Below are positions 1 to 64,000 of a stretch of DNA of 64,000 bases, in pieces. A program made the translations under genes and the position numbers. The notes under the pieces were generated by a model. That model was not told where the DNA came from, did no database searches, and saw only the letters and a list, made by a program, of their open reading frames with translations. Every line of letters starts with the position of its first letter. Positions within the stretch are counted from its first letter, which is position 1. This stretch comes from Acephala macrosclerotiorum (Eukaryota > Ascomycota > Leotiomycetes > Helotiales > Mollisiaceae): contig MU119233.1 of NCBI GenBank assembly GCA_014904845.1, forward strand, positions 300,611 to 364,610, in the 5' to 3' direction.

Positions 1-542
1 GAATCACTTGGCATGATAAATATGCTTAAAATCTTAATTTTTGATTCGATTGCTTTTTCCTCCCGGCATCTTGCTGCCTTCTTCTTGGGGGAGGCTTTAC
101 GGTGATTGCAGCCGGTCGAGGGAAGAAGGCGGCGGGGACGGATGAGTCGGAGAAGAGAAAGAGGGAAAGATGTCATCTCATGTCATTCCATGTCATTCCA
201 TCCCTTCAATTCGCACGCATCCAAGCCATCGTATCATGCTAAATGCAACTAACCTTAAACCGCAATCGTATCGTTATCTGCTCCCGCCGCATGCATCTGT
301 ATCGCGCTTCCCCATCTCCGTCCCTACAAAATCGATGGACAATCGGGAAGATCAGCTCTGCCCCGTGCCCTCAACATCATCAAGCATCCAGACTACGAAC
401 CGAAAACGGTCTTAGATGCCGTGCCGCGTAAGATTACCCTCTTTTTTCAGATAGCGTTTGAATTGGTTGGAGAGCGATAGCATTTTGAGTAAACAGTAGC
501 GGCATCCACGAAAGCTTGACATACGACGCCACGAAAAGCCTC

Positions 543-601
<59 letters not shown>

Positions 602-3109
602 GCTTTGGCAAGGTGCATGACCTTCGGGCCTTATGATCGGGAGTTCTGTGCGCCGGTGTCCGGACTTGTACAACGGATGCAGGGCTGGGAGGATTTTTTA
701 TGCTTATTATTTTGTGTTGCGTTGCATAAGAAGGATCATTAGGAAGGGGCTGACGGGAGAGGATCAACCAGCTTGTTCTATTCTGCTGGAAGAGAGAATG
801 AGTGGTTCGCGAATGTGAGCGAGATGGGGAAGTGGCGTTGGAGGCGGGAATAAGAGATGCGAGCACGTGGATGGAATCTTCTGATCAGCTGCGGCTGAGG
901 TAAGATATGTATTCAGTAGTCATTCCATCGCGAAGCAGCCTTCTTTTCTGTGACTCTTCCATCTTGCGTCAAATAAACTCATCCAGTCATCATCCGTAGT
1001 CAGAGGATTAAAATATCCGCCTTTCAAAGACGCTGAGAAAAAGCAGCTTCTAATTTGTCAACGCAGAAATCACGCTTCATATCCCCTCAGCGCCACATCA
1101 GAACAGACATCAGCTCGCCATCCGCACAGCGGACCCCCATTCGCGACCGATTCATCTGCAAGCTAAAGTAAAAATGAACGAAGAAACTTTAAGATCCGAA
1201 ACCGCCAATCAATTAAAGAAAAACACTTCGACTGCAGAACTTGAGCTGTTCGGATGCTTTTGACATAATGCTCACTCAGCTCTTTGAAAGCTGCAAGTTC
1301 CGCTCAGGCATACGACAGCGGCCGCGAGTCTTTCCTGTGGAGCCGCAGTTGCGGTCCCGAGAATTGAAGTTCATCCCGAGAGTGATATGTTGACGAGGAA
1401 GAGACGGCGATTTACAAAGTACCGACCTTTGTCCACTTAGACGTTTGTGGAGACCCGTACGAGTCGATTTTCGTATTTGATTTTGCATCATGAGGTACTG
1501 TATTTTAGAAGATGATAGGTGGAGTATTCCATCACAGCCGCTTCAATTTCTGGAGAGTTTGAAAACTCAATCTTAACATGTTTGATCTTCCTTGTTCTTT
1601 TCCCGATCAGCATCGCTTCATCCTTCTTCATCTATTCTTAAAAATAATTCGAAACTTCAATAAGCTTTTTCGATGTCCGGGTCCCAACTGAAGAGATGGA
1701 TCGCCCATTCCAGAATCTAATCCGTCTCCCTATCAAGCCTTCATCAATACTTCCAAGCCAATATACCCCCAACGCCTTCCCTCTCCACTTCTCCACCGGA
1801 ACGTACCTTTTCTTAAGGTTCGTGTCCAAGGCTCAGATCATTAATCCTCGTAACCACACCTCAAAATCTCCACCTTCACTCCCAATAAAAACGAACTGGA
1901 CCACACTCGCGTCATTAACGTCGTAACAAGCTTAATTCGTGCGTCTCCGCTTTCATCTTCAGGGCCCCATGTCCAAAGCTTGGCATCTACCCCTGCTCTC
2001 CCTTGCCAGGCCGCGTCATCTGCTCAGGGCGTGGCGGCACATCGGCATACTCGGCGTTGCGAGGGCGAGGCTAGGAGATGATCTGATAAGAGATGCCAAG
2101 GGTTTCCACAGCGAGGGAGCTTGGCGGGGCGGAAAGGGGGTGAGGACAGTTTGCAGCTGGAATCTGAAGACGGGCCGAGAGTTGATCAAATCAATAGATG
2201 AACGGATGGTAGAGGACTATTGATGAATTATTGGCTCGAGTACGATATGCAAGAGCAGCGATACAAACGAAATGCAGATTGAAGTAACCCAATTAGATTA
2301 ATACGGGAAAAGGCGAAGGGTGGCCAGAACGAGGCCGAAATAACCTTAAATTTCACGTGTAACCGAAGACGCTCCTTTCTTGGCACTGACGAGATACCCA
2401 ATCATCTCCGACCTAATTCTGTACATCGGACGCGGTGCCATCTGACAGCATCTCGCTCTTTTCCCTCTTGTATCCAAACAGATGAACTCCCATTTCGAAA
2501 GATTCTGTTTGAAGGATGAGGATGAGGATCCCCTAAAAAAAAAGTTTAAGCTTGTCACCACTCAGTTAAGCTTCCTTACAGTCACATTTATGTCAAACAG
2601 CGGCCGACTCTTGTGGTTTGGCAACTGATCCCGAAAGCGAATAGACATCGCGTCATGATGCAGAGGGTAATTCAGCCTATCGGGGTAAATATATAATGGT
2701 TTTATGCGATATCAGCGAAGATGGAAGAGGGTGTTTTTGTTTAGAGGGGTATTGGAGATGATGGGTGCGGAAGATAGGACTGCTCCGTTTTCGCTCCAGG
2801 AAAAAGTGAGGCTGCTCCATGGACGCGTCGAAGTTTGAAGTTGGGGATGTTGAAAGTTGTCAAAGTTGACCGATACGTCCGTTGCAAGTCATGTTTTTGT
2901 TCAAGAGGATTGAAGTCGATGGCGATGTTTACAATTAATTATCGAGCAAGTAGTTCTCGATTAAGATTAGTCGAGGATACGAAGACTAGGCTACCAGCTG
3001 GTCCTGTTTCGCTCCGAGCCTTGAGTATATCTTCGAAGCATACATCTTCGATCTCATCTCAATCAATCATATACTCGAAGTCTTCTCTCATCTTCATTTC
3101 TTTCTCATC
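1..3109. other. Region without a recognisable gene
   Basis: No reading frame here has a domain, a plausible intron structure or a recognisable motif. The open frames are short and low-complexity. The main visible structure is a 49-nt poly(T) run at 552-600. The region may hold UTRs or promoters of genes outside the window, or decayed sequence. Confidence 0.5.
552..600. repeat. 49-nt poly(T) tract
   Basis: An uninterrupted run of T, preceded by T-rich sequence. It could be the tail of a retroposed sequence on the minus strand or simple slippage. No target-site duplication was identified. Its length is also prone to assembly error. Confidence 0.9.
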
Positions 3110-4312
3110 ATGTCTCAAGAAACTCTCCGTCAAGCATTCCCAGACAAAGCTACCCCGCTCGTCAGTATGGTATTCCTTTCACAGAAGCATGCGTGCAACA
3201 TGTTCGAGAGAAGATCAATGCATCGAAAGTATACCTCATAGCCGGCAAGTCTCTGACAGAGAAAACAAGCTTCACTTCCGATCTCCAAAATGCTCTTGGT
3301 TCAAGTCTCGTCAAGACGAGAGTGGGCATGACCCCCCATACGTTGATGTTTGAAGTACTGGAGATTGTGGAAGAGTGTACAAGCTGGAATGCGGATTGTA
3401 TCGTCACTCTTGGCGGGGGCAGCTTGAGTGATGCTGCGAAAGTCATCACATTCGTACTTCTCTTCCCTCCTTCAACCGCCGTTCATTGGATTAGGCCTTC
3501 CATTGAAACCCCTCCACTTTTTACATCTCTAACACACCCAGGCACTCGCAAATAACGTCCGCACTCAAGAACAGCTAGTCAAACTCCCACACTTGGCAGG
3601 AGATGGAACCGCTGCTCTCCTACCAGCCACAGCACCCACCATCCCAATAATTTGCATCCCAACCACCCTCTCCGGCGGCGAATACTCAACTTACGTCGGC
3701 GTAACCGACCACCTCACAGGAGAGAAAGTGCAATTCAGTCCTCCCATCGCCTTACCAGACCTTATCATTCTCTCTGGAGAATTAGCTTGTTCAACTCCCC
3801 TAGACATCTGGTTACAATCCGGCATGCGAGCGGTAGACCACTGTGTCGAGACCCTCGCCTCCCTCAAATCAACATCCGAAGTCGATGTTTCTGTCACCAA
3901 GAGTCTCGAATGTCTCATCCCCGGCCTTATGAACGCCAAAGCAAATGCCGGGAAAGAGGGAAGGAAAGAGGAGGAAGTGAAGGCTAGGGAGGAGTGCCAG
4001 ATTGGAGTCATGCATGCCATGCTCTTCCTTCATCGTAAAGTAACTTGTGGTGCCTCTCACGGGATAGGCCACATGCTGGGTCCTATGTTTCACGTCGGTC
4101 ATGGGGGGACTTCCTGCATTTTACTTCCCGCTGTGTGCAAATTCAATGCTCTTCATGGTGGAGGGGACATTCGAGCGAGACAGAAGTTGATGAGAGATGC
4201 GATGTGGAGCGTGTCCGAAGCGAAGAGGCTGTTTGAAAGCAAGGGTTTGAATGAGGCGAGTGCCGGTGTTGATCAACTGCTCGATGTTGTGGTGAAGGAA
4301 TTGGGGTTTGGA
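3110..4312 (+). pseudogene. Iron-containing alcohol dehydrogenase (maleylacetate-reductase type), frameshifted and 3'-truncated
   Basis: The translated pieces match the dehydroquinate-synthase-like fold of group III (Fe-type) alcohol dehydrogenases. They show an N-terminal strand reading YGIPFTEACVQHV, the NAD-binding glycine motif TLGGGSLSDAAK, an IPTTLSGGE segment, and metal-ligand-like histidines in GASHGIGHMLG and VGHGG. The start at 3110 (MSQETLRQAFPDK) is in a different frame from YGIPF, so one base is missing near 3163-3168. An intron of 88 bp (3454-3541, GT..AG) restores AKVITF-ALANN. Homology stops near 4312, after VVKELG, so the C-terminal helical domain is incomplete. The frame stays open beyond that and runs into the next small gene. 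The enzyme family reduces maleylacetate or related substrates with NAD(P)H; this copy is probably not functional. Confidence 0.8.
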
Positions 4313-4351
4313 ATAATGTTTCTTGTGATTCGGGCTTGCCGTTCCAGAATC

Positions 4352-4360
4352 ACTATAAAA
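4352..4360 (+). promoter_or_regulatory. TATA-like box before the 4475 gene
   Basis: An A/T-rich TATAAAAT-type element lies about 120 bp upstream of the ATG at 4475. The TATA boxes of the related genes at 16023 and 17153 sit at a similar distance (about 105-125 bp). Position and similarity are the only evidence. Confidence 0.4.
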
Positions 4361-4474
4361 TCTCAAATACTTTTCTGGCATTACCTTCCTTCCTCCTCAC
4401 ATAAAAATCCTCAAACACACCATCTCATCCAAGATTCAGCACAACGCATCCACCAGTACTCAAATACGCACCAA

Positions 4475-4663
4475 ATGGCCAACCTGAAGACTCCCTCGCA
4501 CCCCCGTCACGTGCCAAAGCACTACCATTTCTTTTGCAAGACATGCCGCTACAATATGACACAGCCTCCATGCACCTGCAAAACATACGAGGCGAGGCAA
4601 TGGGATGAATGTCCGGAGTGTGAAATAAGACAGAGAATTACACCAAAGAACGTTAGGCGTTGA
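4475..4663 (+). CDS. Small Cys/His-rich protein, family member 1 (62 aa)
   Basis: A 62-residue basic protein. It contains HYHFFCKTC, then CTC, then CPEC, the same order of knuckles (HxH-x(2)-CxxC, CxC, CxxC) seen in the other cluster members. The middle NIYxC segment is replaced by a shorter stretch. There is no signal peptide or membrane segment. Paired Cys-x2-Cys with histidines suggests zinc binding, but no known domain was recognised. The same frame is open back through the truncated dehydrogenase, so a fused product is formally possible. The separate ATG and a nearby TATA-like box favour an independent gene. Confidence 0.55.
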   Translation: MANLKTPSHPRHVPKHYHFFCKTCRYNMTQPPCTCKTYEARQWDECPECEIRQRITPKNVRR

Positions 4664-5034
4664 GGTTATCGAGTGGTAGACGGGCTGGACCCGAATCTGG
4701 TGCGATGGGTAAGGGAGAGGGAGAAGGGCAATGGGAGGGAGAAATCTCTATCTAACAACACGGAATCTGCCTGGCTTGAGTTATAGGATGCTCGAAGATA
4801 ATCACATTCATACTTGAGTATTTCGTAGTTCAGATCATTTCATATTCCTTAAGTGATTAGAAGCCCCTTCAAACTTCATATTTACAGCCTTCGTCTCAGC
4901 CCACTTTGATTTTCGTAAACATAAACCTCGACAGCAGCAACTCACACGTCCTCATTACCAATTCCAGGGTATAGAACCAAATACCCATCATCGATACGCG
5001 TCCAAAAATTCCGTCCCCATCACCTCGATACGCC

Positions 5035-5166
5035 ATCGACCACATCTACCGAAATTACTTCTGTGAACACTTTGAACAGCTCGTGAAGGAGAATATATAC
5101 GAATGCTCTTGCGGTTGAACTACATCTGTTGCGTTGCTGCCGCTCTACCTACATTGTCCTTGCTGG
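5035..5166 (+). pseudogene. Cys/His-rich family remnant (locus 2)
   Basis: A short stretch reads DHIYRNYFCEHFEQ followed by ENIYECSCG and a stop. It aligns with HIHHNIYCEAC and NIYDCPC of its neighbour. One Cys of the CxxC pair is lost (CEHF), the stop follows CSC, and the terminal PGPCxxC motif is only vaguely visible out of context (CPCWA). No start codon in frame with a convincing N-terminus was found. Confidence 0.6.
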
Positions 5167-5379
5167 GCTAGTGCTAAAGGTCAAGCTAGAGGTTTGGAAT
5201 TAGATGGACGGGTAACATATCAGATGTGAATGAGAGTTAAAGGGCTCAACTTAGATGGAGGAGGAGAAGAAGATAGAACTTGAATGGATTTTTAGAACTG
5301 TCTGAGCATAAATACAATCTTTTTTTCAATTTTCGTTCTTGATACACGTGAAACCATCTCAACGATACAAAATTTAAAA

Positions 5380-5670
5380 ATGGGAAACTTCATCTCTAAA
5401 TCATTAATAAAAGCTACCCTATATCCTCCCGAGTCAATATCCTCAATTTTATGCATCGCAAAACCACCTTCTCGGCAAGATCTTAACCATATCCACTGGA
5501 ACCTTTTCTGCCATTCTTGTAATAGGGTTTTGAAGAGGAACGTTTACAACTGTACCTGCATTGGCGCTTTGCCAAACTATATCAAATTCGGGCACTGTCT
5601 AGCTCTATTCAGCTGCGATTTCAGTAGGCTTGACTTCTTTTGCAGGGGTACCGTCAGTGAGTCTTTGTAG
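5380..5670 (+). CDS. Small Cys/His-rich protein, family member 3, MGNFISK type (96 aa)
   Basis: The frame starts MGNFISKSLIK and continues to the family core NHIHWNLFCHSC and NVYNCTC. The N-terminus fits the eukaryotic N-myristoylation pattern (Gly2, Ser6) and recurs in the gene at 15399 (MGKSFSK) and the broken copy at 5882. This suggests a shared, functionally important N-terminus. The usual ending with (P/T)GPCxxC is missing. The C-terminus is instead a hydrophobic, Cys-containing tail, which may result from an old frameshift or an unseen intron. No homologous family is recognised, and function is unknown. Confidence 0.55.
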   Translation: MGNFISKSLIKATLYPPESISSILCIAKPPSRQDLNHIHWNLFCHSCNRVLKRNVYNCTCIGALPNYIKFGHCLALFSCDFSRLDFFCRGTVSESL

Positions 5671-5881
5671 AGGCTTAGTAATAAATAAAAAAAGTCACAA
5701 CAATTTGGTAAACACGACTGGTGTCCATGTTGAATCAAGTTATCTGTAAAATTGTATTCCCCAACCTTCGTACATCATATAAAATTATCAGATTCCAAGT
5801 TCTTCTCATTCGATAACTCGAAAAGCTTCGAAGACCTTCAGGCTCCAACACCTCAAAGACAACGAAACACATTCCATATTT

Positions 5882-6159
5882 ATGGGAAATACATCTCCAA
5901 ATTAAAAAGGAAACTTACCTCTCAGCTAGCTCAAGACCAAATACGTACGGATCCAATTCCGTCCCCCAATATCCACACCCTCTTAGGCCTCGGTCACATC
6001 CACCACAATATCTATTGTGAAGCTTGCCATAGCTACATGAAGCTAAATATCTACGACTGTCCTTGCGTTGATCGGTGGAGATTGGATCTGACTATATTGT
6101 CATTCTATGTTCCAGGCCCCTGTGAAACGTGTCGTGAAGATATTGTATTCCACATATGA
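5882..6159 (+). pseudogene. Cys/His-rich family member 4, frameshifted in the first codons
   Basis: The family core is complete: HIHHNIYCEACHS, NIYDCPC and VPGPCETC before the stop at 6157-6159. The core frame runs upstream through GKYISKLKRKL but lacks an ATG. An ATGGGAAA at 5882 is one base out of frame with it, as if one A were missing from the A-run. The gene would otherwise resemble the MG..ISK genes at 5380 and 15399. It may be a pseudogene or a homopolymer sequencing error. Confidence 0.6.
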
Positions 6160-7799
6160 TATTTTTCGTATCGGGAAGAGACTCCGGTAGGGGGATCTAG
6201 TTGCATAGAGCGCGTGGACGGTACAAATCTTAGATATTGCGGATAATAGAACTTCCAAAAAAAAAAAAAAAAAAAAAAAAATTACAAAAGGAGCTGGGTT
6301 TAGAACCCTCTCATCAAAGTGCGGGTGACAGTAATCCGTATCATATTTACCGGACACCACTAAATTAACATTACTTCCCCATACAATTGCTCTCTTGCAA
6401 TGTATAACAAAAACTTGAAATGTGTTGGAGAAAGAAGTTTGATTGGAAGAGCAAAGTGTCGGTGACAGAAAGAGAAGCCGTTATTCCCTCTATTCTCACG
6501 TGCTGTAGTAGGAACATTACAAGCCCTCCTTCAAAATTGCTCCGACCATAAAAACCCCTGAGCTCCCTTTGTTTCGGAGTTGAGAAGTCGTTTGTTTGAG
6601 AAGTGTAAACTACTTCACATCAGCAATTTCATAAGGGCCATTTTATGATTTAAAACTTACATTATAAGTGATAATGCTGATGGGACTTTTGTCGCAGTAG
6701 CCGCAGTAGTTGCAGTCGTTGTGCACGATGTCAGCCTCGTCAGCCTCAACCTGACTCTGAGCCGCCTACTTCCGCAGCAAATACTACCAACGCTACGCGC
6801 GCTGATTTGATAATCCAACAGACTTGAAATCGCTAACATGACTGTATTCGCACTAACTTGTCCATTAGCTTCTCTAAATCCGCCACCAGGATTATCCCTT
6901 GCGCGCGTTTGTTGCAGGACATAAGCGTCGGACGAGAGATGTAGAGCATTGTCGAGAATAGAGGAGGAATACCTATATGCGAAGTCGAGGAGTTGGAGGG
7001 GCGCGCTCTTGATATGTTGTTTAGGCGGGCATCGCGTGGACGCTTGTTGAGGCTGTTGTCTTGGAGGGAGATGAGGGAATTGTGGGGTTTAAGATGGTGA
7101 TTGGGGCGGGTTGCGAGGGTGCTGCCCCGAGCCGAGACGGGGGGGGAGGCCGAGGAGTGGCGGTTGGTTTGAGGGACGTCGCTGTTGACTTCTCCCTTGA
7201 TGGGCGTTTAATTCGTCGTGAAGATGCCTTCAATTGACAGGTCCTGCTGTGGGCGAGAAGGCTTCGATCGTGGTTTCCGCCTAAGGCATTTATGCATCGC
7301 ACGACCAAGTCCCTGGGCAGGCTTAAGCCACGATTTTTGAATCCTACTTCTCTTCTTACCGACGACCCCATCCAGTGCTGTCAATCATCTAGCACTAGAT
7401 GGGTGAGAATGCTGGATGGGACGCCCTACACCTCTGTGCTTCACGTCTGCTATCTCATCTCTAAGTCCACCCGTACAAAAGTTCGAATTCATGAGGCAGC
7501 CTGAGAGACGCTTCTCGGAAGATCCCTGAACGCGCCCTACCGATCGCGTACTCGGAGTGATCTTAGTCTGCATCGTGGCGTTTTCAAGTGACACAGAGGA
7601 AATCAAGCTGTGAAATTGTCCATTCGACTACCACCCTACAAGGGACAGCTCTAGGCTCTAGCGGAGTAGCCTGATCAAGAGGTTGCATGCAATTTTAGCT
7701 CCTTCATCAAATTTCCACTCATCGTAGTTGCCCCTTTTCGTTTATCTAGTCGTCAATCCACTTCAGTCTCTTTCACAACCTTAAGTCTCAAACCCGCAA
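6160..7799. other. Intergenic region, poly(A) run at 6257-6281
   Basis: No supported gene. It contains 25 consecutive A at 6257-6281, then a sequence on the minus strand resembling a Pol III B box (see rejected items). Short frames on both strands are low-complexity. The final ~120 bases before 7800 are pyrimidine-rich and probably hold the promoter of the HET gene. Confidence 0.4.
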
Positions 7800-10251
7800 A
7801 TGCTCTGCGATATTTGTCTAGCAATATTCGCTGTGCCTCGAAAGCTCAGCTATGGAACCTATTATCCATGGGGACACAGCAGTGCATCTTTTGCCAAAGC
7901 TAGGAAGGAAGGCTGCTACCTTTGTAATATCGTGTGGGAGAACAGATCCTATAGCGATCCTTTTCCTGACTTCGATCGCGATTTCCCGCGAGATTGCACA
8001 TATGCCTTTAAACTCTTGAACCCGCAATGGGCACGCAGTGGCCTAGGTTCAAAGTGGCTCGTTGCGCCTGATCCGAGAGGGGACGACTGGGGCACTGATA
8101 TTTCAAAATATTTGAGTGAGGTGGACAAAGTCCCCATGGCCGATCTTACTCACCTACTCGAAACGGAAGCAGACGAGCTATTCACCAAACCAGCACTCTT
8201 CTGGATGGTTATCGACTTTTACTGCCCAGGGCCCCGCATTGTAATTCCACTCGATATTGTGAGGGGTCAGTACGAGCGCCGTGTTCTTGTATCCCTCTAT
8301 GCGCTAACACTTGGTGGCAGATGACCTCGAAGATATGGCCCAGGACAATCAAGATCAACAAGATTTTACAGGTTCAACAGAAAACCTCCGACTTGCATGC
8401 GCTTGGCTGGATAATTGCTTGGAAAATCATGAGCAATGCCGTCCCAATTTTGAAGACGAAAGTTGGTTACCTACCCGCTTGCTCTACGTGGGCACATTAG
8501 ATACGCCTACCGTTCGGCTTGTTTCTACTCTATCTCTGAGCGAAAACGTCCCATATGCTGCGCTCAGCCACTGCTGGGGAACAAACAAAGAATTTGTGCT
8601 CACTTCGACCTTACTACAAAGTTACGAAACCGAAATTCGTACATCTAATGTTTCCGCAACATTACGGGATGCGTTCCATACTACAAGAAGCATTGGGCTT
8701 CAGTATTTGTGGGTAGACTGTCTTTGCATTATACAAGATGACCAGGAGGATTGGGCGCGAGAGTCGGCTACGATGTCAAAAGTCTATGGACTGTCTACTT
8801 GCACGATTGCGGCGACCCTTGGCGGAAATGGTGACGGTGGCTGCTTCACCACTCGAAATCAATTCGGGGTACGACCTTGTAAGATTCCGAACCCGTTCGA
8901 CAAGGATTCCAGGCTATTTTTCTATGCACGCTCGCAGTACCTCGGCGAAATTTACAAGCGGGAGGTTAAGGAATCACCTTGGTACAGTCGCGGTTGGGTC
9001 TTTCAGGAACGCACTCTGTCCCCACGCCTATTGATATTTGGAAAAACGCAGATGTTATGGGCTTGTCAGAAACTTCATGCAGCAGAGACTTGGCCGTGTG
9101 GAGCAACGAGTGACGATTACATTGATCGTTTTGAGTCTTTCGAAGTCGACAAATCCCGGCTTCAAACTCTTTTAGAGCGAGATCGAATTATTTCACCCTG
9201 GGACACGACTTGGTATACTTTTATTCAGGACTATACCAAGTCGCATTTGACAAGGATGTCAGATAGGTTGATTGCTTTGCAAGGGCTGACGTCACATATT
9301 GCTTCTGTGACAGACAGACGGTACTGCGCCGGTCTATGGATCGACCAAACCTTGCCTCTATCACTATTGTGGAACGCGTCATCTCCCGAAACCCAAAGAT
9401 CAAAGGAGTACAGGGCGCCGACATGGTCCTGGGCTTCAATGGATGGGCCAATAAAATTCAAATGCATCAGCCATCAGTTGCAAACTACCACCCTAGTCAT
9501 GATCGATCTACATGGAACTGAGGATTTGCCATACCATCAAAGACATATTTCCAGGGTTCCACTAGCAAATCTGACGCTCTCAGGAAGGTTGTCGCCGGTG
9601 AGGCTGGTATCCATCAGCAGAATGTGTCCGTTAAGACTGCTGAGGACAACCTCAACGGTCCACCCGAAAAATGAATCCATTGCCGTATCGAGGTATAACT
9701 TTTTACGGGAGTTTATGCGGTGGTGTGATGTCATTTTCCTTTTGGCCTGGGAAAAATTCGTGCCAGCCTTAGCCCTTTGCTTTAGAAACCCGATAGTCCA
9801 TATGATCATCTTTCTATTCGTTGGGTCCATACTCCTCATAATCGGGATCAAATCCCGTATCGACATGTGGCTGGGAGTCGCTCTTACGGTTGCCGGGCTT
9901 CTTAAGACATACCTGGTGATCTGGTACCGGACAAGTCTTACCGATCTAATCGAGAACTGGTTTTCTAGGACATTTACTTCCCCTGTCGATTCTCCATCTG
10001 AACCAACTGCCCCTCTTCCGGTGGGCCCTCTCTATGCAGATTGCACTATCGATACTCCATTACGCTATTGCAACCTCGACGCATTCTGTTTGCCAATCCT
10101 GAGGTGGAAAAAAGGTGGGTATGAAGGCCTGATATTGAAACCGGCTGCGAGGGGAGAGGGATATTATGAGCGAGTCGGAACCTTTACCCAACCCAATCCC
10201 CAGGTGACGATGATGTTGGATTCTACTCAAGTGTCGTTTATTTTGACTTAA
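7800..10251 (+). CDS. HET-domain protein with C-terminal membrane segments (798 aa)
   Basis: Two exons (7800-8265 and 8321-10251). The 55-bp intron has donor GTCAGT, a CTAAC branch site and CAG acceptor, chosen because the earlier GTGAGG breaks the phase. The N-terminus has a CDIC knuckle and EGCYLCNIVW, typical of fungal HET proteins. The HET domain starts near residue 230 (YAALSHCWG), continues with YLWVDCLCIIQDD and a motif ending GWVFQERTLSPR, and runs to about residue 390. HET proteins trigger cell death after fusion of incompatible strains or other non-self cues. Unusually, the C-terminal quarter has two strongly hydrophobic segments around residues 645-700, suggesting membrane attachment. 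The frame is intact. It sits between the small Cys-rich gene groups and next to the hAT transposon. Confidence 0.85.
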
Positions 10252-10503
10252 AATTGATGTGTAAATTTCAGCGCTAGGATCTACATAATACTTTTTCTTA
10301 CCACTTTTCCACCTTTTCCAAATCTCTTCAACAAGAACTTTGTGAGTAATTGGCATAAATGAATCTGTTCTCCTGCGCTTCTTCTCGGGTCTGAGCATTT
10401 TTAGGTCAAACTAAAAAGTGGATTACCTAGCTAATAGAGAGATTAGAAGGTTTGCGGGGAGGACTATAGGAATCTTAGGGATTTCACTTCTCATTTGATA
10501 ATC

Positions 10504-10511
10504 AATATATC
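10504..10511. repeat. 8-bp target-site duplication, left (AATATATC)
   Basis: AATATATC directly precedes the CAGGCTCG terminus at 10512. The identical octamer follows the other terminus at 13011-13018. Eight-base duplications are diagnostic of hAT insertion. Confidence 0.9.
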
Positions 10512-13010
10512 CAGGCTCGACTTCGATACTTGAGACATCGATACGATATCGATACTAAGTAGTATTAGTCAAATATTACAAATATCGATACGTATCGATA
10601 AAGAATCGATTTTTATATCGCTTTTTTACTTTGTACTTTACAATTTCTCTTTTTTTTACTTTTTTCTTTTCGTACGACGATTTTATTTGAATTATATTTT
10701 TAAAATGTTTTTTTTATTTGAATTAAATTCTTTTTTTATAGTTTTTGTTTTAATAAAATCAATTATAATTATTTAAAATTATAATACGAAATAGAAATTC
10801 TTCGTTTAAAAATACTATTATCGTTCGATTAAAAAAAAAAATTAAATTTATTTTTATTGTATTTATTATACTAATTCAATAAAAAGTTTATTATATAATA
10901 TTATTATAGTAAAAAATATAAAAAAGTACTTAAAAATTATTATTAAATTATTATTAAAAATTTTTTAAATAAGAATTAAATAGTAATTAATAAGTAATTA
11001 AAATAGTATTATTAATAAATTGATAAAATTAATAAGAAAAAAGAATTTAATATTGAGATTTTAAAAGTTTGTTTTAATATATTAATTTTCGTTGAAATTT
11101 TAATTATTTTTATCGTCGTACGAAATTTATTTTTTTGTTTCGTTGAATAATTAAAATTTTATATTTTTTACTAAATATTAAATCGAGTTTTTAAAAGTAA
11201 AATTACGATCGTTTATTTAAAAATTATTAATTTAATTAAAAAAATTTGAAAGAAGTATTAAAATATCGTACGACGAGTATTTTAAATAATATTTTTATAT
11301 ATTTATATTTTTTTTAATATTTGAATTTTTTCAAATTATTAGTTTTTACTAGTAATTTGTATTTATTTTATTACGTACAATTAAAAGAAATAAAAAGTTT
11401 TTTTCGTTTTAAATTTTTTTTTTAATTATAATTTAAAAGTTTAATTTATTATTTTTTAATTAATTTTTAAAAATTATAATATTTTTATAAATAACGTTTT
11501 TTATTAATTAATTTAAAAAAAGTTAAAAAATACGTTTAATTTGATTTAAAAAATAAAATATTAATATATTTATTATTTTAATTATATTATTAATTTTATT
11601 GTATAAATTTTTTTATTTATAAATATAATTGATTTAAATAATTTTGAATCGTACGATTAGTAAAAAGAAATTAAAGTTTTTAATATAATAAAAACAATAA
11701 AAATTTAATTTAAATTTATAAATTTATTTAATTAAATATATAATATTGTAATCTATATTCGTAAATCGATTAAAAAAATAAAAAAATTTCATATATTTAC
11801 AAAAAAACTAATTTCAATAAATAATTGTACGAAATAAAATAATTAATATTAAATATTTTTTGTATTATTTAATTTACGATTTACAATAGAAAAATATTAT
11901 TAAAATTACAAAAAAGAATTTAAAAAAAATATTTTGATTTTTAAAAATTGAAAAAAGTTTTATACGATTAAAAATTTTTTTATTTTTTTTTAACGAATTA
12001 TTTTTATTATTAAAAAAAAAAAAATTTTTTTATTTTTATTTTTTTATAATAAATATTTTAATTAAATATTTTTAAAAAAAGAATATAAAATTTTTTTTTT
12101 TCGTATAATTAAATTAATCTTTATATAATAAATTAAATATAAAAAAAATAAAAATAAAAAAAATAAATTTTTTTTTTATTAAATTAAAATAATATATAAA
12201 GTTTTTAATAATTATTATATAAAAATTAATATATTTTCGATTTATATCGTTATATTAATTTTAAATCTTTATAATTATACGAAGTATATTAAAATATATT
12301 GATTAAAAAAATAATTAAAATCGATTTTAATTAAAATTAAAAAGTTTTAAAAAAAATATAAAAAAAAAATTATAATTTTATTTATTTTTTCGATTTTCTC
12401 GTACGATAATTCGTTTCGTGAATTATTGAAATTTGATATTTTTAATCGGATTATTTTATTTTTTCGAGTAATCGCTCGATCTACAAATAAAAACGAATAT
12501 AAAAACTATAATTTATTTGAATTGTACGATTTTAATAAAAGAAAAACTTTCGTTTAATAATATTAATTAAAGTTTTTATTTATAATTATTAATATTTTTT
12601 TAATTTTATTAATAAATAATAAATCAAAAAAAAATATTTTCAAAAACTCGTCGTACAATAAATTGAAATAAAAAGCAAATAAAATTGAAAACGATTAAAG
12701 TACGAAAGTATTTAAAGTATTAAAAAAAAGTAAAATTTTAAATATTTTTTTTTAAAATTAATTTATTTAAAAATAATAAACGTAATAAAAATAATAATAA
12801 TAATCGTACGAAAAGAAAATGTTTTATACAACGTAGTATTATAAGAAAAATTTCTCGTAGAAATAATAGAATTTATCTTAAGAAGAAAAAAAAAGTATAT
12901 TATGTAATAAATTCGCTAAAAATCGATACTTTATCGATAATACTAATACCTTACGATTCTAGTATCAATACCGTATCGATACCGGAAATTAGGTATTACA
13001 GCCGAGCCTG
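10512..13010. mobile_element. hAT-superfamily DNA transposon, RIP-degraded (2,499 bp)
   Basis: The ends are inverted copies: CAGGCTCGACTT at the left and, read in reverse complement, CAGGCTCGGCTG at the right. Looser inverted similarity continues inward for about 90 bp, including ATCGATAC blocks. The CAGGC terminus and exact 8-bp duplication identify hAT. The 2.3-kb interior is overwhelmingly A/T and contains no coding frame. Many of the remaining C on the plus strand are in CpG. This is what fungal RIP leaves when it acts on CpA and spares CpG. Terminal GC-containing sequence survives while the body is erased. No transposase can be read, so the superfamily call rests on the ends and duplication. 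Confidence 0.88.
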
Positions 13011-13018
13011 AATATATC
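13011..13018. repeat. 8-bp target-site duplication, right (AATATATC)
   Basis: Exact copy of the octamer at 10504-10511, immediately after the CGAGCCTG end of the hAT element. Confidence 0.9.
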
Positions 13019-13862
13019 ACGTGATGTAATATATCTATTGTACATCACAATCTGCAAATCGGGATCTCTTTCTCCAAGTGTTTCCATAGGCCAGGAAACG
13101 ACTTTCCGTTCTTTATACCTCGAGATTCCGAATTGGTTTTGAAGATCTCGACGTTAGCTTTCGAATCAGAGAAGGGAATTTGTGCAGCATAACTTACTTT
13201 CCCGTCCTCCCGTGCTATTTTCGAAGAAGCTGGCACGAGGTCGCGTCCTCCACCTGAGAGATTCCGAACTCGCTTCCACGTCTCCCTATTCTAGTTCTTG
13301 AATTCATAATTGTTCTGCTCCCCTAGACAAATTGTACTACGAGTCAGGGAAGCTAGGATGCTGCCCGAGCTATGCAATACCTCAATGTGCGGTCTTTTCC
13401 TTGCCAGTGATTATCGAGCATATTGGATACGTCAATGTCGTAGTGCACGCCCCAGCACATAATCAGGCTTAGAACACTGGAAGTTTCACTATAAGTTTGC
13501 ACTAAGCTTCCTGTGTGTATCCTTTCCATCCCATAATCGAAGGTTTTCAGAATTCTTCAAAAAGTATATTAACGCGGGGTAATTCAAAACCACTTAACAC
13601 GAGAAAAGAGGCGTAACTGACTAGGCAACGGCAAAGAGCCTCATGAATTTTGTAAAATGATATAAAAATACAAATAAGTGAAATAAATAAAGCTATTCAC
13701 ACACTCTTAAGTATTGTAATATAGCTAGAAACAATCCCGGCAAATAGAGAGTGAACATAAACGGCAAGCAAGCCTCGTAACATAGATTCCCTTCTTTTTA
13801 ATTTTTCTTTTTATTTCCTTGTATCGACAAAAGTAGCAAAAGCGGGGGGGGGNNNNNNNNNN

Positions 13863-13894
<32 letters not shown>

Positions 13895-14642
13895 AGACTG
13901 CTCGTTACGACTAGCAGCGCATAGAGGGCTGCTAAGCACCGAACTGAGCTCCGAATCGCTATCCATTTCGAATATCGAAGAATAAGGGATTATTTGCATC
14001 ACAAAATAAGGGAATCACACGGTTTATAGAGTACCGTTTGCTCGCGTTGAGCTTAAGAGGTTAATGCATCGCATTTTATTCGATTCTACGCGTTTTTACG
14101 TGTCAAGTTTCGACGTTGAAAACGCCTCTTTTACCCCTCGTCGATATCACATATCAAAAACCCTCGATTATAGGATGGAAGGGATATATAGCTCCTAGTT
14201 CTTCTTATAGTTCTGAATAATAGATCAAGTCCATGCAACACAAGCAAATGGAGTTTAGATTTCAATGACGGAGCGTAAAGTCAAAGATCTTGCTCAAGCT
14301 GCTCAAGCTGCTCAAGCTAGCTGCTCATGGTGCTCGGGTGAATCGACTGACCCAAGTGTGAGCCGAGAGTGATTAGCGCCTGAGCAAGAGCGGCAAGCTT
14401 ACTAACTAAATGCGACGTACAAGAAAGAGAAAATCGATTCATAATACTCAAATATTCGTTTTTCTTAAGAAAGGCTAGATATTGCTTCTCCATCAAAACA
14501 ATTACTGAGGCATACTTAAAGAAACTCTTGAATCGTTTGAGTTTCACTTCTTTTATTTTTTGAAACCAGATGTAATATATACATTCTACACCCGATTATT
14601 CCAAGTTCTTCCTAACTTGCCGTTTTTCTTAGTCTAGTCTAG
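13019..14642. other. Intergenic region with assembly gap
   Basis: No gene is supported. It includes a poly(G) run broken by ten N at 13853-13862 (G run 13844-13852, then 13863-13893), and three copies of the 9-mer TGCTCAAGC near 14291-14317. Other frames are short and without motifs. Confidence 0.5.
13853..13862. other. Assembly gap (10 N) inside a poly(G) tract
   Basis: Ten ambiguous bases flanked by nine and thirty-one G. Length and content here are not reliable. Confidence 0.98.
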
Positions 14643-15038
14643 GTTGAACTAATAGACGAAAAGATATCAACGAAAAACACGCCTATCAAGGTTCAAGATC
14701 GTGGTGAACTTTCCTTCCAAATCAAAAGTCACACCCAACTCCCAATTCCCATCATCTCTAACTTTATCTCCCTCAAATCATACGCTCGTTCTCCAAAAAA
14801 GATCGACCACCTCCACTGCCACGCCGTCCGTAAGCTCTACAGAAAGGTCTTGAAAACGGACCTTTACAGCTGCTCTTGCAATTCAGGGCCTGAGGTCCAA
14901 ACTCTGCCTATTATCGTCCCTGGTCCTTGCAACTATTGTGATCGACGTATTGTGATCATTGTTGACGACTTCCTACGTAGAATTGAGGGCGTTGAGCGGC
15001 TTGGCCTTTCCTTGCCATACGTGTATTGCCAGAGATAG
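14643..15038 (+). pseudogene. Cys/His-rich family remnant (locus 5), no start codon
   Basis: A frame open from 14643 contains DHLHCHAVRKLY, then TDLYSCSC, then IVPGPCNYC. This aligns with the core and tail of the 15399 gene. The first CxxC knuckle is degraded (RKLY where CSSC is expected). No ATG precedes the core in frame. The copy ends at a stop at 15036-15038. It is adjacent to, and in tandem with, the intact copy at 15399. Confidence 0.6.
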
Positions 15039-15398
15039 CCTGATATCAGAGAAGGTAATAAGTCGCTTGGAAAGAGGCGTTGAAGAAATGAAACGCATGG
15101 ACACGTGGGGTGAAGAATTTCTTTGGAGGACATGAAATTTGAGTGGGGGAATGGACAAACCTTGCAAAGGAAATAAATATTGAAACCCATTGGTGAATAT
15201 CTAGGTAATCACAATTAAAAAACTCAGCTTGGTCAGTGTGAATATCTGAATCATTTGCAAAACCACGTTCATTATCTCATCTATAAGTTTATTAAGTGTC
15301 CGACATTCCGCTCTTTTCCTCAGTTCCTTCTACCTTGGCGAATATCACGCTCCAGCTTCGAAACACAACATGAATCTATTGATCCGGAGTTCGCAGTT

Positions 15399-15671
15399 AT
15401 GGGCAAATCATTTTCCAAGCAACGTGCTTCTAAGCTTCTGGTATCACCGACAATACCTCGCCCCGCCCAAGCGCCGGATCGTGAACCAGACGGTCCAGAT
15501 CTTAACCACCTTCACCGCCTCGCTTTTTGTAGCTCATGTAACAGGGTCTTGAGCATGAATCTCTACAATTGCAATTGTACACCAGAGTCCGGAGGAGTTT
15601 GCTTGCAATTCTATGTCACAGGCCCATGTGTATATTGCGACGGACGTTCCGTAGCGATGAGACCTGACTAG
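15399..15671 (+). CDS. Small Cys/His-rich protein, family member 6, MGKSFSK type (90 aa)
   Basis: An intact 90-residue frame. Its N-terminus MGKSFSKQR fits a possible N-myristoylation signal (Gly2, Ser6). A Pro-rich linker follows, then NHLHRLAFCSSC, NLYNCNC and VTGPCVYC near the C-terminus. The start was chosen by similarity to the MGNFISK start of the gene at 5380. The order HxH, CxxC, CxC, CxxC is compatible with one or two zinc sites; that is inference. There is no secretion signal or membrane helix. It is one of the best-preserved copies and a good reference for subgroup A. Function is unknown, and no named domain was recognised. Confidence 0.7.
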   Translation: MGKSFSKQRASKLLVSPTIPRPAQAPDREPDGPDLNHLHRLAFCSSCNRVLSMNLYNCNCTPESGGVCLQFYVTGPCVYCDGRSVAMRPD

Positions 15672-15916
15672 ATATGCTTAGAGAGCTGAGGGCCTGTCAA
15701 GATACTTCGTTGGCCTGGGACTTCTTCTACATATCTAGGCAGAGATAGCGGGTTTTGATCAGATGAAGAATCTGCAGGTGCAAAATATGCGTCAAAGCAT
15801 CACAGTATCGATTCAGGCTACTTTGCCGATGAATACGTGGTAGAAAGTGTGACAAGTCGTAAGCATAAACACGTGAATCACTTGAAGTTCTGTAAGATCT
15901 TACAATACAGGCAAAG

Positions 15917-15924
15917 TATAAAAG
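15917..15924 (+). promoter_or_regulatory. TATA box of the 16023 gene
   Basis: TATAAAAG lies about 100 bp upstream of the ATG at 16023, similar spacing to the TATATAAAG before the related gene at 17153. It supports transcription of the small ORF. Confidence 0.5.
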
Positions 15925-16022
15925 CAGTCCTTCAAGTTTCATCGAGTCCGCTGTTTAGCAATCCCAAACATCCGATCGATATTCCATCGCAGCGCAACAG
16001 CAATCAGAGACGAAAAGTCAGA

Positions 16023-16280
16023 ATGTTTCAACCGATCCCCAAAAGACCACAAGTTTCCCACACTTCAGGTACGCTATGCCCGCCTTGCAAGATTAAGCAC
16101 GACTTGACATCCACTCATATTCATGTACATACAATATGCGGTACTTGCTTCCGAATGGTGGAACCGAATATCCTCAAGTGTACTTGTGCGGGGTTGGATC
16201 GCCCGTACAGCAACAGATATGACAAGCTGCAAGGAAAAGGCATGGGGTTCTGTGTGTGCTTGCACAGAGGCGAAGATTGA
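16023..16280 (+). CDS. Small Cys/His-rich protein, family member 7, CPxC type (85 aa)
   Basis: An intact 85-residue frame representing subgroup B. It has an extra N-terminal knuckle (TLCPPCKIKH), then THIHVHTICGTC, NILKCTC and a final CVC. Subgroup B starts without the MG..SK motif and has the CPxC..H pair instead, giving up to four Cys pairs plus an HxHxH cluster. No signal peptide, helix-rich domain or known zinc-finger signature fits. The ATG follows a TATA box by about 100 bp. The terminal VPGxCxxC motif of other members is replaced by GFCVC. Confidence 0.7.
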   Translation: MFQPIPKRPQVSHTSGTLCPPCKIKHDLTSTHIHVHTICGTCFRMVEPNILKCTCAGLDRPYSNRYDKLQGKGMGFCVCLHRGED

Positions 16281-16602
16281 AGGGATACAAAAGACATCCC
16301 GAGAGAAAAGCGTTGCTATTAGTGGGTGGTGTTAAGAACCATGTGATTTAGTGCTGAGTCAGTGCTGCGGGGTTTCAGAGATCTCTCTCTCTCTTTGAGA
16401 ACCATCATCATTAATATCATCAATAACAACAATAATCATCAATATCATCAAATCTTGACAGGTGGAAGTAGACAAGAGATGGGCTAGGATTCTGGATCAT
16501 GCAAGAGTCTCAAGACTCGAAGCTTGTCAGTTGAGACATGGGACCACATGGCGGTGCCACCGGCTTCATTAAGGGGGTGGGGTGGCCTCACCACCCTCTG
16601 TG

Positions 16603-16611
16603 TATATAAAG
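16603..16611 (+). promoter_or_regulatory. Orphan TATATAAAG element
   Basis: TATATAAAG, identical to the element before the 17153 gene, but the downstream 250 bases contain no recognisable family core, only short frames. It may mark the promoter of a copy whose coding part is gone, or an untranslated transcript. Confidence 0.35.
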
Positions 16612-17028
16612 GCCTTTTGTAGCCCTTTTCACCATCAATGCAGTCTTTACCAAGCAACTGACAAAGCTAATGCACTTGCCGAATTCACATCAACCCACTC
16701 GAGAACTAAAGCGAGAGGAAAAGTAGTCAAAAATCTGAAAGCGATAGACAACTTTCTGTACAACATGTGGCTTGGAAAACTTCTCCAACTTCTCCAACTC
16801 GTCAATTATTTTATCACAGTCATCACGTGATATCCATTTCTTGCCAAGCTGATTTGTTTCTAAAGTTTTTGAGTGAGTATAGCGTAAGATAGCGACACAA
16901 GAGCCTATATCTATTCATATAGTGTAGTAAAAGTTTCATTTTGAAAGCCAATGAATCATGACAACAGACTCAAAATGGCCACATATGTAATTCACATGAA
17001 ATTTTGATCACTCAATCATTGCCCAGAC

Positions 17029-17037
17029 TATATAAAG
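17029..17037 (+). promoter_or_regulatory. TATA box of the 17153 gene
   Basis: TATATAAAG about 115 bp upstream of the ATG at 17153. It is the same nonamer as at 16603. Confidence 0.55.
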
Positions 17038-17152
17038 CCCAGTCTTCGTTCGAAAATTCCTTTTTCGAATATAATCGCATTAAATTTACACCAGAAATCT
17101 CCTTCAAAATATCCTCAAGAAGAGAATCTCAGTTCACAGGCTAGCCTTGAAG

Positions 17153-17539
17153 ATGTCTCAACAAGAACAAGAACGGCACGAGACCAACCCAGATAAGACG
17201 TGCATGATATGCTGGGTCCTACATCCACTGCCTTCAAAAGATCCCCACACACATGTCGACGCCTGGTGCTCTCGCTGCTCAACTGTCATCGGGGTCAATA
17301 TCTTCAACTGCCCTGATCCTCATGGTGCTCGAACCAAACTTCAACCAATACCTGGAAAATGCGGCAATCCCGCGACAAATTGTGTTCCACCAACGAATGG
17401 AAGCATCCCCGACTCCGATCCTAATACTTTTCAGATGGAGTTGGGACTTGAAACTCGAAGCGAATACACTTATATCTGGGAGTTGGTGAACCTTGATCGG
17501 GAGCGAAGAAACACTCTTGCTTTATTGTGGAAGAGCTAA
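17153..17539 (+). CDS. Small Cys/His-rich protein, family member 8, long form (128 aa)
   Basis: An intact frame of 128 residues starting MSQQEQERH. The core reads KTCMICWVLHPLP, HTHVDAWCSRC, NIFNCPD and PIPGKCGNPATNC. This gives CxxC, HxH, CxxC, C, and a widened final pair (CxxxxxxC instead of CxxC). A unique acidic C-terminal extension of about 50 residues follows. The start at 17153 was chosen because the decayed neighbour at 18073 begins with the similar MSQNPEHQ. No secretion signal was seen. Family function is unknown; zinc binding is inferred only from the Cys/His pattern. Confidence 0.7.
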   Translation: MSQQEQERHETNPDKTCMICWVLHPLPSKDPHTHVDAWCSRCSTVIGVNIFNCPDPHGARTKLQPIPGKCGNPATNCVPPTNGSIPDSDPNTFQMELGLETRSEYTYIWELVNLDRERRNTLALLWKS

Positions 17540-18072
17540 ACTTGCGCTTTATTGAAATATGCGATGATTTGGATTATGAATTGTGGTCCCGCTGTAGACT
17601 TTGCCGAGAAGTTTGACTTCTTCAAGGCGAAGGTGGAAGGATTTTATCACTACTCAAATTTTTCATGGCATTGTTGAAAAAATTGCCTAACAAATGCGAT
17701 GCTTTGAATTGTGAAATGACCTCCGAGGGGCATGAAGCGTGAGTGTTTGCATTGCATTCTCACAAGACACTCCTTTCTCTAAGATGTTCGTGTAACTCTT
17801 GAACGAACAGGAGTTAAAGCATAAAATATGAGCATTAATGAGAACTATTAAGAACCATTAAGAACTCTCTCTGCTCTATTGATGATGGGTTCTTGCCGAG
17901 ACTTGGGCGTTTAGTAGGAAGGGGACTAGAAGAATAGGCTGAGGATGAGATGATATCTGTGGATCACTTGAACTTGAAACTTTGCTCCTCGCATTTTCTC
18001 CCACGATACCTCTTCTAACAGACGAGACCTTACCTCGCGCCTGGGCTTATGCGTTGCGAAAATTCTTCCAAA

Positions 18073-18329
18073 ATGTCTCAAAATCCAGAACATCAAGCTC
18101 ACGCAACCATGCTGACAAAAGCTGCCACAATTTAGAAATCCGCCATATCCCGCTATCATATGCACTGGGATACGATCGTTTTCACGTCTTCATCATCTGC
18201 GCCACCTGTTAATCAGCCTGTGCTCGAAATATCGTTAACCGAGACTATGCAAATCCGGCTATGAGGGGAAGGTTGAGTTGGAATGGCTTTGACGACCCGG
18301 TGGACATATTTTGTATTTGCTTAGGCTAG
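18073..18329 (+). pseudogene. Cys/His-rich family member 9, stop and frameshift
   Basis: The 5' end MSQNPEHQAH matches the start of the 17153 gene. A one-base shift then leads to DKSCHNLEIRHIPL and FHVFIICATC, followed by an in-frame TAA where the chain should continue. Beyond it ARNIVNRDYAN still resembles the NIFxC segment. It is clearly a tandem duplicate of the 17153 gene that has decayed. Confidence 0.6.
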
Positions 18330-18462
18330 GCCGGGGTGCGTGAATCACATTAGTATTCAACCCCAGCCCAAACAATTAAATCCTCCAACTAACTGTTCAA
18401 ATATAATCTCCCAAGAAATTCCACGACCAAAAATTTCCAGGAAGACACAAACTGAAGTCAAG

Positions 18463-18683
18463 ATGAAAGCAGTAAACAAAACACCACACCCCACCGGTCG
18501 CACCTGCCCAGTCTGTGACATAACACACGAGCATGGACCCAAAGGACATTGGCACATCTACACCATCTGCATAACATGTAAAACATCATTGAGGCGAATA
18601 TCTTCAGGTGTACGGACGGGGGTTCTGCAAAAATAAGAGTTAATCTTGTGCCTGGAGCATGCAAGATCTGTCAAGGTTTGTGA
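18463..18683 (+). pseudogene. Cys/His-rich family member 10, single frameshift
   Basis: Starts MKAVNKTPH, then RTCPVCDITHEHGPKGHWHI, then YTICITCKTS. After CKTS the reading shifts. The expected continuation (EANIFRCTDGG and LVPGACKICQGL, stop at 18681-18683) is present one frame over. Without the shift it would be the most typical subgroup-B protein. As it stands the frame ends after RTGVLQK with the last two knuckles lost. A sequencing error at 18585-18590 would restore it. Confidence 0.65.
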
Positions 18684-19123
18684 AGGGAGGATGGGCTGAA
18701 TGACGTGCTGCTGGGCATGGCTGAGGAGTCTGGCTGGGGATGTGAATGCAAGCTTGTTGGGTGATGACGGGTGGCGATGAGAAGGACGAACTTTGGGTTG
18801 TAGTGAAAGAATAGAATAGAATTGTTCTCGACAAGCGAAGAAAGTCAATATAGATTCGTATGAAGCGGTAGTGAAGGTAGCCAAAACTTTGCAGATGAGC
18901 CTGCAATACCACCTGTAGGGATGAATGTGGCCCTTATAAGTGCTTAAAAGCTTTTCGTTTAACTGTGGATTTGAATGATAAATTTTTTTTAAGTTTTTTT
19001 TTCTTCTTTTTTCTTTTATATTATATAAAGTGAATTTCTTTTCTTTTTTTTCTTTTTCCTCTTTTCTCCCTTTTTACGGCCTTTGCTAACTTATAATGGA
19101 TAAGATACTGTAAGAATGTTGGG

Positions 19124-19191
19124 ATTGTGAGAGAGTTGAGATTGTGAGAGAGTTGAGATTGTGAGAGAGTTGAGATTGTGAGAGAGTTGGA
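19124..19191. repeat. 17-bp tandem repeat, four copies
   Basis: Four copies of ATTGTGAGAGAGTTGAG, nearly perfect, in the spacer between a broken family member and the pogo-split member. A minisatellite with no coding significance seen. Confidence 0.9.
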
Positions 19192-19521
19192 AGGCAGCGA
19201 GAGGCTGGGAGCTTAAAGGAGATTGTGAGAAGGCGTGGGAGTAAGATGACACTAGAGATCGCATTACGTAGTAATAAACTTTGAAATTAACGCTCTAATT
19301 ATCTACTTGAGTCCGTGAGCTTTAAGTTTGTGCTTCTAATCTTACTCCCGTGAGTCTTATGCTTGTTATAGATCTCCCGCGCCCACTCTCTAGCAGGTGG
19401 TCCGAGTTGGGCCCATCCCTGCCAACTGCCCTTTTGAGCAGTCTGTGCGTGTAGGAGAGATTCTCCTATGGGTGGTTTCGTAGGGAGAAAGCTACGTGAA
19501 TCAAACCAAAAGCACTTCCAT

Positions 19522-19636
19522 ATGAAACAAATGGCAAACATCTGCACGATCCAACACCTCACCGGAACTTCCACAAAGACACAAAAAACCAAAATCCAAC
19601 ATGGACTTCTCCTCCGTAGCATCAGCACTCTATCAT
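19522..19636 (+). pseudogene. Cys/His-rich family member 11, 5' half, split by the pogo element
   Basis: A frame from ATG 19522 (MKQMANICTIQHL) runs to the TA at 19637 where the transposon begins. If the element and one TA copy are removed, the frame continues directly into CIDCNYTIHFPPP at 21478 without a stop. This half carries no Cys knuckle itself, so its assignment rests on the frame continuity and the position. Confidence 0.5.
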
Positions 19637-19638
19637 TA
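19637..19638. repeat. TA target-site duplication, left
   Basis: A TA dinucleotide directly abuts the 51-bp inverted repeat. A matching TA lies at 21476-21477. TA duplication is typical of Tc1/mariner/pogo insertion. Confidence 0.85.
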
Positions 19639-19689
19639 AGTCAAACCCCCTAGAAGTGGGCCCCCCCCTGTTCTGGGCCACCTCGCTTA
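19639..19689. repeat. 51-bp terminal inverted repeat, left
   Basis: Begins AGTCAAACCCCC and ends ACCTCGCTTA. It is a perfect reverse complement of 21425-21475. Confidence 0.95.
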
Positions 19690-19728
19690 ATTCCTATCTA
19701 CCTAGTTCGACCGCGAATAACTTTTTAA

Positions 19729-21327
19729 TCAACTAATAGATATATGAGATAAAGTAGAGGCTATACTAGGGAAGTCATCGGAATCTAATAGTACATTTTG
19801 GCGGTCTCCAGCTTCCATCTGTGCCTTGTAGATCTTCTCGATATCAGCGAACTTAGAATTTGGACTAGTCCTTACTTTTCGCCGTTTTCTAGGCTCAAGT
19901 TGAACTACTCTAGCTTCCAATGCTTAGATCTTACGCTCTTGCTTAGCAATAACAAAGTCCTTATTGTCTAAGCCTTTAACTATTTTCCTAAAAAGCACTC
20001 TAGCAATTACCGTATCGATTTCTTTAAATCTCGTGATTTGCCTCGATTGTTCTCGAATATTTTCACTTTTTTGAGGGGTTTTCTATACTTCAAATGATGA
20101 ATCTTAAATCCATTCAAATGCTGCATCCTTTCCTGACAATTGTAGAGGTTTCTCGATCGCTTTATTACTATTTTCAAGTAATAATCGATTCATAAAAAAC
20201 TTCGAGATGTTCTACGGCCATAACTTTAAGACTTTCCAACTCGCCTTACAATTTCCTTCTGTTAAAGCATCTATCCGAGCTTGCTTATAACATTTCAAGA
20301 AGTTTTGCTTCCCCATAAGCGTCGAGTCGTTAATGAGAAACAGCGAATTTAGCCGCTTTCGATAAGCGGATTTAAGGAGAGAAAAAATTGATAAATCCAG
20401 AGGTTAGAGCACATGTGAAATATGCAGTAGTAAGAATAACAAGTAAATATTGTTCGAAAAGCACTTTCACATAAATTCTGTTGTCTCATGGCTTCCATGG
20501 CCGTCTAATATGAGTAGACGAGGCTCTTTTGAGTCACGTAGTGCCGTTTGAAATATGAAGACGATTTGCAACCACTCCAAGGCAGTATCGTCAGATGTCC
20601 ATCCATTATCGGTTGCGATAAATTTTTAGCTTTTATACTCTCTCAATCCCATAAGAAACCATTGTTATTGGACTGATTTTCCCTTGAATATGACGATCGA
20701 AAGAATGGCCCGACCGCTCGAGAAAATGCACTCAATAAATGAGGTCTAAGTTTTAGATCCTAATTATTTCTTTTGAATAAAACGTTTCTCAACACTCCCA
20801 ACCACTAATCCATTCTCCCCTTGACCTTCCATAATCCCCGCTTCATTTATATTCCATCGGTTTTCAGCTTTGATTACTTTGATCGTCGGTATCTCCAATT
20901 TTTGAAATTAAGTTTTAATAATATCAAATGTAGCACTATTAACACGCACAGAATCGATTCTGAATTGCTTTTTGGTCTTAAGAATAGGATTCCGGCGAAG
21001 AAATCCAGCCATCCAGCGTTTTCCGAGTAGTGTAGTATCGCGTCGAGAAGCCAAAATACGGCCAGCAAAAGCTCGAATCTGTGCATGTATAGAGTTGAGC
21101 TCTAGAGTTTCTTGAACTAGTACCCAGTCTGTAAGACGTTGCTCCTGAATCGGGGCAAGCCTCTGCAAATGCGCATAGACCTCTTTCTTAGAAAGAATGC
21201 CGAGTACTCTGTATTGAAGAGTGCCTCTCGGTACACCCCAGTCGAGAGAGGATTTTCGCAAGGACTTCCCATTTGCCACGTCTTTAAGTGCATACTGGAC
21301 GTCAGCTTCCGTATATGAGGGCTTCAT
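19729..21327 (-). pseudogene. Fot1/pogo transposase, degenerate
   Basis: Read on the minus strand from MKPSYTEADVQYALKDV. A psq-type helix-turn-helix (KSLRKSSLDWGVPRGTLQYR) is followed by a CENP-B-type DNA-binding domain (RLTDWVLVQETL, then GKRWMAGFLRRN). The first open part ends at 20908. Further on, DDE_1 motifs remain visible: WNINEAG around 20838-20860, where family members have WN(I/F)DE, and LLILDGHGSH around 20490-20520. The first catalytic Asp is thus replaced by Asn, a G-to-A change of the kind RIP makes. Stops are scattered through the rest. No active enzyme is expected from this copy. Confidence 0.85.
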
Positions 21328-21424
21328 GATCGGCTCTAATGACTTGCAAAATTTGAAAGAGTTTTATTAAAGAATAATAAAAATATTCGAAGTTAAAGTG
21401 GGTAGTGGAGTAGTGGCGGTGTGC

Positions 21425-21475
21425 TAAGCGAGGTGGCCCAGAACAGGGGGGGGCCCACTTCTAGGGGGTTTGACT
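21425..21475. repeat. 51-bp terminal inverted repeat, right
   Basis: Reverse complement of 19639-19689 without mismatch, followed by the TA at 21476-21477. Confidence 0.95.
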
Positions 21476-21477
21476 TA

Positions 21478-21660
21478 CCCAATAGGCCTCCCCTGCATAG
21501 ATTGCAACTACACAATACACTTTCCTCCGCCTGCAGGTAACTACCACGTCCACAGTATCTGCAAGACATGCTGTAATGCGAGAGAGAGATGAACATCTTT
21601 CGTTGCAGAGACTGCCAGCGTCCGAAGATGAAGATTGTGGTTGTGCCTAGGAGATGTTGA
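21478..21660 (+). pseudogene. Cys/His-rich family member 11, 3' part, after the transposon
   Basis: Contains LPCIDCNYTIHFPPPAGNYH and VHSICKTCCN, the CxxC..H..CxxC core of subgroup B. The frame stops after NARER at 21590-21592. Shifted by one frame, NIFRCRDC and VVVPRRC follow to a stop at 21658-21660, matching NIFKCxC and VVPGKC. So in addition to the transposon insertion this copy carries a frameshift. Confidence 0.65.
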
Positions 21661-22008
21661 GGGCGTCGGGTAGGTGGGTTGAATAGAGCACAGGAGGAGT
21701 TAAGGGAAGTGTGAATGAGGATGTCGAAAGGAAGGAGATGGTGGGAAGCACGCTGAGTAGTTATAGAGAGGTGAATAAATTGATGGGAGTGTGATGTACA
21801 AGGCATGAGCTTCTGAGTAACGGAAATACATCAAAGACTTTCTGTGAGCAACTAGCTCTACCAGGGATGGAATAACGACAAAAGGGTGTTCTTCTCGAAA
21901 TCTGAATCATACTTCGGCCCATAAAAGCCCCACCTAACAACCGACATCGGACAGCAACTAATATTCCTCCCAAATAACCACGCAACCACTTCATCGACCG
22001 AAACCAAA

Positions 22009-22232
22009 ATGAAAGCAGTCGAAGTACCATTAATAGCTCACCCTGACAAAGGCCGCTGTCCTATGCCCCTGCTCCAAAAGGTCACTGGCACATCTTTACA
22101 GTCTGTAAGAGCTGCTCGAATACGATCAAGGCAGATATCTTCAAGTGCGACTGCGTGGCATGGCCTACAGGCAGCCACAAGAGTAGGATTGATGTTGTGC
22201 CAGGGAAGTGCGTGAGTTGTGCGGAGAGCTGA
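22009..22232 (+). pseudogene. Cys/His-rich family member 12, frameshifted subgroup B copy
   Basis: Starts MKAVEVPL, like the 18463 gene, and reaches KGRCPM. The conserved core then appears in another frame: PKGHWHIFTVCKSC, ADIFKCDC, and VVPGKCVSCAES to the stop at 22230-22232. Compared with the 18463 copy, the stretch between CPxC and the PKGHWH motif is shortened by a length not divisible by three. The last three knuckles are the best-preserved in the cluster, so loss was recent, or a short intron is being missed here. Confidence 0.65.
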
Positions 22233-22661
22233 TTAGGAGATTAAACGAGTACTACTGGGTATGGGAGGATTGTCTGGCGTAGATGTACAGAATGATGTGT
22301 CAAACGGGAACGATATTAAGCTGGAAATGAGAACAGCCACAATAATGTTAATGTGAAGAGCAAAGCATGAATTTTGACTAGCAACAGCAACGTATGGGGG
22401 AAAGCATGGAGTTTATTGGATGGGGAACTTGCTCTTCCAACCATGAAGTGTTAATGCGAACAACAAAATCCTACAAGCAATTCTAACCACGTGACACTCC
22501 ATCCTTAACATTTGCCCTTCTTTTCACGCTACCAGAAGCGAATCTTTCTATCGATGACCATACTCCATGACAGCAAATCCCATCTATATTTTTCGAAACT
22601 TCGGTCCGTCTCTACCATCGACACTTGCCCACACCAGACTCAATGCCTGCGCCAGGAAACC

Positions 22662-23474
22662 TCAAAGCACCCGATACGACACTCTGCTAACCCCCTTACT
22701 CCTCGAAATCTTCTTAACCTCAATCTTCCCCACCAAACTACAATCCCCAACATGCGTCCCCCCACAAGGATAAGCTCCCATCCCCACCATCTCCACCACC
22801 CTACCCCTCTCCTCTCCCTCTGGTAACACAAAATCCTCTGCTCCCGTACACTTCTCCTTCAGTTCCTCCAACGGCCAATAATGGATCCTCACTGGTGTTG
22901 CGCCCGCCACGAACTCGTTGGTCTTGGCTTGGATAGCAGCTTTATGTTTTCCGTCTATCAAGCCGCCGAATTCGACAGCTGCAGAGTCCGGGTAGTGACT
23001 TGCTTTTGACTCGGTGAGGGGTGGTAAGACACCTTCGCGTGAGAGAGCGTTGATTGCGAAGCCGAGGACATGACCTGCTGTATGAAACCTGGAATACAGG
23101 TCACGTTTCTCTCCGTCGATACTCTGCTTTATCTCCTCGCCCGGAGAAAACGGAGTTGAGTTTGGGGGTTTGAATCGCCCAAAATGAAGAATCTGGTGTC
23201 CTTTAGCGGGATGTCGTACTGATTGCACTTCGAAGACACTATCCGAGTCTGAGGAAGCAGGCGTGATGGTTCCTGTGTCGGTGGGTTGGCCGCCACCTTG
23301 GACGTAGAAGATTGTTTCGTCTGTGATGAGGACGTGGTCGTGTGACGAGGGGTCCTTGATGAGGGATTGATCTACTTCTGGGAGGGTTGAGACAGGGGCG
23401 ATTGAGACCACTTTGCTGGTATGTTGGCGAAGGTCTTGTTGGTCTTGGTAGACCAACTTTGTTCGTGTTGCCAT
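22662..23474 (-). CDS. AlaX-like alanyl-tRNA editing protein (270 aa)
   Basis: A single-exon frame starting MATRTKLVYQ. The N-terminal part has a strand ending FYVQGGGQPTDTG, matching the editing-domain motif of alanyl-tRNA synthetase. The zinc-binding HxxxH is seen as FHTAGHVLG near residue 135, and the second pair as CGGTH near residue 240. Free-standing AlaX proteins hydrolyse mischarged Ser- or Gly-tRNA(Ala) in the cytosol or mitochondria, protecting translation fidelity. All four predicted metal ligands (His, His, Cys, His) are present, so the enzyme looks active. An in-frame upstream extension is ignored because it lacks conservation and the second ATG matches the family start. It lies just inside the accessory block, divergent from the Cys-rich cluster. 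Confidence 0.9.
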   Translation of the reverse strand: MATRTKLVYQDQQDLRQHTSKVVSIAPVSTLPEVDQSLIKDPSSHDHVLITDETIFYVQGGGQPTDTGTITPASSDSDSVFEVQSVRHPAKGHQILHFGRFKPPNSTPFSPGEEIKQSIDGEKRDLYSRFHTAGHVLGFAINALSREGVLPPLTESKASHYPDSAAVEFGGLIDGKHKAAIQAKTNEFVAGATPVRIHYWPLEELKEKCTGAEDFVLPEGEERGRVVEMVGMGAYPCGGTHVGDCSLVGKIEVKKISRSKGVSRVSYRVL

Positions 23475-24190
23475 CTGGAAGGAGATTAGATTGAGATCAA
23501 CCGATTTTGGATCATACTCACCGTGGATTGATTCCAAAAGATCACTTTTTTTTTTTAGACCTTGCAACGTTCAATGCAAGAGTGGAAAATATAAACGATC
23601 TATGTCTGGGAAAGGAAGCTGCTGGAAGCGACATATTGACATCAAGGGCGCGATGACTCAGCAAGTTCTAAGTAGAGCGTCATCACGCACGTGATACCCC
23701 TGAATCGCAATCATAGGCGATCCATCTCACGTCTTCACTTCTAGGCGTTGCAGGTGAGGACAGCAAGGTAATGTGTGAAAGAAGAGTTGTAGTACTACGT
23801 TCTCTTGCAAGCTCAATACTAATACATTGGTATTATTGGGAATATTTGCTGGGAACTCTCCTACACTCGTCCCCCCAGGCCATTGAAGTCGGCAATGGCC
23901 ATCGTGGTGACTTCGCTATGCTGGAGGCTTCTAGTCTCCACCCTTCTCTTCTCCTCCGATGCCTGGGAAAGCTGTATTTAATGCCATGTTGTTCTACTCC
24001 CATTGCCTCCGAGTTCCTTAGCCATCGCCTCGAGGCATGTTCGGTCGTCTACTTCGACCAAGTCAACTGCCGCATGTACTGAGATATGCTGAGCGTATGG
24101 TATGCTCCACTCTACTCTGCCTGCCGTAGTCCTCCTAGGTAGGCTTTCGAGGCGATATCTTCATATCTTTTGTTGACTCTTGCGAATCTT
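23475..24190. other. Intergenic region between two minus-strand genes
   Basis: Holds a short T-run near 23548 and no supported gene. It includes the promoter of the AlaX-like gene and the 3' end region of the fucosyltransferase-like gene. Confidence 0.4.
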
Positions 24191-25552
24191 TCAAGGCCAA
24201 AGACAAGCCGCATACTCCAAATACTGTCCCACCGTCCCATAAATCTGACTCAATTCATCACTCATCAACTGCGGCCCATTCAAATGATCCCTCTGCTTCG
24301 CAAATTGATGCCTCCACAACGCAATATTCCACGCAAAGCTCGAATGTCCCACCCCAGCAAACTCGGAAGACTTCTCCAAAACCAAATAATCAACCAAAGC
24401 TTGCTGGTCGAAGGTCAGATTCTCTAACAGTTTATTGTCCTCGCCATTGACGAGGTCCTGTTTTGCCGATACGGTGAGATTGTATTTGTGTGCGTCTTGC
24501 GTGAATTTGTATAGTTCGTGGACGTCGCCGGATGCGAGGTATATGACTGGTAGTCCGGAGGCGGCGGCTTGTTCGAGGTAGTAGTGTGATTGGACAGAGT
24601 ACTTCGAGTATTCGTATACCTCGACCGGGAATCCTTTCTGTGAATCGACCTCTGTGCGAAGATGTGCTCCAAAGAACGTGTTCTTCCAGATCTTATCCCT
24701 AAAATTGGCACGCAGATCGTATTTGGAAGCCAAGTTCTTCAGCACCGTTGTAGCCAGTTCTCTCGCCTCCCTCCTGAACTTGAGGATCTTCCCAAAGTCC
24801 ATAGCGAAATCGTCGAGGTCGGAGTAAATGGGGTATTTGAGGTACGACCGATCCAGATTAACCACAACCCTCGAATCCGTATCCCGCTCCTTACTCAACC
24901 ACCCATAAAACTTCCCCCTCCATCCCTCAGGATGTGCAATTCCTGTTGGCGTATCCTCCATCAAACTCTCGGGCATCAACAAAATCGGATCCTCCTCCGC
25001 CTCTTCCTCAAACACCTTCGCATCATCAAACAACTGCAATTGCGGACACGACAATCTCAAGCTTTCCACAAAATGCGTCTCATCGAATATATAGTCAAAA
25101 GATATCGTTTCCCGCTCCCAGATATGCGATATGTCGTTTGGATCCCGTAAGATTACTCGAGGCAGAGTGAGGCCTGCGCCGGCGGAGATGGCGTAACGAA
25201 CGCAATTCAGTATCGAATTTCGCAGATTGCCTACCCCGCCCCCAGACCTGTTACAGGTAAATAATAGCTTGGGATTCCATTCCGTTCGATCGCAGAGGTT
25301 CTTGATGGCGGGGGATTCGAGATATGGGACATCGAAGAGGTCGGTGGTTTCGAGAAGGTCGTTGTGCGAGAGTGAGACTTCTGCGGGAGGCGAGAAGGAA
25401 AATGTGGGGATAGTGAAGATTGCGGGTCGAAGATAGACGAGAGAAACGAGGAACACGATAGCTCCGACTGCGGTTAGGGGAGCGTGGCGGGAGTTTCGAA
25501 TCGATTTTGCTTTTGCGAGGAGCAGCATCGTTAACATTGACAGGAGTATCAT
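24191..25552 (-). CDS. O-fucosyltransferase-like type II membrane protein (453 aa)
   Basis: A single-exon protein. One hydrophobic segment lies near residues 27-50 (AVGAIVFLVSLVYL), preceded by basic residues, which suggests a type II Golgi anchor. The lumenal part starts with CNRSGGGVGNLRNSILNC near residue 110, resembling the GGxxN/R donor-binding motif of fungal O-FucT-fold proteins. Later, FFGAHLRTEVD near residue 305 resembles the HxR motif that binds GDP-fucose. The C-terminal half has a DYLVLEKSSEFAGVGHSSFAW segment typical of the fold (acidic residue, then a glycine-rich turn). The substrate is unknown. The family is broadly conserved in Pezizomycotina; assignment is by motifs only. 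Confidence 0.65.
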   Translation of the reverse strand: MILLSMLTMLLLAKAKSIRNSRHAPLTAVGAIVFLVSLVYLRPAIFTIPTFSFSPPAEVSLSHNDLLETTDLFDVPYLESPAIKNLCDRTEWNPKLLFTCNRSGGGVGNLRNSILNCVRYAISAGAGLTLPRVILRDPNDISHIWERETISFDYIFDETHFVESLRLSCPQLQLFDDAKVFEEEAEEDPILLMPESLMEDTPTGIAHPEGWRGKFYGWLSKERDTDSRVVVNLDRSYLKYPIYSDLDDFAMDFGKILKFRREARELATTVLKNLASKYDLRANFRDKIWKNTFFGAHLRTEVDSQKGFPVEVYEYSKYSVQSHYYLEQAAASGLPVIYLASGDVHELYKFTQDAHKYNLTVSAKQDLVNGEDNKLLENLTFDQQALVDYLVLEKSSEFAGVGHSSFAWNIALWRHQFAKQRDHLNGPQLMSDELSQIYGTVGQYLEYAACLWP

Positions 25553-26270
25553 CGTGAAGAAAGGAAAGAAAGAACGACAGAAGAGAAGGGTGGTACAGAA
25601 CTCAAGCTGAGTGGCCTAGCTCACTTGATTCAGGCCATTCACATGTTCTGGACCTGGGGAGAGACGCCTAATTTGAACGTTGACAAGGCCCCACCTGCAG
25701 CAATCCGATAGTGTGGTTACCCCAAATTCGGTCCACGACGGAGCCCGAGTCGCCTGATAGGGGAAAGCGAGGGGAGGGAAGGCGCTGATTGGCAGTGAAG
25801 ATCAGTGAAGATTGCTGAAGAACGCCACAATCTGCAGCGCCGACCCCTAAATTTATCGAAAAATTGGCTTGTGCATCGCTGTCTGTGCTGAAGGTCGTTA
25901 GCGACTCGGGGATTCGGGGTCGAGATAGAAAAGGGGGAGTCCTTGGACCCGAGCACCTCTGTTCTCGGCCGTGAACAAAGTCCGCCAGAAAAAGGATGTT
26001 TTCCCAGCTTCACCAAATCGGAGAAGGAAATATCCTAGCAGAGGATCTCTTAGCATTACCAACATAACCAGGTTGTCGGATTCTCCCATATTGACCTTAT
26101 GCAAGCTACTATATCAACTCAATTCGGAACCAGCCTAAATACATACAGCATCTACATCAGCCAAGCCGGCTCCTCTCCTTCGAGTTTTTCCATCTTGAAC
26201 GAAGAAGGATCATCTCTCAACCGGAAACAATGACCGACATTGTGCAAAAGGAAGGCATGTTCATTGTGCA
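25553..26270. other. Intergenic region
   Basis: No supported gene. It contains the presumed promoter of the fucosyltransferase-like gene and the 3' region of the F-box gene. Frames on both strands are short and lack motifs. Confidence 0.4.
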
Positions 26271-27317
26271 TTACCATGGCCATAACCCACACATCAACGC
26301 GTAGACCTCCTTCGCCATGAAGGGATATTCAGTCACCGGGTTATTTCGAGGATGAAATTCGTATACCTCTGGCTTCTTCTCCAATCTTTCAATCTGGTTC
26401 CTGATCTCCGTCAACCTTCCACGCCATTTCTCGACACCTTCCGGCCTCAGCATCTCCAGTCCTTCCAATCCTTGACACTGCACGGCAGAATGCCACATAT
26501 CTTGCTTCCACTCGACCTCAAAATCCTCTCCAATTTGTCTCCGAACACGTTCCCAAGATTCTCTCCAACGACGACAGTTCAAGACGTGGTTGAGTGCAAT
26601 CTGATCCGCAGGCAGTGGGTTCTCTTTCATCGCTTCTGGAGCGTACGGGCCAACAGGAAGTGGAAGCTCAATACCCGGAGCTCCCTTTTCACAGATCCAG
26701 TCTGGTATACAGTATCTGATATAATCCAGTCGGAATTGAAAATCAAAACGAGGAAGTTTCAACTCGGGCCAGAGATGTGCCCGCATGGTTGACGAGAAGA
26801 GTTCGCCGTAGATGATAATCTGGAAGAGAGCTCGTTCTGCTTCGCAGTAAATGGTGTTTGCATCTGATACCCCGCCATCCCAAAAGTTTGGTGTTGAGTA
26901 CCATTGCTTCCCTGCCACTTTGTCGATCAGATCCGCGACTGGATTGAGAGTTGTGAATCGCATTGCGTGAAGTTTGCGGATTTCTTCCATCGTGAGACCA
27001 GCTTTCTCGATGCAGAGGTTGTAAAGTCCGTCAACCCCGCCCATGAATGCCTTGCGCAGTGCCTCGGTGTTCTCCTCGCTTTGAAGAGCCCAGTCGCTGA
27101 CTTGACGAACGGTGGCAGCGATCAGGAAATATGGATCAGGACGGAAGAAGATCCTTGATGCTGCCACCGCGAGACGGAGGATCTGACGAGGATCGGCGCC
27201 TGAAAATGCTTTTCGTAATGTTCTGCAGGACGAAGATGCGCTCATCAAGTCCTCGATATTGCGCAAATAGTTGGGGATGAGAATGAGAATCTCCATTGGG
27301 AGATCTAAGAGCTCCAT
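26271..27317 (-). CDS. F-box protein (348 aa)
   Basis: A single exon. The start at 27317 was chosen because the F-box begins right there (MELLDLPMEILILIPNYL), followed by LMSASSSCRTLRKAF. The longer upstream extension covers a repetitive sequence with two copies of TTAGGCTGTGGCTT-like text and is unlikely to be translated. F-box proteins link substrates to the SCF ubiquitin ligase through Skp1. After the F-box the protein is mostly helical, with no leucine-rich repeats or WD repeats. It belongs to a large group of fungal F-box proteins of unknown target. Confidence 0.8.
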   Translation of the reverse strand: MELLDLPMEILILIPNYLRNIEDLMSASSSCRTLRKAFSGADPRQILRLAVAASRIFFRPDPYFLIAATVRQVSDWALQSEENTEALRKAFMGGVDGLYNLCIEKAGLTMEEIRKLHAMRFTTLNPVADLIDKVAGKQWYSTPNFWDGGVSDANTIYCEAERALFQIIIYGELFSSTMRAHLWPELKLPRFDFQFRLDYIRYCIPDWICEKGAPGIELPLPVGPYAPEAMKENPLPADQIALNHVLNCRRWRESWERVRRQIGEDFEVEWKQDMWHSAVQCQGLEGLEMLRPEGVEKWRGRLTEIRNQIERLEKKPEVYEFHPRNNPVTEYPFMAKEVYALMCGLWPW

Positions 27318-27936
27318 CTTTGGCTTTCGTGAGAGTTCTGACGCTCTGATACCTTGAGAGACGAGGGTGAATAGGCTGGTATTTGAAGGCTGTGGCTTAC
27401 GTGAATTTAGGCTGTGGCTTGCGTGAAATTTAGGCTGTTTTGGAATCAATCGGTGACACGTCACATGCATGACTCGCTGCCGATGCAGGTCTCCTAGAGG
27501 GCCTCTCGATCTATGGGGCACAGAAGAGATGAGATTTCAAGAATTATATGATACAATCAAGAGTTTAAAATCTAGTTGAAAAGCATATTGTTCCAGGTTG
27601 TTTCTAGGAGAAGATCCGTGGGGGCGCCATCCCAATGTGGCAGGTGGGGTAAACTAGAATTGCCCAACCGTCTCAACCTACAAGATCTTCAATTGCAACG
27701 AACTGCATAGGCATAAGAGCACCGGCGGCGAATCCGCAGAATGGAAGTGGCTTGGGGTGATTGGAGCCGAGAGAGCGATGAATAAAGACAACCTGCGAAC
27801 AAAGAAAGTGGCTTGGATGCGGACTATTTATGCAGCTCTCGACCTTGCTTTGTGAGTTCTTAATCTTCGTTTGCCTTCAAGATACATACTTTCAATTATA
27901 AAAACATAATAGAATAGGCTTAAACCCAAATCTAGG

Positions 27937-28161
27937 ATGCCTTCAAATGAAATCTGGAGTGCTTTGCAGAACGGATCCACATTCAAGCTCCCGACAAGAA
28001 GCAAGTCGAACGTAACAGTAAATGGCGTGACAAAGACAGCCAGGCTAATGACTGCAGCTGAGCTTGAGCGACTCACGAAGACGATTCGGAACTCCGAAGC
28101 TCAAATGAGTGCGGCAATGAAACAAATGAAAGCGAAGATGGACGAGGTGTTCAAGAAATGA
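27937..28161 (+). CDS. Small hypothetical protein (74 aa)
   Basis: A 74-residue frame starting MPSNEIWSALQNG with a Lys-rich, amphipathic C-terminal helix (SAAMKQMKAKMDEVFKK). There is no signal peptide. Coding character is plausible (balanced composition, good ATG context), but nothing identifies its role. It could also be a chance frame. Confidence 0.4.
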   Translation: MPSNEIWSALQNGSTFKLPTRSKSNVTVNGVTKTARLMTAAELERLTKTIRNSEAQMSAAMKQMKAKMDEVFKK

Positions 28162-29290
28162 AAAGCGAGGCATAGGACGTGGGAGTAGGATGGTCCTCGG
28201 GACCTTGTTTTGATGTTCGCTGTATGCGATGAAATTGAGCTAATTTCGGCCTTTCTTAGGGTGGAAAGAAAGGCCATCACAGGGCGAAAAATGTAGGATA
28301 TGTATGCTCCTGTAAAGTGAAAACCTCTAGTATAGCCCGAACACATCTTCATCTACTCTTCAACTTTACCGCAACGAGTCAATGTCTTAAAAACGTTCAG
28401 AATTTCTCAGGCAACGACCTTCGAGCACTCTGGTGAGCAAGCACCGATTGTTTCAAGTCTTAAGAGTTGTAAATTGGGCTTCTGCGAACGATGTGCAGTG
28501 GAACCAAACATAATCAAGAAAGCCGAAAGTGAGAAGCACAGGCAAGAGGCGCTTTCAGTAATATAGCAAGCATTTCAAACAGCGCGATGAATATGAGGCT
28601 CAGCTTACACTCTTTGCACGAGCTTTGGTAGATACAAAAGGCTTAACCAAGTAGATAGAGTGAAAGAGCAGGAATCTTTTATAAATTTTACATTGATAAA
28701 TAAAATAGCAATGCTGGTACCCTAAAGACAAAAGCATATGCAAGGCGCAAAGGTTGCCTGCCTTTAAAATAGCATCTTAAGTTCGGATCTTGACCTTTCT
28801 CTTGGACGAAATTCCATAATTGTCAGTTTAGATATGCGACATTTCATAAACAAATATCGTGTATTGAGCGAAGGAGCTTTGGGTGTCGAGGGACTGCAGT
28901 GAATACTAAGACTACCTCATATCCAAAGCCGAGCAGCGCCATGTTGATGTCTTGAAAATGACTTATTTGTCAGAAGACTTTCCTATTAAGTATCAGTTCA
29001 GATCTGCGACTTTTCAGTAGTAAATCTCGTATTATAAGACTAGTGACCTTGGTTCTCAGGAGCTATAATGAATCTCGAGACTAGCGGTCCTCCAAAGCAG
29101 AACGGCACCGTCTGGGGGTCTTGAAGATAATGAAAACGTCTACAGCGGAACTGGGACTTTAGTTAATCCGAAAGTCCTCCCACAAGTTGGGACATTCAAG
29201 TCTACTAGCGCCAAATCGTGTACACAAAACCCCTCGTTACGGCTGACTTGACTTCCGGTCTTTACAACTACGCGCGCGATCACCGCAAAA
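28162..29290. other. Intergenic region with a diverged tandem duplication
   Basis: No gene is supported. The right half contains a diverged direct duplication (see the repeat entry). The left part includes short frames without motifs. Confidence 0.4.
28820..29137. repeat. Diverged direct duplication of about 165 bp
   Basis: The first unit (about 28820-28961) and second unit (about 28992-29137) share blocks such as TCAGTTTAGATATGCGAC versus TCAGTTCAGATCTGCGAC, and TCCAAAGC..AGC(G)GC..GTCTTGAA at the end. Similarity is partial with small indels. Neither unit is coding. It lies just upstream of the three-exon gene at 29291, so it might be a duplicated promoter segment. Confidence 0.6.
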
Positions 29291-30084
29291 ATGGTTGGAG
29301 TTTCACCCTTTGCTCCCCCGAGACCTAAGAAGATGGAAAAGGTCCTCACAAGACTCGAAGTTGCCGACGTCCTTACACCGAAGAACGCCAACGACCCCAA
29401 TGCTATGAACGACTCCTGCGCCGGCAACAAGCACGCGTCCAAGAAGTCACAACGTATCACCGACGCTCTTAACATGGGCAAGAAAGCTATCAACATTGGC
29501 AAATCTCTCTTCGATCGCCTCAAGGGCAAGCCTAAGCCAGACAACAACCCTTACCCATCTCTCCGACAAACACAAAAGGTTGGCAAGCAAGAGGTTGGCG
29601 TAGTCGTCGGGACTGCGGATGGTGGCGCCAGTCGAGAGGAGTCCTTGCGTAGCAAGACTCCAGTCGTCAAGGAGCATGCTTATCAGCCCCTCAAGTCGAA
29701 CCCGTTGACTTTGAGCGAAGTTGAGTTTATTAACGCAACTCGTGAGTACTCTGAATTCTCTTGGCGAATCGAGCTAACATCTTTCGAAGGTGCAAAGGCC
29801 CTTGCGGAGCTCGAAGGTACGACGAATGCAAGTGGATCTACTATCGATCTTCGTAGTCGTAAGTTGGTCTGATCTTCCTCGGTAATTTGCCTAACATGCG
29901 AGCAGGACTCGAGACACGAGAGGAGGTTGGCACAAGTGAAGTTGGAGCATCTGCGGCGCCGGCCACTAGCACGGAAAGCCAGGAGCACGTCCAGAACCGC
30001 GTTATGGCTGACATCGTCATCGACAGAACCCTCGCGGCTTTCGAGGAAAGACAGGCTGCCCGGGCTAAAGGACAAAAAGAGTAA
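29291..30084 (+). CDS. Hypothetical three-exon protein (232 aa)
   Basis: Exons 29291-29741, 29790-29858 and 29906-30084. Introns are 48 and 47 bp with donors GTGAGT and GTAAGT, CTAAC branch sites and AG acceptors. The phases close exactly to one 232-residue frame starting MVGVSPFAPPRPKK. The first 100 residues are rich in Lys and Asn with a helical stretch (DALNMGKKAINIGKSLFDRL). The rest is Glu/Ala-rich and predicted disordered. No domain is recognised. Canonical introns make it a real gene. The 48-bp first intron keeps the frame open, so an unspliced form would add 16 residues. Confidence 0.7.
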
Positions 30085-30386
30085 AGGGCAAAGGTTGATA
30101 CGATGGCAGATCCTGGTCACAGTTCGGATGTTTGCAGTGGTCAATAGATATCGTGAAGGGCTTTGTGGTTCATGTTTCGAGTCAGAAATGTGTCTGACCC
30201 TGGGATATCTAGGAGTTAAGTGGCGGCAGCTAGCAGATCAATCAAAGTCCTTGCCGCCGCCTGGGATTCATTGTGCCCCAACTTTGCCCGCTGCGTCCCT
30301 AATACGATTGTCCTGACCAGCATATTCCCCGAAAGACTGAAAGCGAGTGAATGAGTTTACCATTATAACACATTTCAAAGCCATAT

Positions 30387-31713
30387 ATGTCTCATCTATC
30401 AAGCAAACTTTTGTCGACTTCCATTTCAAGTTCAGGTCAAGCCTTCCCCAAACGAAAGCAATACAAAATCCTTCTACGTGTGCGACAGGTGGCCTTTTGC
30501 CAGAGTTGGCAGATTCTCAGTCAGCCAAATCATCAGTCTTGGGATGGAGAAATCGAATCAGTTTTGAAAGCTAGTGACCCATTTTGTACGCCCAATCTTA
30601 ATACAAAAATCATGGAATCCAAAAGTATAACATGTCAATCACTACAATCCTTAGAATCACCTCCGCGGCTAACAAACCCAAATCATTCCAGCTTCGGGTC
30701 TAGGGCCTTCAACCGGACAAAAACAATCTCCGTGAAGGAAAACAAAGAAGACATATCTACCAAGAAAAAAACCGCCAAGTCACAATCACAATCTCAGAAG
30801 GCTGTCGTCAGTGGAGCGGGCAAAGGACATATATATTACGGTGGAAGTGTCAATCTGAGCGGCAACGACGTACTAAGACCGTCCAAAAAAAATCAGCAAC
30901 GCCAAGGCTTCTGCGCTCTAAGTGAAAATGGTAATTTAAGTGACAGTGGGACACCGCGATCATCGAAACCAGCCAGCAAGCCCGGTGTGACTCTTCCCAC
31001 CATGAGTCAAATGAGGGAGCTTCGAAGAACAGGAAGGCTACCGTCACTGAAGGAAAGCAGTCCTTCGGCAGTAAACTTGCCAGCCTGTTTGGCAGCGTAC
31101 CGTCAGAACCCTCTAAAGCCGCCAGAAAACCTGGTACAGCTGCCTCCAAACAGGGTCCCAGAAAAGAGCATCGAACGACAGCAAGGAAAAAGGTGTTGGC
31201 ATAGAAGCGGGCCGATCATTCGGTAATAAAACGGCCCACTTAAATACCAGCTTGCAGCCGGAACTATCGAAGGCTACCAGAAAACCTCGTACTTCTACTT
31301 CCAATGATACTTCTGTTAGCAGAGTGAAGTCATCAGCCATCGGCAGGTCAAGGATTTTTATCAACGGGGTAGAACAGCCTCCCAGAAGCCGAGCCATCAA
31401 ATTGAGCGGTAGCGGGATGCTACCAGCATCAAAAAATAACTACAACAGCGACGTGAATGGCAAAGGAAAATCAAAGCCAGGGAGGAATTACAATGTCGAG
31501 ATCAACATTGCCAACAGCGATGCGATGAGGGGAATATCAAAACCCAGCAGCGAAATCAAAGTTTCTTTAGCAGGGTGCATGTTATTCAAAAACAGCGCTA
31601 AAGATTGGGTATCTCAAGTTGAACAGTATGGAGCATTGACCGGAAGAGCATCATATTGCGGCAGGTATGAGTTGATAGAAGGCTGGAAAGAACTTTGTTG
31701 GGGCTTGGCCTAG
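30387..31713 (+). pseudogene. Repetitive Ser/Lys-rich hypothetical gene with shifting frames
   Basis: Three partly overlapping frames code for a basic, Ser-rich protein with recurring modules: SSFGSRAFNRTK near 30700, QSFGSKLASLFGSVP near 31045, and RSFGNKTAHLNTS near 31213, each followed by a Ser/Lys/Arg-rich stretch (EPSKAARKP and ELSKATRKP). A second motif recurs as NLSGNDVLRPSKKN and KLSGSGMLPASKNN. The modules fall in frames 1, 2 and 3, so either unseen short introns or frameshifts separate them. The final part (31252-31713) is open to a stop. No domain was recognised. It may be a fast-evolving, repeat-expanded gene or its remnant. Confidence 0.4.
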
Positions 31714-31942
31714 AGCACAGAATGGCGGGAATAAAAGTCCTTATTCTCGGCGGACAAAATGTAATGCACGCTTGAGATCAATGTTGACATGCGGTAAAGT
31801 GAAGAACCGTAAAGCAAAATAAGCAGATTCGGAATGCAAAATAAAATAAATCACGTGCTATAGGAGTTGGAAGCGGGGGAAGGAGCAACTCTCCCTCCCC
31901 AATAATACCTAGGTAGAGACGTGCCTGCCGAAGGACATCTCT

Positions 31943-34297
31943 ATGACGACAACTCCGACGATGAACCATGGGTACTCTTCCCAACTTGATGATCCCCTCT
32001 GCTCTTCAGTTCCCCCACACGCTTCTCCTACATCTGCTACTTCCATCAAATGCATTCATATCTCCACCGCACCTAAAAATCCTCCTAAAATGAATCCTTA
32101 TGAAGATCTCCCCGAGTCGGTCGAGTCATCGGTCGCATCGCTGCCTCGAACGAAGTGCACATTCGATTTCTCCAAACTTCTTTCTCGTCGTCAACGAGCT
32201 TCCCGCACATCAGAAAATAGAATGTCCACAACGAGTTCGAGAAGATCCCAAAGCAACCAGTCCGAGAACAGCCAGATCTTGTATATGCCAGAGCCCGAGA
32301 AGCCGAAAGAGAAGAGAGCTACCGGGCGCTCCCTATCATCCATGAGCAATGGAGCCAGCCGCAGATTTGATGGGTCAGCAGACAGCAAATTCGACCTGGA
32401 CAGCCCTGCAGATACAATGTCCCGCAACATCATCGATCGAGAGATCTTCGAATGGCAATACGTTTGTCAATCAGGTCGTCCATATTGGTGGTCGCCGGAG
32501 TCCAAGTTTGCACGTCTGCAGAAGCTTCAGCAACGAGTAGCCAGTGAGCAAGAAGAGCGATTCGGGATGCAAGGTATTGGCAATGCTCCAAAAGCAAGGT
32601 ACGAGATGCGCCGTCGAGCCATGACCGACAGCTATCTGGCGGATCCAAGTGCCGTCCATGACCTCGCTCATCTCGTCGCTGTGCAGCTTCTGGGAGCTTG
32701 CTTCACTCTCCCTCCCGACTCGATCACCGCCGTGACTCCCGAATACACGAGAGACGAAGATGGAATTTGCACAGTTCGAAACTCGCGTCTGATCAGCTCC
32801 CTCCGCATGCACACTCACTTCCGCTATTCGCCGTCCTTCGGTCATCAAGCTCGAAATACCTCGCCAGTTCAAATCTGGCCTAGGAGATATGATGGTCCAA
32901 ATGCAGGCTATTCGTCAGTCCGAAGTAATACCAACACGTCAACCCCAAACATAGGAACTTCAAGTCCTTGCCATCGACGCAACAGATCGCATCGACCATT
33001 ACACAATACGGAAGGATCAGCGTCTAGGAAAAACGACGATGAAGATGAAGACTATATTCGAACTTGTTGCAACAATAACGAGCTTGATTCCAGCGTAGGA
33101 GCGACCGCGTGGTATAGAAGGCAGGGAGTTCATGATGCAAACAATCGATCAATTACCATGCCCCACATGCCCAGTGCCGGAAGCAAACGTCGCGCTGCTC
33201 GTGCTCCAGAATGCTCGAGGGATGAGGATGCTGGAGCGAGTTCTAGGGGCGGACCATCCACACTTAAGACAAACTACCGTCTGCAGCCAGTCCTTCGGTC
33301 GGAGCCTCATCCTATTTTCATACAGCCAGTCCGAGAGCTTGTTGTAAAAAGATGGAGGAACTTCAGAAGACGAATGAGTGGCAGCTTGCATTCGGCACTG
33401 TCATCCAGAGCCTCCGAGGACCTAGCATCTGCATCGGAGTCAAGTGAGGCGTCAAGTCCAGTGTTGAGTAGTGATGCTAAAATCAGAAGACTGAGAGCAC
33501 AGGAGCGAGGAGATATCCACAGCTCAAGCGTTGACAGCACACCACACTGCAATTCTCCCAGAAGTGGACAATTGAGCCCAAATGGCGAGGAGCTCGCGCT
33601 GTCAGTTCGAAGTCTAGCGTCCGTTTTCCCACTTGGAGATCCTCTTGCTGCTGTTGCTTCGCTGGTTATGGCAGAGGCATCCCGTCTGCGTGTGAGCAAC
33701 TTTTTAACGCCTCATGCTTCTATACCTTCGGATACCATATCAGCTCGAGAACTCATCCGTTCATCTGCTGCATCGACACTTGCTGTATGTGATACAAGCC
33801 ATACAAGATCAGAGCTCCCATCACTTTCTCCATCGTCCAAGCCAAACACTCCTTTCTCGACGTATTCTTTGTCTTCTCAGAGGTCCATGAACAGACAGAG
33901 GAGGAGAAGCATGCTTTCAGAAGTCTGCACACCAGAAGACTTCCATACCTCCAAAAGCCCAGACACTGAGGGTACCAAGGAACCCATTACCAGGAGTATA
34001 CTTAGCACAGTAGGAAGTACTCTCGCGAGTCCGGAGGAGAAGGTGTCCGCTTATCCATTCGGGCCAAGACGGATACACGAGGTTTTGAGTAGTCCAGGGC
34101 CCTCTGTGCTGCCTACTCTGGCAGAATTGCGTGGTTTCAAGGAACAAGACAGACCGAAGATGTCAAGGACAAGCACGAACGGGACGCAAATCTTCACTCC
34201 TAGCGATGATGGTGTAGAGATCGATGGGCTTCCGGCGGGTCCAAGCAGGGAGATTTGGGCAGGAAAGGGTGGAAGGAGAGAACGGACGTATTTGTAA
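31943..34297 (+). CDS. Large conserved disordered protein (784 aa)
   Basis: A single uninterrupted exon. The N-terminal 150 residues are Ser/Arg-rich and disordered. A more ordered region follows (about 165-260) with EIFEWQYVCQSGRPYWWSP and HDLAHLVAVQLLGACFTLPP. A second short ordered element occurs near 455-475 (IFIQPVRELVVKRWRNFRRR). The remainder is low-complexity Ser/Thr-rich with many potential phosphorylation sites. This layout fits a class of fungal-specific proteins conserved only in short motifs. No enzymatic signature is visible and no function can be assigned. The ATG at 31943 gives MTTTPTMNHG; a second candidate start lies at residue 50 (MNPYEDLPE). Confidence 0.8.
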   Translation: MTTTPTMNHGYSSQLDDPLCSSVPPHASPTSATSIKCIHISTAPKNPPKMNPYEDLPESVESSVASLPRTKCTFDFSKLLSRRQRASRTSENRMSTTSSRRSQSNQSENSQILYMPEPEKPKEKRATGRSLSSMSNGASRRFDGSADSKFDLDSPADTMSRNIIDREIFEWQYVCQSGRPYWWSPESKFARLQKLQQRVASEQEERFGMQGIGNAPKARYEMRRRAMTDSYLADPSAVHDLAHLVAVQLLGACFTLPPDSITAVTPEYTRDEDGICTVRNSRLISSLRMHTHFRYSPSFGHQARNTSPVQIWPRRYDGPNAGYSSVRSNTNTSTPNIGTSSPCHRRNRSHRPLHNTEGSASRKNDDEDEDYIRTCCNNNELDSSVGATAWYRRQGVHDANNRSITMPHMPSAGSKRRAARAPECSRDEDAGASSRGGPSTLKTNYRLQPVLRSEPHPIFIQPVRELVVKRWRNFRRRMSGSLHSALSSRASEDLASASESSEASSPVLSSDAKIRRLRAQERGDIHSSSVDSTPHCNSPRSGQLSPNGEELALSVRSLASVFPLGDPLAAVASLVMAEASRLRVSNFLTPHASIPSDTISARELIRSSAASTLAVCDTSHTRSELPSLSPSSKPNTPFSTYSLSSQRSMNRQRRRSMLSEVCTPEDFHTSKSPDTEGTKEPITRSILSTVGSTLASPEEKVSAYPFGPRRIHEVLSSPGPSVLPTLAELRGFKEQDRPKMSRTSTNGTQIFTPSDDGVEIDGLPAGPSREIWAGKGGRRERTYL

Positions 34298-34529
34298 TTC
34301 TATTGCTGTTAGAAAGATTGTTCTTATGGTTGATGAAGGTAGAAGAATCGACGAGGACTTAGCATCCACATAAAATGAAATTGGACCTAACATATTGGGT
34401 ATCGCAGACTATAGATAGTCCCGAATCTGATGCCGTTCACAGTCGTATTATTACAACCCTAGCCAAAACTCCGCCCAATGCCATCGTCTCTTGCGCCTAT
34501 TCAAATAAATCTCAGCACTCCATCGTGCA

Positions 34530-35227
34530 TCAGCTGGCTTCGCCCTCGGGCTTCATCCCAACCATCTCGTATTCTCCGGCCCCATCGCGACCTCTGCCTC
34601 TCCCTCTGCCTCTGCCATATCCTTGTTCTGGATCATGCCCTTCTTCGTTGTGCGTAGCGTTCTCAGTTGCGTGCCCTGAACTCGATTCAGCCTGCGTAGC
34701 GCTTCCTCCAAAATTTATAGGCCTTAACTCTCTATATTGACAGCTCCAAACTCCGAGGGCAGTCATCGTTGCTGCGCTGACAATCTGCAACATCCACCAC
34801 AATGCGTTCTTGGGTATCGAATGGGAGTATAGGGACACGACGAGGAGATGGATGAAGTGAAGCGTAAGGGCAAAATCAGGTACAAGTTTGCTTCGAGATA
34901 TCAAGAGAAGGATGGATATTACTCTACTCGAATATTAGCTTCTGCGATGGACAATGACAGGTTGGGAAGAGAGAAATACCCAATAAAGGAGTTCAACAAC
35001 CACACAAGTCCCAACATCCACCCCACTGTTGTATCCCCCCTCAAGCTCCTCCAACTCAACACTAAATCAAAACTAAAATGCTTCCCAGCTACCAAAGCAC
35101 TGAATAGGATTAAAGCCGTGCCAACCGTGTACCATATTGCTTGAAGAAGTACGATTTGTGTGAGGATCTTCAGGGGTGGGAGTTCGGTGAGGGCTCCCGG
35201 GCGTGGGGGTCGTCGTCGCCGGACCAT
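34530..35227 (-). CDS. SYS1: SYS1-like integral Golgi membrane protein
   Basis: Exons 34980-35227 and 34530-34923, with a 56-bp intron (GTATTT..TAG) that restores the membrane helix reading LNSFIG-VISILLLISRSK. The N-terminus MVRRRRPPRPGAL and the motif SWRSLRGDTTVGWMLG, then SRSKLVPDFALTLHFIHLL, are characteristic of Sys1. Four hydrophobic segments are present. Sys1 recruits the Arl3/Arl1 GTPases to the trans-Golgi and supports vesicle traffic. After the last helix comes a C-terminal tail with an RGRGRGRGR run, a fungal feature. Gene structure and motifs are intact. Confidence 0.92.
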
Positions 35228-35577
35228 GGTGTGTGATGGGTGTAGATGAATGTTATCTGGGTAGCATTTGTGATGTGCGTTGTTGTGTTGGTGATGAAGC
35301 TCTAGGAGTTGCCTGTTGTGAGGCCAGAAATTGAGGCGTTTCGGGCTTAGCGCTGTTTTTCTGCCGTCATGTGGTGAGGCGACAAGGCGGAGAATGATGT
35401 TCTGGGAGAGCTCTCGAGATCATAACTTGGAGTTCAAGCCAAAGCTGCACCTGTAAGTAAGCCTATCTCTCTATCAAACAGCTGCTGCCACCTTTGGTTC
35501 GTGTGCTCATTGAACTAAATTGCCAACTTCCAGCTATTCCCACCTGCCAACAGAAGCAGACTGCTCGAGACGTCAAG

Positions 35578-36039
35578 ATGGGTTTCTTCAGCAGCTCTCC
35601 AACGGGTCCTCCAGCACCGAAGATCTCCACAGATGGTGCACCTATAGCCCCCGATCGAAGTCAGCGAGCGATGTGCTGGGAGGCGAGAGATTCATATTTT
35701 GCCTGTCTAGACAAGAACAACATCGTGGATAGCATAGGGGAGAAAGACAAAGCAGGAAAGGCATGTGCGGCCGAAGGGAAGGGGTTTGAGGCGAATTGCG
35801 CATCGAGTTGGGTACGTCAATTCCTCGATTCCAAGGGAGGAAGCAATCCCTGGGTGGCGAGATGGCAGGAATGAATATAGCGCCTAGTTGACGGCTGATT
35901 GTTCAAATAGGTCACATACTTCAAGAAGAGGAGAGTAATGGAGTATCAACGGAACAAAACCTTGGAGAAGCTGAAGGCCGAAGGAGCGCAGGAAATGCCA
36001 GGGCAAATTGGACTTCCAGGACCTGGACAACGACCATGA
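35578..36039 (+). CDS. COA6: Cytochrome c oxidase assembly factor 6 (120 aa)
   Basis: Exons 35578-35811 and 35911-36039. The 99-bp intron (GTACGT..TAG) joins NCASSW to VTYFKKRRVMEYQRNKTLE. The CX9C-CXnC scaffold is visible: RAMCWEARDSYFACLDK with Cys-x9-Cys, and later GKACAAEGKGFEANCASSW. COA6 resides in the mitochondrial intermembrane space and helps insert copper into Cox2 during complex IV assembly. The upstream in-frame extension lacks similarity, so the start at MGFFSSSPTGPP is preferred. It is the best-conserved gene of this stretch, tail-to-tail with the broken sugar porter. Confidence 0.92.
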
Positions 36040-36346
36040 TTCGGACGATCACGAACGTGTACAATAGTGTATGAAGCATATGGGCGGCGTTTTGGTAGAC
36101 AGCATACGAGAGAATTCTCCACGAATCACAACCTCTATATAACTACATCGAGACGGCCAATTTGGACATATCAATTGTCTGGAACATGTTGAAAAGTCGC
36201 GTGGAATGTCCTGGGAAAAGCATTCCATGGCAAGTGTCGGACATTTGCAAAGCATCAGCAACCGCGAGAGGCAACATGATGCACATCGACAAACTCTCTG
36301 CACAATATTTGGAGTCTGGATCGCTCTGCGTTTCTACCTGTCCAGT

Positions 36347-37958
36347 CTATTCCTTCTTCACAACAACTGGCACTATCTCCGGCTCTGGCTCAATGTCTTC
36401 CATCTTCTCGACTATGTTGACGGTTTCATCATCCTCATACAATCGTGCAAGCTCCTCCAGTGTCAGCCCCTTTGTCTCGGGGTACGTGAAGTGCACCATA
36501 GCGAGAAACAACATCAACATCCCCAAGAAAAACAACCAATACTTCCATCCGATATTGGCAATCGCCACCGGATTGGCATATTGGGAAACGATCAAGAGAG
36601 CTTGCCCAATGGCAATCATGGTAGCAAGCCCTTTGGTCCGCATGCTGTACGGCAGGATCTCAGTTGGGTATGAGTATGCAAGTGGGTTGCAAGCAATGTT
36701 GAAGCCAGCATTATACAGGAAGAGGAAGAGAATTGCACAGTATGCCGTAGTATTGCCTCCTCGCTTGTCGAACACGGCGCTTGTGATTGTAATGCCAATG
36801 TTTGAGCAGATCATGCCGATGAGAGAGACCATCCAAAGAGTTCTTCGACCAATCCTATCTGCGAGCAAGGCACCTGCGATGGACACGATGAAGTTCCAGA
36901 CCTGCATGCCGCCGTTGATGCCAGTCTGCTGGTTGGTGCCAGTGACCTTCAGAGAAGTCAGGAGAGGCGAAAAGTAGTAACTGATCACTCCTTGTCCGCA
37001 CCTGAGATTTTTAGCTTGATTCTTTAGGGCTTCGGAAAGTGCTTACCAGAGGCACAGAACGAAGACGGAGATGGTGAGTGCCATCTTCTTCCGGTTTGCT
37101 GCTGTATTCCAGAGAATGTTCCATCCAACCTTAGCATACCTGCTCTCAATCGCCAGAGCGGTATTGATCTCATCAATCTCATACATCACCAGCTCATCGT
37201 CCAGTTGTCCATTGGCATGGTACTCAGCCAAGACAGCTCTCGCTTCGTCGGATCTCCCATGGGCGAGCAGCCATCTGGGACTTTCAGGCATGAAGGGAAA
37301 CATGGCAATGAGGAAGATTAGCGGAAGAGCTTGGATCAAACTGGGGATACGCCAACACCAACTCGTGCTCATATGGCCGGATCCGAAGCTACCCCAAGCA
37401 GCAACGATGGCACCAACGTACCAAAGGGTATTGAAGAAACCCAAGACTGTTCCTCGCTACCTTGGATGAGCAAGCTCAGCGACCACCGAAGGACCGGCAA
37501 CGCAGGTGAAGCTAATTCCTACGCCAAGTAGGCATCTACCATCCATGACCTGAGCATACCCGAAGGCAGATGTCTGGACGATGGTCCCAATGAGGGTGAA
37601 AATCCCTATCTTACGTCCATAGCGATCTGCTACAGGAGAAGCGGGGAAGGATCCAATGAAACCGCCAACGAAGATGATGGTTGTGATGAGACCAATGTGA
37701 GAGGCATCAGGGTAGGACATGTCTAGGCAGTGTCAGGAAGGATCTCGAGCAACATCAGTTATCCTTCGACCTACCTTTCAACCAAGGCTTCATAGCCTGA
37801 AAATTCCCAACGACAGCCTCATCATACCCAGAAGTCATCTGCGCAGTAATAACACAAATAATCATAAAGTTCAACTTCCGCATCCCCGGATCCTTCCACC
37901 ATTTTGGATGGGTATTAATTCTCAGAGTTTTAGTAACATCGATATTCGAAGGTGCCAT
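36347..37958 (-). pseudogene. Sugar-porter MFS transporter with one in-frame stop
   Basis: Three exons: 37775-37958, 37047-37722 and 36347-37001, with introns of 52 and 45 bp. Starting at MAPSNIDVTK, the chain has the N-terminal QMTSGYDEAVVGNFQ, DRYGRKIG loop, the PESPRWLL motif in the central loop, ADRIGRRTLW, and the PETKGLTLEEL signature after the last helix. This is the fungal hexose/lactose-permease group of MFS sugar porters at the plasma membrane. The codon after ELAHPR is TAG (37457-37459), where relatives have Gln. The frame is otherwise perfect on both sides (RGTVLGFFN). A C-to-T change (CAG to TAG, a CpA site) explains it. It is either a recent pseudogene, a read-through gene or a base error. 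Confidence 0.85.
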
Positions 37959-38711
37959 CTTTGCCAATCAATCACAACGGGTCTTAGGGGCAGCAGATAT
38001 GGTGACCCTGCCCGAATATCAAGAGGTGTTTGGATTTTCATGATTCATATACTGCTCTCATCCCCATTCCTGTTATCTTTGAACGAAGTAAACTTGTTGT
38101 TATCTTGCTCGTCTTGCTTTCTTCCGCATGCTTCCCTATCGTTCATCTGTCGTTGCTGACCATTGATCTGCATTCATTCCAAGCGGATTTCCTGAATCCC
38201 CAGCATCAACTGCATTCTGGGGAGGTCTGGAGCTTCGGAAATCCGTTGCTATGCTGTGCTTTGAGAGGTGAGGTTAGGGTTTCTTGAGCGCGGCATAGGG
38301 CTCGGCGTGGCGCAGGGCGGGGTTGCTCCGTGACTCTCAACGCGCCGTAAGGGAAACATCTTCACTTTTTGGAGCAAGTAACATGAAACATCTTCGCCAC
38401 CTGAACCTGTGCAAGATCTGCATGTGATGGCGACATGGAGTTGAGATGGTTCATGTAGGAGATGCGTTCGTAAGGTCTGACCGCGGCGCAAAGGCTTGGG
38501 AAGTCCTCGGAGAAGCTCATTGCCCATGCCAAAGGCCTAGAGGCTTGGTGACAAGGCAACATATTACAAACAAGTCTTGAATTATCACACGAGTCTCTTT
38601 CTAAGGTACAAAGACCTGCGATCTCAACATCTATTTCCATAAGCTCGCCAGTCGGTTTTTACCTCAACGCGGTTGCCCTTAAATTTCAGAACCTTGTCTT
38701 CAACCTTCAAC

Positions 38712-39954
38712 ATGCCTCACGCAATCCTCCCTGACACAACAACCTACAACGACTGGCGAGATGGCCTCTACCGCGACGGCTACGCCATCATCGGAGGTGC
38801 TGTCCCAGCAGACAAAACTGCTGCATACGTCGAATCCATGACACAATGGCTCGAGAAGTTTCCGCTTGGGTTGACCGGAATGATCCTGATACTTGGACTG
38901 AGGAACATTTGCCTGCTCATATGAAGTAAATCTCCTGCCATTTCGTCCCCTCTACTCGATCCTGGTTGATGAGTAGCTGGGGAGAGACAAGAGCTAACAA
39001 CAAACAGAGGAGGAATGTACCACGGCTACTCAGTCTCCCACAAAAAATTCGTCTGGGACGCCCGCCTCGAACTCGGAGTCCTAGATGCCTTCTCTAAAAT
39101 CTGGAACACATCCGGACTCCTCGTCTCCTTTGACGGAATCAATACCACTCTTCCTCTCCCTCCATCGGCTCGTCCTAAAGTAGCGAGATGGCCACACCAA
39201 GACCAAGACTCCAAAATCCGAGGCTTCCAATGTGCGCAAGGTATCATCAACCTCGTAGAGAATGGGCTTGAGGATGGGGGGCTAGTGGTTATGAAGGGGA
39301 GTCATAAGTTTAGTGATGAGTTCTTTAAGACTCATAGTATGGAGAAGAAGGAGAGTTGGGGGAAAGCATGTCTCAGCATCCCATACATCTCTGCTGTGCA
39401 ACAAATAAATGAGAGAGTGACACTGACAGATTTTCTCTAGGTTCCTGATGATTGGCATGGATTCGACGACAAGGAGGTGAAGCGGTTTGAAGACAGGGGC
39501 TGCGAAATCATTAAAGTCTGTGCCGAAGCCGGGGACCTCATAGTCTGGGATTCAAGAACAGTGCACTACAACGTCCTCCCTGAAGGCTCAAAAACTCGTG
39601 CAGTCATCTGTATGTCTGCTTTTCCCGTCTGCCTACCCCTAACCTCCTTCTCATATCTCCGCTCCTCTGCCCTTTCTTCATTTGCCTAATCACGCCTTTG
39701 CCTAATCACGGCTGACAAACACAAAGATGCATGCTACACCCCAGCAGCACTTGCTACCCCCCTCCGACCTTCAACTCAAAAAAGAGATCTTCGAGAAAAG
39801 AGAACGCACAACTCACTGGCCACAGAGAAATTTCTGGCGCGCAACAGAGATCCTTCGCCTGGGAAGGAAAGATCCATATCATCGTGATAGACCATTTGAG
39901 GAGCCTGTATTGAGTGATAAGTTGTTGAAGTTGGCTGGTGCTTTACCTTACTAG
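38712..39954 (+). pseudogene. Phytanoyl-CoA dioxygenase-family gene with two frameshifts
   Basis: It starts MPHAILPDTTTYNDWRDGLY and GYAIIGGAVP. The reading is lost after EKFPLG, where one base is missing; the next frame reads DRNDPDTWTEEHLPAHMK. Intron 1 (38926-39007) then leads to GGMYHGYSVSHKKFVWDARL. The metal site HxD is seen in WPHQDQDS and the distal His in WDSRTVHYNV, so the Fe(II)/2-oxoglutarate centre was once complete. Intron 2 needs a GC donor (GCATGT at 39366) or a mutated GT. Near 39755, an extra C in a run of six shifts the frame before DLQLKKEIFEKRE. The stop is at 39952-39954. Such enzymes hydroxylate small substrates; the substrate is unknown. Both frameshifts are at or near short runs, so sequencing error cannot be excluded. 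Confidence 0.8.
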
Positions 39955-40459
39955 GGGAGTTGGGGAGCATTGGAGGTGTTGGGATGTGCGTGGATAGGCG
40001 CGAATGTCAGAGATAGCGGTGGAACTTTTGATGCTCAAATGTTTGAATTGAACTGGGACTTTAGGAAAACCTTGCTCCTTTTGCTGAGAATTTCACCAAG
40101 TCAATTTTCCTCAGGCGATACAAATGACATTTCGGAGGCAGCCCATACCATTCTCTATCCCAGATCTACGACTTTTGGTGATCAAAATATCCCAAGTTTT
40201 TGGAAAATTGGGTATTTGTATGACCCTCGAGTCAATGATTTCATTATGTAAAGTTCATCGCTATGCTATTGCACAGTACGGCATGCACTTATCCTCCACC
40301 TGCACGCTGCCATTTGGTATCATATCATCCGTTCTATCCCCTAGTTTTGCCTCCCATGCTCTTTCGACGCCAAGAAAACAAATGCCGCCATGTGTCCTAA
40401 GAGACAACTTTTGTATGTAAATCCATGCATGCAGCGCCATATAAAATCCCCGGAACGCC
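39955..40459. other. Intergenic region between convergent genes
   Basis: No gene seen. It contains the 3' ends of the dioxygenase-like gene and of the Zn2Cys6 regulator. Confidence 0.5.
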
Positions 40460-42845
40460 TCAAATCTCGCTCAAAAATCCGCCAGCTTGGGCAAACTTCA
40501 TCTGATACTCCCGTAGGTCGGCCCAATTCCTCAACTCTTCTTCCTCATCGACAACGCCATCAGCAGAATCGCTTCGTATACCGGGACTGATTCGCTCGAG
40601 CTTCATCAGGACGTCCAGGAATCGGCTGAGATACTCTTCGTTCTTGACCGCCAAGGGGCCCTTTCGGCTTTGTGGTGACTCGATGAGAGTTGACGCGATT
40701 TGGCGGATCTTGTTGATCTGTAAAACGTTAGATATATGTGAATCGGAGGAATCTGCTACTTACAAAGCTACCACCGTTCGGCTCCATGTTGACCTGATTG
40801 ATGCAGCTCAACATGGTGAGTAGATCCTTGACGATGCTCTCCCGCTCATCCATGACATTGGTCTGATCATGGTGGCTAGTAGGTTCTGACTTGGGTAGCA
40901 TGTTGTCCAGGCCACGAGCCATGACACCTGGGCTGCTCAACTGCGGCTCTCCACCAGCATTGGCGCTCATCTTCTCATGAGTCTCCGCAAGATTGCAGTA
41001 CTTCTCAACAATGTAGGATCTCGTACCAAGCTGACTTGCGTAGATGTTGGCCTTCTGGATCTCGTACTGCAGTCGTCGCTTAGCTTCGGTCATCAATTGT
41101 GCATCACCTGGCTGCTGTCCGTTGGATCTCATGCCGGGATATTCAGTGATGGGAGGATAGTATTGCGTAACTGGAGCAGACGCAGCAAACTCTCCTGGTC
41201 TCGGGCCAGGTTGAAGAAGCAGTTCACGCGGAGCATTATCAACTGCGTGCTTGCAGCTACGCAGACACTCCTCTAAGACTCGCTTCTGTCGGGTCCAGTC
41301 GAAAACCTCATCAATACCATAAGCCAACTCCATTGTTGCAAGAGGTGCTGTGGTCATGTAGACTTTGACGTTGAGATTGAAGCCTGTCAGCTTAGAGATC
41401 GTGCCTGCAGGTTGCGGGTCGACATGGTCAACGTAGATGTATTCATCGTCGACTTCCATGGGTAGAGGAGGATATGGGTCAGTTGGGGTAGGAGGAGGCA
41501 TCAGAAGCTCGCCAAAGCTGGAACCAAGTTGTTGAATTGAACTGTATCTCGTTAGAAGAATTGAAACAATGTGGTTGAGAGACCATACCCAATTCCAACA
41601 AACATAACCCAGAAGACTCTCCTGCCAATCTCCTGACGAATAAAATCGACTTGTTGAGGTTGAGTTTCAAAAGTGCTAACACCACCACCAAATGCGGCTG
41701 GCAATGCTCCAACCGACAAGAGACCTGGGTCTTTGAGCTTGTGCGCACCAAGAACTCTTGCAATAGTCAATGTCTCCCCAAAGTACAGCCGAGTTTGCCT
41801 CCATTGGAAAGTGTATGCACCGGCCAACCCCAGGAAGTAGCTCGTAACAGCATCATAGATAGAAAGGTCCTTGTCAAGATAACCTGCGCCTCGTGCTTCG
41901 ACTGCAACCTTGTGGCATCGATCGACCAAGCTCATGGAATTGGGGAAGAGATGCTCGCGGTGTTGGGCTTTGAGATGTAGTCGCGGCTTGCGGGGGAATG
42001 ATGCGACTAGAGCTCCGATCATGGATGCAAGAAGTGCAAGGAAATTAGGATTCTTGAGATCTTCTCTGCCATTGAAGGCGGCTCTGAAGGACGGTTCGTG
42101 CGGGAAGGGGCATAGTGGATGGATGTAGGTGAAGAAGTCATCGACCAACAGCTCGAGTGTGGAGAAAGGGCAAATCGACTCGGCATTGAGGACGGCGTGA
42201 GAGGAGAAGGAGGCGAGCGTCGCTGCGACATTGTTGGGCGATGTAGGCGTAGAGAAACTTCCTCCGCCAGGCGACTCCTCCAACTTCCGCTTCTTGATAG
42301 CTTCTGCGTGCCTATTTGGCGGACCGCGACGTCTGCTGGGTCGATCGAAGGTACATGGGATGTCTAGAGAGGCACAAGCCTTGCATGGCGGGCCAGACTC
42401 GTCGCACTTGGGACGAAAGCGGTCAGCATTTCTCTTTCATCGCACCTCTCGAGCGACTTACCTTCACCTTGCGGATGCTGCACGAATCGCACGCCTTGCG
42501 CAAACGCGCCTTGGGCGTATCTCCTCCGCTGCCAGACGCGGGTTGCGGAACTGACATTGGTGCTTGTTGTAGGTCGTCGCCGTGTCCATGTCCATGCCCA
42601 TTTGTATGTCCGTGACCATTGCTATAGGGCGACGGGGATTGCAATTGCGGTCCAGTTTGGTGGTCGTACTGGTAGGGCGAGTGGATGGGGATGCCGTGCT
42701 GTGAATGCACCGACAGAGGGTCGCCATGGTGGCCGCCGGGACTGGGGACTTGAATACTTGGATGAGGGTGCGGATGGGCATTGGGATGTTGCGGGTGTTG
42801 TGGAAGAGGAGAATAGTTTCCTCCCGGTGGCGGATAGCCCGACAT
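40460..42845 (-). CDS. Zn2Cys6 transcription factor with fungal-specific TF domain
   Basis: Four exons: 42462-42845, 41589-42406, 40764-41541 and 40460-40717, with introns of 55, 47 and 46 bp. All are GT..AG and phases close. The first exon is rich in His, Pro and Gly, then reaches ACDSCSIRKVK. The binuclear cluster is completed in exon 2 by CDESGPPCKACASLDIPC, so an intron splits it. A basic linker SRRRGPPNRHAEAIKKRK follows. The middle homology domain begins around SICPFSTLELLVDDFFTYIH and extends through FWVMFVGIGSIQQLG. The protein is nuclear and binds CGG-type half-sites. The linker and domain are conserved in Pezizomycotina, but I cannot name the regulon. All six zinc ligands are intact. 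The start at 42845 (MSGYPPPGGN) was preferred to an upstream in-frame ATG. Confidence 0.88.
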
Positions 42846-44931
42846 CTTGTATCGTGCTCTGTGCTCTGTGCTCTGCTGAGCTTGTCGGCGCACTGGTTGG
42901 AGTGGTCGGCGAGTCGTCGGCAGAAGTGTGGTGTTGAGATCGGGTCGACCTGGGTGTCGACGTTGTAGAGGGGAGGGTGAGGGGAGGGTACGGGAAGGTA
43001 GGGAAGGTGAGGAAAGGCGCGCGAAGACTGCTTTTAAAGGCGCGAACCCTTGGTGAATTGGGTGTTCACGAGTCTGGGGGAGAACCAGAGCGCGCCAGAT
43101 CGAAAGGTGAATGCCAGTTCGCGGAGAGACTGGAAAGTGAGAAGCTGCAACTGGTTTCGAAAAATTTGTTCACGCAGTGAACGTCCAAGTCCAAGTGCAG
43201 GGCAACCCGATTGTGACGCGCTTCCCTTCCTCGCTCGCATACACGCCACAGCACCAGAACCTGGTATGAAAGTATGAAAGTATGACAGACAGCTGCCACT
43301 CTTCTTCCTTTCTTCCTTTCTTCCTTTCTTCCTTTCTTCAATTCTTCAAGCTCCCTCCTTTTCTTCGACTGCTTGAGATTCTGCTCTGCGCAGTTCGTTC
43401 GGCGTTATTATTTCGTGATCAGAGCCAGGATCCAGCAACTCTTGGTCCTTGTGGTCCGGTGGTCCCTGGTTTTGCTACAGGGCTCAACGGAAAATTCTTG
43501 GAGCGGGGCCGTGGGCGTGAGTCGTGAATTCCGTCTCAGCACTTTCGATGTTGATATTGACCAAGACGGGCAGATATATCAAACCAAACCTCCATTTCTT
43601 CTCGAAGCTGCACTGGCCGTGATACCTCCACGTTGATACGCGGCAGGGCGTTATGGTGGATCTCGCTCAAGCATTCCTCTGCATGCGGTGAGGTTTGATG
43701 TAAAGGTTATGAGGTGAGGCAAGAAAGATATCGAACGACCGGTGCGAGTGCATAACCAGCCCACTTAAGTATCTACAGAGGACCATACATGGAGACACCA
43801 CCCCAGCATTTAGAGTTTACGCACAGCATGACCAGGGACTTCTTCTCGCTCTTCTATTTGATCTTCTAGCTGGGAATCATCCCGCTAAGCGCGGCTGTCA
43901 AGCACCAAAGAGGAAGCACGAGTCATGGCCACTCCGTTTGGAATTACTTGACGAGCGTTGAAGTTTCAATCGCCTTACCATCTCGTCTGATCTGAACAAA
44001 GGGATTGGAATCCTCGAACATCCTAGGAGAAGCTTCCTTTGATGTCATCGAAAGCAGGTACCACCATACCACAACGAAGAGCAGATCTCGTTGTTTCTAC
44101 AGCCAGTACACTACACATCGTTGTCGACTTTGCGTATTTTCCCATTCCCCACTGCCTGCCTTCTCCAGTTCGCCCAAAGCTTCTACGCTGGGTACATTCC
44201 GTATGCCTAGGTTTTACTATTCATTTTATATTGGTGCGTTATTGCTCCCTGGAGCTTGGCGACGGGATATACTTTCTAGCGGTCTTCCAGAAAGGAGGAG
44301 AGCGGAAAGGAAATCTGTCAGATGCGCATACGGAAACTCAAATCCAAAGAGAGTTTCCTACAAACCCACACACGTGCTGCTTTCCTCAATCCTGATCAAG
44401 TAGATCATATAGATATGGAGACTATAGCTTCACGATCCTAAGCCTCGAGCTCGAAAGCCGTCAGTTGCCTTTATTTCCCGATGCCCGACGGGCAAGAAGC
44501 TTCGCCGTTGCAGATGATGGAGGTTGTTTTATTGAGCTGCAAGTGATACCGTATTGCAAGGCGGATGAACGGGGTTCCTTTCTGAGAGGATGTCGCAACC
44601 TTGAATCGCGCGGCTTGAGTCAGTTCTCAGACCGAGTAACCTCGTAAAGGAGCATGTGTACGAGGACGTGATTCCTTGATATTTCGGAATGTCTTACTTC
44701 TCGGACTTTGAAACGTCCTCAAAGTATCCAGGGTAGTCAAGAGGAAGGTGGAGTATTGCTGCCGAAGCCCTTATGATCAGACTTGGAAATTACTGGCGAA
44801 CTGCTGAAGGTCTAGCTGCCTCTACCTCTGTCTACTTCTTGGCGGATCTCATCTATTCTACGTCTGTATACCTTCGCCTATGCTCTCTTCTATGCTGTCT
44901 ACTAGATCTCATCTATATCCAATGCGTCTAT
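42846..44931. other. Long intergenic region upstream of the Zn2Cys6 gene
   Basis: No gene supported. A pyrimidine-rich microsatellite lies at 43305-43336. The large 2-kb upstream region is common for fungal regulatory genes. No known operator is recognised. Confidence 0.4.
43305..43336. repeat. Microsatellite (TTCCTTTC), four copies
   Basis: Four perfect copies of TTCCTTTC in tandem, about 460 bp upstream of the Zn2Cys6 start. Polypyrimidine tracts are frequent in fungal promoters. Confidence 0.85.
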
Positions 44932-46483
44932 TTAGATCTTTATCCTCAACTTCGGACTCTTCGCATACCTGGCAGCAAGCAAAAGGCAACATCCAATGAT
45001 CAAATCCACCCCTGCAAAGATCTGCGCATAAGTATAACTTCCCCCTTTCCTCTGAATCAACTGCCCAGCAATCGGCGGTCCAGTCAACACCGCAAAACTC
45101 ACAATCGAAAACACCATCCCCATCCTCGTCCCCTGCATTCTTGGATCCGTCGTCAAGCTGCTTAATGTCGCAGGAAACAAGCTCTGGATCGCGGCTCCCA
45201 TCAACCCATACACCACTGCCCACGCATACAATCCTCCTCGAGAGTCGACCGCGATCCAACAGAAGCAGAGCGCGGAGCTGATCAGAATTACGGGAATGAT
45301 GGAGTTCATGGGTCCGAAGTAGCGATCTGCGAGGAAGTTCGGAGCAACTCGGCCAAGGACTCCGACGCCGTTGAGAGTGATGAGAAGGTTGATAGATTCG
45401 GTATATGGCAGGCCGATGATCGAGCGGGCGAACGAGCCGATGTAGTAGAACGCAAAATATACACCCCAGAAGTTCTACTCCTCATCAGCATATCACGCCC
45501 CTTTCTCTGCTTTCACATCTGGACTTACAAAAAACATCCCAGCCGCAAACAACACATACGGCGCCTCCTTAAAGCTCTTCCAATCAACCAACTCCCCGGT
45601 CCTCCTCGGTGGAATCCTAGGTCGGATCCCAGCATTACAGATTATCAGACATCCAAGTTGTATGAACCCCAAACTCCTCATCGTCCATGCAAACCCAATC
45701 TTAGGAAGCAACTGCTGCACCATAGCCGGAAACACCATTCCACCCGTCGCACTTCCAGCAGCCGCGATCCCAAGAGCAAGACTCCTCTTCTTCGAAAAAT
45801 ATGTACTGAGCAAACTCAAACTTGGACAAAACAAACACCCGTTTCCCAGCCCACAACACACTCCCTGTGCTAAAAACAGTTGCCAGTAGCTAGTCGAAAG
45901 CGAAGTCATGAATAATCCAAATATGGCGAGAAAAGAACCAACGAGGAAAACGGGACGGAAATATCCAGCGTCTGTCAAGCGGCCGGTGAATGTACCGATG
46001 AAGAAGAGGAGAAATACTTGGATGGAGCCGACCCAGGATATGTCGGAGGGGGGTCGGGAGAGGGAGGTAACGTAGTAGGTTTGGAAGACGCCGAAGGAGT
46101 TTATGAAGCCCCAGGTGTTCATTATTACTAGGTGGCCTAGGGCGGCTGGGTTGTGTCAGTTGGACGGAGGGGAGAGGAGGGTAGCAAGTACCTTGTGTCC
46201 ATCCTACCATGCCTCCATCTGGCGGTGGTCCGGGATCTTTCCAGCTGCTTTTCGTGCTTGTTCGAGTGACGGCTCCTCCCTTGATATTCCCTGTCTCGTT
46301 GGTTGCTTCTGGGTATGCCTCAATATCCAGCTTCTCTGTCAAGGATAGATACTGTCTCTGTCTTTCTACCTCCTCTGCATCAGTGTGTGAGGACTCAATG
46401 TGTATGGATGATGTATCGGCATCTTTATGATCTTTGTCGAACGTGTAGGAGGAGGAACTTGAGAATGGCGGTTGTACTGCCAT
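44932..46483 (-). CDS. MFS monocarboxylate-type transporter
   Basis: Three exons: 46192-46483, 45529-46145 and 44932-45474, with introns of 46 and 54 bp and exact phases. The N-terminal cytosolic tail is acidic and ends DPGPPPDGG, the PDGG motif that precedes helix 1 in MCT-type porters. AALGHLVIMNTWGFINSFGV and TGRLTDAGYFRPV follow. The C-terminal half shows TLNGVGVLGRVAPNFLADRYFGP, typical of the fungal MCH/MCT clade. About twelve membrane helices are predicted by hydrophobicity. The substrate is likely a small organic acid or related solute; not determinable here. The gene is intact. Confidence 0.88.
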
Positions 46484-47457
46484 TGTTGCATGTGTTTGCT
46501 TGACTCTGGGTTTGGATACGGAAGTGTATATCCTTGAGAAAAGAAGAAATTGAGAGTGGGATGTCAAGTTGAGTGTTTGAAGCTATCAGATGCACTTGTG
46601 AATGAGGACTGAAACTGATCACCTCCTCTGCAGTGAGGCCAATTGATGCTAACGGAACAACCAACAGCATTCAATCAATGAAGGACTGGAAGTGAGACAA
46701 AGAAATGCAAAAGATGACTCGATGAGAAATTCAACTTTGAGAAAATCCCCGACCTAACGTTAGATAGCGCAGGCGGGACCCGCCGAGGAATTTGACAGAC
46801 TCGTGGAGCTCAATGGCGAAGTGAACAGCAGCAGCGTCGATCCTCAAGCCTGGAGCTCTGTTTACAATGCATTCTTTGCACATGCTGACGGGAGAGGAAC
46901 CCCGTTAGAGATACACGAAAGAATATGCAGTCTAGAGGAGAGGAGGAAAAGAGAGATGTTGAAAGGTGGGAGGGAGATTTGAGGATGCAGAGATACACCT
47001 TTTTCCCGTGGGCGGAACGCTGCCGCTCTGCCGACTAGGCATGAGATGCCGATGTCGGGAATAGCGGGGTAGTTTTGGAGGGGCAATCTATAGGGAATTT
47101 TTAGGAAGCTTGGATTGCAAAGAAAGGTTACAAACATTTCTGTTTCTCGTTCATGATTCTTTTGTTTTTCTCGCTGAGCAGGTAAATGCATCTAGGTGCT
47201 GTAGAGTCTGGTGTCGAACCCCACTTGCCTCTTTGGGCGCAACTGTCACGTCAGGAAACGAGCAGGAGAAGTTCTTGATCCCATTCATGTTCCTTGCGAT
47301 TGATTCTTCAATCTCTACTCTTCCAAACACTAAGTCAATTGCAATATCAGACAATTGCCTCGACCCCATCCACAATAATATCTGGTTGAGCTTTTGTAAA
47401 CTTTGCTATCACAAGCAGTACCGTCAAGGATTCCCTTCCCAGACCATCTGGCGCATC
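46484..47457. other. Intergenic region
   Basis: No supported gene. It includes the transporter promoter. tRNA-like fragments were examined and rejected (see rejected items). Confidence 0.4.
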
Positions 47458-48660
47458 TTACATCACTCTCTTTTCAACTTCAACTATCATTGTTAGCGAG
47501 GACTTCGGCGCAGCAGTTGTGGAAAAGCAACCTTTCTCTCCATCTAAGAGTCGGTTCATGTACTCGTACAACTCAACCACGGCACAACCAAGGGATGTCC
47601 TCCTCCTATTCTCAACAATCTTTGCGCTTTCGATCTCCGATCTGTCCAAAACCAGCATGCTGTCTTCGGTATAAAGCCTTTTCCACCTTTTGTTCTCAGG
47701 AAGAGGTGCTACAGCATATCCTTTGTCGTACAGGGATATTCCCAACGAGTCGAACCGGTGAACCTGACTTCATTATCTTTGTCAAACTTTGGATCTGCAA
47801 AATATAGATTAAAGACCTTACTCGATGTTGTATGTTGTATTCAATTTCGGATCTCGGGTATTGAAAGTGTTGGTAATCATGCCGCAAGTAGGAGGTAGTG
47901 ATCCCGCCTTTGCTCACCTGCGTTCTCTACACATTTCTATCACTGCGAGAGGATTTGGTGTCTCTGATCAAGTGTCAGCGGGGGATGGTCTCTGTGTTCA
48001 TAATTAAGTGGGCTTACCGAAGCTCAGAACAGGGCCAAGTCCTTTCGCTTTTATAACTGCACTGAAATCAGCAGAAACTCTAAATTGTCGATCCGAAATC
48101 TCACTCGTGAGTTGAATTTGCTGCCTTTCCAGATCAAATTTTAAATCGATTCCTTCGCCACAAGTGGCGAAGGTAACTCTTCTAAGGAATCAATATACGC
48201 TCTATTTTTCATCTCTCGCGCAATATCACCGGCCTTGCGTGTGGAGATGTATGTGTTCAAACCATTCCGCATTCAATGACATTTTGAGCTTGAAAGGAGC
48301 ATCGAACTCCGCTTATAGAAATCCAGAATAGATCGGTCTGCTTTTGGGAGTAGAGAAGGCGATTGTAGTCAAGTCCCATACTGGCTCCTTGCAACTGAAT
48401 GTTGTCAATAAATGTACGAGAGTGTTTTAATTGAGAATTACCAAATTCAATACAGCATCTAGCAATGATGAAGAGGCCTGATATATGGCCAATAATCCGT
48501 CGCCTGTCACAGTGACCCAAGCTGTGGTGCTTAGAGCATGGGTGGAGCAAGACTCGGTCTTGAGATAAGGCCCCAGATTTTCTTTTGACAGAGCGGGACC
48601 AGTACAATGCGTCGTCGTTGAGGAATTGCAGATCTGTTGAATTTCTCCATCAACTAATTA
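47458..48660 (-). pseudogene. Unidentified coding remnant, minus strand
   Basis: Several good-quality coding pieces in different frames are read on the minus strand. They include a piece near 48540-48420 (STTAWVTVTGDGLLAIYQAS, then LLDAVLNL), one near 48200-48020 (GIDLKFDLERQQIQL, FRVSADFSAVIKAKG) that ends at a possible GTAAGC donor, and a last open piece 47745-47458 (HRFDSLGISLYDKGYAV, VENRRRTSLGCAVVELYEY). Stops and frame changes separate the pieces. Introns explain some changes (ACAG and CAG acceptors are visible) but not all. No domain is recognised. It may be a multi-exon gene I cannot resolve or a decayed one. Confidence 0.35.
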
Positions 48661-49400
48661 AGTAGCGGCCTTGAAACTAGGATTTATCATAACCTAATTA
48701 AACCTGGACCATTGCAACGGAGAATCCCTGAGACCACGCAGAGAGAATTGTCGTTGTCTGTGGTAACCCCGGCCTGCGGAATGTTTTTCTGATCTCCGAT
48801 ATTTCTATTTTCTTTCTTTGCGACTTGTAAGGCGCTTCTTTCTAGACTTAATAACGTGAGAGGCAATGCTCGAGAAACCGGAGAGGCCCGCAGTCTTGCA
48901 GTACTGATGGAAAGAAGTACAAGTCTCGTATGACTTTCGCAATTCTATTTTCAAGAAAGGAAAGATGATACAATACCAAGCGGATAAGGTGGAAATCCCA
49001 CAATACGCGACACGAGAGGATATGACTCGACTCAGTGTACATGGGAAGAAGATGTATTCCCAAGAAGCTGAAGTAGGGAGACTGCTACGATGGTAGAGTG
49101 AGGCTTAGCTACAGCCACATTCGATAAGCGACCAACCATAAGGGGGACGACTTTGCATTTTCTGCTCAGCTTCAGCCTTATAGAGGCTTAAGCAGTCGCG
49201 GCGGAGAAGAGAGGGGGAATTGTTAAGTAAAAGTACCGGTGACCACAAGAATATTAATAATTTAAATACTTTTTTATATGTATTTCCCAAGTCAACACCT
49301 TCCACGCACCAAGCGCTCCAAACTCCAAGCCCCAAGCCACCCCTAAGTCCAAGAATACGCCAAGCACCAAACAGACAGACCACTCCATAAAATAGTTCCC
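48661..49400. other. Intergenic region
   Basis: No gene supported; short frames only. Confidence 0.4.
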
Positions 49401-49967
49401 TCAAGGATGACCATTGGCGACGGGGCATGCAGGGTTAATCTTGCGATAGATATTGCCCCTTAAGAAAGTCCACTGGACCTCGTGGGTAGCATTAAACCTC
49501 TGCCAGATCGGCCATCCAGGGCAAGGCGGACCCCGCGTTCCACCACTAATCTCCCAAGAATGTTGGGCTCGCTTTCCTAGTTCGCCCTCGTTAATGGTGA
49601 TATTGTTGAAGATGAATGCGTTTATTGTAGCATTCATAGCCAGAATGAGAGGATTGGTGGCGTTGATATCCCTTCGTGAGATTGAAGAATGCAATGAGTG
49701 GCTAGCGGTGAAATTAGGACGGATGAAACCGTATGGGAGAAGCAGGTTGATGAAGGAGTGGAATGCGTATTCCTCGTCGAATTCCTCAATTGGCTGCACG
49801 AAGAGATGACCAAGCGACGACAATGATTCTGTGTGGTTAAGAACCGCGTTGATAGTGTCAGCGCGTTCAAGACCTTTGGCCTTGGACTGAGTACCGTTGA
49901 CGTTGAATGGTGAACCATGAACTGAAGTGGCCAGCAAGGCAAGAGCTACGGTTTTGAGAAAATGCAT
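49401..49967 (-). CDS. Small secreted, N-glycosylated protein (188 aa)
   Basis: Begins with a clear signal peptide, MHFLKTVALALLATSVHGS, with cleavage expected after HGS. The mature part has several N-x-S/T sequons (NGT, NHT, NFT, NAT, NIT). The dibasic site in ELGKRAQHSW could be a Kex2 site separating a C-terminal domain of about 60 residues. That domain has GTRGPPCPGWPIWQRF and a second Cys near NPACPVANGHP, so possibly one disulfide. The N-terminal part may be a propeptide. No known fold is recognised. Secreted small proteins of this type are effector candidates in plant-associated fungi, but there is no direct evidence here. Confidence 0.7.
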   Translation of the reverse strand: MHFLKTVALALLATSVHGSPFNVNGTQSKAKGLERADTINAVLNHTESLSSLGHLFVQPIEEFDEEYAFHSFINLLLPYGFIRPNFTASHSLHSSISRRDINATNPLILAMNATINAFIFNNITINEGELGKRAQHSWEISGGTRGPPCPGWPIWQRFNATHEVQWTFLRGNIYRKINPACPVANGHP

Positions 49968-50634
49968 CGTGGAGCCTGAGATGTCTGCGTGTCGCGAAAA
50001 CGGAAAGGTGTGAGTGAGAAGGAACGAGTGAAGTACAGAAGGAAGAGGTTGGCGGGAATAATCATAATTTATGGTCAACGGACTGACTATAAGGTGTGTA
50101 CAGTACCTACGGAAGAGTTTTTTTTTTTTTTTTTTGGCATCTTCAATATCGATGACTCTGCTGATTTTGGGAGCTCCGGAAGCTAGCTGCTAGAGTTGGT
50201 AATCTCGTCATGACGGGTCATAAATAGTCGTTCTCTTGCGGTTTAGAGGCGCTTTTAGCGTCCCGCTTGCCCTCTTCTTGTTTCTCCCCCATCTTAAAAC
50301 ATAGAAACGTCGAGTTTAAGCAAAGTAGCTGACGATATAAACGTTCGTAGTATCATTTAGTTAACTGTTAAATGATTGCACCCCATAGGCTTTAATCGGA
50401 AAGGTATGGTGTTGCTGCTCGCTCGGTGCACTTGCATCGCGACAACATGACTAACCTCGACTGTTCTAGAAGTGACGATAGAGACACAACCGTAGAATCA
50501 CGCCCACCCTAATAGGAGATCAAGATCGGAGTACGATATTTCTGCATGACTTTGAGCTACACTAGCTAGCCATTCTCCAAAACCCGTCGCTCAAACGCCA
50601 AATCAACCTAGTTAAAATGAAAGCATTGGTGAGA
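49968..50634. other. Intergenic region with a short poly(T) run at 50120
   Basis: No gene supported. A T-run of about 18 nt lies near 50120-50137. Confidence 0.4.
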
Positions 50635-52870
50635 TCACAGCTTGCTGTTCTCCTTCACACAACAGGCTTGACCCTCCTGCCCAATCACTACCTCCCCGGA
50701 TTCTTGCTGATGGGCCACACTCAGTAAGTTGCTCTTGTTGAAGGTTTGGGTGCTGGGAGGTACATCCAAAGCAGGATTTTTATCGAAGAAGTTGACAGGC
50801 TTGAGGGAAACCTTGAGGATCTCGCAAGGCATGACTGGGAAATCTTCGATACGAGGAACATGATTGATGCCGAACTGGACCCAGACAACGATGTCATCGT
50901 CGAGGACATTATCTTTGCGATCAGCAAAGCTGCGAACGCCAGTGCCGCCACGTGACTGATTGGTATACTTTCCTCCCGCATACAGCTCACCGTCCTTGTA
51001 GGAGGTAACGTAGATGTTGTGATCAGCGAATTCGGCACGCTTGGCATGGTAGCTGTCCTTGTCGGCAATGATCTTCTGGAATGGTGGTGCCATAATCTTG
51101 TATGCCACAGGCTTGCCATTGACGGGATTCTTCACTGACGCGTTCTGAATCTTGAAGATGCGATTTGCGTCATAGTTGAGATCGTAACCGCCGGACGTGG
51201 TTACTGGGGTCTCATTGACTGTGTATCCAACACCGTGAGGATTGAAGTCGGAGCGTGGCATAGGATGCGCTTCATCGTAGACCACACGATTGAGAGGGCC
51301 GTCAATCATAGGATCAACACGGAGGGAGAAGATGTGTTGATGGTGAGCAGCGAGAACGCCAGGATGGACAACAGTACCCCAAGGAACGCTGAGGCCTTCG
51401 TCAATAGGTTGTGTAGAGAGAATACCGGTAGCTCGGACTTCGTACATCACTTCTCCAGCCTGGTTGAACTGGAAAGCAAGAATGTACTCATAGTTGGAAA
51501 CGGTGATGATCGACTGCAAAACTAATTCTCGGTTTCGCACAATGGCAGCACGTCCTGTTCGGTAGTTGGTATGCTTCCATCCAATGCCGGCATCTTGCTC
51601 GTGGATGCAGACGCAGTTTGGCATTTCGAGTGGCTGGCCTTTGTCATCGCTCAAGACTGCAGAGAGGTAGTAGATGGATCCAAGACAATCGCATCCTAAT
51701 TGCAAATTGTTGGCCATGATACCCGCGCCAGCATCACCAAGGTCGAAAGCTTGCTTCTTGTGATATGGGTGGCGTGGATCAGCATAAGGAATCGCCATGT
51801 CAGAGAGTGAAAGGCGGTAGAATAGAGGTCGGCCAGCATAGTGCACATCGTACAAGACCATGCCTTCTCGTTGGTTGAAGCCAACCTTGAAATCCCATTT
51901 CTGCCATGAGACGGCATGACCTTGCTCGCTGAAGTTGGAAATCTGGAAGGAAGCACCTTCTGGCTGGACGACATTCAGGGGCTTCAAATCTGTTCGTAGC
52001 GTTTGAGCCTCTGGGATGTACTCGTTCGCAGGCTGAACTTTGTACGGAGTCGGCTCCTTGAGAGTGTTGTCTGCTCCAGTTGGGAGGTAGTCAATTCTTG
52101 TGACTTTCATGGTCTCGGCGCTGACAACTGGGGAGATGCTAAGAGGCATGGCGTAGTGGTTGCTGTCGAGTTCGGAGGAGTTGTTGGGGTCCCGGACGTA
52201 CAGGAAGCATTGGAACATTCTCTTATCGTCGGTGAAAAGTCCCTCGTTGACGCCATCGGATCCTGTTTTTGATCAGTACCTGATGAACTCAAGCTTGAAA
52301 TTGGAGCGTACCATAAATCCAAGGGTCACTGATGACGACGGTGCCTTCTGGAAGCTGCAGCTTGGCAATCTCTGCCTTCACCTGTTTATCTTCTAGTGCA
52401 ATTCGCTCCACATTGACGATTTCATCCCCGTCAGCATTACTGTGAATGTTTGGTCCGAGTCTGACGTTGCGCTCAACCTTGCCAAGACTTAGGTTGACAA
52501 TCGCTTCATGAAGTTTATCCTGTATTTGAATGTCAGATTATGGTCGAGCGATTGCCGAAACGACCAATAACGATGTAGAGCCATAGGTACTCACGGTGTT
52601 GCGGATGTAGTAAACCACGAAGCTCTTCCTCTCAACAATGGGGGTTAATTGTCCACCGTGCTCCGCAGCTAAAAAGGGAACCAACTCAGCCTTGCTGGGC
52701 TCTTGCAAAGTGATGACTTTGAATTGAAGATCGGTGTTCGATGGCCATAATCCCTTGATCAACCTCGCGCTTTCCTTGATTTCTGTTGCTGTCAAAGGGC
52801 CTAGAGGATGTTGAGGCGCGACCTTGCCACCGACATATGGGAGAGATACGGGAATTTGTTCGGTGGACAT
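50635..52870 (-). CDS. Peroxisomal copper amine oxidase (703 aa)
   Basis: Exons 52595-52870, 52312-52519 and 50635-52262. Introns of 75 and 49 bp close the phase. The protein oxidises primary amines to aldehyde, ammonia and hydrogen peroxide. The N-terminal small domains lead to the catalytic domain. The topaquinone tyrosine is in VSNYEYILAF (about residue 419), the catalytic Asp in the segment before it (YYLSAVLSDD lies in the corresponding region), copper ligands in HHQHIFSLRVD, and the third His in FGINHVPRIEDFPVMP. The last three residues are SKL, a type 1 peroxisomal targeting signal, so catalase can remove the peroxide. The length is normal for the family and no defect was seen. Typical substrates are methylamine or longer amines as nitrogen source. 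Confidence 0.93.
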
Positions 52871-54119
52871 TGTGCTGTCTTTTGTGTAGATTTGAAGTTC
52901 GTGTTAACTTGAGAACGTTTGAGAAGGAAAGAAAGAGAGAAAGAAAGAAAGGAGCGCAGGATTCTTATATGCAACTAAGTCGACCGGTTAAGGAGGGTAC
53001 ATCCCGTTCATTGGCGTTAAATGCGAAAGACTTCTTGTCGCTGGCTTGTCGCTGGCTTATCGCTGCCCCACCATTCAGTAACTCGGATGCGCATTCCCAA
53101 AACAGCAACGCGGGGAAAAGCCGTGACTTCTAAGGCATCTAAGATCCGGCACACCCTTCGTACTCTCTTGGTATTTGCTCTGATAACTAAGTTTTTGTGT
53201 CATACACAAGATGCATTGAAACATATTGTTGTTACAAAACAGGAAGCATGGTGGAATGCGATGCAGCATTGCTCTGCAGAAGCGAAGCTCCTGCGGGGCT
53301 GTTTTGGGAGAGTGGGGTTGTCTTGGCTCTTTGGAGGCTGGACTTGCCAGTTCGGGAGAAAGAGCGACTGCTGGATCAAGACGGAAAGACTCAGGGCAAG
53401 GAGACTTGAGATTCTGATATGAAGATCGGAGAGAATGTGCAGAGATGATTGTCTTCCGGCGGTGATAGAAGTCATTGGAATTTGAAGAGCGGATTCATGG
53501 TTATACAATTCTTCAAACCCCCCGAGAGACGAAGAATCTCGCCAGAGCCTATAGAGTGCTACTGTCATGAGTTTGGACTGGGGAAACCCTCGGGAGAGCA
53601 GGAATACTCAGCCGTGGTCTAGACCACCTGGACCGACAATCGCCACGGAAATGCAAAATCATACCCGAGACGATACCCGAGTTTACCGGTATCTATCCGG
53701 CCGCTCAATAAGTGAGGCAAGTGGGATTTCAACTCTCGTCGAAGACATTCTGGAAGGAAATCTATCTCCATAGACTCCGTGACTAGGTGTCATGTGGGTC
53801 TGTAATGAATTCTACAATGAAAGGAAAGAGTTTTCCAATGCTGCTCCCAAACGCAATAATCGACAAACAGAGAGAGCTGGGGGTTTGGAGCGAGAAGAAC
53901 GGCAAGAGCGATAGAAAGGCACTATCCCACTCTTGAGAATCCTGAACTAGGCGCAAGGCTTTACCCTGGCTGCAGAAATGCACAGATGAACATGTGTACG
54001 AAGTAGCAATTGCATATCAATCGCAGCAGAAACATTGATCAACGCAAACGCGACTGAAGCGCGTCGGGCGAGCGCGGTTCGCTTGGTCCTTAAAACAAAC
54101 CTCACTTCAAGCCTTCGAC
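52871..54119. other. Intergenic region between divergent genes
   Basis: A 1.25-kb region shared by the amine oxidase gene (leftward) and the cyclo-ligase-like gene (rightward). A purine-rich stretch lies near 52925-52955. No open frame has recognisable motifs. Confidence 0.4.
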
Positions 54120-54872
54120 ATGACAATCTCACAAGTCGATTCGCACAAACATCTGATTCGAACCAAGGTCTGGTCCCAACTCCGGAAGGTCGCTCTCCCA
54201 GACTCTCGATTTCATCACGACTACTCCTCCTTCATTGCAGATTTTGAGGGATCTTCTGCGGCGACAGACCTCCTCGTTTCTCTCCCCGCCTACAAAAATG
54301 CTAATCTTCTCTTCATTGCTCCCGATGATTGCATCCAGGAGCTCCGATACCGCGCATTGAAAGATGGGAAGACGATTCTGGTCACGACCTATGGCATACG
54401 AAGAGGGTTCTGGATCCTAGATCCGAAGGAAATACACGAGTCGAGATGGGAGATGGCTAGCATGTTGGATGGCATGGAGAGGATGGGAAGACATATCACT
54501 CTGGCGGAGATCAGGGAACTTTCTAAGGGCATTGGATTGATGGTTACTGGGACCGGAGCGATCAATCACGAAGGATTGAGGTTTGGGAAGGGCCATGGGT
54601 TCTTCGATTTAGAATGGGCTATGCTGTATACCATTGGGAAGGTCAACGAGAAGACGCAAACTATTGCGGTCGTCCATCAATGCCAGGTACTGGATGACGA
54701 GCTGAGAGGTGAGGTGTGGGATACTGGATGCGATTTTGTGGTCACAAATGAGAGGGTCATCGAAGTCGAGCACGCGAGCAAACCGAGTTGTGGAATACTG
54801 TGGGACATACTGGAGGAAGGAATGCTGGCGGGTATCGAGCCTCTGCAAGAGTTGCGAAGTATGCAGAGGTGA
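54120..54872 (+). CDS. 5-formyltetrahydrofolate cyclo-ligase-like protein (250 aa)
   Basis: A single exon from ATG 54120 (MTISQVDSHKHLIRTKVWSQ). The family folds 5-formyl-THF to 5,10-methenyl-THF using ATP in one-carbon metabolism. The C-terminal motif GLRFGKGHGFFDLEWAML corresponds to the phosphate-binding G-x-G-x-G-(Y/F)-(Y/F)-D motif, and an INHEG segment precedes it. The N-terminal Arg/Lys residues (KVWSQLRK) fit the ATP-binding helix. The sequence is closer to the MTHFSD/5-FTHF-cyclo-ligase-like branch than to the classic enzyme, so the substrate could differ. Intact. Confidence 0.8.
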   Translation: MTISQVDSHKHLIRTKVWSQLRKVALPDSRFHHDYSSFIADFEGSSAATDLLVSLPAYKNANLLFIAPDDCIQELRYRALKDGKTILVTTYGIRRGFWILDPKEIHESRWEMASMLDGMERMGRHITLAEIRELSKGIGLMVTGTGAINHEGLRFGKGHGFFDLEWAMLYTIGKVNEKTQTIAVVHQCQVLDDELRGEVWDTGCDFVVTNERVIEVEHASKPSCGILWDILEEGMLAGIEPLQELRSMQR

Positions 54873-56146
54873 TCTCTGCACCAGAAAAAAAATTCTTTGG
54901 TTCACCTGCAGACACTCATGCTATGTTGAGAGTCGACCCGATTCATATCTGCAGGAAGGATGGGTGTATATCGTTGCATCACGAAACCTTTCGTGCTGAA
55001 TCTCTGTCTGAAAAGGATATCGATGGTCGAGTTGATGGTATTGAAAAGCCAGTTCTCCTCAGGAAGCTGCCGTTCTCTAGTTACTGTTCACGACTGCAGC
55101 ACATTTATTTTCAGTTTGGTCTCTACAACGAGACGAGGAAGTCTTCTCGGACCCCTTCTATCCTGGATTTTCCGATCCATCCGACTTCGGTCCCGTTGTC
55201 TATGCAGGCAGTCTGCAGCGAGTTTACTTCTGTTAAAGGCGGGTGATGATTTATACACCGAGCTCAGCAGTCCAATCTCCCAGCCTTAACAGGACATTTG
55301 AGGACGCTAGGTTAGGCCGAGATACTGCTAGTTGAATTAGTGCGATCTCGACCAACGATCGATGTTGGAAAAAAGATGTAGGCTGAGAAAGTCTAAGCAG
55401 TGCTAAGCGATTGAATTCTGTGGGTTACGAACTTCCGAGTCTCTATCTGTTTGCTAGGAAAAATTTCACAAGTGTGCTTGTATGCATCTCCCTCGCAAGG
55501 GATGACTCCCCCTTCTCTATCTTGTGAAGTCAAGGAATCTACCTATTGGTTGTCCGTAGATGATGTTCGAGCCTGAGCAACGTTTGTCGGAAGATTGCCT
55601 AGGACAGCCTGAAGCTATATGAAAAGCTTCAATAAGCTTGAATAAGCTTGATCGACAAGCAGCAAATGTGTCACAAGGCACGCTGCACCTCTCCTGCATA
55701 TCTTGACATGGATCCTGAGTCCCTGCTTGGCGGATTCAGAAGCTGAGTGGCTGCCGTTTTAGCAGGACAGGGGCTCGCCTTCCACCCCCGCAGCGTGGCT
55801 CAGGTACCACCGACCTTCCCCAGCTTTTTACCGCTCTCAATTTTCTTGTGCGATTTAGATGATTCCGTCTAATGATTACTTCGACGAAAGTCTCCATCGG
55901 ATGATTGTTAAGCCACCATTAAGGAAGGAGGAATTTAGGAAGTCCCACGCGTCAAGTTGGCGATGGCTTCTAGATTGAACAAATTTTCCAGGACCGAAGA
56001 AACATTGAGAATGGTTTCATAAACGATCCTGTCTTCCATACCCGCTCAGGGGACGATATCTGATCATAAATATGAAGTGACCCTCCTCTTAGTTAATTTC
56101 CTCTCATTCCCCATTCCAAGCAACAAAGTGCCACTGCTTCGTCAAC
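54873..56146. other. Intergenic region
   Basis: No gene supported. Contains a small duplication of CTTGAATAAGCTTGA-like text near 55625-55650. Confidence 0.4.
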
Positions 56147-57405
56147 ATGCCTTACCTCCCACACTCTTGCTGGGCTTGAGTGCTTTGACTCAAGTCTTAG
56201 CATCACCAGTAGCCGCTCATCTCCCTACTGTAGCTCCTGATCTTACAAAAGAGCAACGACATGCGCGTTCTCTGGTTCAGGCGGGGCCTCGTCGGCTAGC
56301 AAGTCTGAGACTTCTTGCTCTACCATCATCTTGTCAGCTATTGCCGTGCCATCTGGTGTGACGCTAGATCTTACTGGTTTGAATTCTGGCACTCATGTAA
56401 GGATTTATCCCAATTGCGATATTTAGACTTAGACAACTTACAATGACCCAAGGTTATTTTCGAGGGAGAGACGACCTTTGGATACGAGGAATGGAGCGGC
56501 CCGCTCTTTGCCATCTCTGGAACTTCTATTACAGTTGCCTCAGCAAGCGGTGCCTACCTGAACGGAGATGGCGCATCCTGGTGGGATGGCAGTGGGTCGA
56601 ATGGAGGCAAGACCAAGCCCAAGTTCTTCTAAGCTCATAATCTCATTTCGTCGTCCATCACTGAAGTATATATTAAAAACACGCCTGTGCAGGTAAGTGT
56701 CAATTTTCAGAGAAATATCTTCTCTTTGGTGCTGTCTCGGGAACATTGCTTCATGCATATCAGTTGTGCAGACGCATTCTCAAGACATCGAAACAAGCAA
56801 AAGCAGTTAGCTAACTCTGATATCTCAGGCTTTTTCGATCAATGCTTGTACCGACCTCACCTTAACCGGTATCACTATCGACGGGTCAGCTGGCGACTCT
56901 CTTGGAGCAAACACCGACGGATTTGATATTGGGTCGAGCACTAGTGTCACGATTAGTAGAGCAAATGTATACAACCATGATGATTGTGTTGCAATTAATT
57001 CGGGCGTGGTAAGCAACATGCAACCTCCAACCCAACTCTGCTACTAATCTTTCAACAGGGTATTACATTTACTGGTGGCGTCTGTTCCGGCGGACACGGT
57101 TTGTCTGTTGGTAAGTGTCCCGAAACACTCGGGACTATATATACTGACTCTTGCTAGGATCCGTTGGAGGCAGAAGCGACAACATGTCCTCTTCGAAAGC
57201 TCCGAGATCAAGGCTTCCCAGAACGGCGTTCGCATCAAGATTATCGCAGGTGATACTGGTACCGTGTCCGGCGTCACCTACAAGGGTAAGGACTAAACTT
57301 CCTCTCCTTCGTCTCCAATTTGAATACTAACTAAACAAAAATAGACGTCACACTCTCGGGCATAACCAAATATGGAATCACGGTGGTCCAAGAGGCCCCA
57401 AGTTC
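56147..57405 (+). pseudogene. Endopolygalacturonase (GH28), multiply disrupted
   Basis: The mature enzyme can be followed through six or more exon pieces: [64 protein letters not shown] and GVRIKIIAG. These include the GH28 catalytic residues (Asp in NTD, the DD pair, His in GHG, and the RIK motif). Defects: the ATG at 56147 is out of frame with the secretion signal region (LLLGLSALTQVLASPVAAH). There is a shift near 56255-56265. The codon at 56630-56632 is TAA where Tyr/Ala is normal. There is a shift after GGRSDN near 57178. Homology is lost after GITVVQ. The exon-intron junctions (GTAAGG, GTAAGT, GTAAGC) still look normal, so decay is recent. The ancestral enzyme cut pectin outside the cell. 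Confidence 0.88.
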
Positions 57406-57615
57406 TATTTTAACCCTTATCCCGATCCCCGCTTTTATTGAGCTCCGCCGTCAAATTACGATACTAGGAACAAAATATCGATTTCCATATAATTGCAAAT
57501 TTCATAATTCTAAGCTTATCATTACATTCTTTCAAAAGGTGTAAATGTTCCTGGCCAGATGCGATTGCCCATAGCCCCAGACCCCAAACGCCACCTTGAC
57601 AAAGATTTATACAAA

Positions 57616-58585
57616 CTATTCCCAACTATAATCATAACCAAAATCCTCGAAATCGTTATTCGAAAGGCCCATGAAATCCGCCTCGAACACCAACTCATCC
57701 CCAAAATCGTCTTCATCCCCGTCCTCGTCGAGCCAATCGTCTCCTCCATGTGTAAACTCGTCGCTGAACAGCATCTCCATGGCTATGTCGGCCAGAAGCT
57801 GAGCTCTACCTGCCCTCCTCCCTTGTCCGCCCTTCGGCTTCATTTCTTCCTGCGAGAAAATATATGGTTCCTTTGTATCTGGATGAATATGCAAATAGTG
57901 GCAATTGTTTCCAAACTGGCATTTGAACTTGTAATCGGGGGCCGAGTCTTTGGCGCTTTGCTCGAAATACCGACATGGAATATTCTTCATTCGTTCAAGG
58001 TAGCCTTCCACGATCTCCTTCTTCATTGTGCTGTCTGACGCAGTAGTGGACGGCCAGACAGAGCTAGGTATAATGAAATGGCTCTGGGATCGACACATTG
58101 GGCAAGTTTTGGAGGTCTTCTTCAGCTCGTTCTCGCAAGTCGGGTTGTTGGGGGCAGTGGCACGCCAGCTTCGAATGCATTCTAGGAAAGTTAGCAATGA
58201 ATGGCAGATCCTATAAAAGGCATACCAAGGCAGAATGCATGATCGCAGTTAACGAGGAGGCCGTAGGTCTCTGGTGTTTCGAAGCAGATTGCACAGGTTT
58301 GGGACGATGTTGTGGCCGGTTCTGAGGCTGTACAGGAAGTCAGCTTTGTAGATAGGCAGACAACTTAGCCCTACCGGTATCTTCGCCTGAAGGATTGGTT
58401 GATACAGTGGAAGAGAGTGCTGCTGGTCCTTCTCTCGAACTGGACTGATCTTTCCTATTGTCTGCAGAGAACATAGCATCATCATGTTTGAAGTAACACG
58501 ACTTTCCTCGAGAACAATACCCGCGCAGCCACCATTTGCAGTTGACGTTTTCTGGTGGCAGACGCCGTTGGATATTGGGTGGCAT
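57616..58585 (-). CDS. Makorin-like CCCH/RING E3 ubiquitin ligase (292 aa)
   Basis: Exons 58375-58585, 58226-58327 and 57616-58181, with introns of 47 and 44 bp. An N-terminal CCCH finger reads NCKWWLRGYCSRGKSCYFKH. The RING starts in exon 2 (CAICFETPETYGLLVNCDHAFC) and continues in exon 3 (ECIRSW, then CPMCRSQSHFIIPS). A second CCCH-like finger follows: IPCRYFEQ, CQFGNNCHYLH. This order (CCCH, RING, CCCH) matches fungal makorin-type proteins, which ubiquitinate RNA-associated targets. A strongly acidic tail (DEDGDEDDFGDE) ends the protein. All zinc ligands are present and exon phases close. Confidence 0.9.
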
Positions 58586-58910
58586 CTTCGAGAATTGAAT
58601 GCACCGTGTGTCGTCGTTGGAGGTTGGGAGATGTCAACAGCGCGTCGAGCGGAGCGGGGTTCTGAAGCATCATGTGACAGCGCTAGAAACCCTGAAGGCA
58701 TCAACCGAAGCCTGAATGCATGTCTCTCTTCGAATCTCCTCAACCTTCTTCCAAACTTTTGATATTGTGTTCGATGTCAATCGTCCAGCATAGCATGCAC
58801 CGAATATACGTTCTCGCGCGATGGTATCTTACCAATACAGCCCCATCGACAGCAAATGCTCAGAGATTCGGCTGCTCACGATACACCGTGACATCAAGTT
58901 AATTTAGTGC

Positions 58911-59720
58911 TTGGAAGAACAAATTTCGGGCCACTATCGTCTTCCTATTTTCTATGCTCTTTTATATGTTTGGGGACAGCCAACCAAGTCCCAAGAGATT
59001 TTGATTGATGAACGTCCCATAGCCATCACAGAAAGCCTCTACAGCGGGCTCCGCGCCATTCAAAAAAGCTTGACTAATGACATTCGAGTCTGGGCTGATG
59101 CTCTATGTATCAACCAGGATGACTTCGAAGAGAGATCTGCCCAGATTTTGCTCATGCGAGAAATTTATCATTCTGCTTTTGTCGTTCGCATCTGGCTCGG
59201 GATATCATCTCCCGATGCCGCACGATGTTTCGAGTTTATAGGTAAACTTACAGGATCCTGGGCACAACTTTGAGGATGCTCATGACACAGAAGACAACGT
59301 TGTGGAAGAGGCATTCGAGACCGTATGGCAAGGCGCCGGAGAAACCCTCGGAAATAGCATGTTTCGAATTGGACAGACTTTCGCTGAAGTCGGGGACATT
59401 ATTACACCAGTAGCGAGAGATGACGAGTCTGAACTGCTCTTGAGTCCTGATGAGAATTATTCCTTACACCAAGAATCTATTGAGGACATCTCATACTGGT
59501 GTCCACCTGAGCGGCGTCTACGAAAGGTCGAAATTGAGGGCGACTTCGCAGAGATTTCAATTTTAATGGCTCGTATTTTTATCCAGCACGACTGGTTTAC
59601 TAGGATGTGGGTCGTACAGGTGGGTGAATCGCCCCAAAATGGCTTCAATTGAAATGACTGAAGTACAGGAAGTGGGAGCTGTTAGTTGCGTCGAGATGCA
59701 AATTGGAAGTGTTGCCATGG
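58911..59720 (+). pseudogene. HET-domain gene fragment, broken
   Basis: Starts inside the HET domain: FYALLYVWGQ, DIRVWADALCINQDD, and HSAFVVRIWLGISS. The normal sequence before ALLYVWG is absent and an in-frame stop precedes it. A one-base shift near 59255 (KLTG then DPGHNFEDAH) breaks the frame. The next piece ends DWFTRMWVVQ, after which an intron-like GTGGGT is followed by an unclear continuation. The locus ends in an AT-rich desert at about 59825. It is a decayed second HET gene, unrelated in sequence detail to the intact one at 7800. Confidence 0.75.
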
Positions 59721-59824
59721 GCTGTAAATCTATTGTAAGGACGATATATTATTTGCACTTCGGTCGCAACATTTCAATCGATAACATTGGGCGATTAAAC
59801 TTTCGTTTTTCATGTTTTTAAAGT

Positions 59825-60765
59825 AAATTTATAAATATTACTAATAATTCTAATCAGATTAATAGAATTTGAAAAAAAAAATTTGATTAAAATTTCAAAA
59901 AAAAAAAAAAAAAAAAAATATTAATTTTTTCGAAATTTAATTCGAAAATATTAATATTATAAAATAATAAATTTTATATTTTTTTTAAAAAAAATTATTA
60001 ATTAAAAATAAAATAAATATAATAATTTAATAAATTTATATATATTATTATATAAAAAAAAATTTTATATTACGTTTTATATATAATATTATATATATAT
60101 TATTAAATAAATTATATAATTATATATTATAAATTATTTATATTTTTATATTTTATTAATTAAATTAAAAAAACGTATTAAAAATATTTATATTAATAAA
60201 AAATTATTAAAATTTATAAATTATAATTAATAATAAAATATTTATATTATTTTTATAATTTTAAAACGAATTAAAAATAATTTTTTTTAATAACTTGTTA
60301 TTATTTATTGTTATAAGCGAAAAAAATTTATTTAATAATTTATTCAATAATTAGTTTTATTTGAATAATATGTAATTAAACTTTGTAATAATAAAATTAA
60401 AAATACGAAATAAAAACGAATATAGTATTTAATAGTTTGATTATTAGTAAATTGTATTAATGAAAAATAAATTGTTTTTTATATGAATATATTAAAATCG
60501 TAAAAATTAATAAATTTTATATTTTCGAGATATTATATAATTTTATTAAATTTTGTTTGTTTGTAATTTATATAAATCAAACGATTTTGAAATTCGAGTT
60601 TAATTGATAATAATTGTCAAAATCTTGAAATAAACTTTATTTAATATTTTTAAATTCAAAGAAAATAAAGTTTATATTTGTGTTTTTTTGTATCGTTTAT
60701 ATATTACGAATTTACAATTTATTCAAATTAAGAAAATCGAATTGAATTATTTCGACTACCTTTTA
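59825..60765. repeat. AT-rich, RIP-like desert
   Basis: About 940 bp composed almost entirely of A and T, with a poly(A) run near 59899-59919. Many surviving C lie in CpG. No coding frame, and no terminal repeats could be paired. The composition matches the hAT interior at 10.6-12.9 kb, so it is probably another RIP-mutated repeat. The change to normal composition at about 60765 is abrupt. Confidence 0.75.
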
Positions 60766-60935
60766 TGTGAGGCCCCTTTTTCGGTGAAAGGTGCGGATGC
60801 CCGTGCGCTGATTGGTGCGTGCGCCGCTGACTAAGGCACTTTCCGGTGAAAGGGATTTCGGTAAAAAGGCAGAAAAGGTACCTCCCCTAACCCCCTTTAA
60901 ACGAGTATTCTTTCGCCTTCAAACGCGCTCTCGTT

Positions 60936-62177
60936 ATGTTTTCATATAATCCGATTTATAGGGTTATTATCTGCTATATTTGCAAGTCCTGCGTCGTCCC
61001 AGGGGCGCGTAGTCAAGAGCGGCACCTGCGAGCGCAACTACATCGGCTTTTGGGGGACGAGCTTAAGGCGACCGTAGAACTTCTTAGCAACTACGATTTG
61101 AGGAGTGTGGCCGAGCTAAGAGAGTACAAGCCCCGGCCGGAAGACAAATGTTAAATGATTGAGTATTTAGTTAACTACGATAGCGTTTACTGTCTACAGT
61201 CGCAATGTAGCTACAGTATTCGCCGTCTCTCTAAGATAAAGGAGCATTGGACTGCTTGTTACAAGACCGAAGCAAAATCTCACGAGAGCAGCCAGTCGTA
61301 GAAAGAGTACAAGTTGCAGACGTATTTCACTGCGAAGGGTCGCATTGATTACTTTGTAGTAGTGGATAAGGAAAAAGGCGGGGTTAAAGGAACAGCCGGG
61401 GGTTTTATGTTATTAACAAAGCCAGAGAAAGAATTATTTGTGAAATTGAAAAAAGATTATAAAGATGTGAAAGGGGACATTGAAGAGCAGATTAACATCG
61501 TTTACGATTTCGGGGATTCTAAGTCGGAGAGAGTTCTATGGCTCGAGCGGATAGCGTTTCCATATTACACGACTACGCTGAAGGATGAAAAGATTTGGAG
61601 CTCGTACAAGCTGCTACCGAGAAAAGAGTTTGATGCGGGTAGTAAGGATGCCGAGGATCCTAGTCTCGCCCGGGTCTTAATTGCAGTCGAGATTGTCTTG
61701 AGAGATGCGTATCGACTATGCAGTGATACCTCGCCAGACCGGAAAATGACACAGTAGCGGACCAATATTTTGAACGAATTCTATGCTGGGGCTTCAAGCA
61801 AAGCAGATGGATTCCGGTATTTCAAGAACGCGTCGATTTTAATTACGTATTTCACTACTATAAAACAGTTGTTAGTATACTACTACTACGTAGTGCATCG
61901 TGAAAACGGTCATTTTACGCGGGTTAAGTTAGACCAAGTACTGCCCAAAGATGTCATCCAGCCAATTGCCCAGTAGATCCAGGCCATGGACGAGATCATA
62001 GAAGCATTGGATTTTGAAGATGGGGTAGAGGTTGAATTAGTTTTCAAGTATACCATTCGACGGTTCTACTTAGCCCTAATCTACCAAACTGTCGATAGCG
62101 TACCGTTTAAATCGCCCGTCTTAAGTTTCTGCGCTATACTAAATAGAAAAGTCCGTGGGAAAGGCCGGGGTTTATAA
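60936..62177 (+). pseudogene. Telomere-linked helicase gene, N-terminal OrsD-like (DUF3505) part
   Basis: One reading frame from ATG 60936 to 62177 carries an OrsD-type N-terminus: ICYICKSCVVPG with a later HLRAQLH, and YCLQSQCSYSI followed by KIKEHWTACYK, i.e. two C2HC/H-like motifs. Later parts are VDKEKGGVKG, AGGFMLLTKPEKEL and AEDPSLARVLIAVEIV. The frame contains stops at 61152, 61299, 61755 and 61974 and ends at 62175. Three of these are TAG or TAA in positions compatible with C-to-T change of CAG/CAA. OrsD-like domains at the front of telomere-associated RecQ-type genes are common in Pezizomycotina. The gene is decayed but not AT-saturated. Confidence 0.75.
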
Positions 62178-63302
62178 GAAAAACCGGGGAATTTCAACAG
62201 CCATTTATCAGTTCTGACGTGGACTACCTAGCTCGTGATTTTTGACTATATTTGTTTCTAAGAGCAAGATAACGAAAACCAGATTTTTGTTTTTCTCGCC
62301 AAAATCTATAAGAAGTTCTTTTAGTAATTGGTTGAGACTTCGTTTGGGCACATTCTACAGTAGAGACTATACTTGTTCAAGGTTGGAAAGGCTACTATTG
62401 CAAAATACCAAACTCGATAGTTTTTAAATGAGTAAACAATAGAATATCGCGGGGTAGAATTGCAAATGTCGCAAGTCTTCGATTTAATAGTTTTTGAATA
62501 TTAATAAGTCTATACTTTACTTTATAATGAACTCCTATTCCAAGCAAAGGACTTGATCCCAATAGAATCGTAGAGACTGAAGGACGATCTGGATTTGGAA
62601 GATTTTGGAGACTCGTGACTCTTTTACTTCAGCAATTTCGAGTTTTTAGAAAATACTAAGTTTGCTCTCTTTCGGCGGATCCAGGGAAATACCCAGTTGC
62701 GGGCCATGTTCTTGACCACGGCTGAAAATGGAAACATGGTTTTATGTTCAAAGGCTATGGCCATTTACGAGACATATACTTAGGAATTCTTTAGGCGGAT
62801 TTTAATGCTATTCTATATTCCACCCGGCCCGCTATTGCGAGAACTTGAATTACTATCGGTGATGTGACAAAACAATACTCGATAGTACCATTTGTTGATT
62901 TGAGAGAAGTTGATCATGATCTATACCCAGTACTACAAGGGTCAATAGTAGTTTGGCGCGTACAAAGACAATATTCGCTTCTTACCAAAGGCAATTGGAG
63001 ATCTGTTGTTTTCGTACGTTGTATATATTCTGCCCTTGAAACAACTGTTCCTCCGCCAGCAGACTCCGAGTACTTTCATCTTTTTATACTTCTAGGCCAA
63101 GTTAAACGGGACAATGTGAACTAATAAAACCCTTTCGATTTGTTTGACGAAAGCATACACTCGTGCCAAAGTACTACGTTTGTATACGTCGAATTAGCGG
63201 CAGTTTGTAGCGTCGATCACTAAAAAGAAGTTTTCCGTTAAAAAACGAGCGAACTTTGATCTTGAGAAAGGCGCAGGAGAGGATATTGAAAACGAGCTGG
63301 AT
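62178..63302 (+). other. Middle part of the telomere-linked gene, frame lost
   Basis: Short pieces in varying frames (ALETTVPPPADSEYFHLFIL near 63035-63090) look coding but are separated by stops. They likely connect the OrsD-like part to the helicase part of the same degenerate gene. Confidence 0.5.
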
Positions 63303-63908
63303 TTGGTTGCACTAGTTGAACTCAATAACCACACTTTCTATACTTTTAATCATGTCTATACTGGTACAACGACACTTACTATGAATACTCTATTCTATCG
63401 GAATTATCGAGCATCTGAGAACTGGCGTACGTTCTTCCGGTTCGACCATATGCTGCAGGGAAAGAAGTCGCGGGGCGCTTCAGAGACACTGTCGCTGCGA
63501 ATGTTTAATGCTTCTAAGCGTGGTCAAATGCGCAAGAGAAGTGCTTATGCTGAGACTGATTTACTAGCCGTTGCTCGGAAACTGTACAACGCACCAGACT
63601 TGCAATTCCGGGTTTTTGATCAGCGGAATAGAGTGCTTGCCGTTATGGGCCTTCAGTCGACCGAGCAAATGGTTCTGGTGATAGGGACCGGCTCTGGTAA
63701 GACTTTGATTGTTATGATTGGAGTTGCAGTTGCCGATGTTGGAACTACAATTCTAGTTCTTCCAATGGTAGCTTTGCGGGGTAATATACTAAAACGCTTT
63801 TACCAAGTAGGCATTCGGTCCCTGGTCTGGTCCATCGATTGTAAACGATCAGTTTCACTCGTTATTGTATCAGTCGAAACTGTTTGTACTCAAGGCTTTT
63901 TTGAATAG
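63303..63908 (+). pseudogene. RecQ-like telomere-linked helicase, N-terminal ATPase fragment
   Basis: The frame leads up to LQSTEQMVLVIGTGSGKTLI, where GTGSGKT is the Walker A motif of a superfamily 2 helicase. TTILVLPMVALRGNILKRF (motif Ia region) and SLVIVSVETVC (motif Ic-like) follow. The stop TAG is formed by the first telomere bases at 63906-63908. The DEAH box, helicase C-terminal domain and everything beyond are missing. Telomere-linked helicases are transcribed subtelomeric genes, thought to relate to telomere maintenance. This copy is cut in the middle and preceded by a decayed N-terminal part, so it is not expected to encode an active enzyme. Confidence 0.85.
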
Positions 63909-64000
63909 GGTTAGGGTTAGGGTTAGGGTTAGGGTTAGGGTTAGGGTTAGGGTTAGGGTTAGGGTTAGGGTTAGGGTTAGGGTTAGGGTTAGGGTTAGGG
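63906..64000 (+). repeat. Telomere, (TTAGGG)n
   Basis: TAGGG followed by fifteen exact copies of TTAGGG, running to the window end, G-rich strand 3' outward. This is the chromosome end or very near it. No variant repeats are interspersed. Confidence 0.98.

What the first reader, a model, noticed from the sequence alone, without database searches (positions are those of the whole stretch)
4475..22232. Twelve-locus cluster of an unrecognised small Cys/His-rich protein family
Seen directly: twelve loci in 18 kb, all on the plus strand, code for short proteins (60-130 aa) with a shared order of motifs: (CPxC..H)-HxHxxxxCxxC-x(5-7)-N(I/L/V)(Y/F/L)xCxC-(V/I)(P/T)G(P/K)CxxC. I recognise no named domain. 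Repeated motifs with scattered Cys/His argue for selection on a metal-binding or disulfide fold. Lack of signal peptides argues for an intracellular, zinc-type role. Tandem same-strand copies point to local duplication, close to a HET gene and transposons in a subtelomeric block. This is my best candidate for an undescribed system.
Basis: partly seen in the sequence, partly recalled or inferred. Interest (0 to 1): 0.85.

Follow-up and report, generated by a model that had tools for sequence, protein, structure and literature searches.

The report
Fungal orphan zinc-protein gene cluster
Near one chromosome end of a fungus lies a row of about a dozen related small genes for zinc-binding-type proteins not found elsewhere in the searches made here; about half are already broken, and their job is unknown.

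Summary
The cluster is real, but half of it is ruins. The window is the telomeric end of a fungal contig. Copies share HxHx4CxxC-x10-CxC, in the better ones followed by (P/T)GxCxxC, all on the plus strand: seven exact HxHx4CxxC matches there, none on the minus, 0.017 expected. Similarity between copies is concentrated in the coding core; pN<pS in 9 of 9 pairs in frame against 4 and 3 of 9 in wrong frames, so the core was under purifying selection. Of twelve loci, five keep a start-to-stop frame (4475 doubtful, 5380, 15399, 16023, 17153); seven are broken. There are two subfamilies: MGxxxSK (myristoylation-like start) and CxxCxxxH. Eight protein queries of the 70-Mb genome found convincing copies only here; two searches of 5.8 billion proteins found none; no Pfam model passes its cut-off. 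The closest resemblance is the zinc region of bacterial FUR repressors, suggestive only: no Pfam FUR match, no DNA-binding half, no fold support. Best reading: an orphan family of small intracellular two-zinc ribbon proteins in subtelomeric birth-and-death. Zinc binding, lipid anchor and function are inferred, not shown.

The parts
4475..4663 (+). Copy A, 62 aa, compact and doubtful member (HYHFFCKTC, CTC, CPEC)
5005..5166 (+). Copy B, decayed MG-subfamily relic with an internal stop
5380..5670 (+). Copy C, MGNFISK..., 96 aa, open; terminal Cys pair has altered spacing
5882..6159 (+). Copy D, all eight core Cys/His kept, but the homologous ATG lies out of phase with the core
14701..15038 (+). 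Copy E (core 14793-14948), start codon lost, CxxC lost, PGPCNYC kept
15399..15671 (+). Copy F, MGKSFSK..., 90 aa, complete eight-ligand set; best representative
16023..16280 (+). Copy G, CxxCxxxH subfamily, 85 aa, last Cys pair altered
17153..17539 (+). Copy H, CxxCxxxH subfamily, 128 aa, CxC is CPD, last Cys pair widely spaced, extended C-terminus
18073..18233 (+). Relic L, fragment resembling copy H (MSQ start, HVFIICATC), stops
18463..18683 (+). Copy I, CPVC...HWH...CITC, frameshift before the NIF motif, then PGACKIC
19601..19636 (+). Copy J, 5' piece: ATG frame that runs into the transposon
   Evidence: phase compared by eye from coordinates
21478..21660 (+). Copy J, 3' piece: CIDC...HVHSICKTC, then frameshift before NIFRC
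   Evidence: Core HMM 8.0 bits; frames
22009..22232 (+). Copy K, HWH...CKSC...CDC...PGKCVSC, frameshift after the N-terminal CP
19637..21477 (.). Tc5/pogo-like DNA transposon with 53-bp perfect inverted ends, TA at both ends, inserted in copy J; a transposase fragment lies on the minus strand at 20908-21363
   Evidence: HTH_Tnp_Tc5 21.7 bits and HTH_psq 20.2 bits, both just under their cut-offs
7785..10251 (+). HET-domain gene between the two MG-subfamily blocks
   Evidence: PF06985 E 6.6e-32 on 8308-10248; no Pfam match on 7785-8321
10200..13800 (.). AT-rich, RIP-like island splitting the array
   Evidence: GC 0.10-0.29 in 10001-13000; TA/AT 0.97-1.02, (CA+TG)/(AC+GT) 0.35-0.91
63905..64000 (+). 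Telomeric TTAGGG repeats, contig end

Best explanation
An orphan gene family, known so far from one subtelomeric array of a Mollisiaceae-like fungus, that encodes 9-14 kDa intracellular two-site zinc-ribbon proteins and is turning over by tandem duplication and decay. Inferred structure: CxxC plus GxCxxC form one structural Zn(Cys)4 site, HxH plus CxC a second site. The MG subfamily (5380, 15399) is probably N-myristoylated and held at a membrane; the CxxCxxxH subfamily (16023, 17153) carries an extra Cys/His knuckle and is soluble. Most likely they act as small binding adaptors, the zinc being structural, in a fast-changing process such as nonself or stress response. Shown here: relatedness of the copies, one strand, conservation concentrated in the core, past purifying selection, decay of seven loci, no other convincing copy found in this genome. 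Inferred: zinc binding, myristoylation, site pairing, adaptor role.
Confidence: 0.5

Rival explanations
1. A dying family: selection acted in the past, but no copy is functional now and the open frames are lucky survivors.
For: 7 of 12 loci broken; ligand losses in open copies; RIP-like island and transposon in the array; codon usage undistinguished.
Against: 5380 and 15399 keep pN 0.21 at saturated pS and both keep the MGxxxSK start; TATA-like sites are enriched upstream.
Confidence: 0.22
2. A fragment of the bacterial FUR (ferric uptake regulator) dimerisation domain, acquired by the fungus, that lost the DNA-binding half and kept the metal site.
For: Family profiles against PDB: Nur 3eyy at E 0.0017 and 0.00092, and 4 of 5 hits with the core profile are FUR proteins. 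Profile-profile with 5 Streptomyces FUR proteins (5 of 9 FUR loci fetched): P 4.1e-5, probability 70%, against 0.3-0.9% for three ligand-preserving permuted controls; 0 of 300 local permutations reach the true score. In PgFur the two CXXC motifs hold a structural zinc (PMC6613475, abstract start and passages read).
Against: Pfam FUR was reported for 0 of 9 members (limit E 10, but HMMER's filters drop most weak matches) and for nothing in this genome. No winged helix. The best single stretch has an independent E of only 0.015. One of six permuted PDB controls also drew FUR proteins, at E 0.67 and 1.5, and the best control E is 0.039 against 0.0009, so part of the signal is ligand spacing. FUR was tested because it came first, so those tests are not blind. 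The CxC of the family is absent from the FUR proteins aligned. No structural match.
Confidence: 0.1
3. Partner or decoy genes of the adjacent HET gene in an allorecognition locus, diversified by duplication.
For: A HET-domain gene (PF06985, E 6.6e-32) sits between the two MG blocks; the array is subtelomeric and quickly changing.
Against: Proximity only: HET genes are many in such fungi (recalled), and this one may have arrived with the AT-rich island. No polymorphism data.
Confidence: 0.12
4. Secreted cysteine-rich proteins with disulfides acting on a host.
For: Small, Cys-rich, duplicated, subtelomeric; a lineage with plant-associated members (recalled).
Against: No strongly hydrophobic N-terminus in 5 of 5 open copies by a crude hydropathy check; ligands include HxH; MGxxxSK starts.
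Confidence: 0.04
5. Chance open frames in repetitive sequence.
For: Small frames; codon usage undistinguished.
Against: Motif count, frame-specific selection, relatedness beyond ligands.
Confidence: 0.02

Closest known systems
FUR family (Pfam PF01475) dimerisation-domain zinc region, e.g. Streptomyces Nur (PDB 3eyy)
   Same: Order HxHxxxxCxxC, hydrophobic strand, then GxCxxC; profile similarity beyond ligands
   Different: No winged-helix DNA-binding domain, no Pfam FUR match, extra CxC, shorter link, fungal, shorter protein
Two-knuckle zinc ribbons such as archaeal ribosomal protein aS34 (PDB 9fhl)
   Same: Two CxxC-type knuckles; weak profile hit E 0.016
   Different: HxH and CxC pairs; no family-level sequence match
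N-myristoylated small signalling proteins with MGxxxSK-type starts (neuronal calcium sensors, Src; recalled)
   Same: MGKSFSK and MGNFISK starts
   Different: Only the presumed modification signal is alike; the rest is unrelated; modification untested
RAG1 importin-binding region (PF12560)
   Same: HxxxxCxxC stretch, E 0.0022 in 1 of 9
   Different: 18.1 bits, below the 23.3 cut-off; the other 8 do not match

Membership tests
FUR (PF01475) | Match to the Pfam FUR model | tested here: not met
   Reported for 0 of 9 members with limit E 10, filters on; 0 matches in the whole genome, while control genomes ring
FUR (PF01475) | N-terminal winged-helix DNA-binding domain | tested here: not met
   Open copies are 62-128 aa with 15-36 residues before the HxH core; no Pfam DNA-binding match
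FUR (PF01475) | HxH...CxxC...GxCxxC layout and surrounding sequence | tested here: inconclusive
   Layout met in the better copies; profile evidence suggestive, one of six permuted PDB controls also drew FUR
FUR (PF01475) | Fold of the dimerisation domain | tested here: inconclusive
N-myristoylated proteins | ATG-Gly start with Ser at position 6 (rule recalled) | tested here: met
   5380 and 15399
N-myristoylated proteins | The lipid itself | not testable with these tools
   Needs labelling or mass spectrometry
Secreted effector-like cysteine-rich proteins | Signal peptide | tested here: not met
   Crude hydropathy only, 5 of 5 open copies
RAG1_imp_bd (PF12560) | Score above the curated cut-off | tested here: not met
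   18.1 vs 23.3 bits, 1 of 9 members
Zinc-binding proteins | Bound zinc | not testable with these tools
   Ligand pattern only

The most novel reading that the evidence does not exclude
The family is a eukaryotic, membrane-tethered remnant of the FUR metal-sensing domain: a bacterial repressor's metal-sensing half, freed of its DNA-binding half, given a myristoylation signal and multiplied at a fungal chromosome end as a set of diverging metal sensors or metal buffers.
Probability: 0.07. Interest if true: 0.75.

Novelty: new variant of a known kind. Interest (0 to 1): 0.42.

Why it matters
It is a protein family absent from the libraries searched here, with clear marks of past selection, and its decaying copies lie side by side, so one locus shows how a taxon-restricted gene family is born, splits into two forms and is lost at a chromosome end. 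The MG form would be a small, lipid-anchored zinc protein. If the FUR resemblance is homology, it would be a FUR-derived domain in a fungus; I recall none described.

Tried and rejected
Codon-usage test: uninformative. tRNA and Rfam scans of the window: nothing. Weak own-genome hits outside the array, C228:69806 (E 0.0037), C191:71962 (1.5), C53:17658 (0.15) and C55:208645 (0.39), were scanned with two family HMMs; C228 gives 7.0 bits with stops inside, the others less; none is a convincing member. Query 17153 finds no other array copy, nor does 4475. A PDB search with 17153 alone gave one hit, 2luy, E 0.26. Plasmid collection tblastn with 15399: none. Viral contigs with the 22009 core: 3 pattern matches, none a relative. 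AlaX control to learn the organism: best named hit Mollisia scopiformis 83%, best hit 96% from an unnamed source. Phialocephala subalpina (69.69 Mb, 205 scaffolds; PMC5148876, passages read) is close in size to this assembly (69.66 Mb, 778 contigs), but the identity is not established. RAG1 importin-binding hit rejected (1 of 9, below cut-off). Dropped before counting: the two 21478 comparisons (anchor one codon off); of nine FUR loci fetched, L105 (near-duplicate of L104) and L107, L108, L112 (not picked up by my text filter) were not used; of 80 Nur loci only L024 and L049 were read. In one search the 5882 start was entered as 5889; its TATAAA stays inside the range; the second half of that script failed and was redone in another form. 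Literature searches: (listings; only PMC5148876 and PMC6613475 opened, passages); no description of this family was seen in those listings, and nothing wider is claimed.
Full report
What was checked. The window is the last 64,000 bases of contig C32 (364,610 bases) of a 69.66-Mb, 778-contig fungal assembly, ending in TTAGGG repeats. The AlaX gene at 22662-23570 points to a Mollisiaceae-like fungus: best named hit Mollisia scopiformis, 83% identity, with a 96% hit from an unnamed source. The species is not known to me.

State of the copies. Five of twelve have an ATG-to-stop frame with the motif (4475, 5380, 15399, 16023, 17153). Seven are broken: 5005 (stop), 5882 (ATG out of phase with the core), 14701 (start and CxxC lost), 18073 (fragment with stops), 18463 and 22009 (frameshifts), and 19601/21478, split by a 1.84-kb Tc5/pogo-like element with 53-bp perfect inverted ends and TA at both ends, and also shifted. 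In 5882, 18463 and 22009 one shift is the main lesion, which could be an assembly error; the other four carry more.

Two subfamilies. MG copies: 5380 and 15399 start MG(N/K)xxSK, and 5882 and 14701 show remains of the same start; 5005 belongs by DNA similarity. CxxCxxxH copies: 16023, 17153, 18463, 22009 have the first Cys at residue 15-19, and 19601/21478 has CIDC; relic 18073 groups with 17153. MG copies lie on both sides of the HET gene and AT-rich island; the other type follows. Permutation tests that keep the ligands in place show that the two are related beyond the ligands (0 of 300 either way). MGxxx[ST][KR] occurs in 2 of 344 ATG-started open stretches of the window; that this is a myristoylation signal is recalled knowledge.

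Uniqueness. Eight protein queries of the own genome were run. The consensus query returns 8 matches, all in the array. 17153 and 4475 find no other array copy. Four weak hits lie elsewhere, the best C228 at E 0.0037 with stops; they were looked at and are not convincing members. Two alignment searches of 5.8 billion proteins found nothing (49 and 29 candidates, none at E<=1 and <=10), although an AlaX control returned 1134 proteins, with ascomycete names among the 120 listed. At most 100 words are used per search and small unannotated genes may be missing there, so close annotated relatives are unlikely but distant or unannotated ones are not excluded. Pfam: nothing above a cut-off in 9 copies or pieces.

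What it resembles. The core profile against all PDB sequences hits Streptomyces Nur (3eyy) at E 0.0009 (best single stretch 0.015) and three more FUR proteins at E 2-4, 4 of 5 hits; a profile of longer copies gives 3eyy at 0.0017 and a ribosomal zinc ribbon, aS34, at 0.016. Six ligand-preserving permuted controls gave no hit four times, an unrelated hit at 0.14, and once an unrelated hit at 0.039 with FUR proteins at 0.67 and 1.5. Profile-profile comparison with five Streptomyces FUR proteins gives P 4e-5 and probability 70%, against under 1% for three controls; local permutations 0 of 300, though FUR was chosen because it came first. Against it: no Pfam FUR match in 9 members or in the genome, no DNA-binding half, an extra CxC, and no structural support. 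It may work like a two-knuckle zinc ribbon laid out as in FUR; it is not filed as FUR.

Mechanism. By analogy with FUR, where two CXXC motifs hold a structural zinc (reported for PgFur, PMC6613475, passages), CxxC and GxCxxC would bind one zinc; HxH and CxC would bind a second; the CxxCxxxH form has spare ligands. The MG form would sit at a membrane. An adaptor or binding role in a fast-changing process is my best guess from size, structural-type ligands and turnover; it is inference. Neighbourhood: an Fe-ADH-like gene upstream, a HET gene inside, AlaX and an O-fucosyltransferase-like gene downstream.

Verdict. It is an orphan subtelomeric family in birth-and-death with a handful of possibly live genes: interesting, moderately surprising, function open.

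Noticed in passing
window 63198-63908: A DEAD-box helicase fragment (PF00270, E 1.7e-5, 25.1 bits, just under the cut-off of 26) abuts the telomeric repeats, as telomere-linked helicase genes do in other fungi (recalled).
   Followed up: partly
window 10200-13800 and 60001-61000: Two AT-rich islands (GC down to 0.10 and 0.19 per kb) with RIP-like dinucleotide indices.
   Followed up: partly
window 19637-21477: Tc5/pogo-like transposon with perfect 53-bp ends; its transposase domains score just under the Pfam cut-offs and lie in short minus-strand frames.
   Followed up: partly
window 3025-4300: Iron-containing alcohol dehydrogenase-like gene (ADH_Fe_C E 5e-14) directly upstream; copy A lies at the end of the same open frame.
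   Followed up: no
window 19104-19189: Short array of a 17-bp tandem repeat between copies I and J.
   Followed up: no
window 13853-13862: A 10-base run of N inside the array region.
   Followed up: no
window 50635-52272: Copper amine oxidase gene (E 1.2e-161) within 14 kb of the telomere.
   Followed up: no
G000:C228:69806-69949 (locus L113): Faint, stop-ridden resemblance to the family (E 0.0037, 7.0 bits); a possible dead outlying copy or chance.
   Followed up: partly
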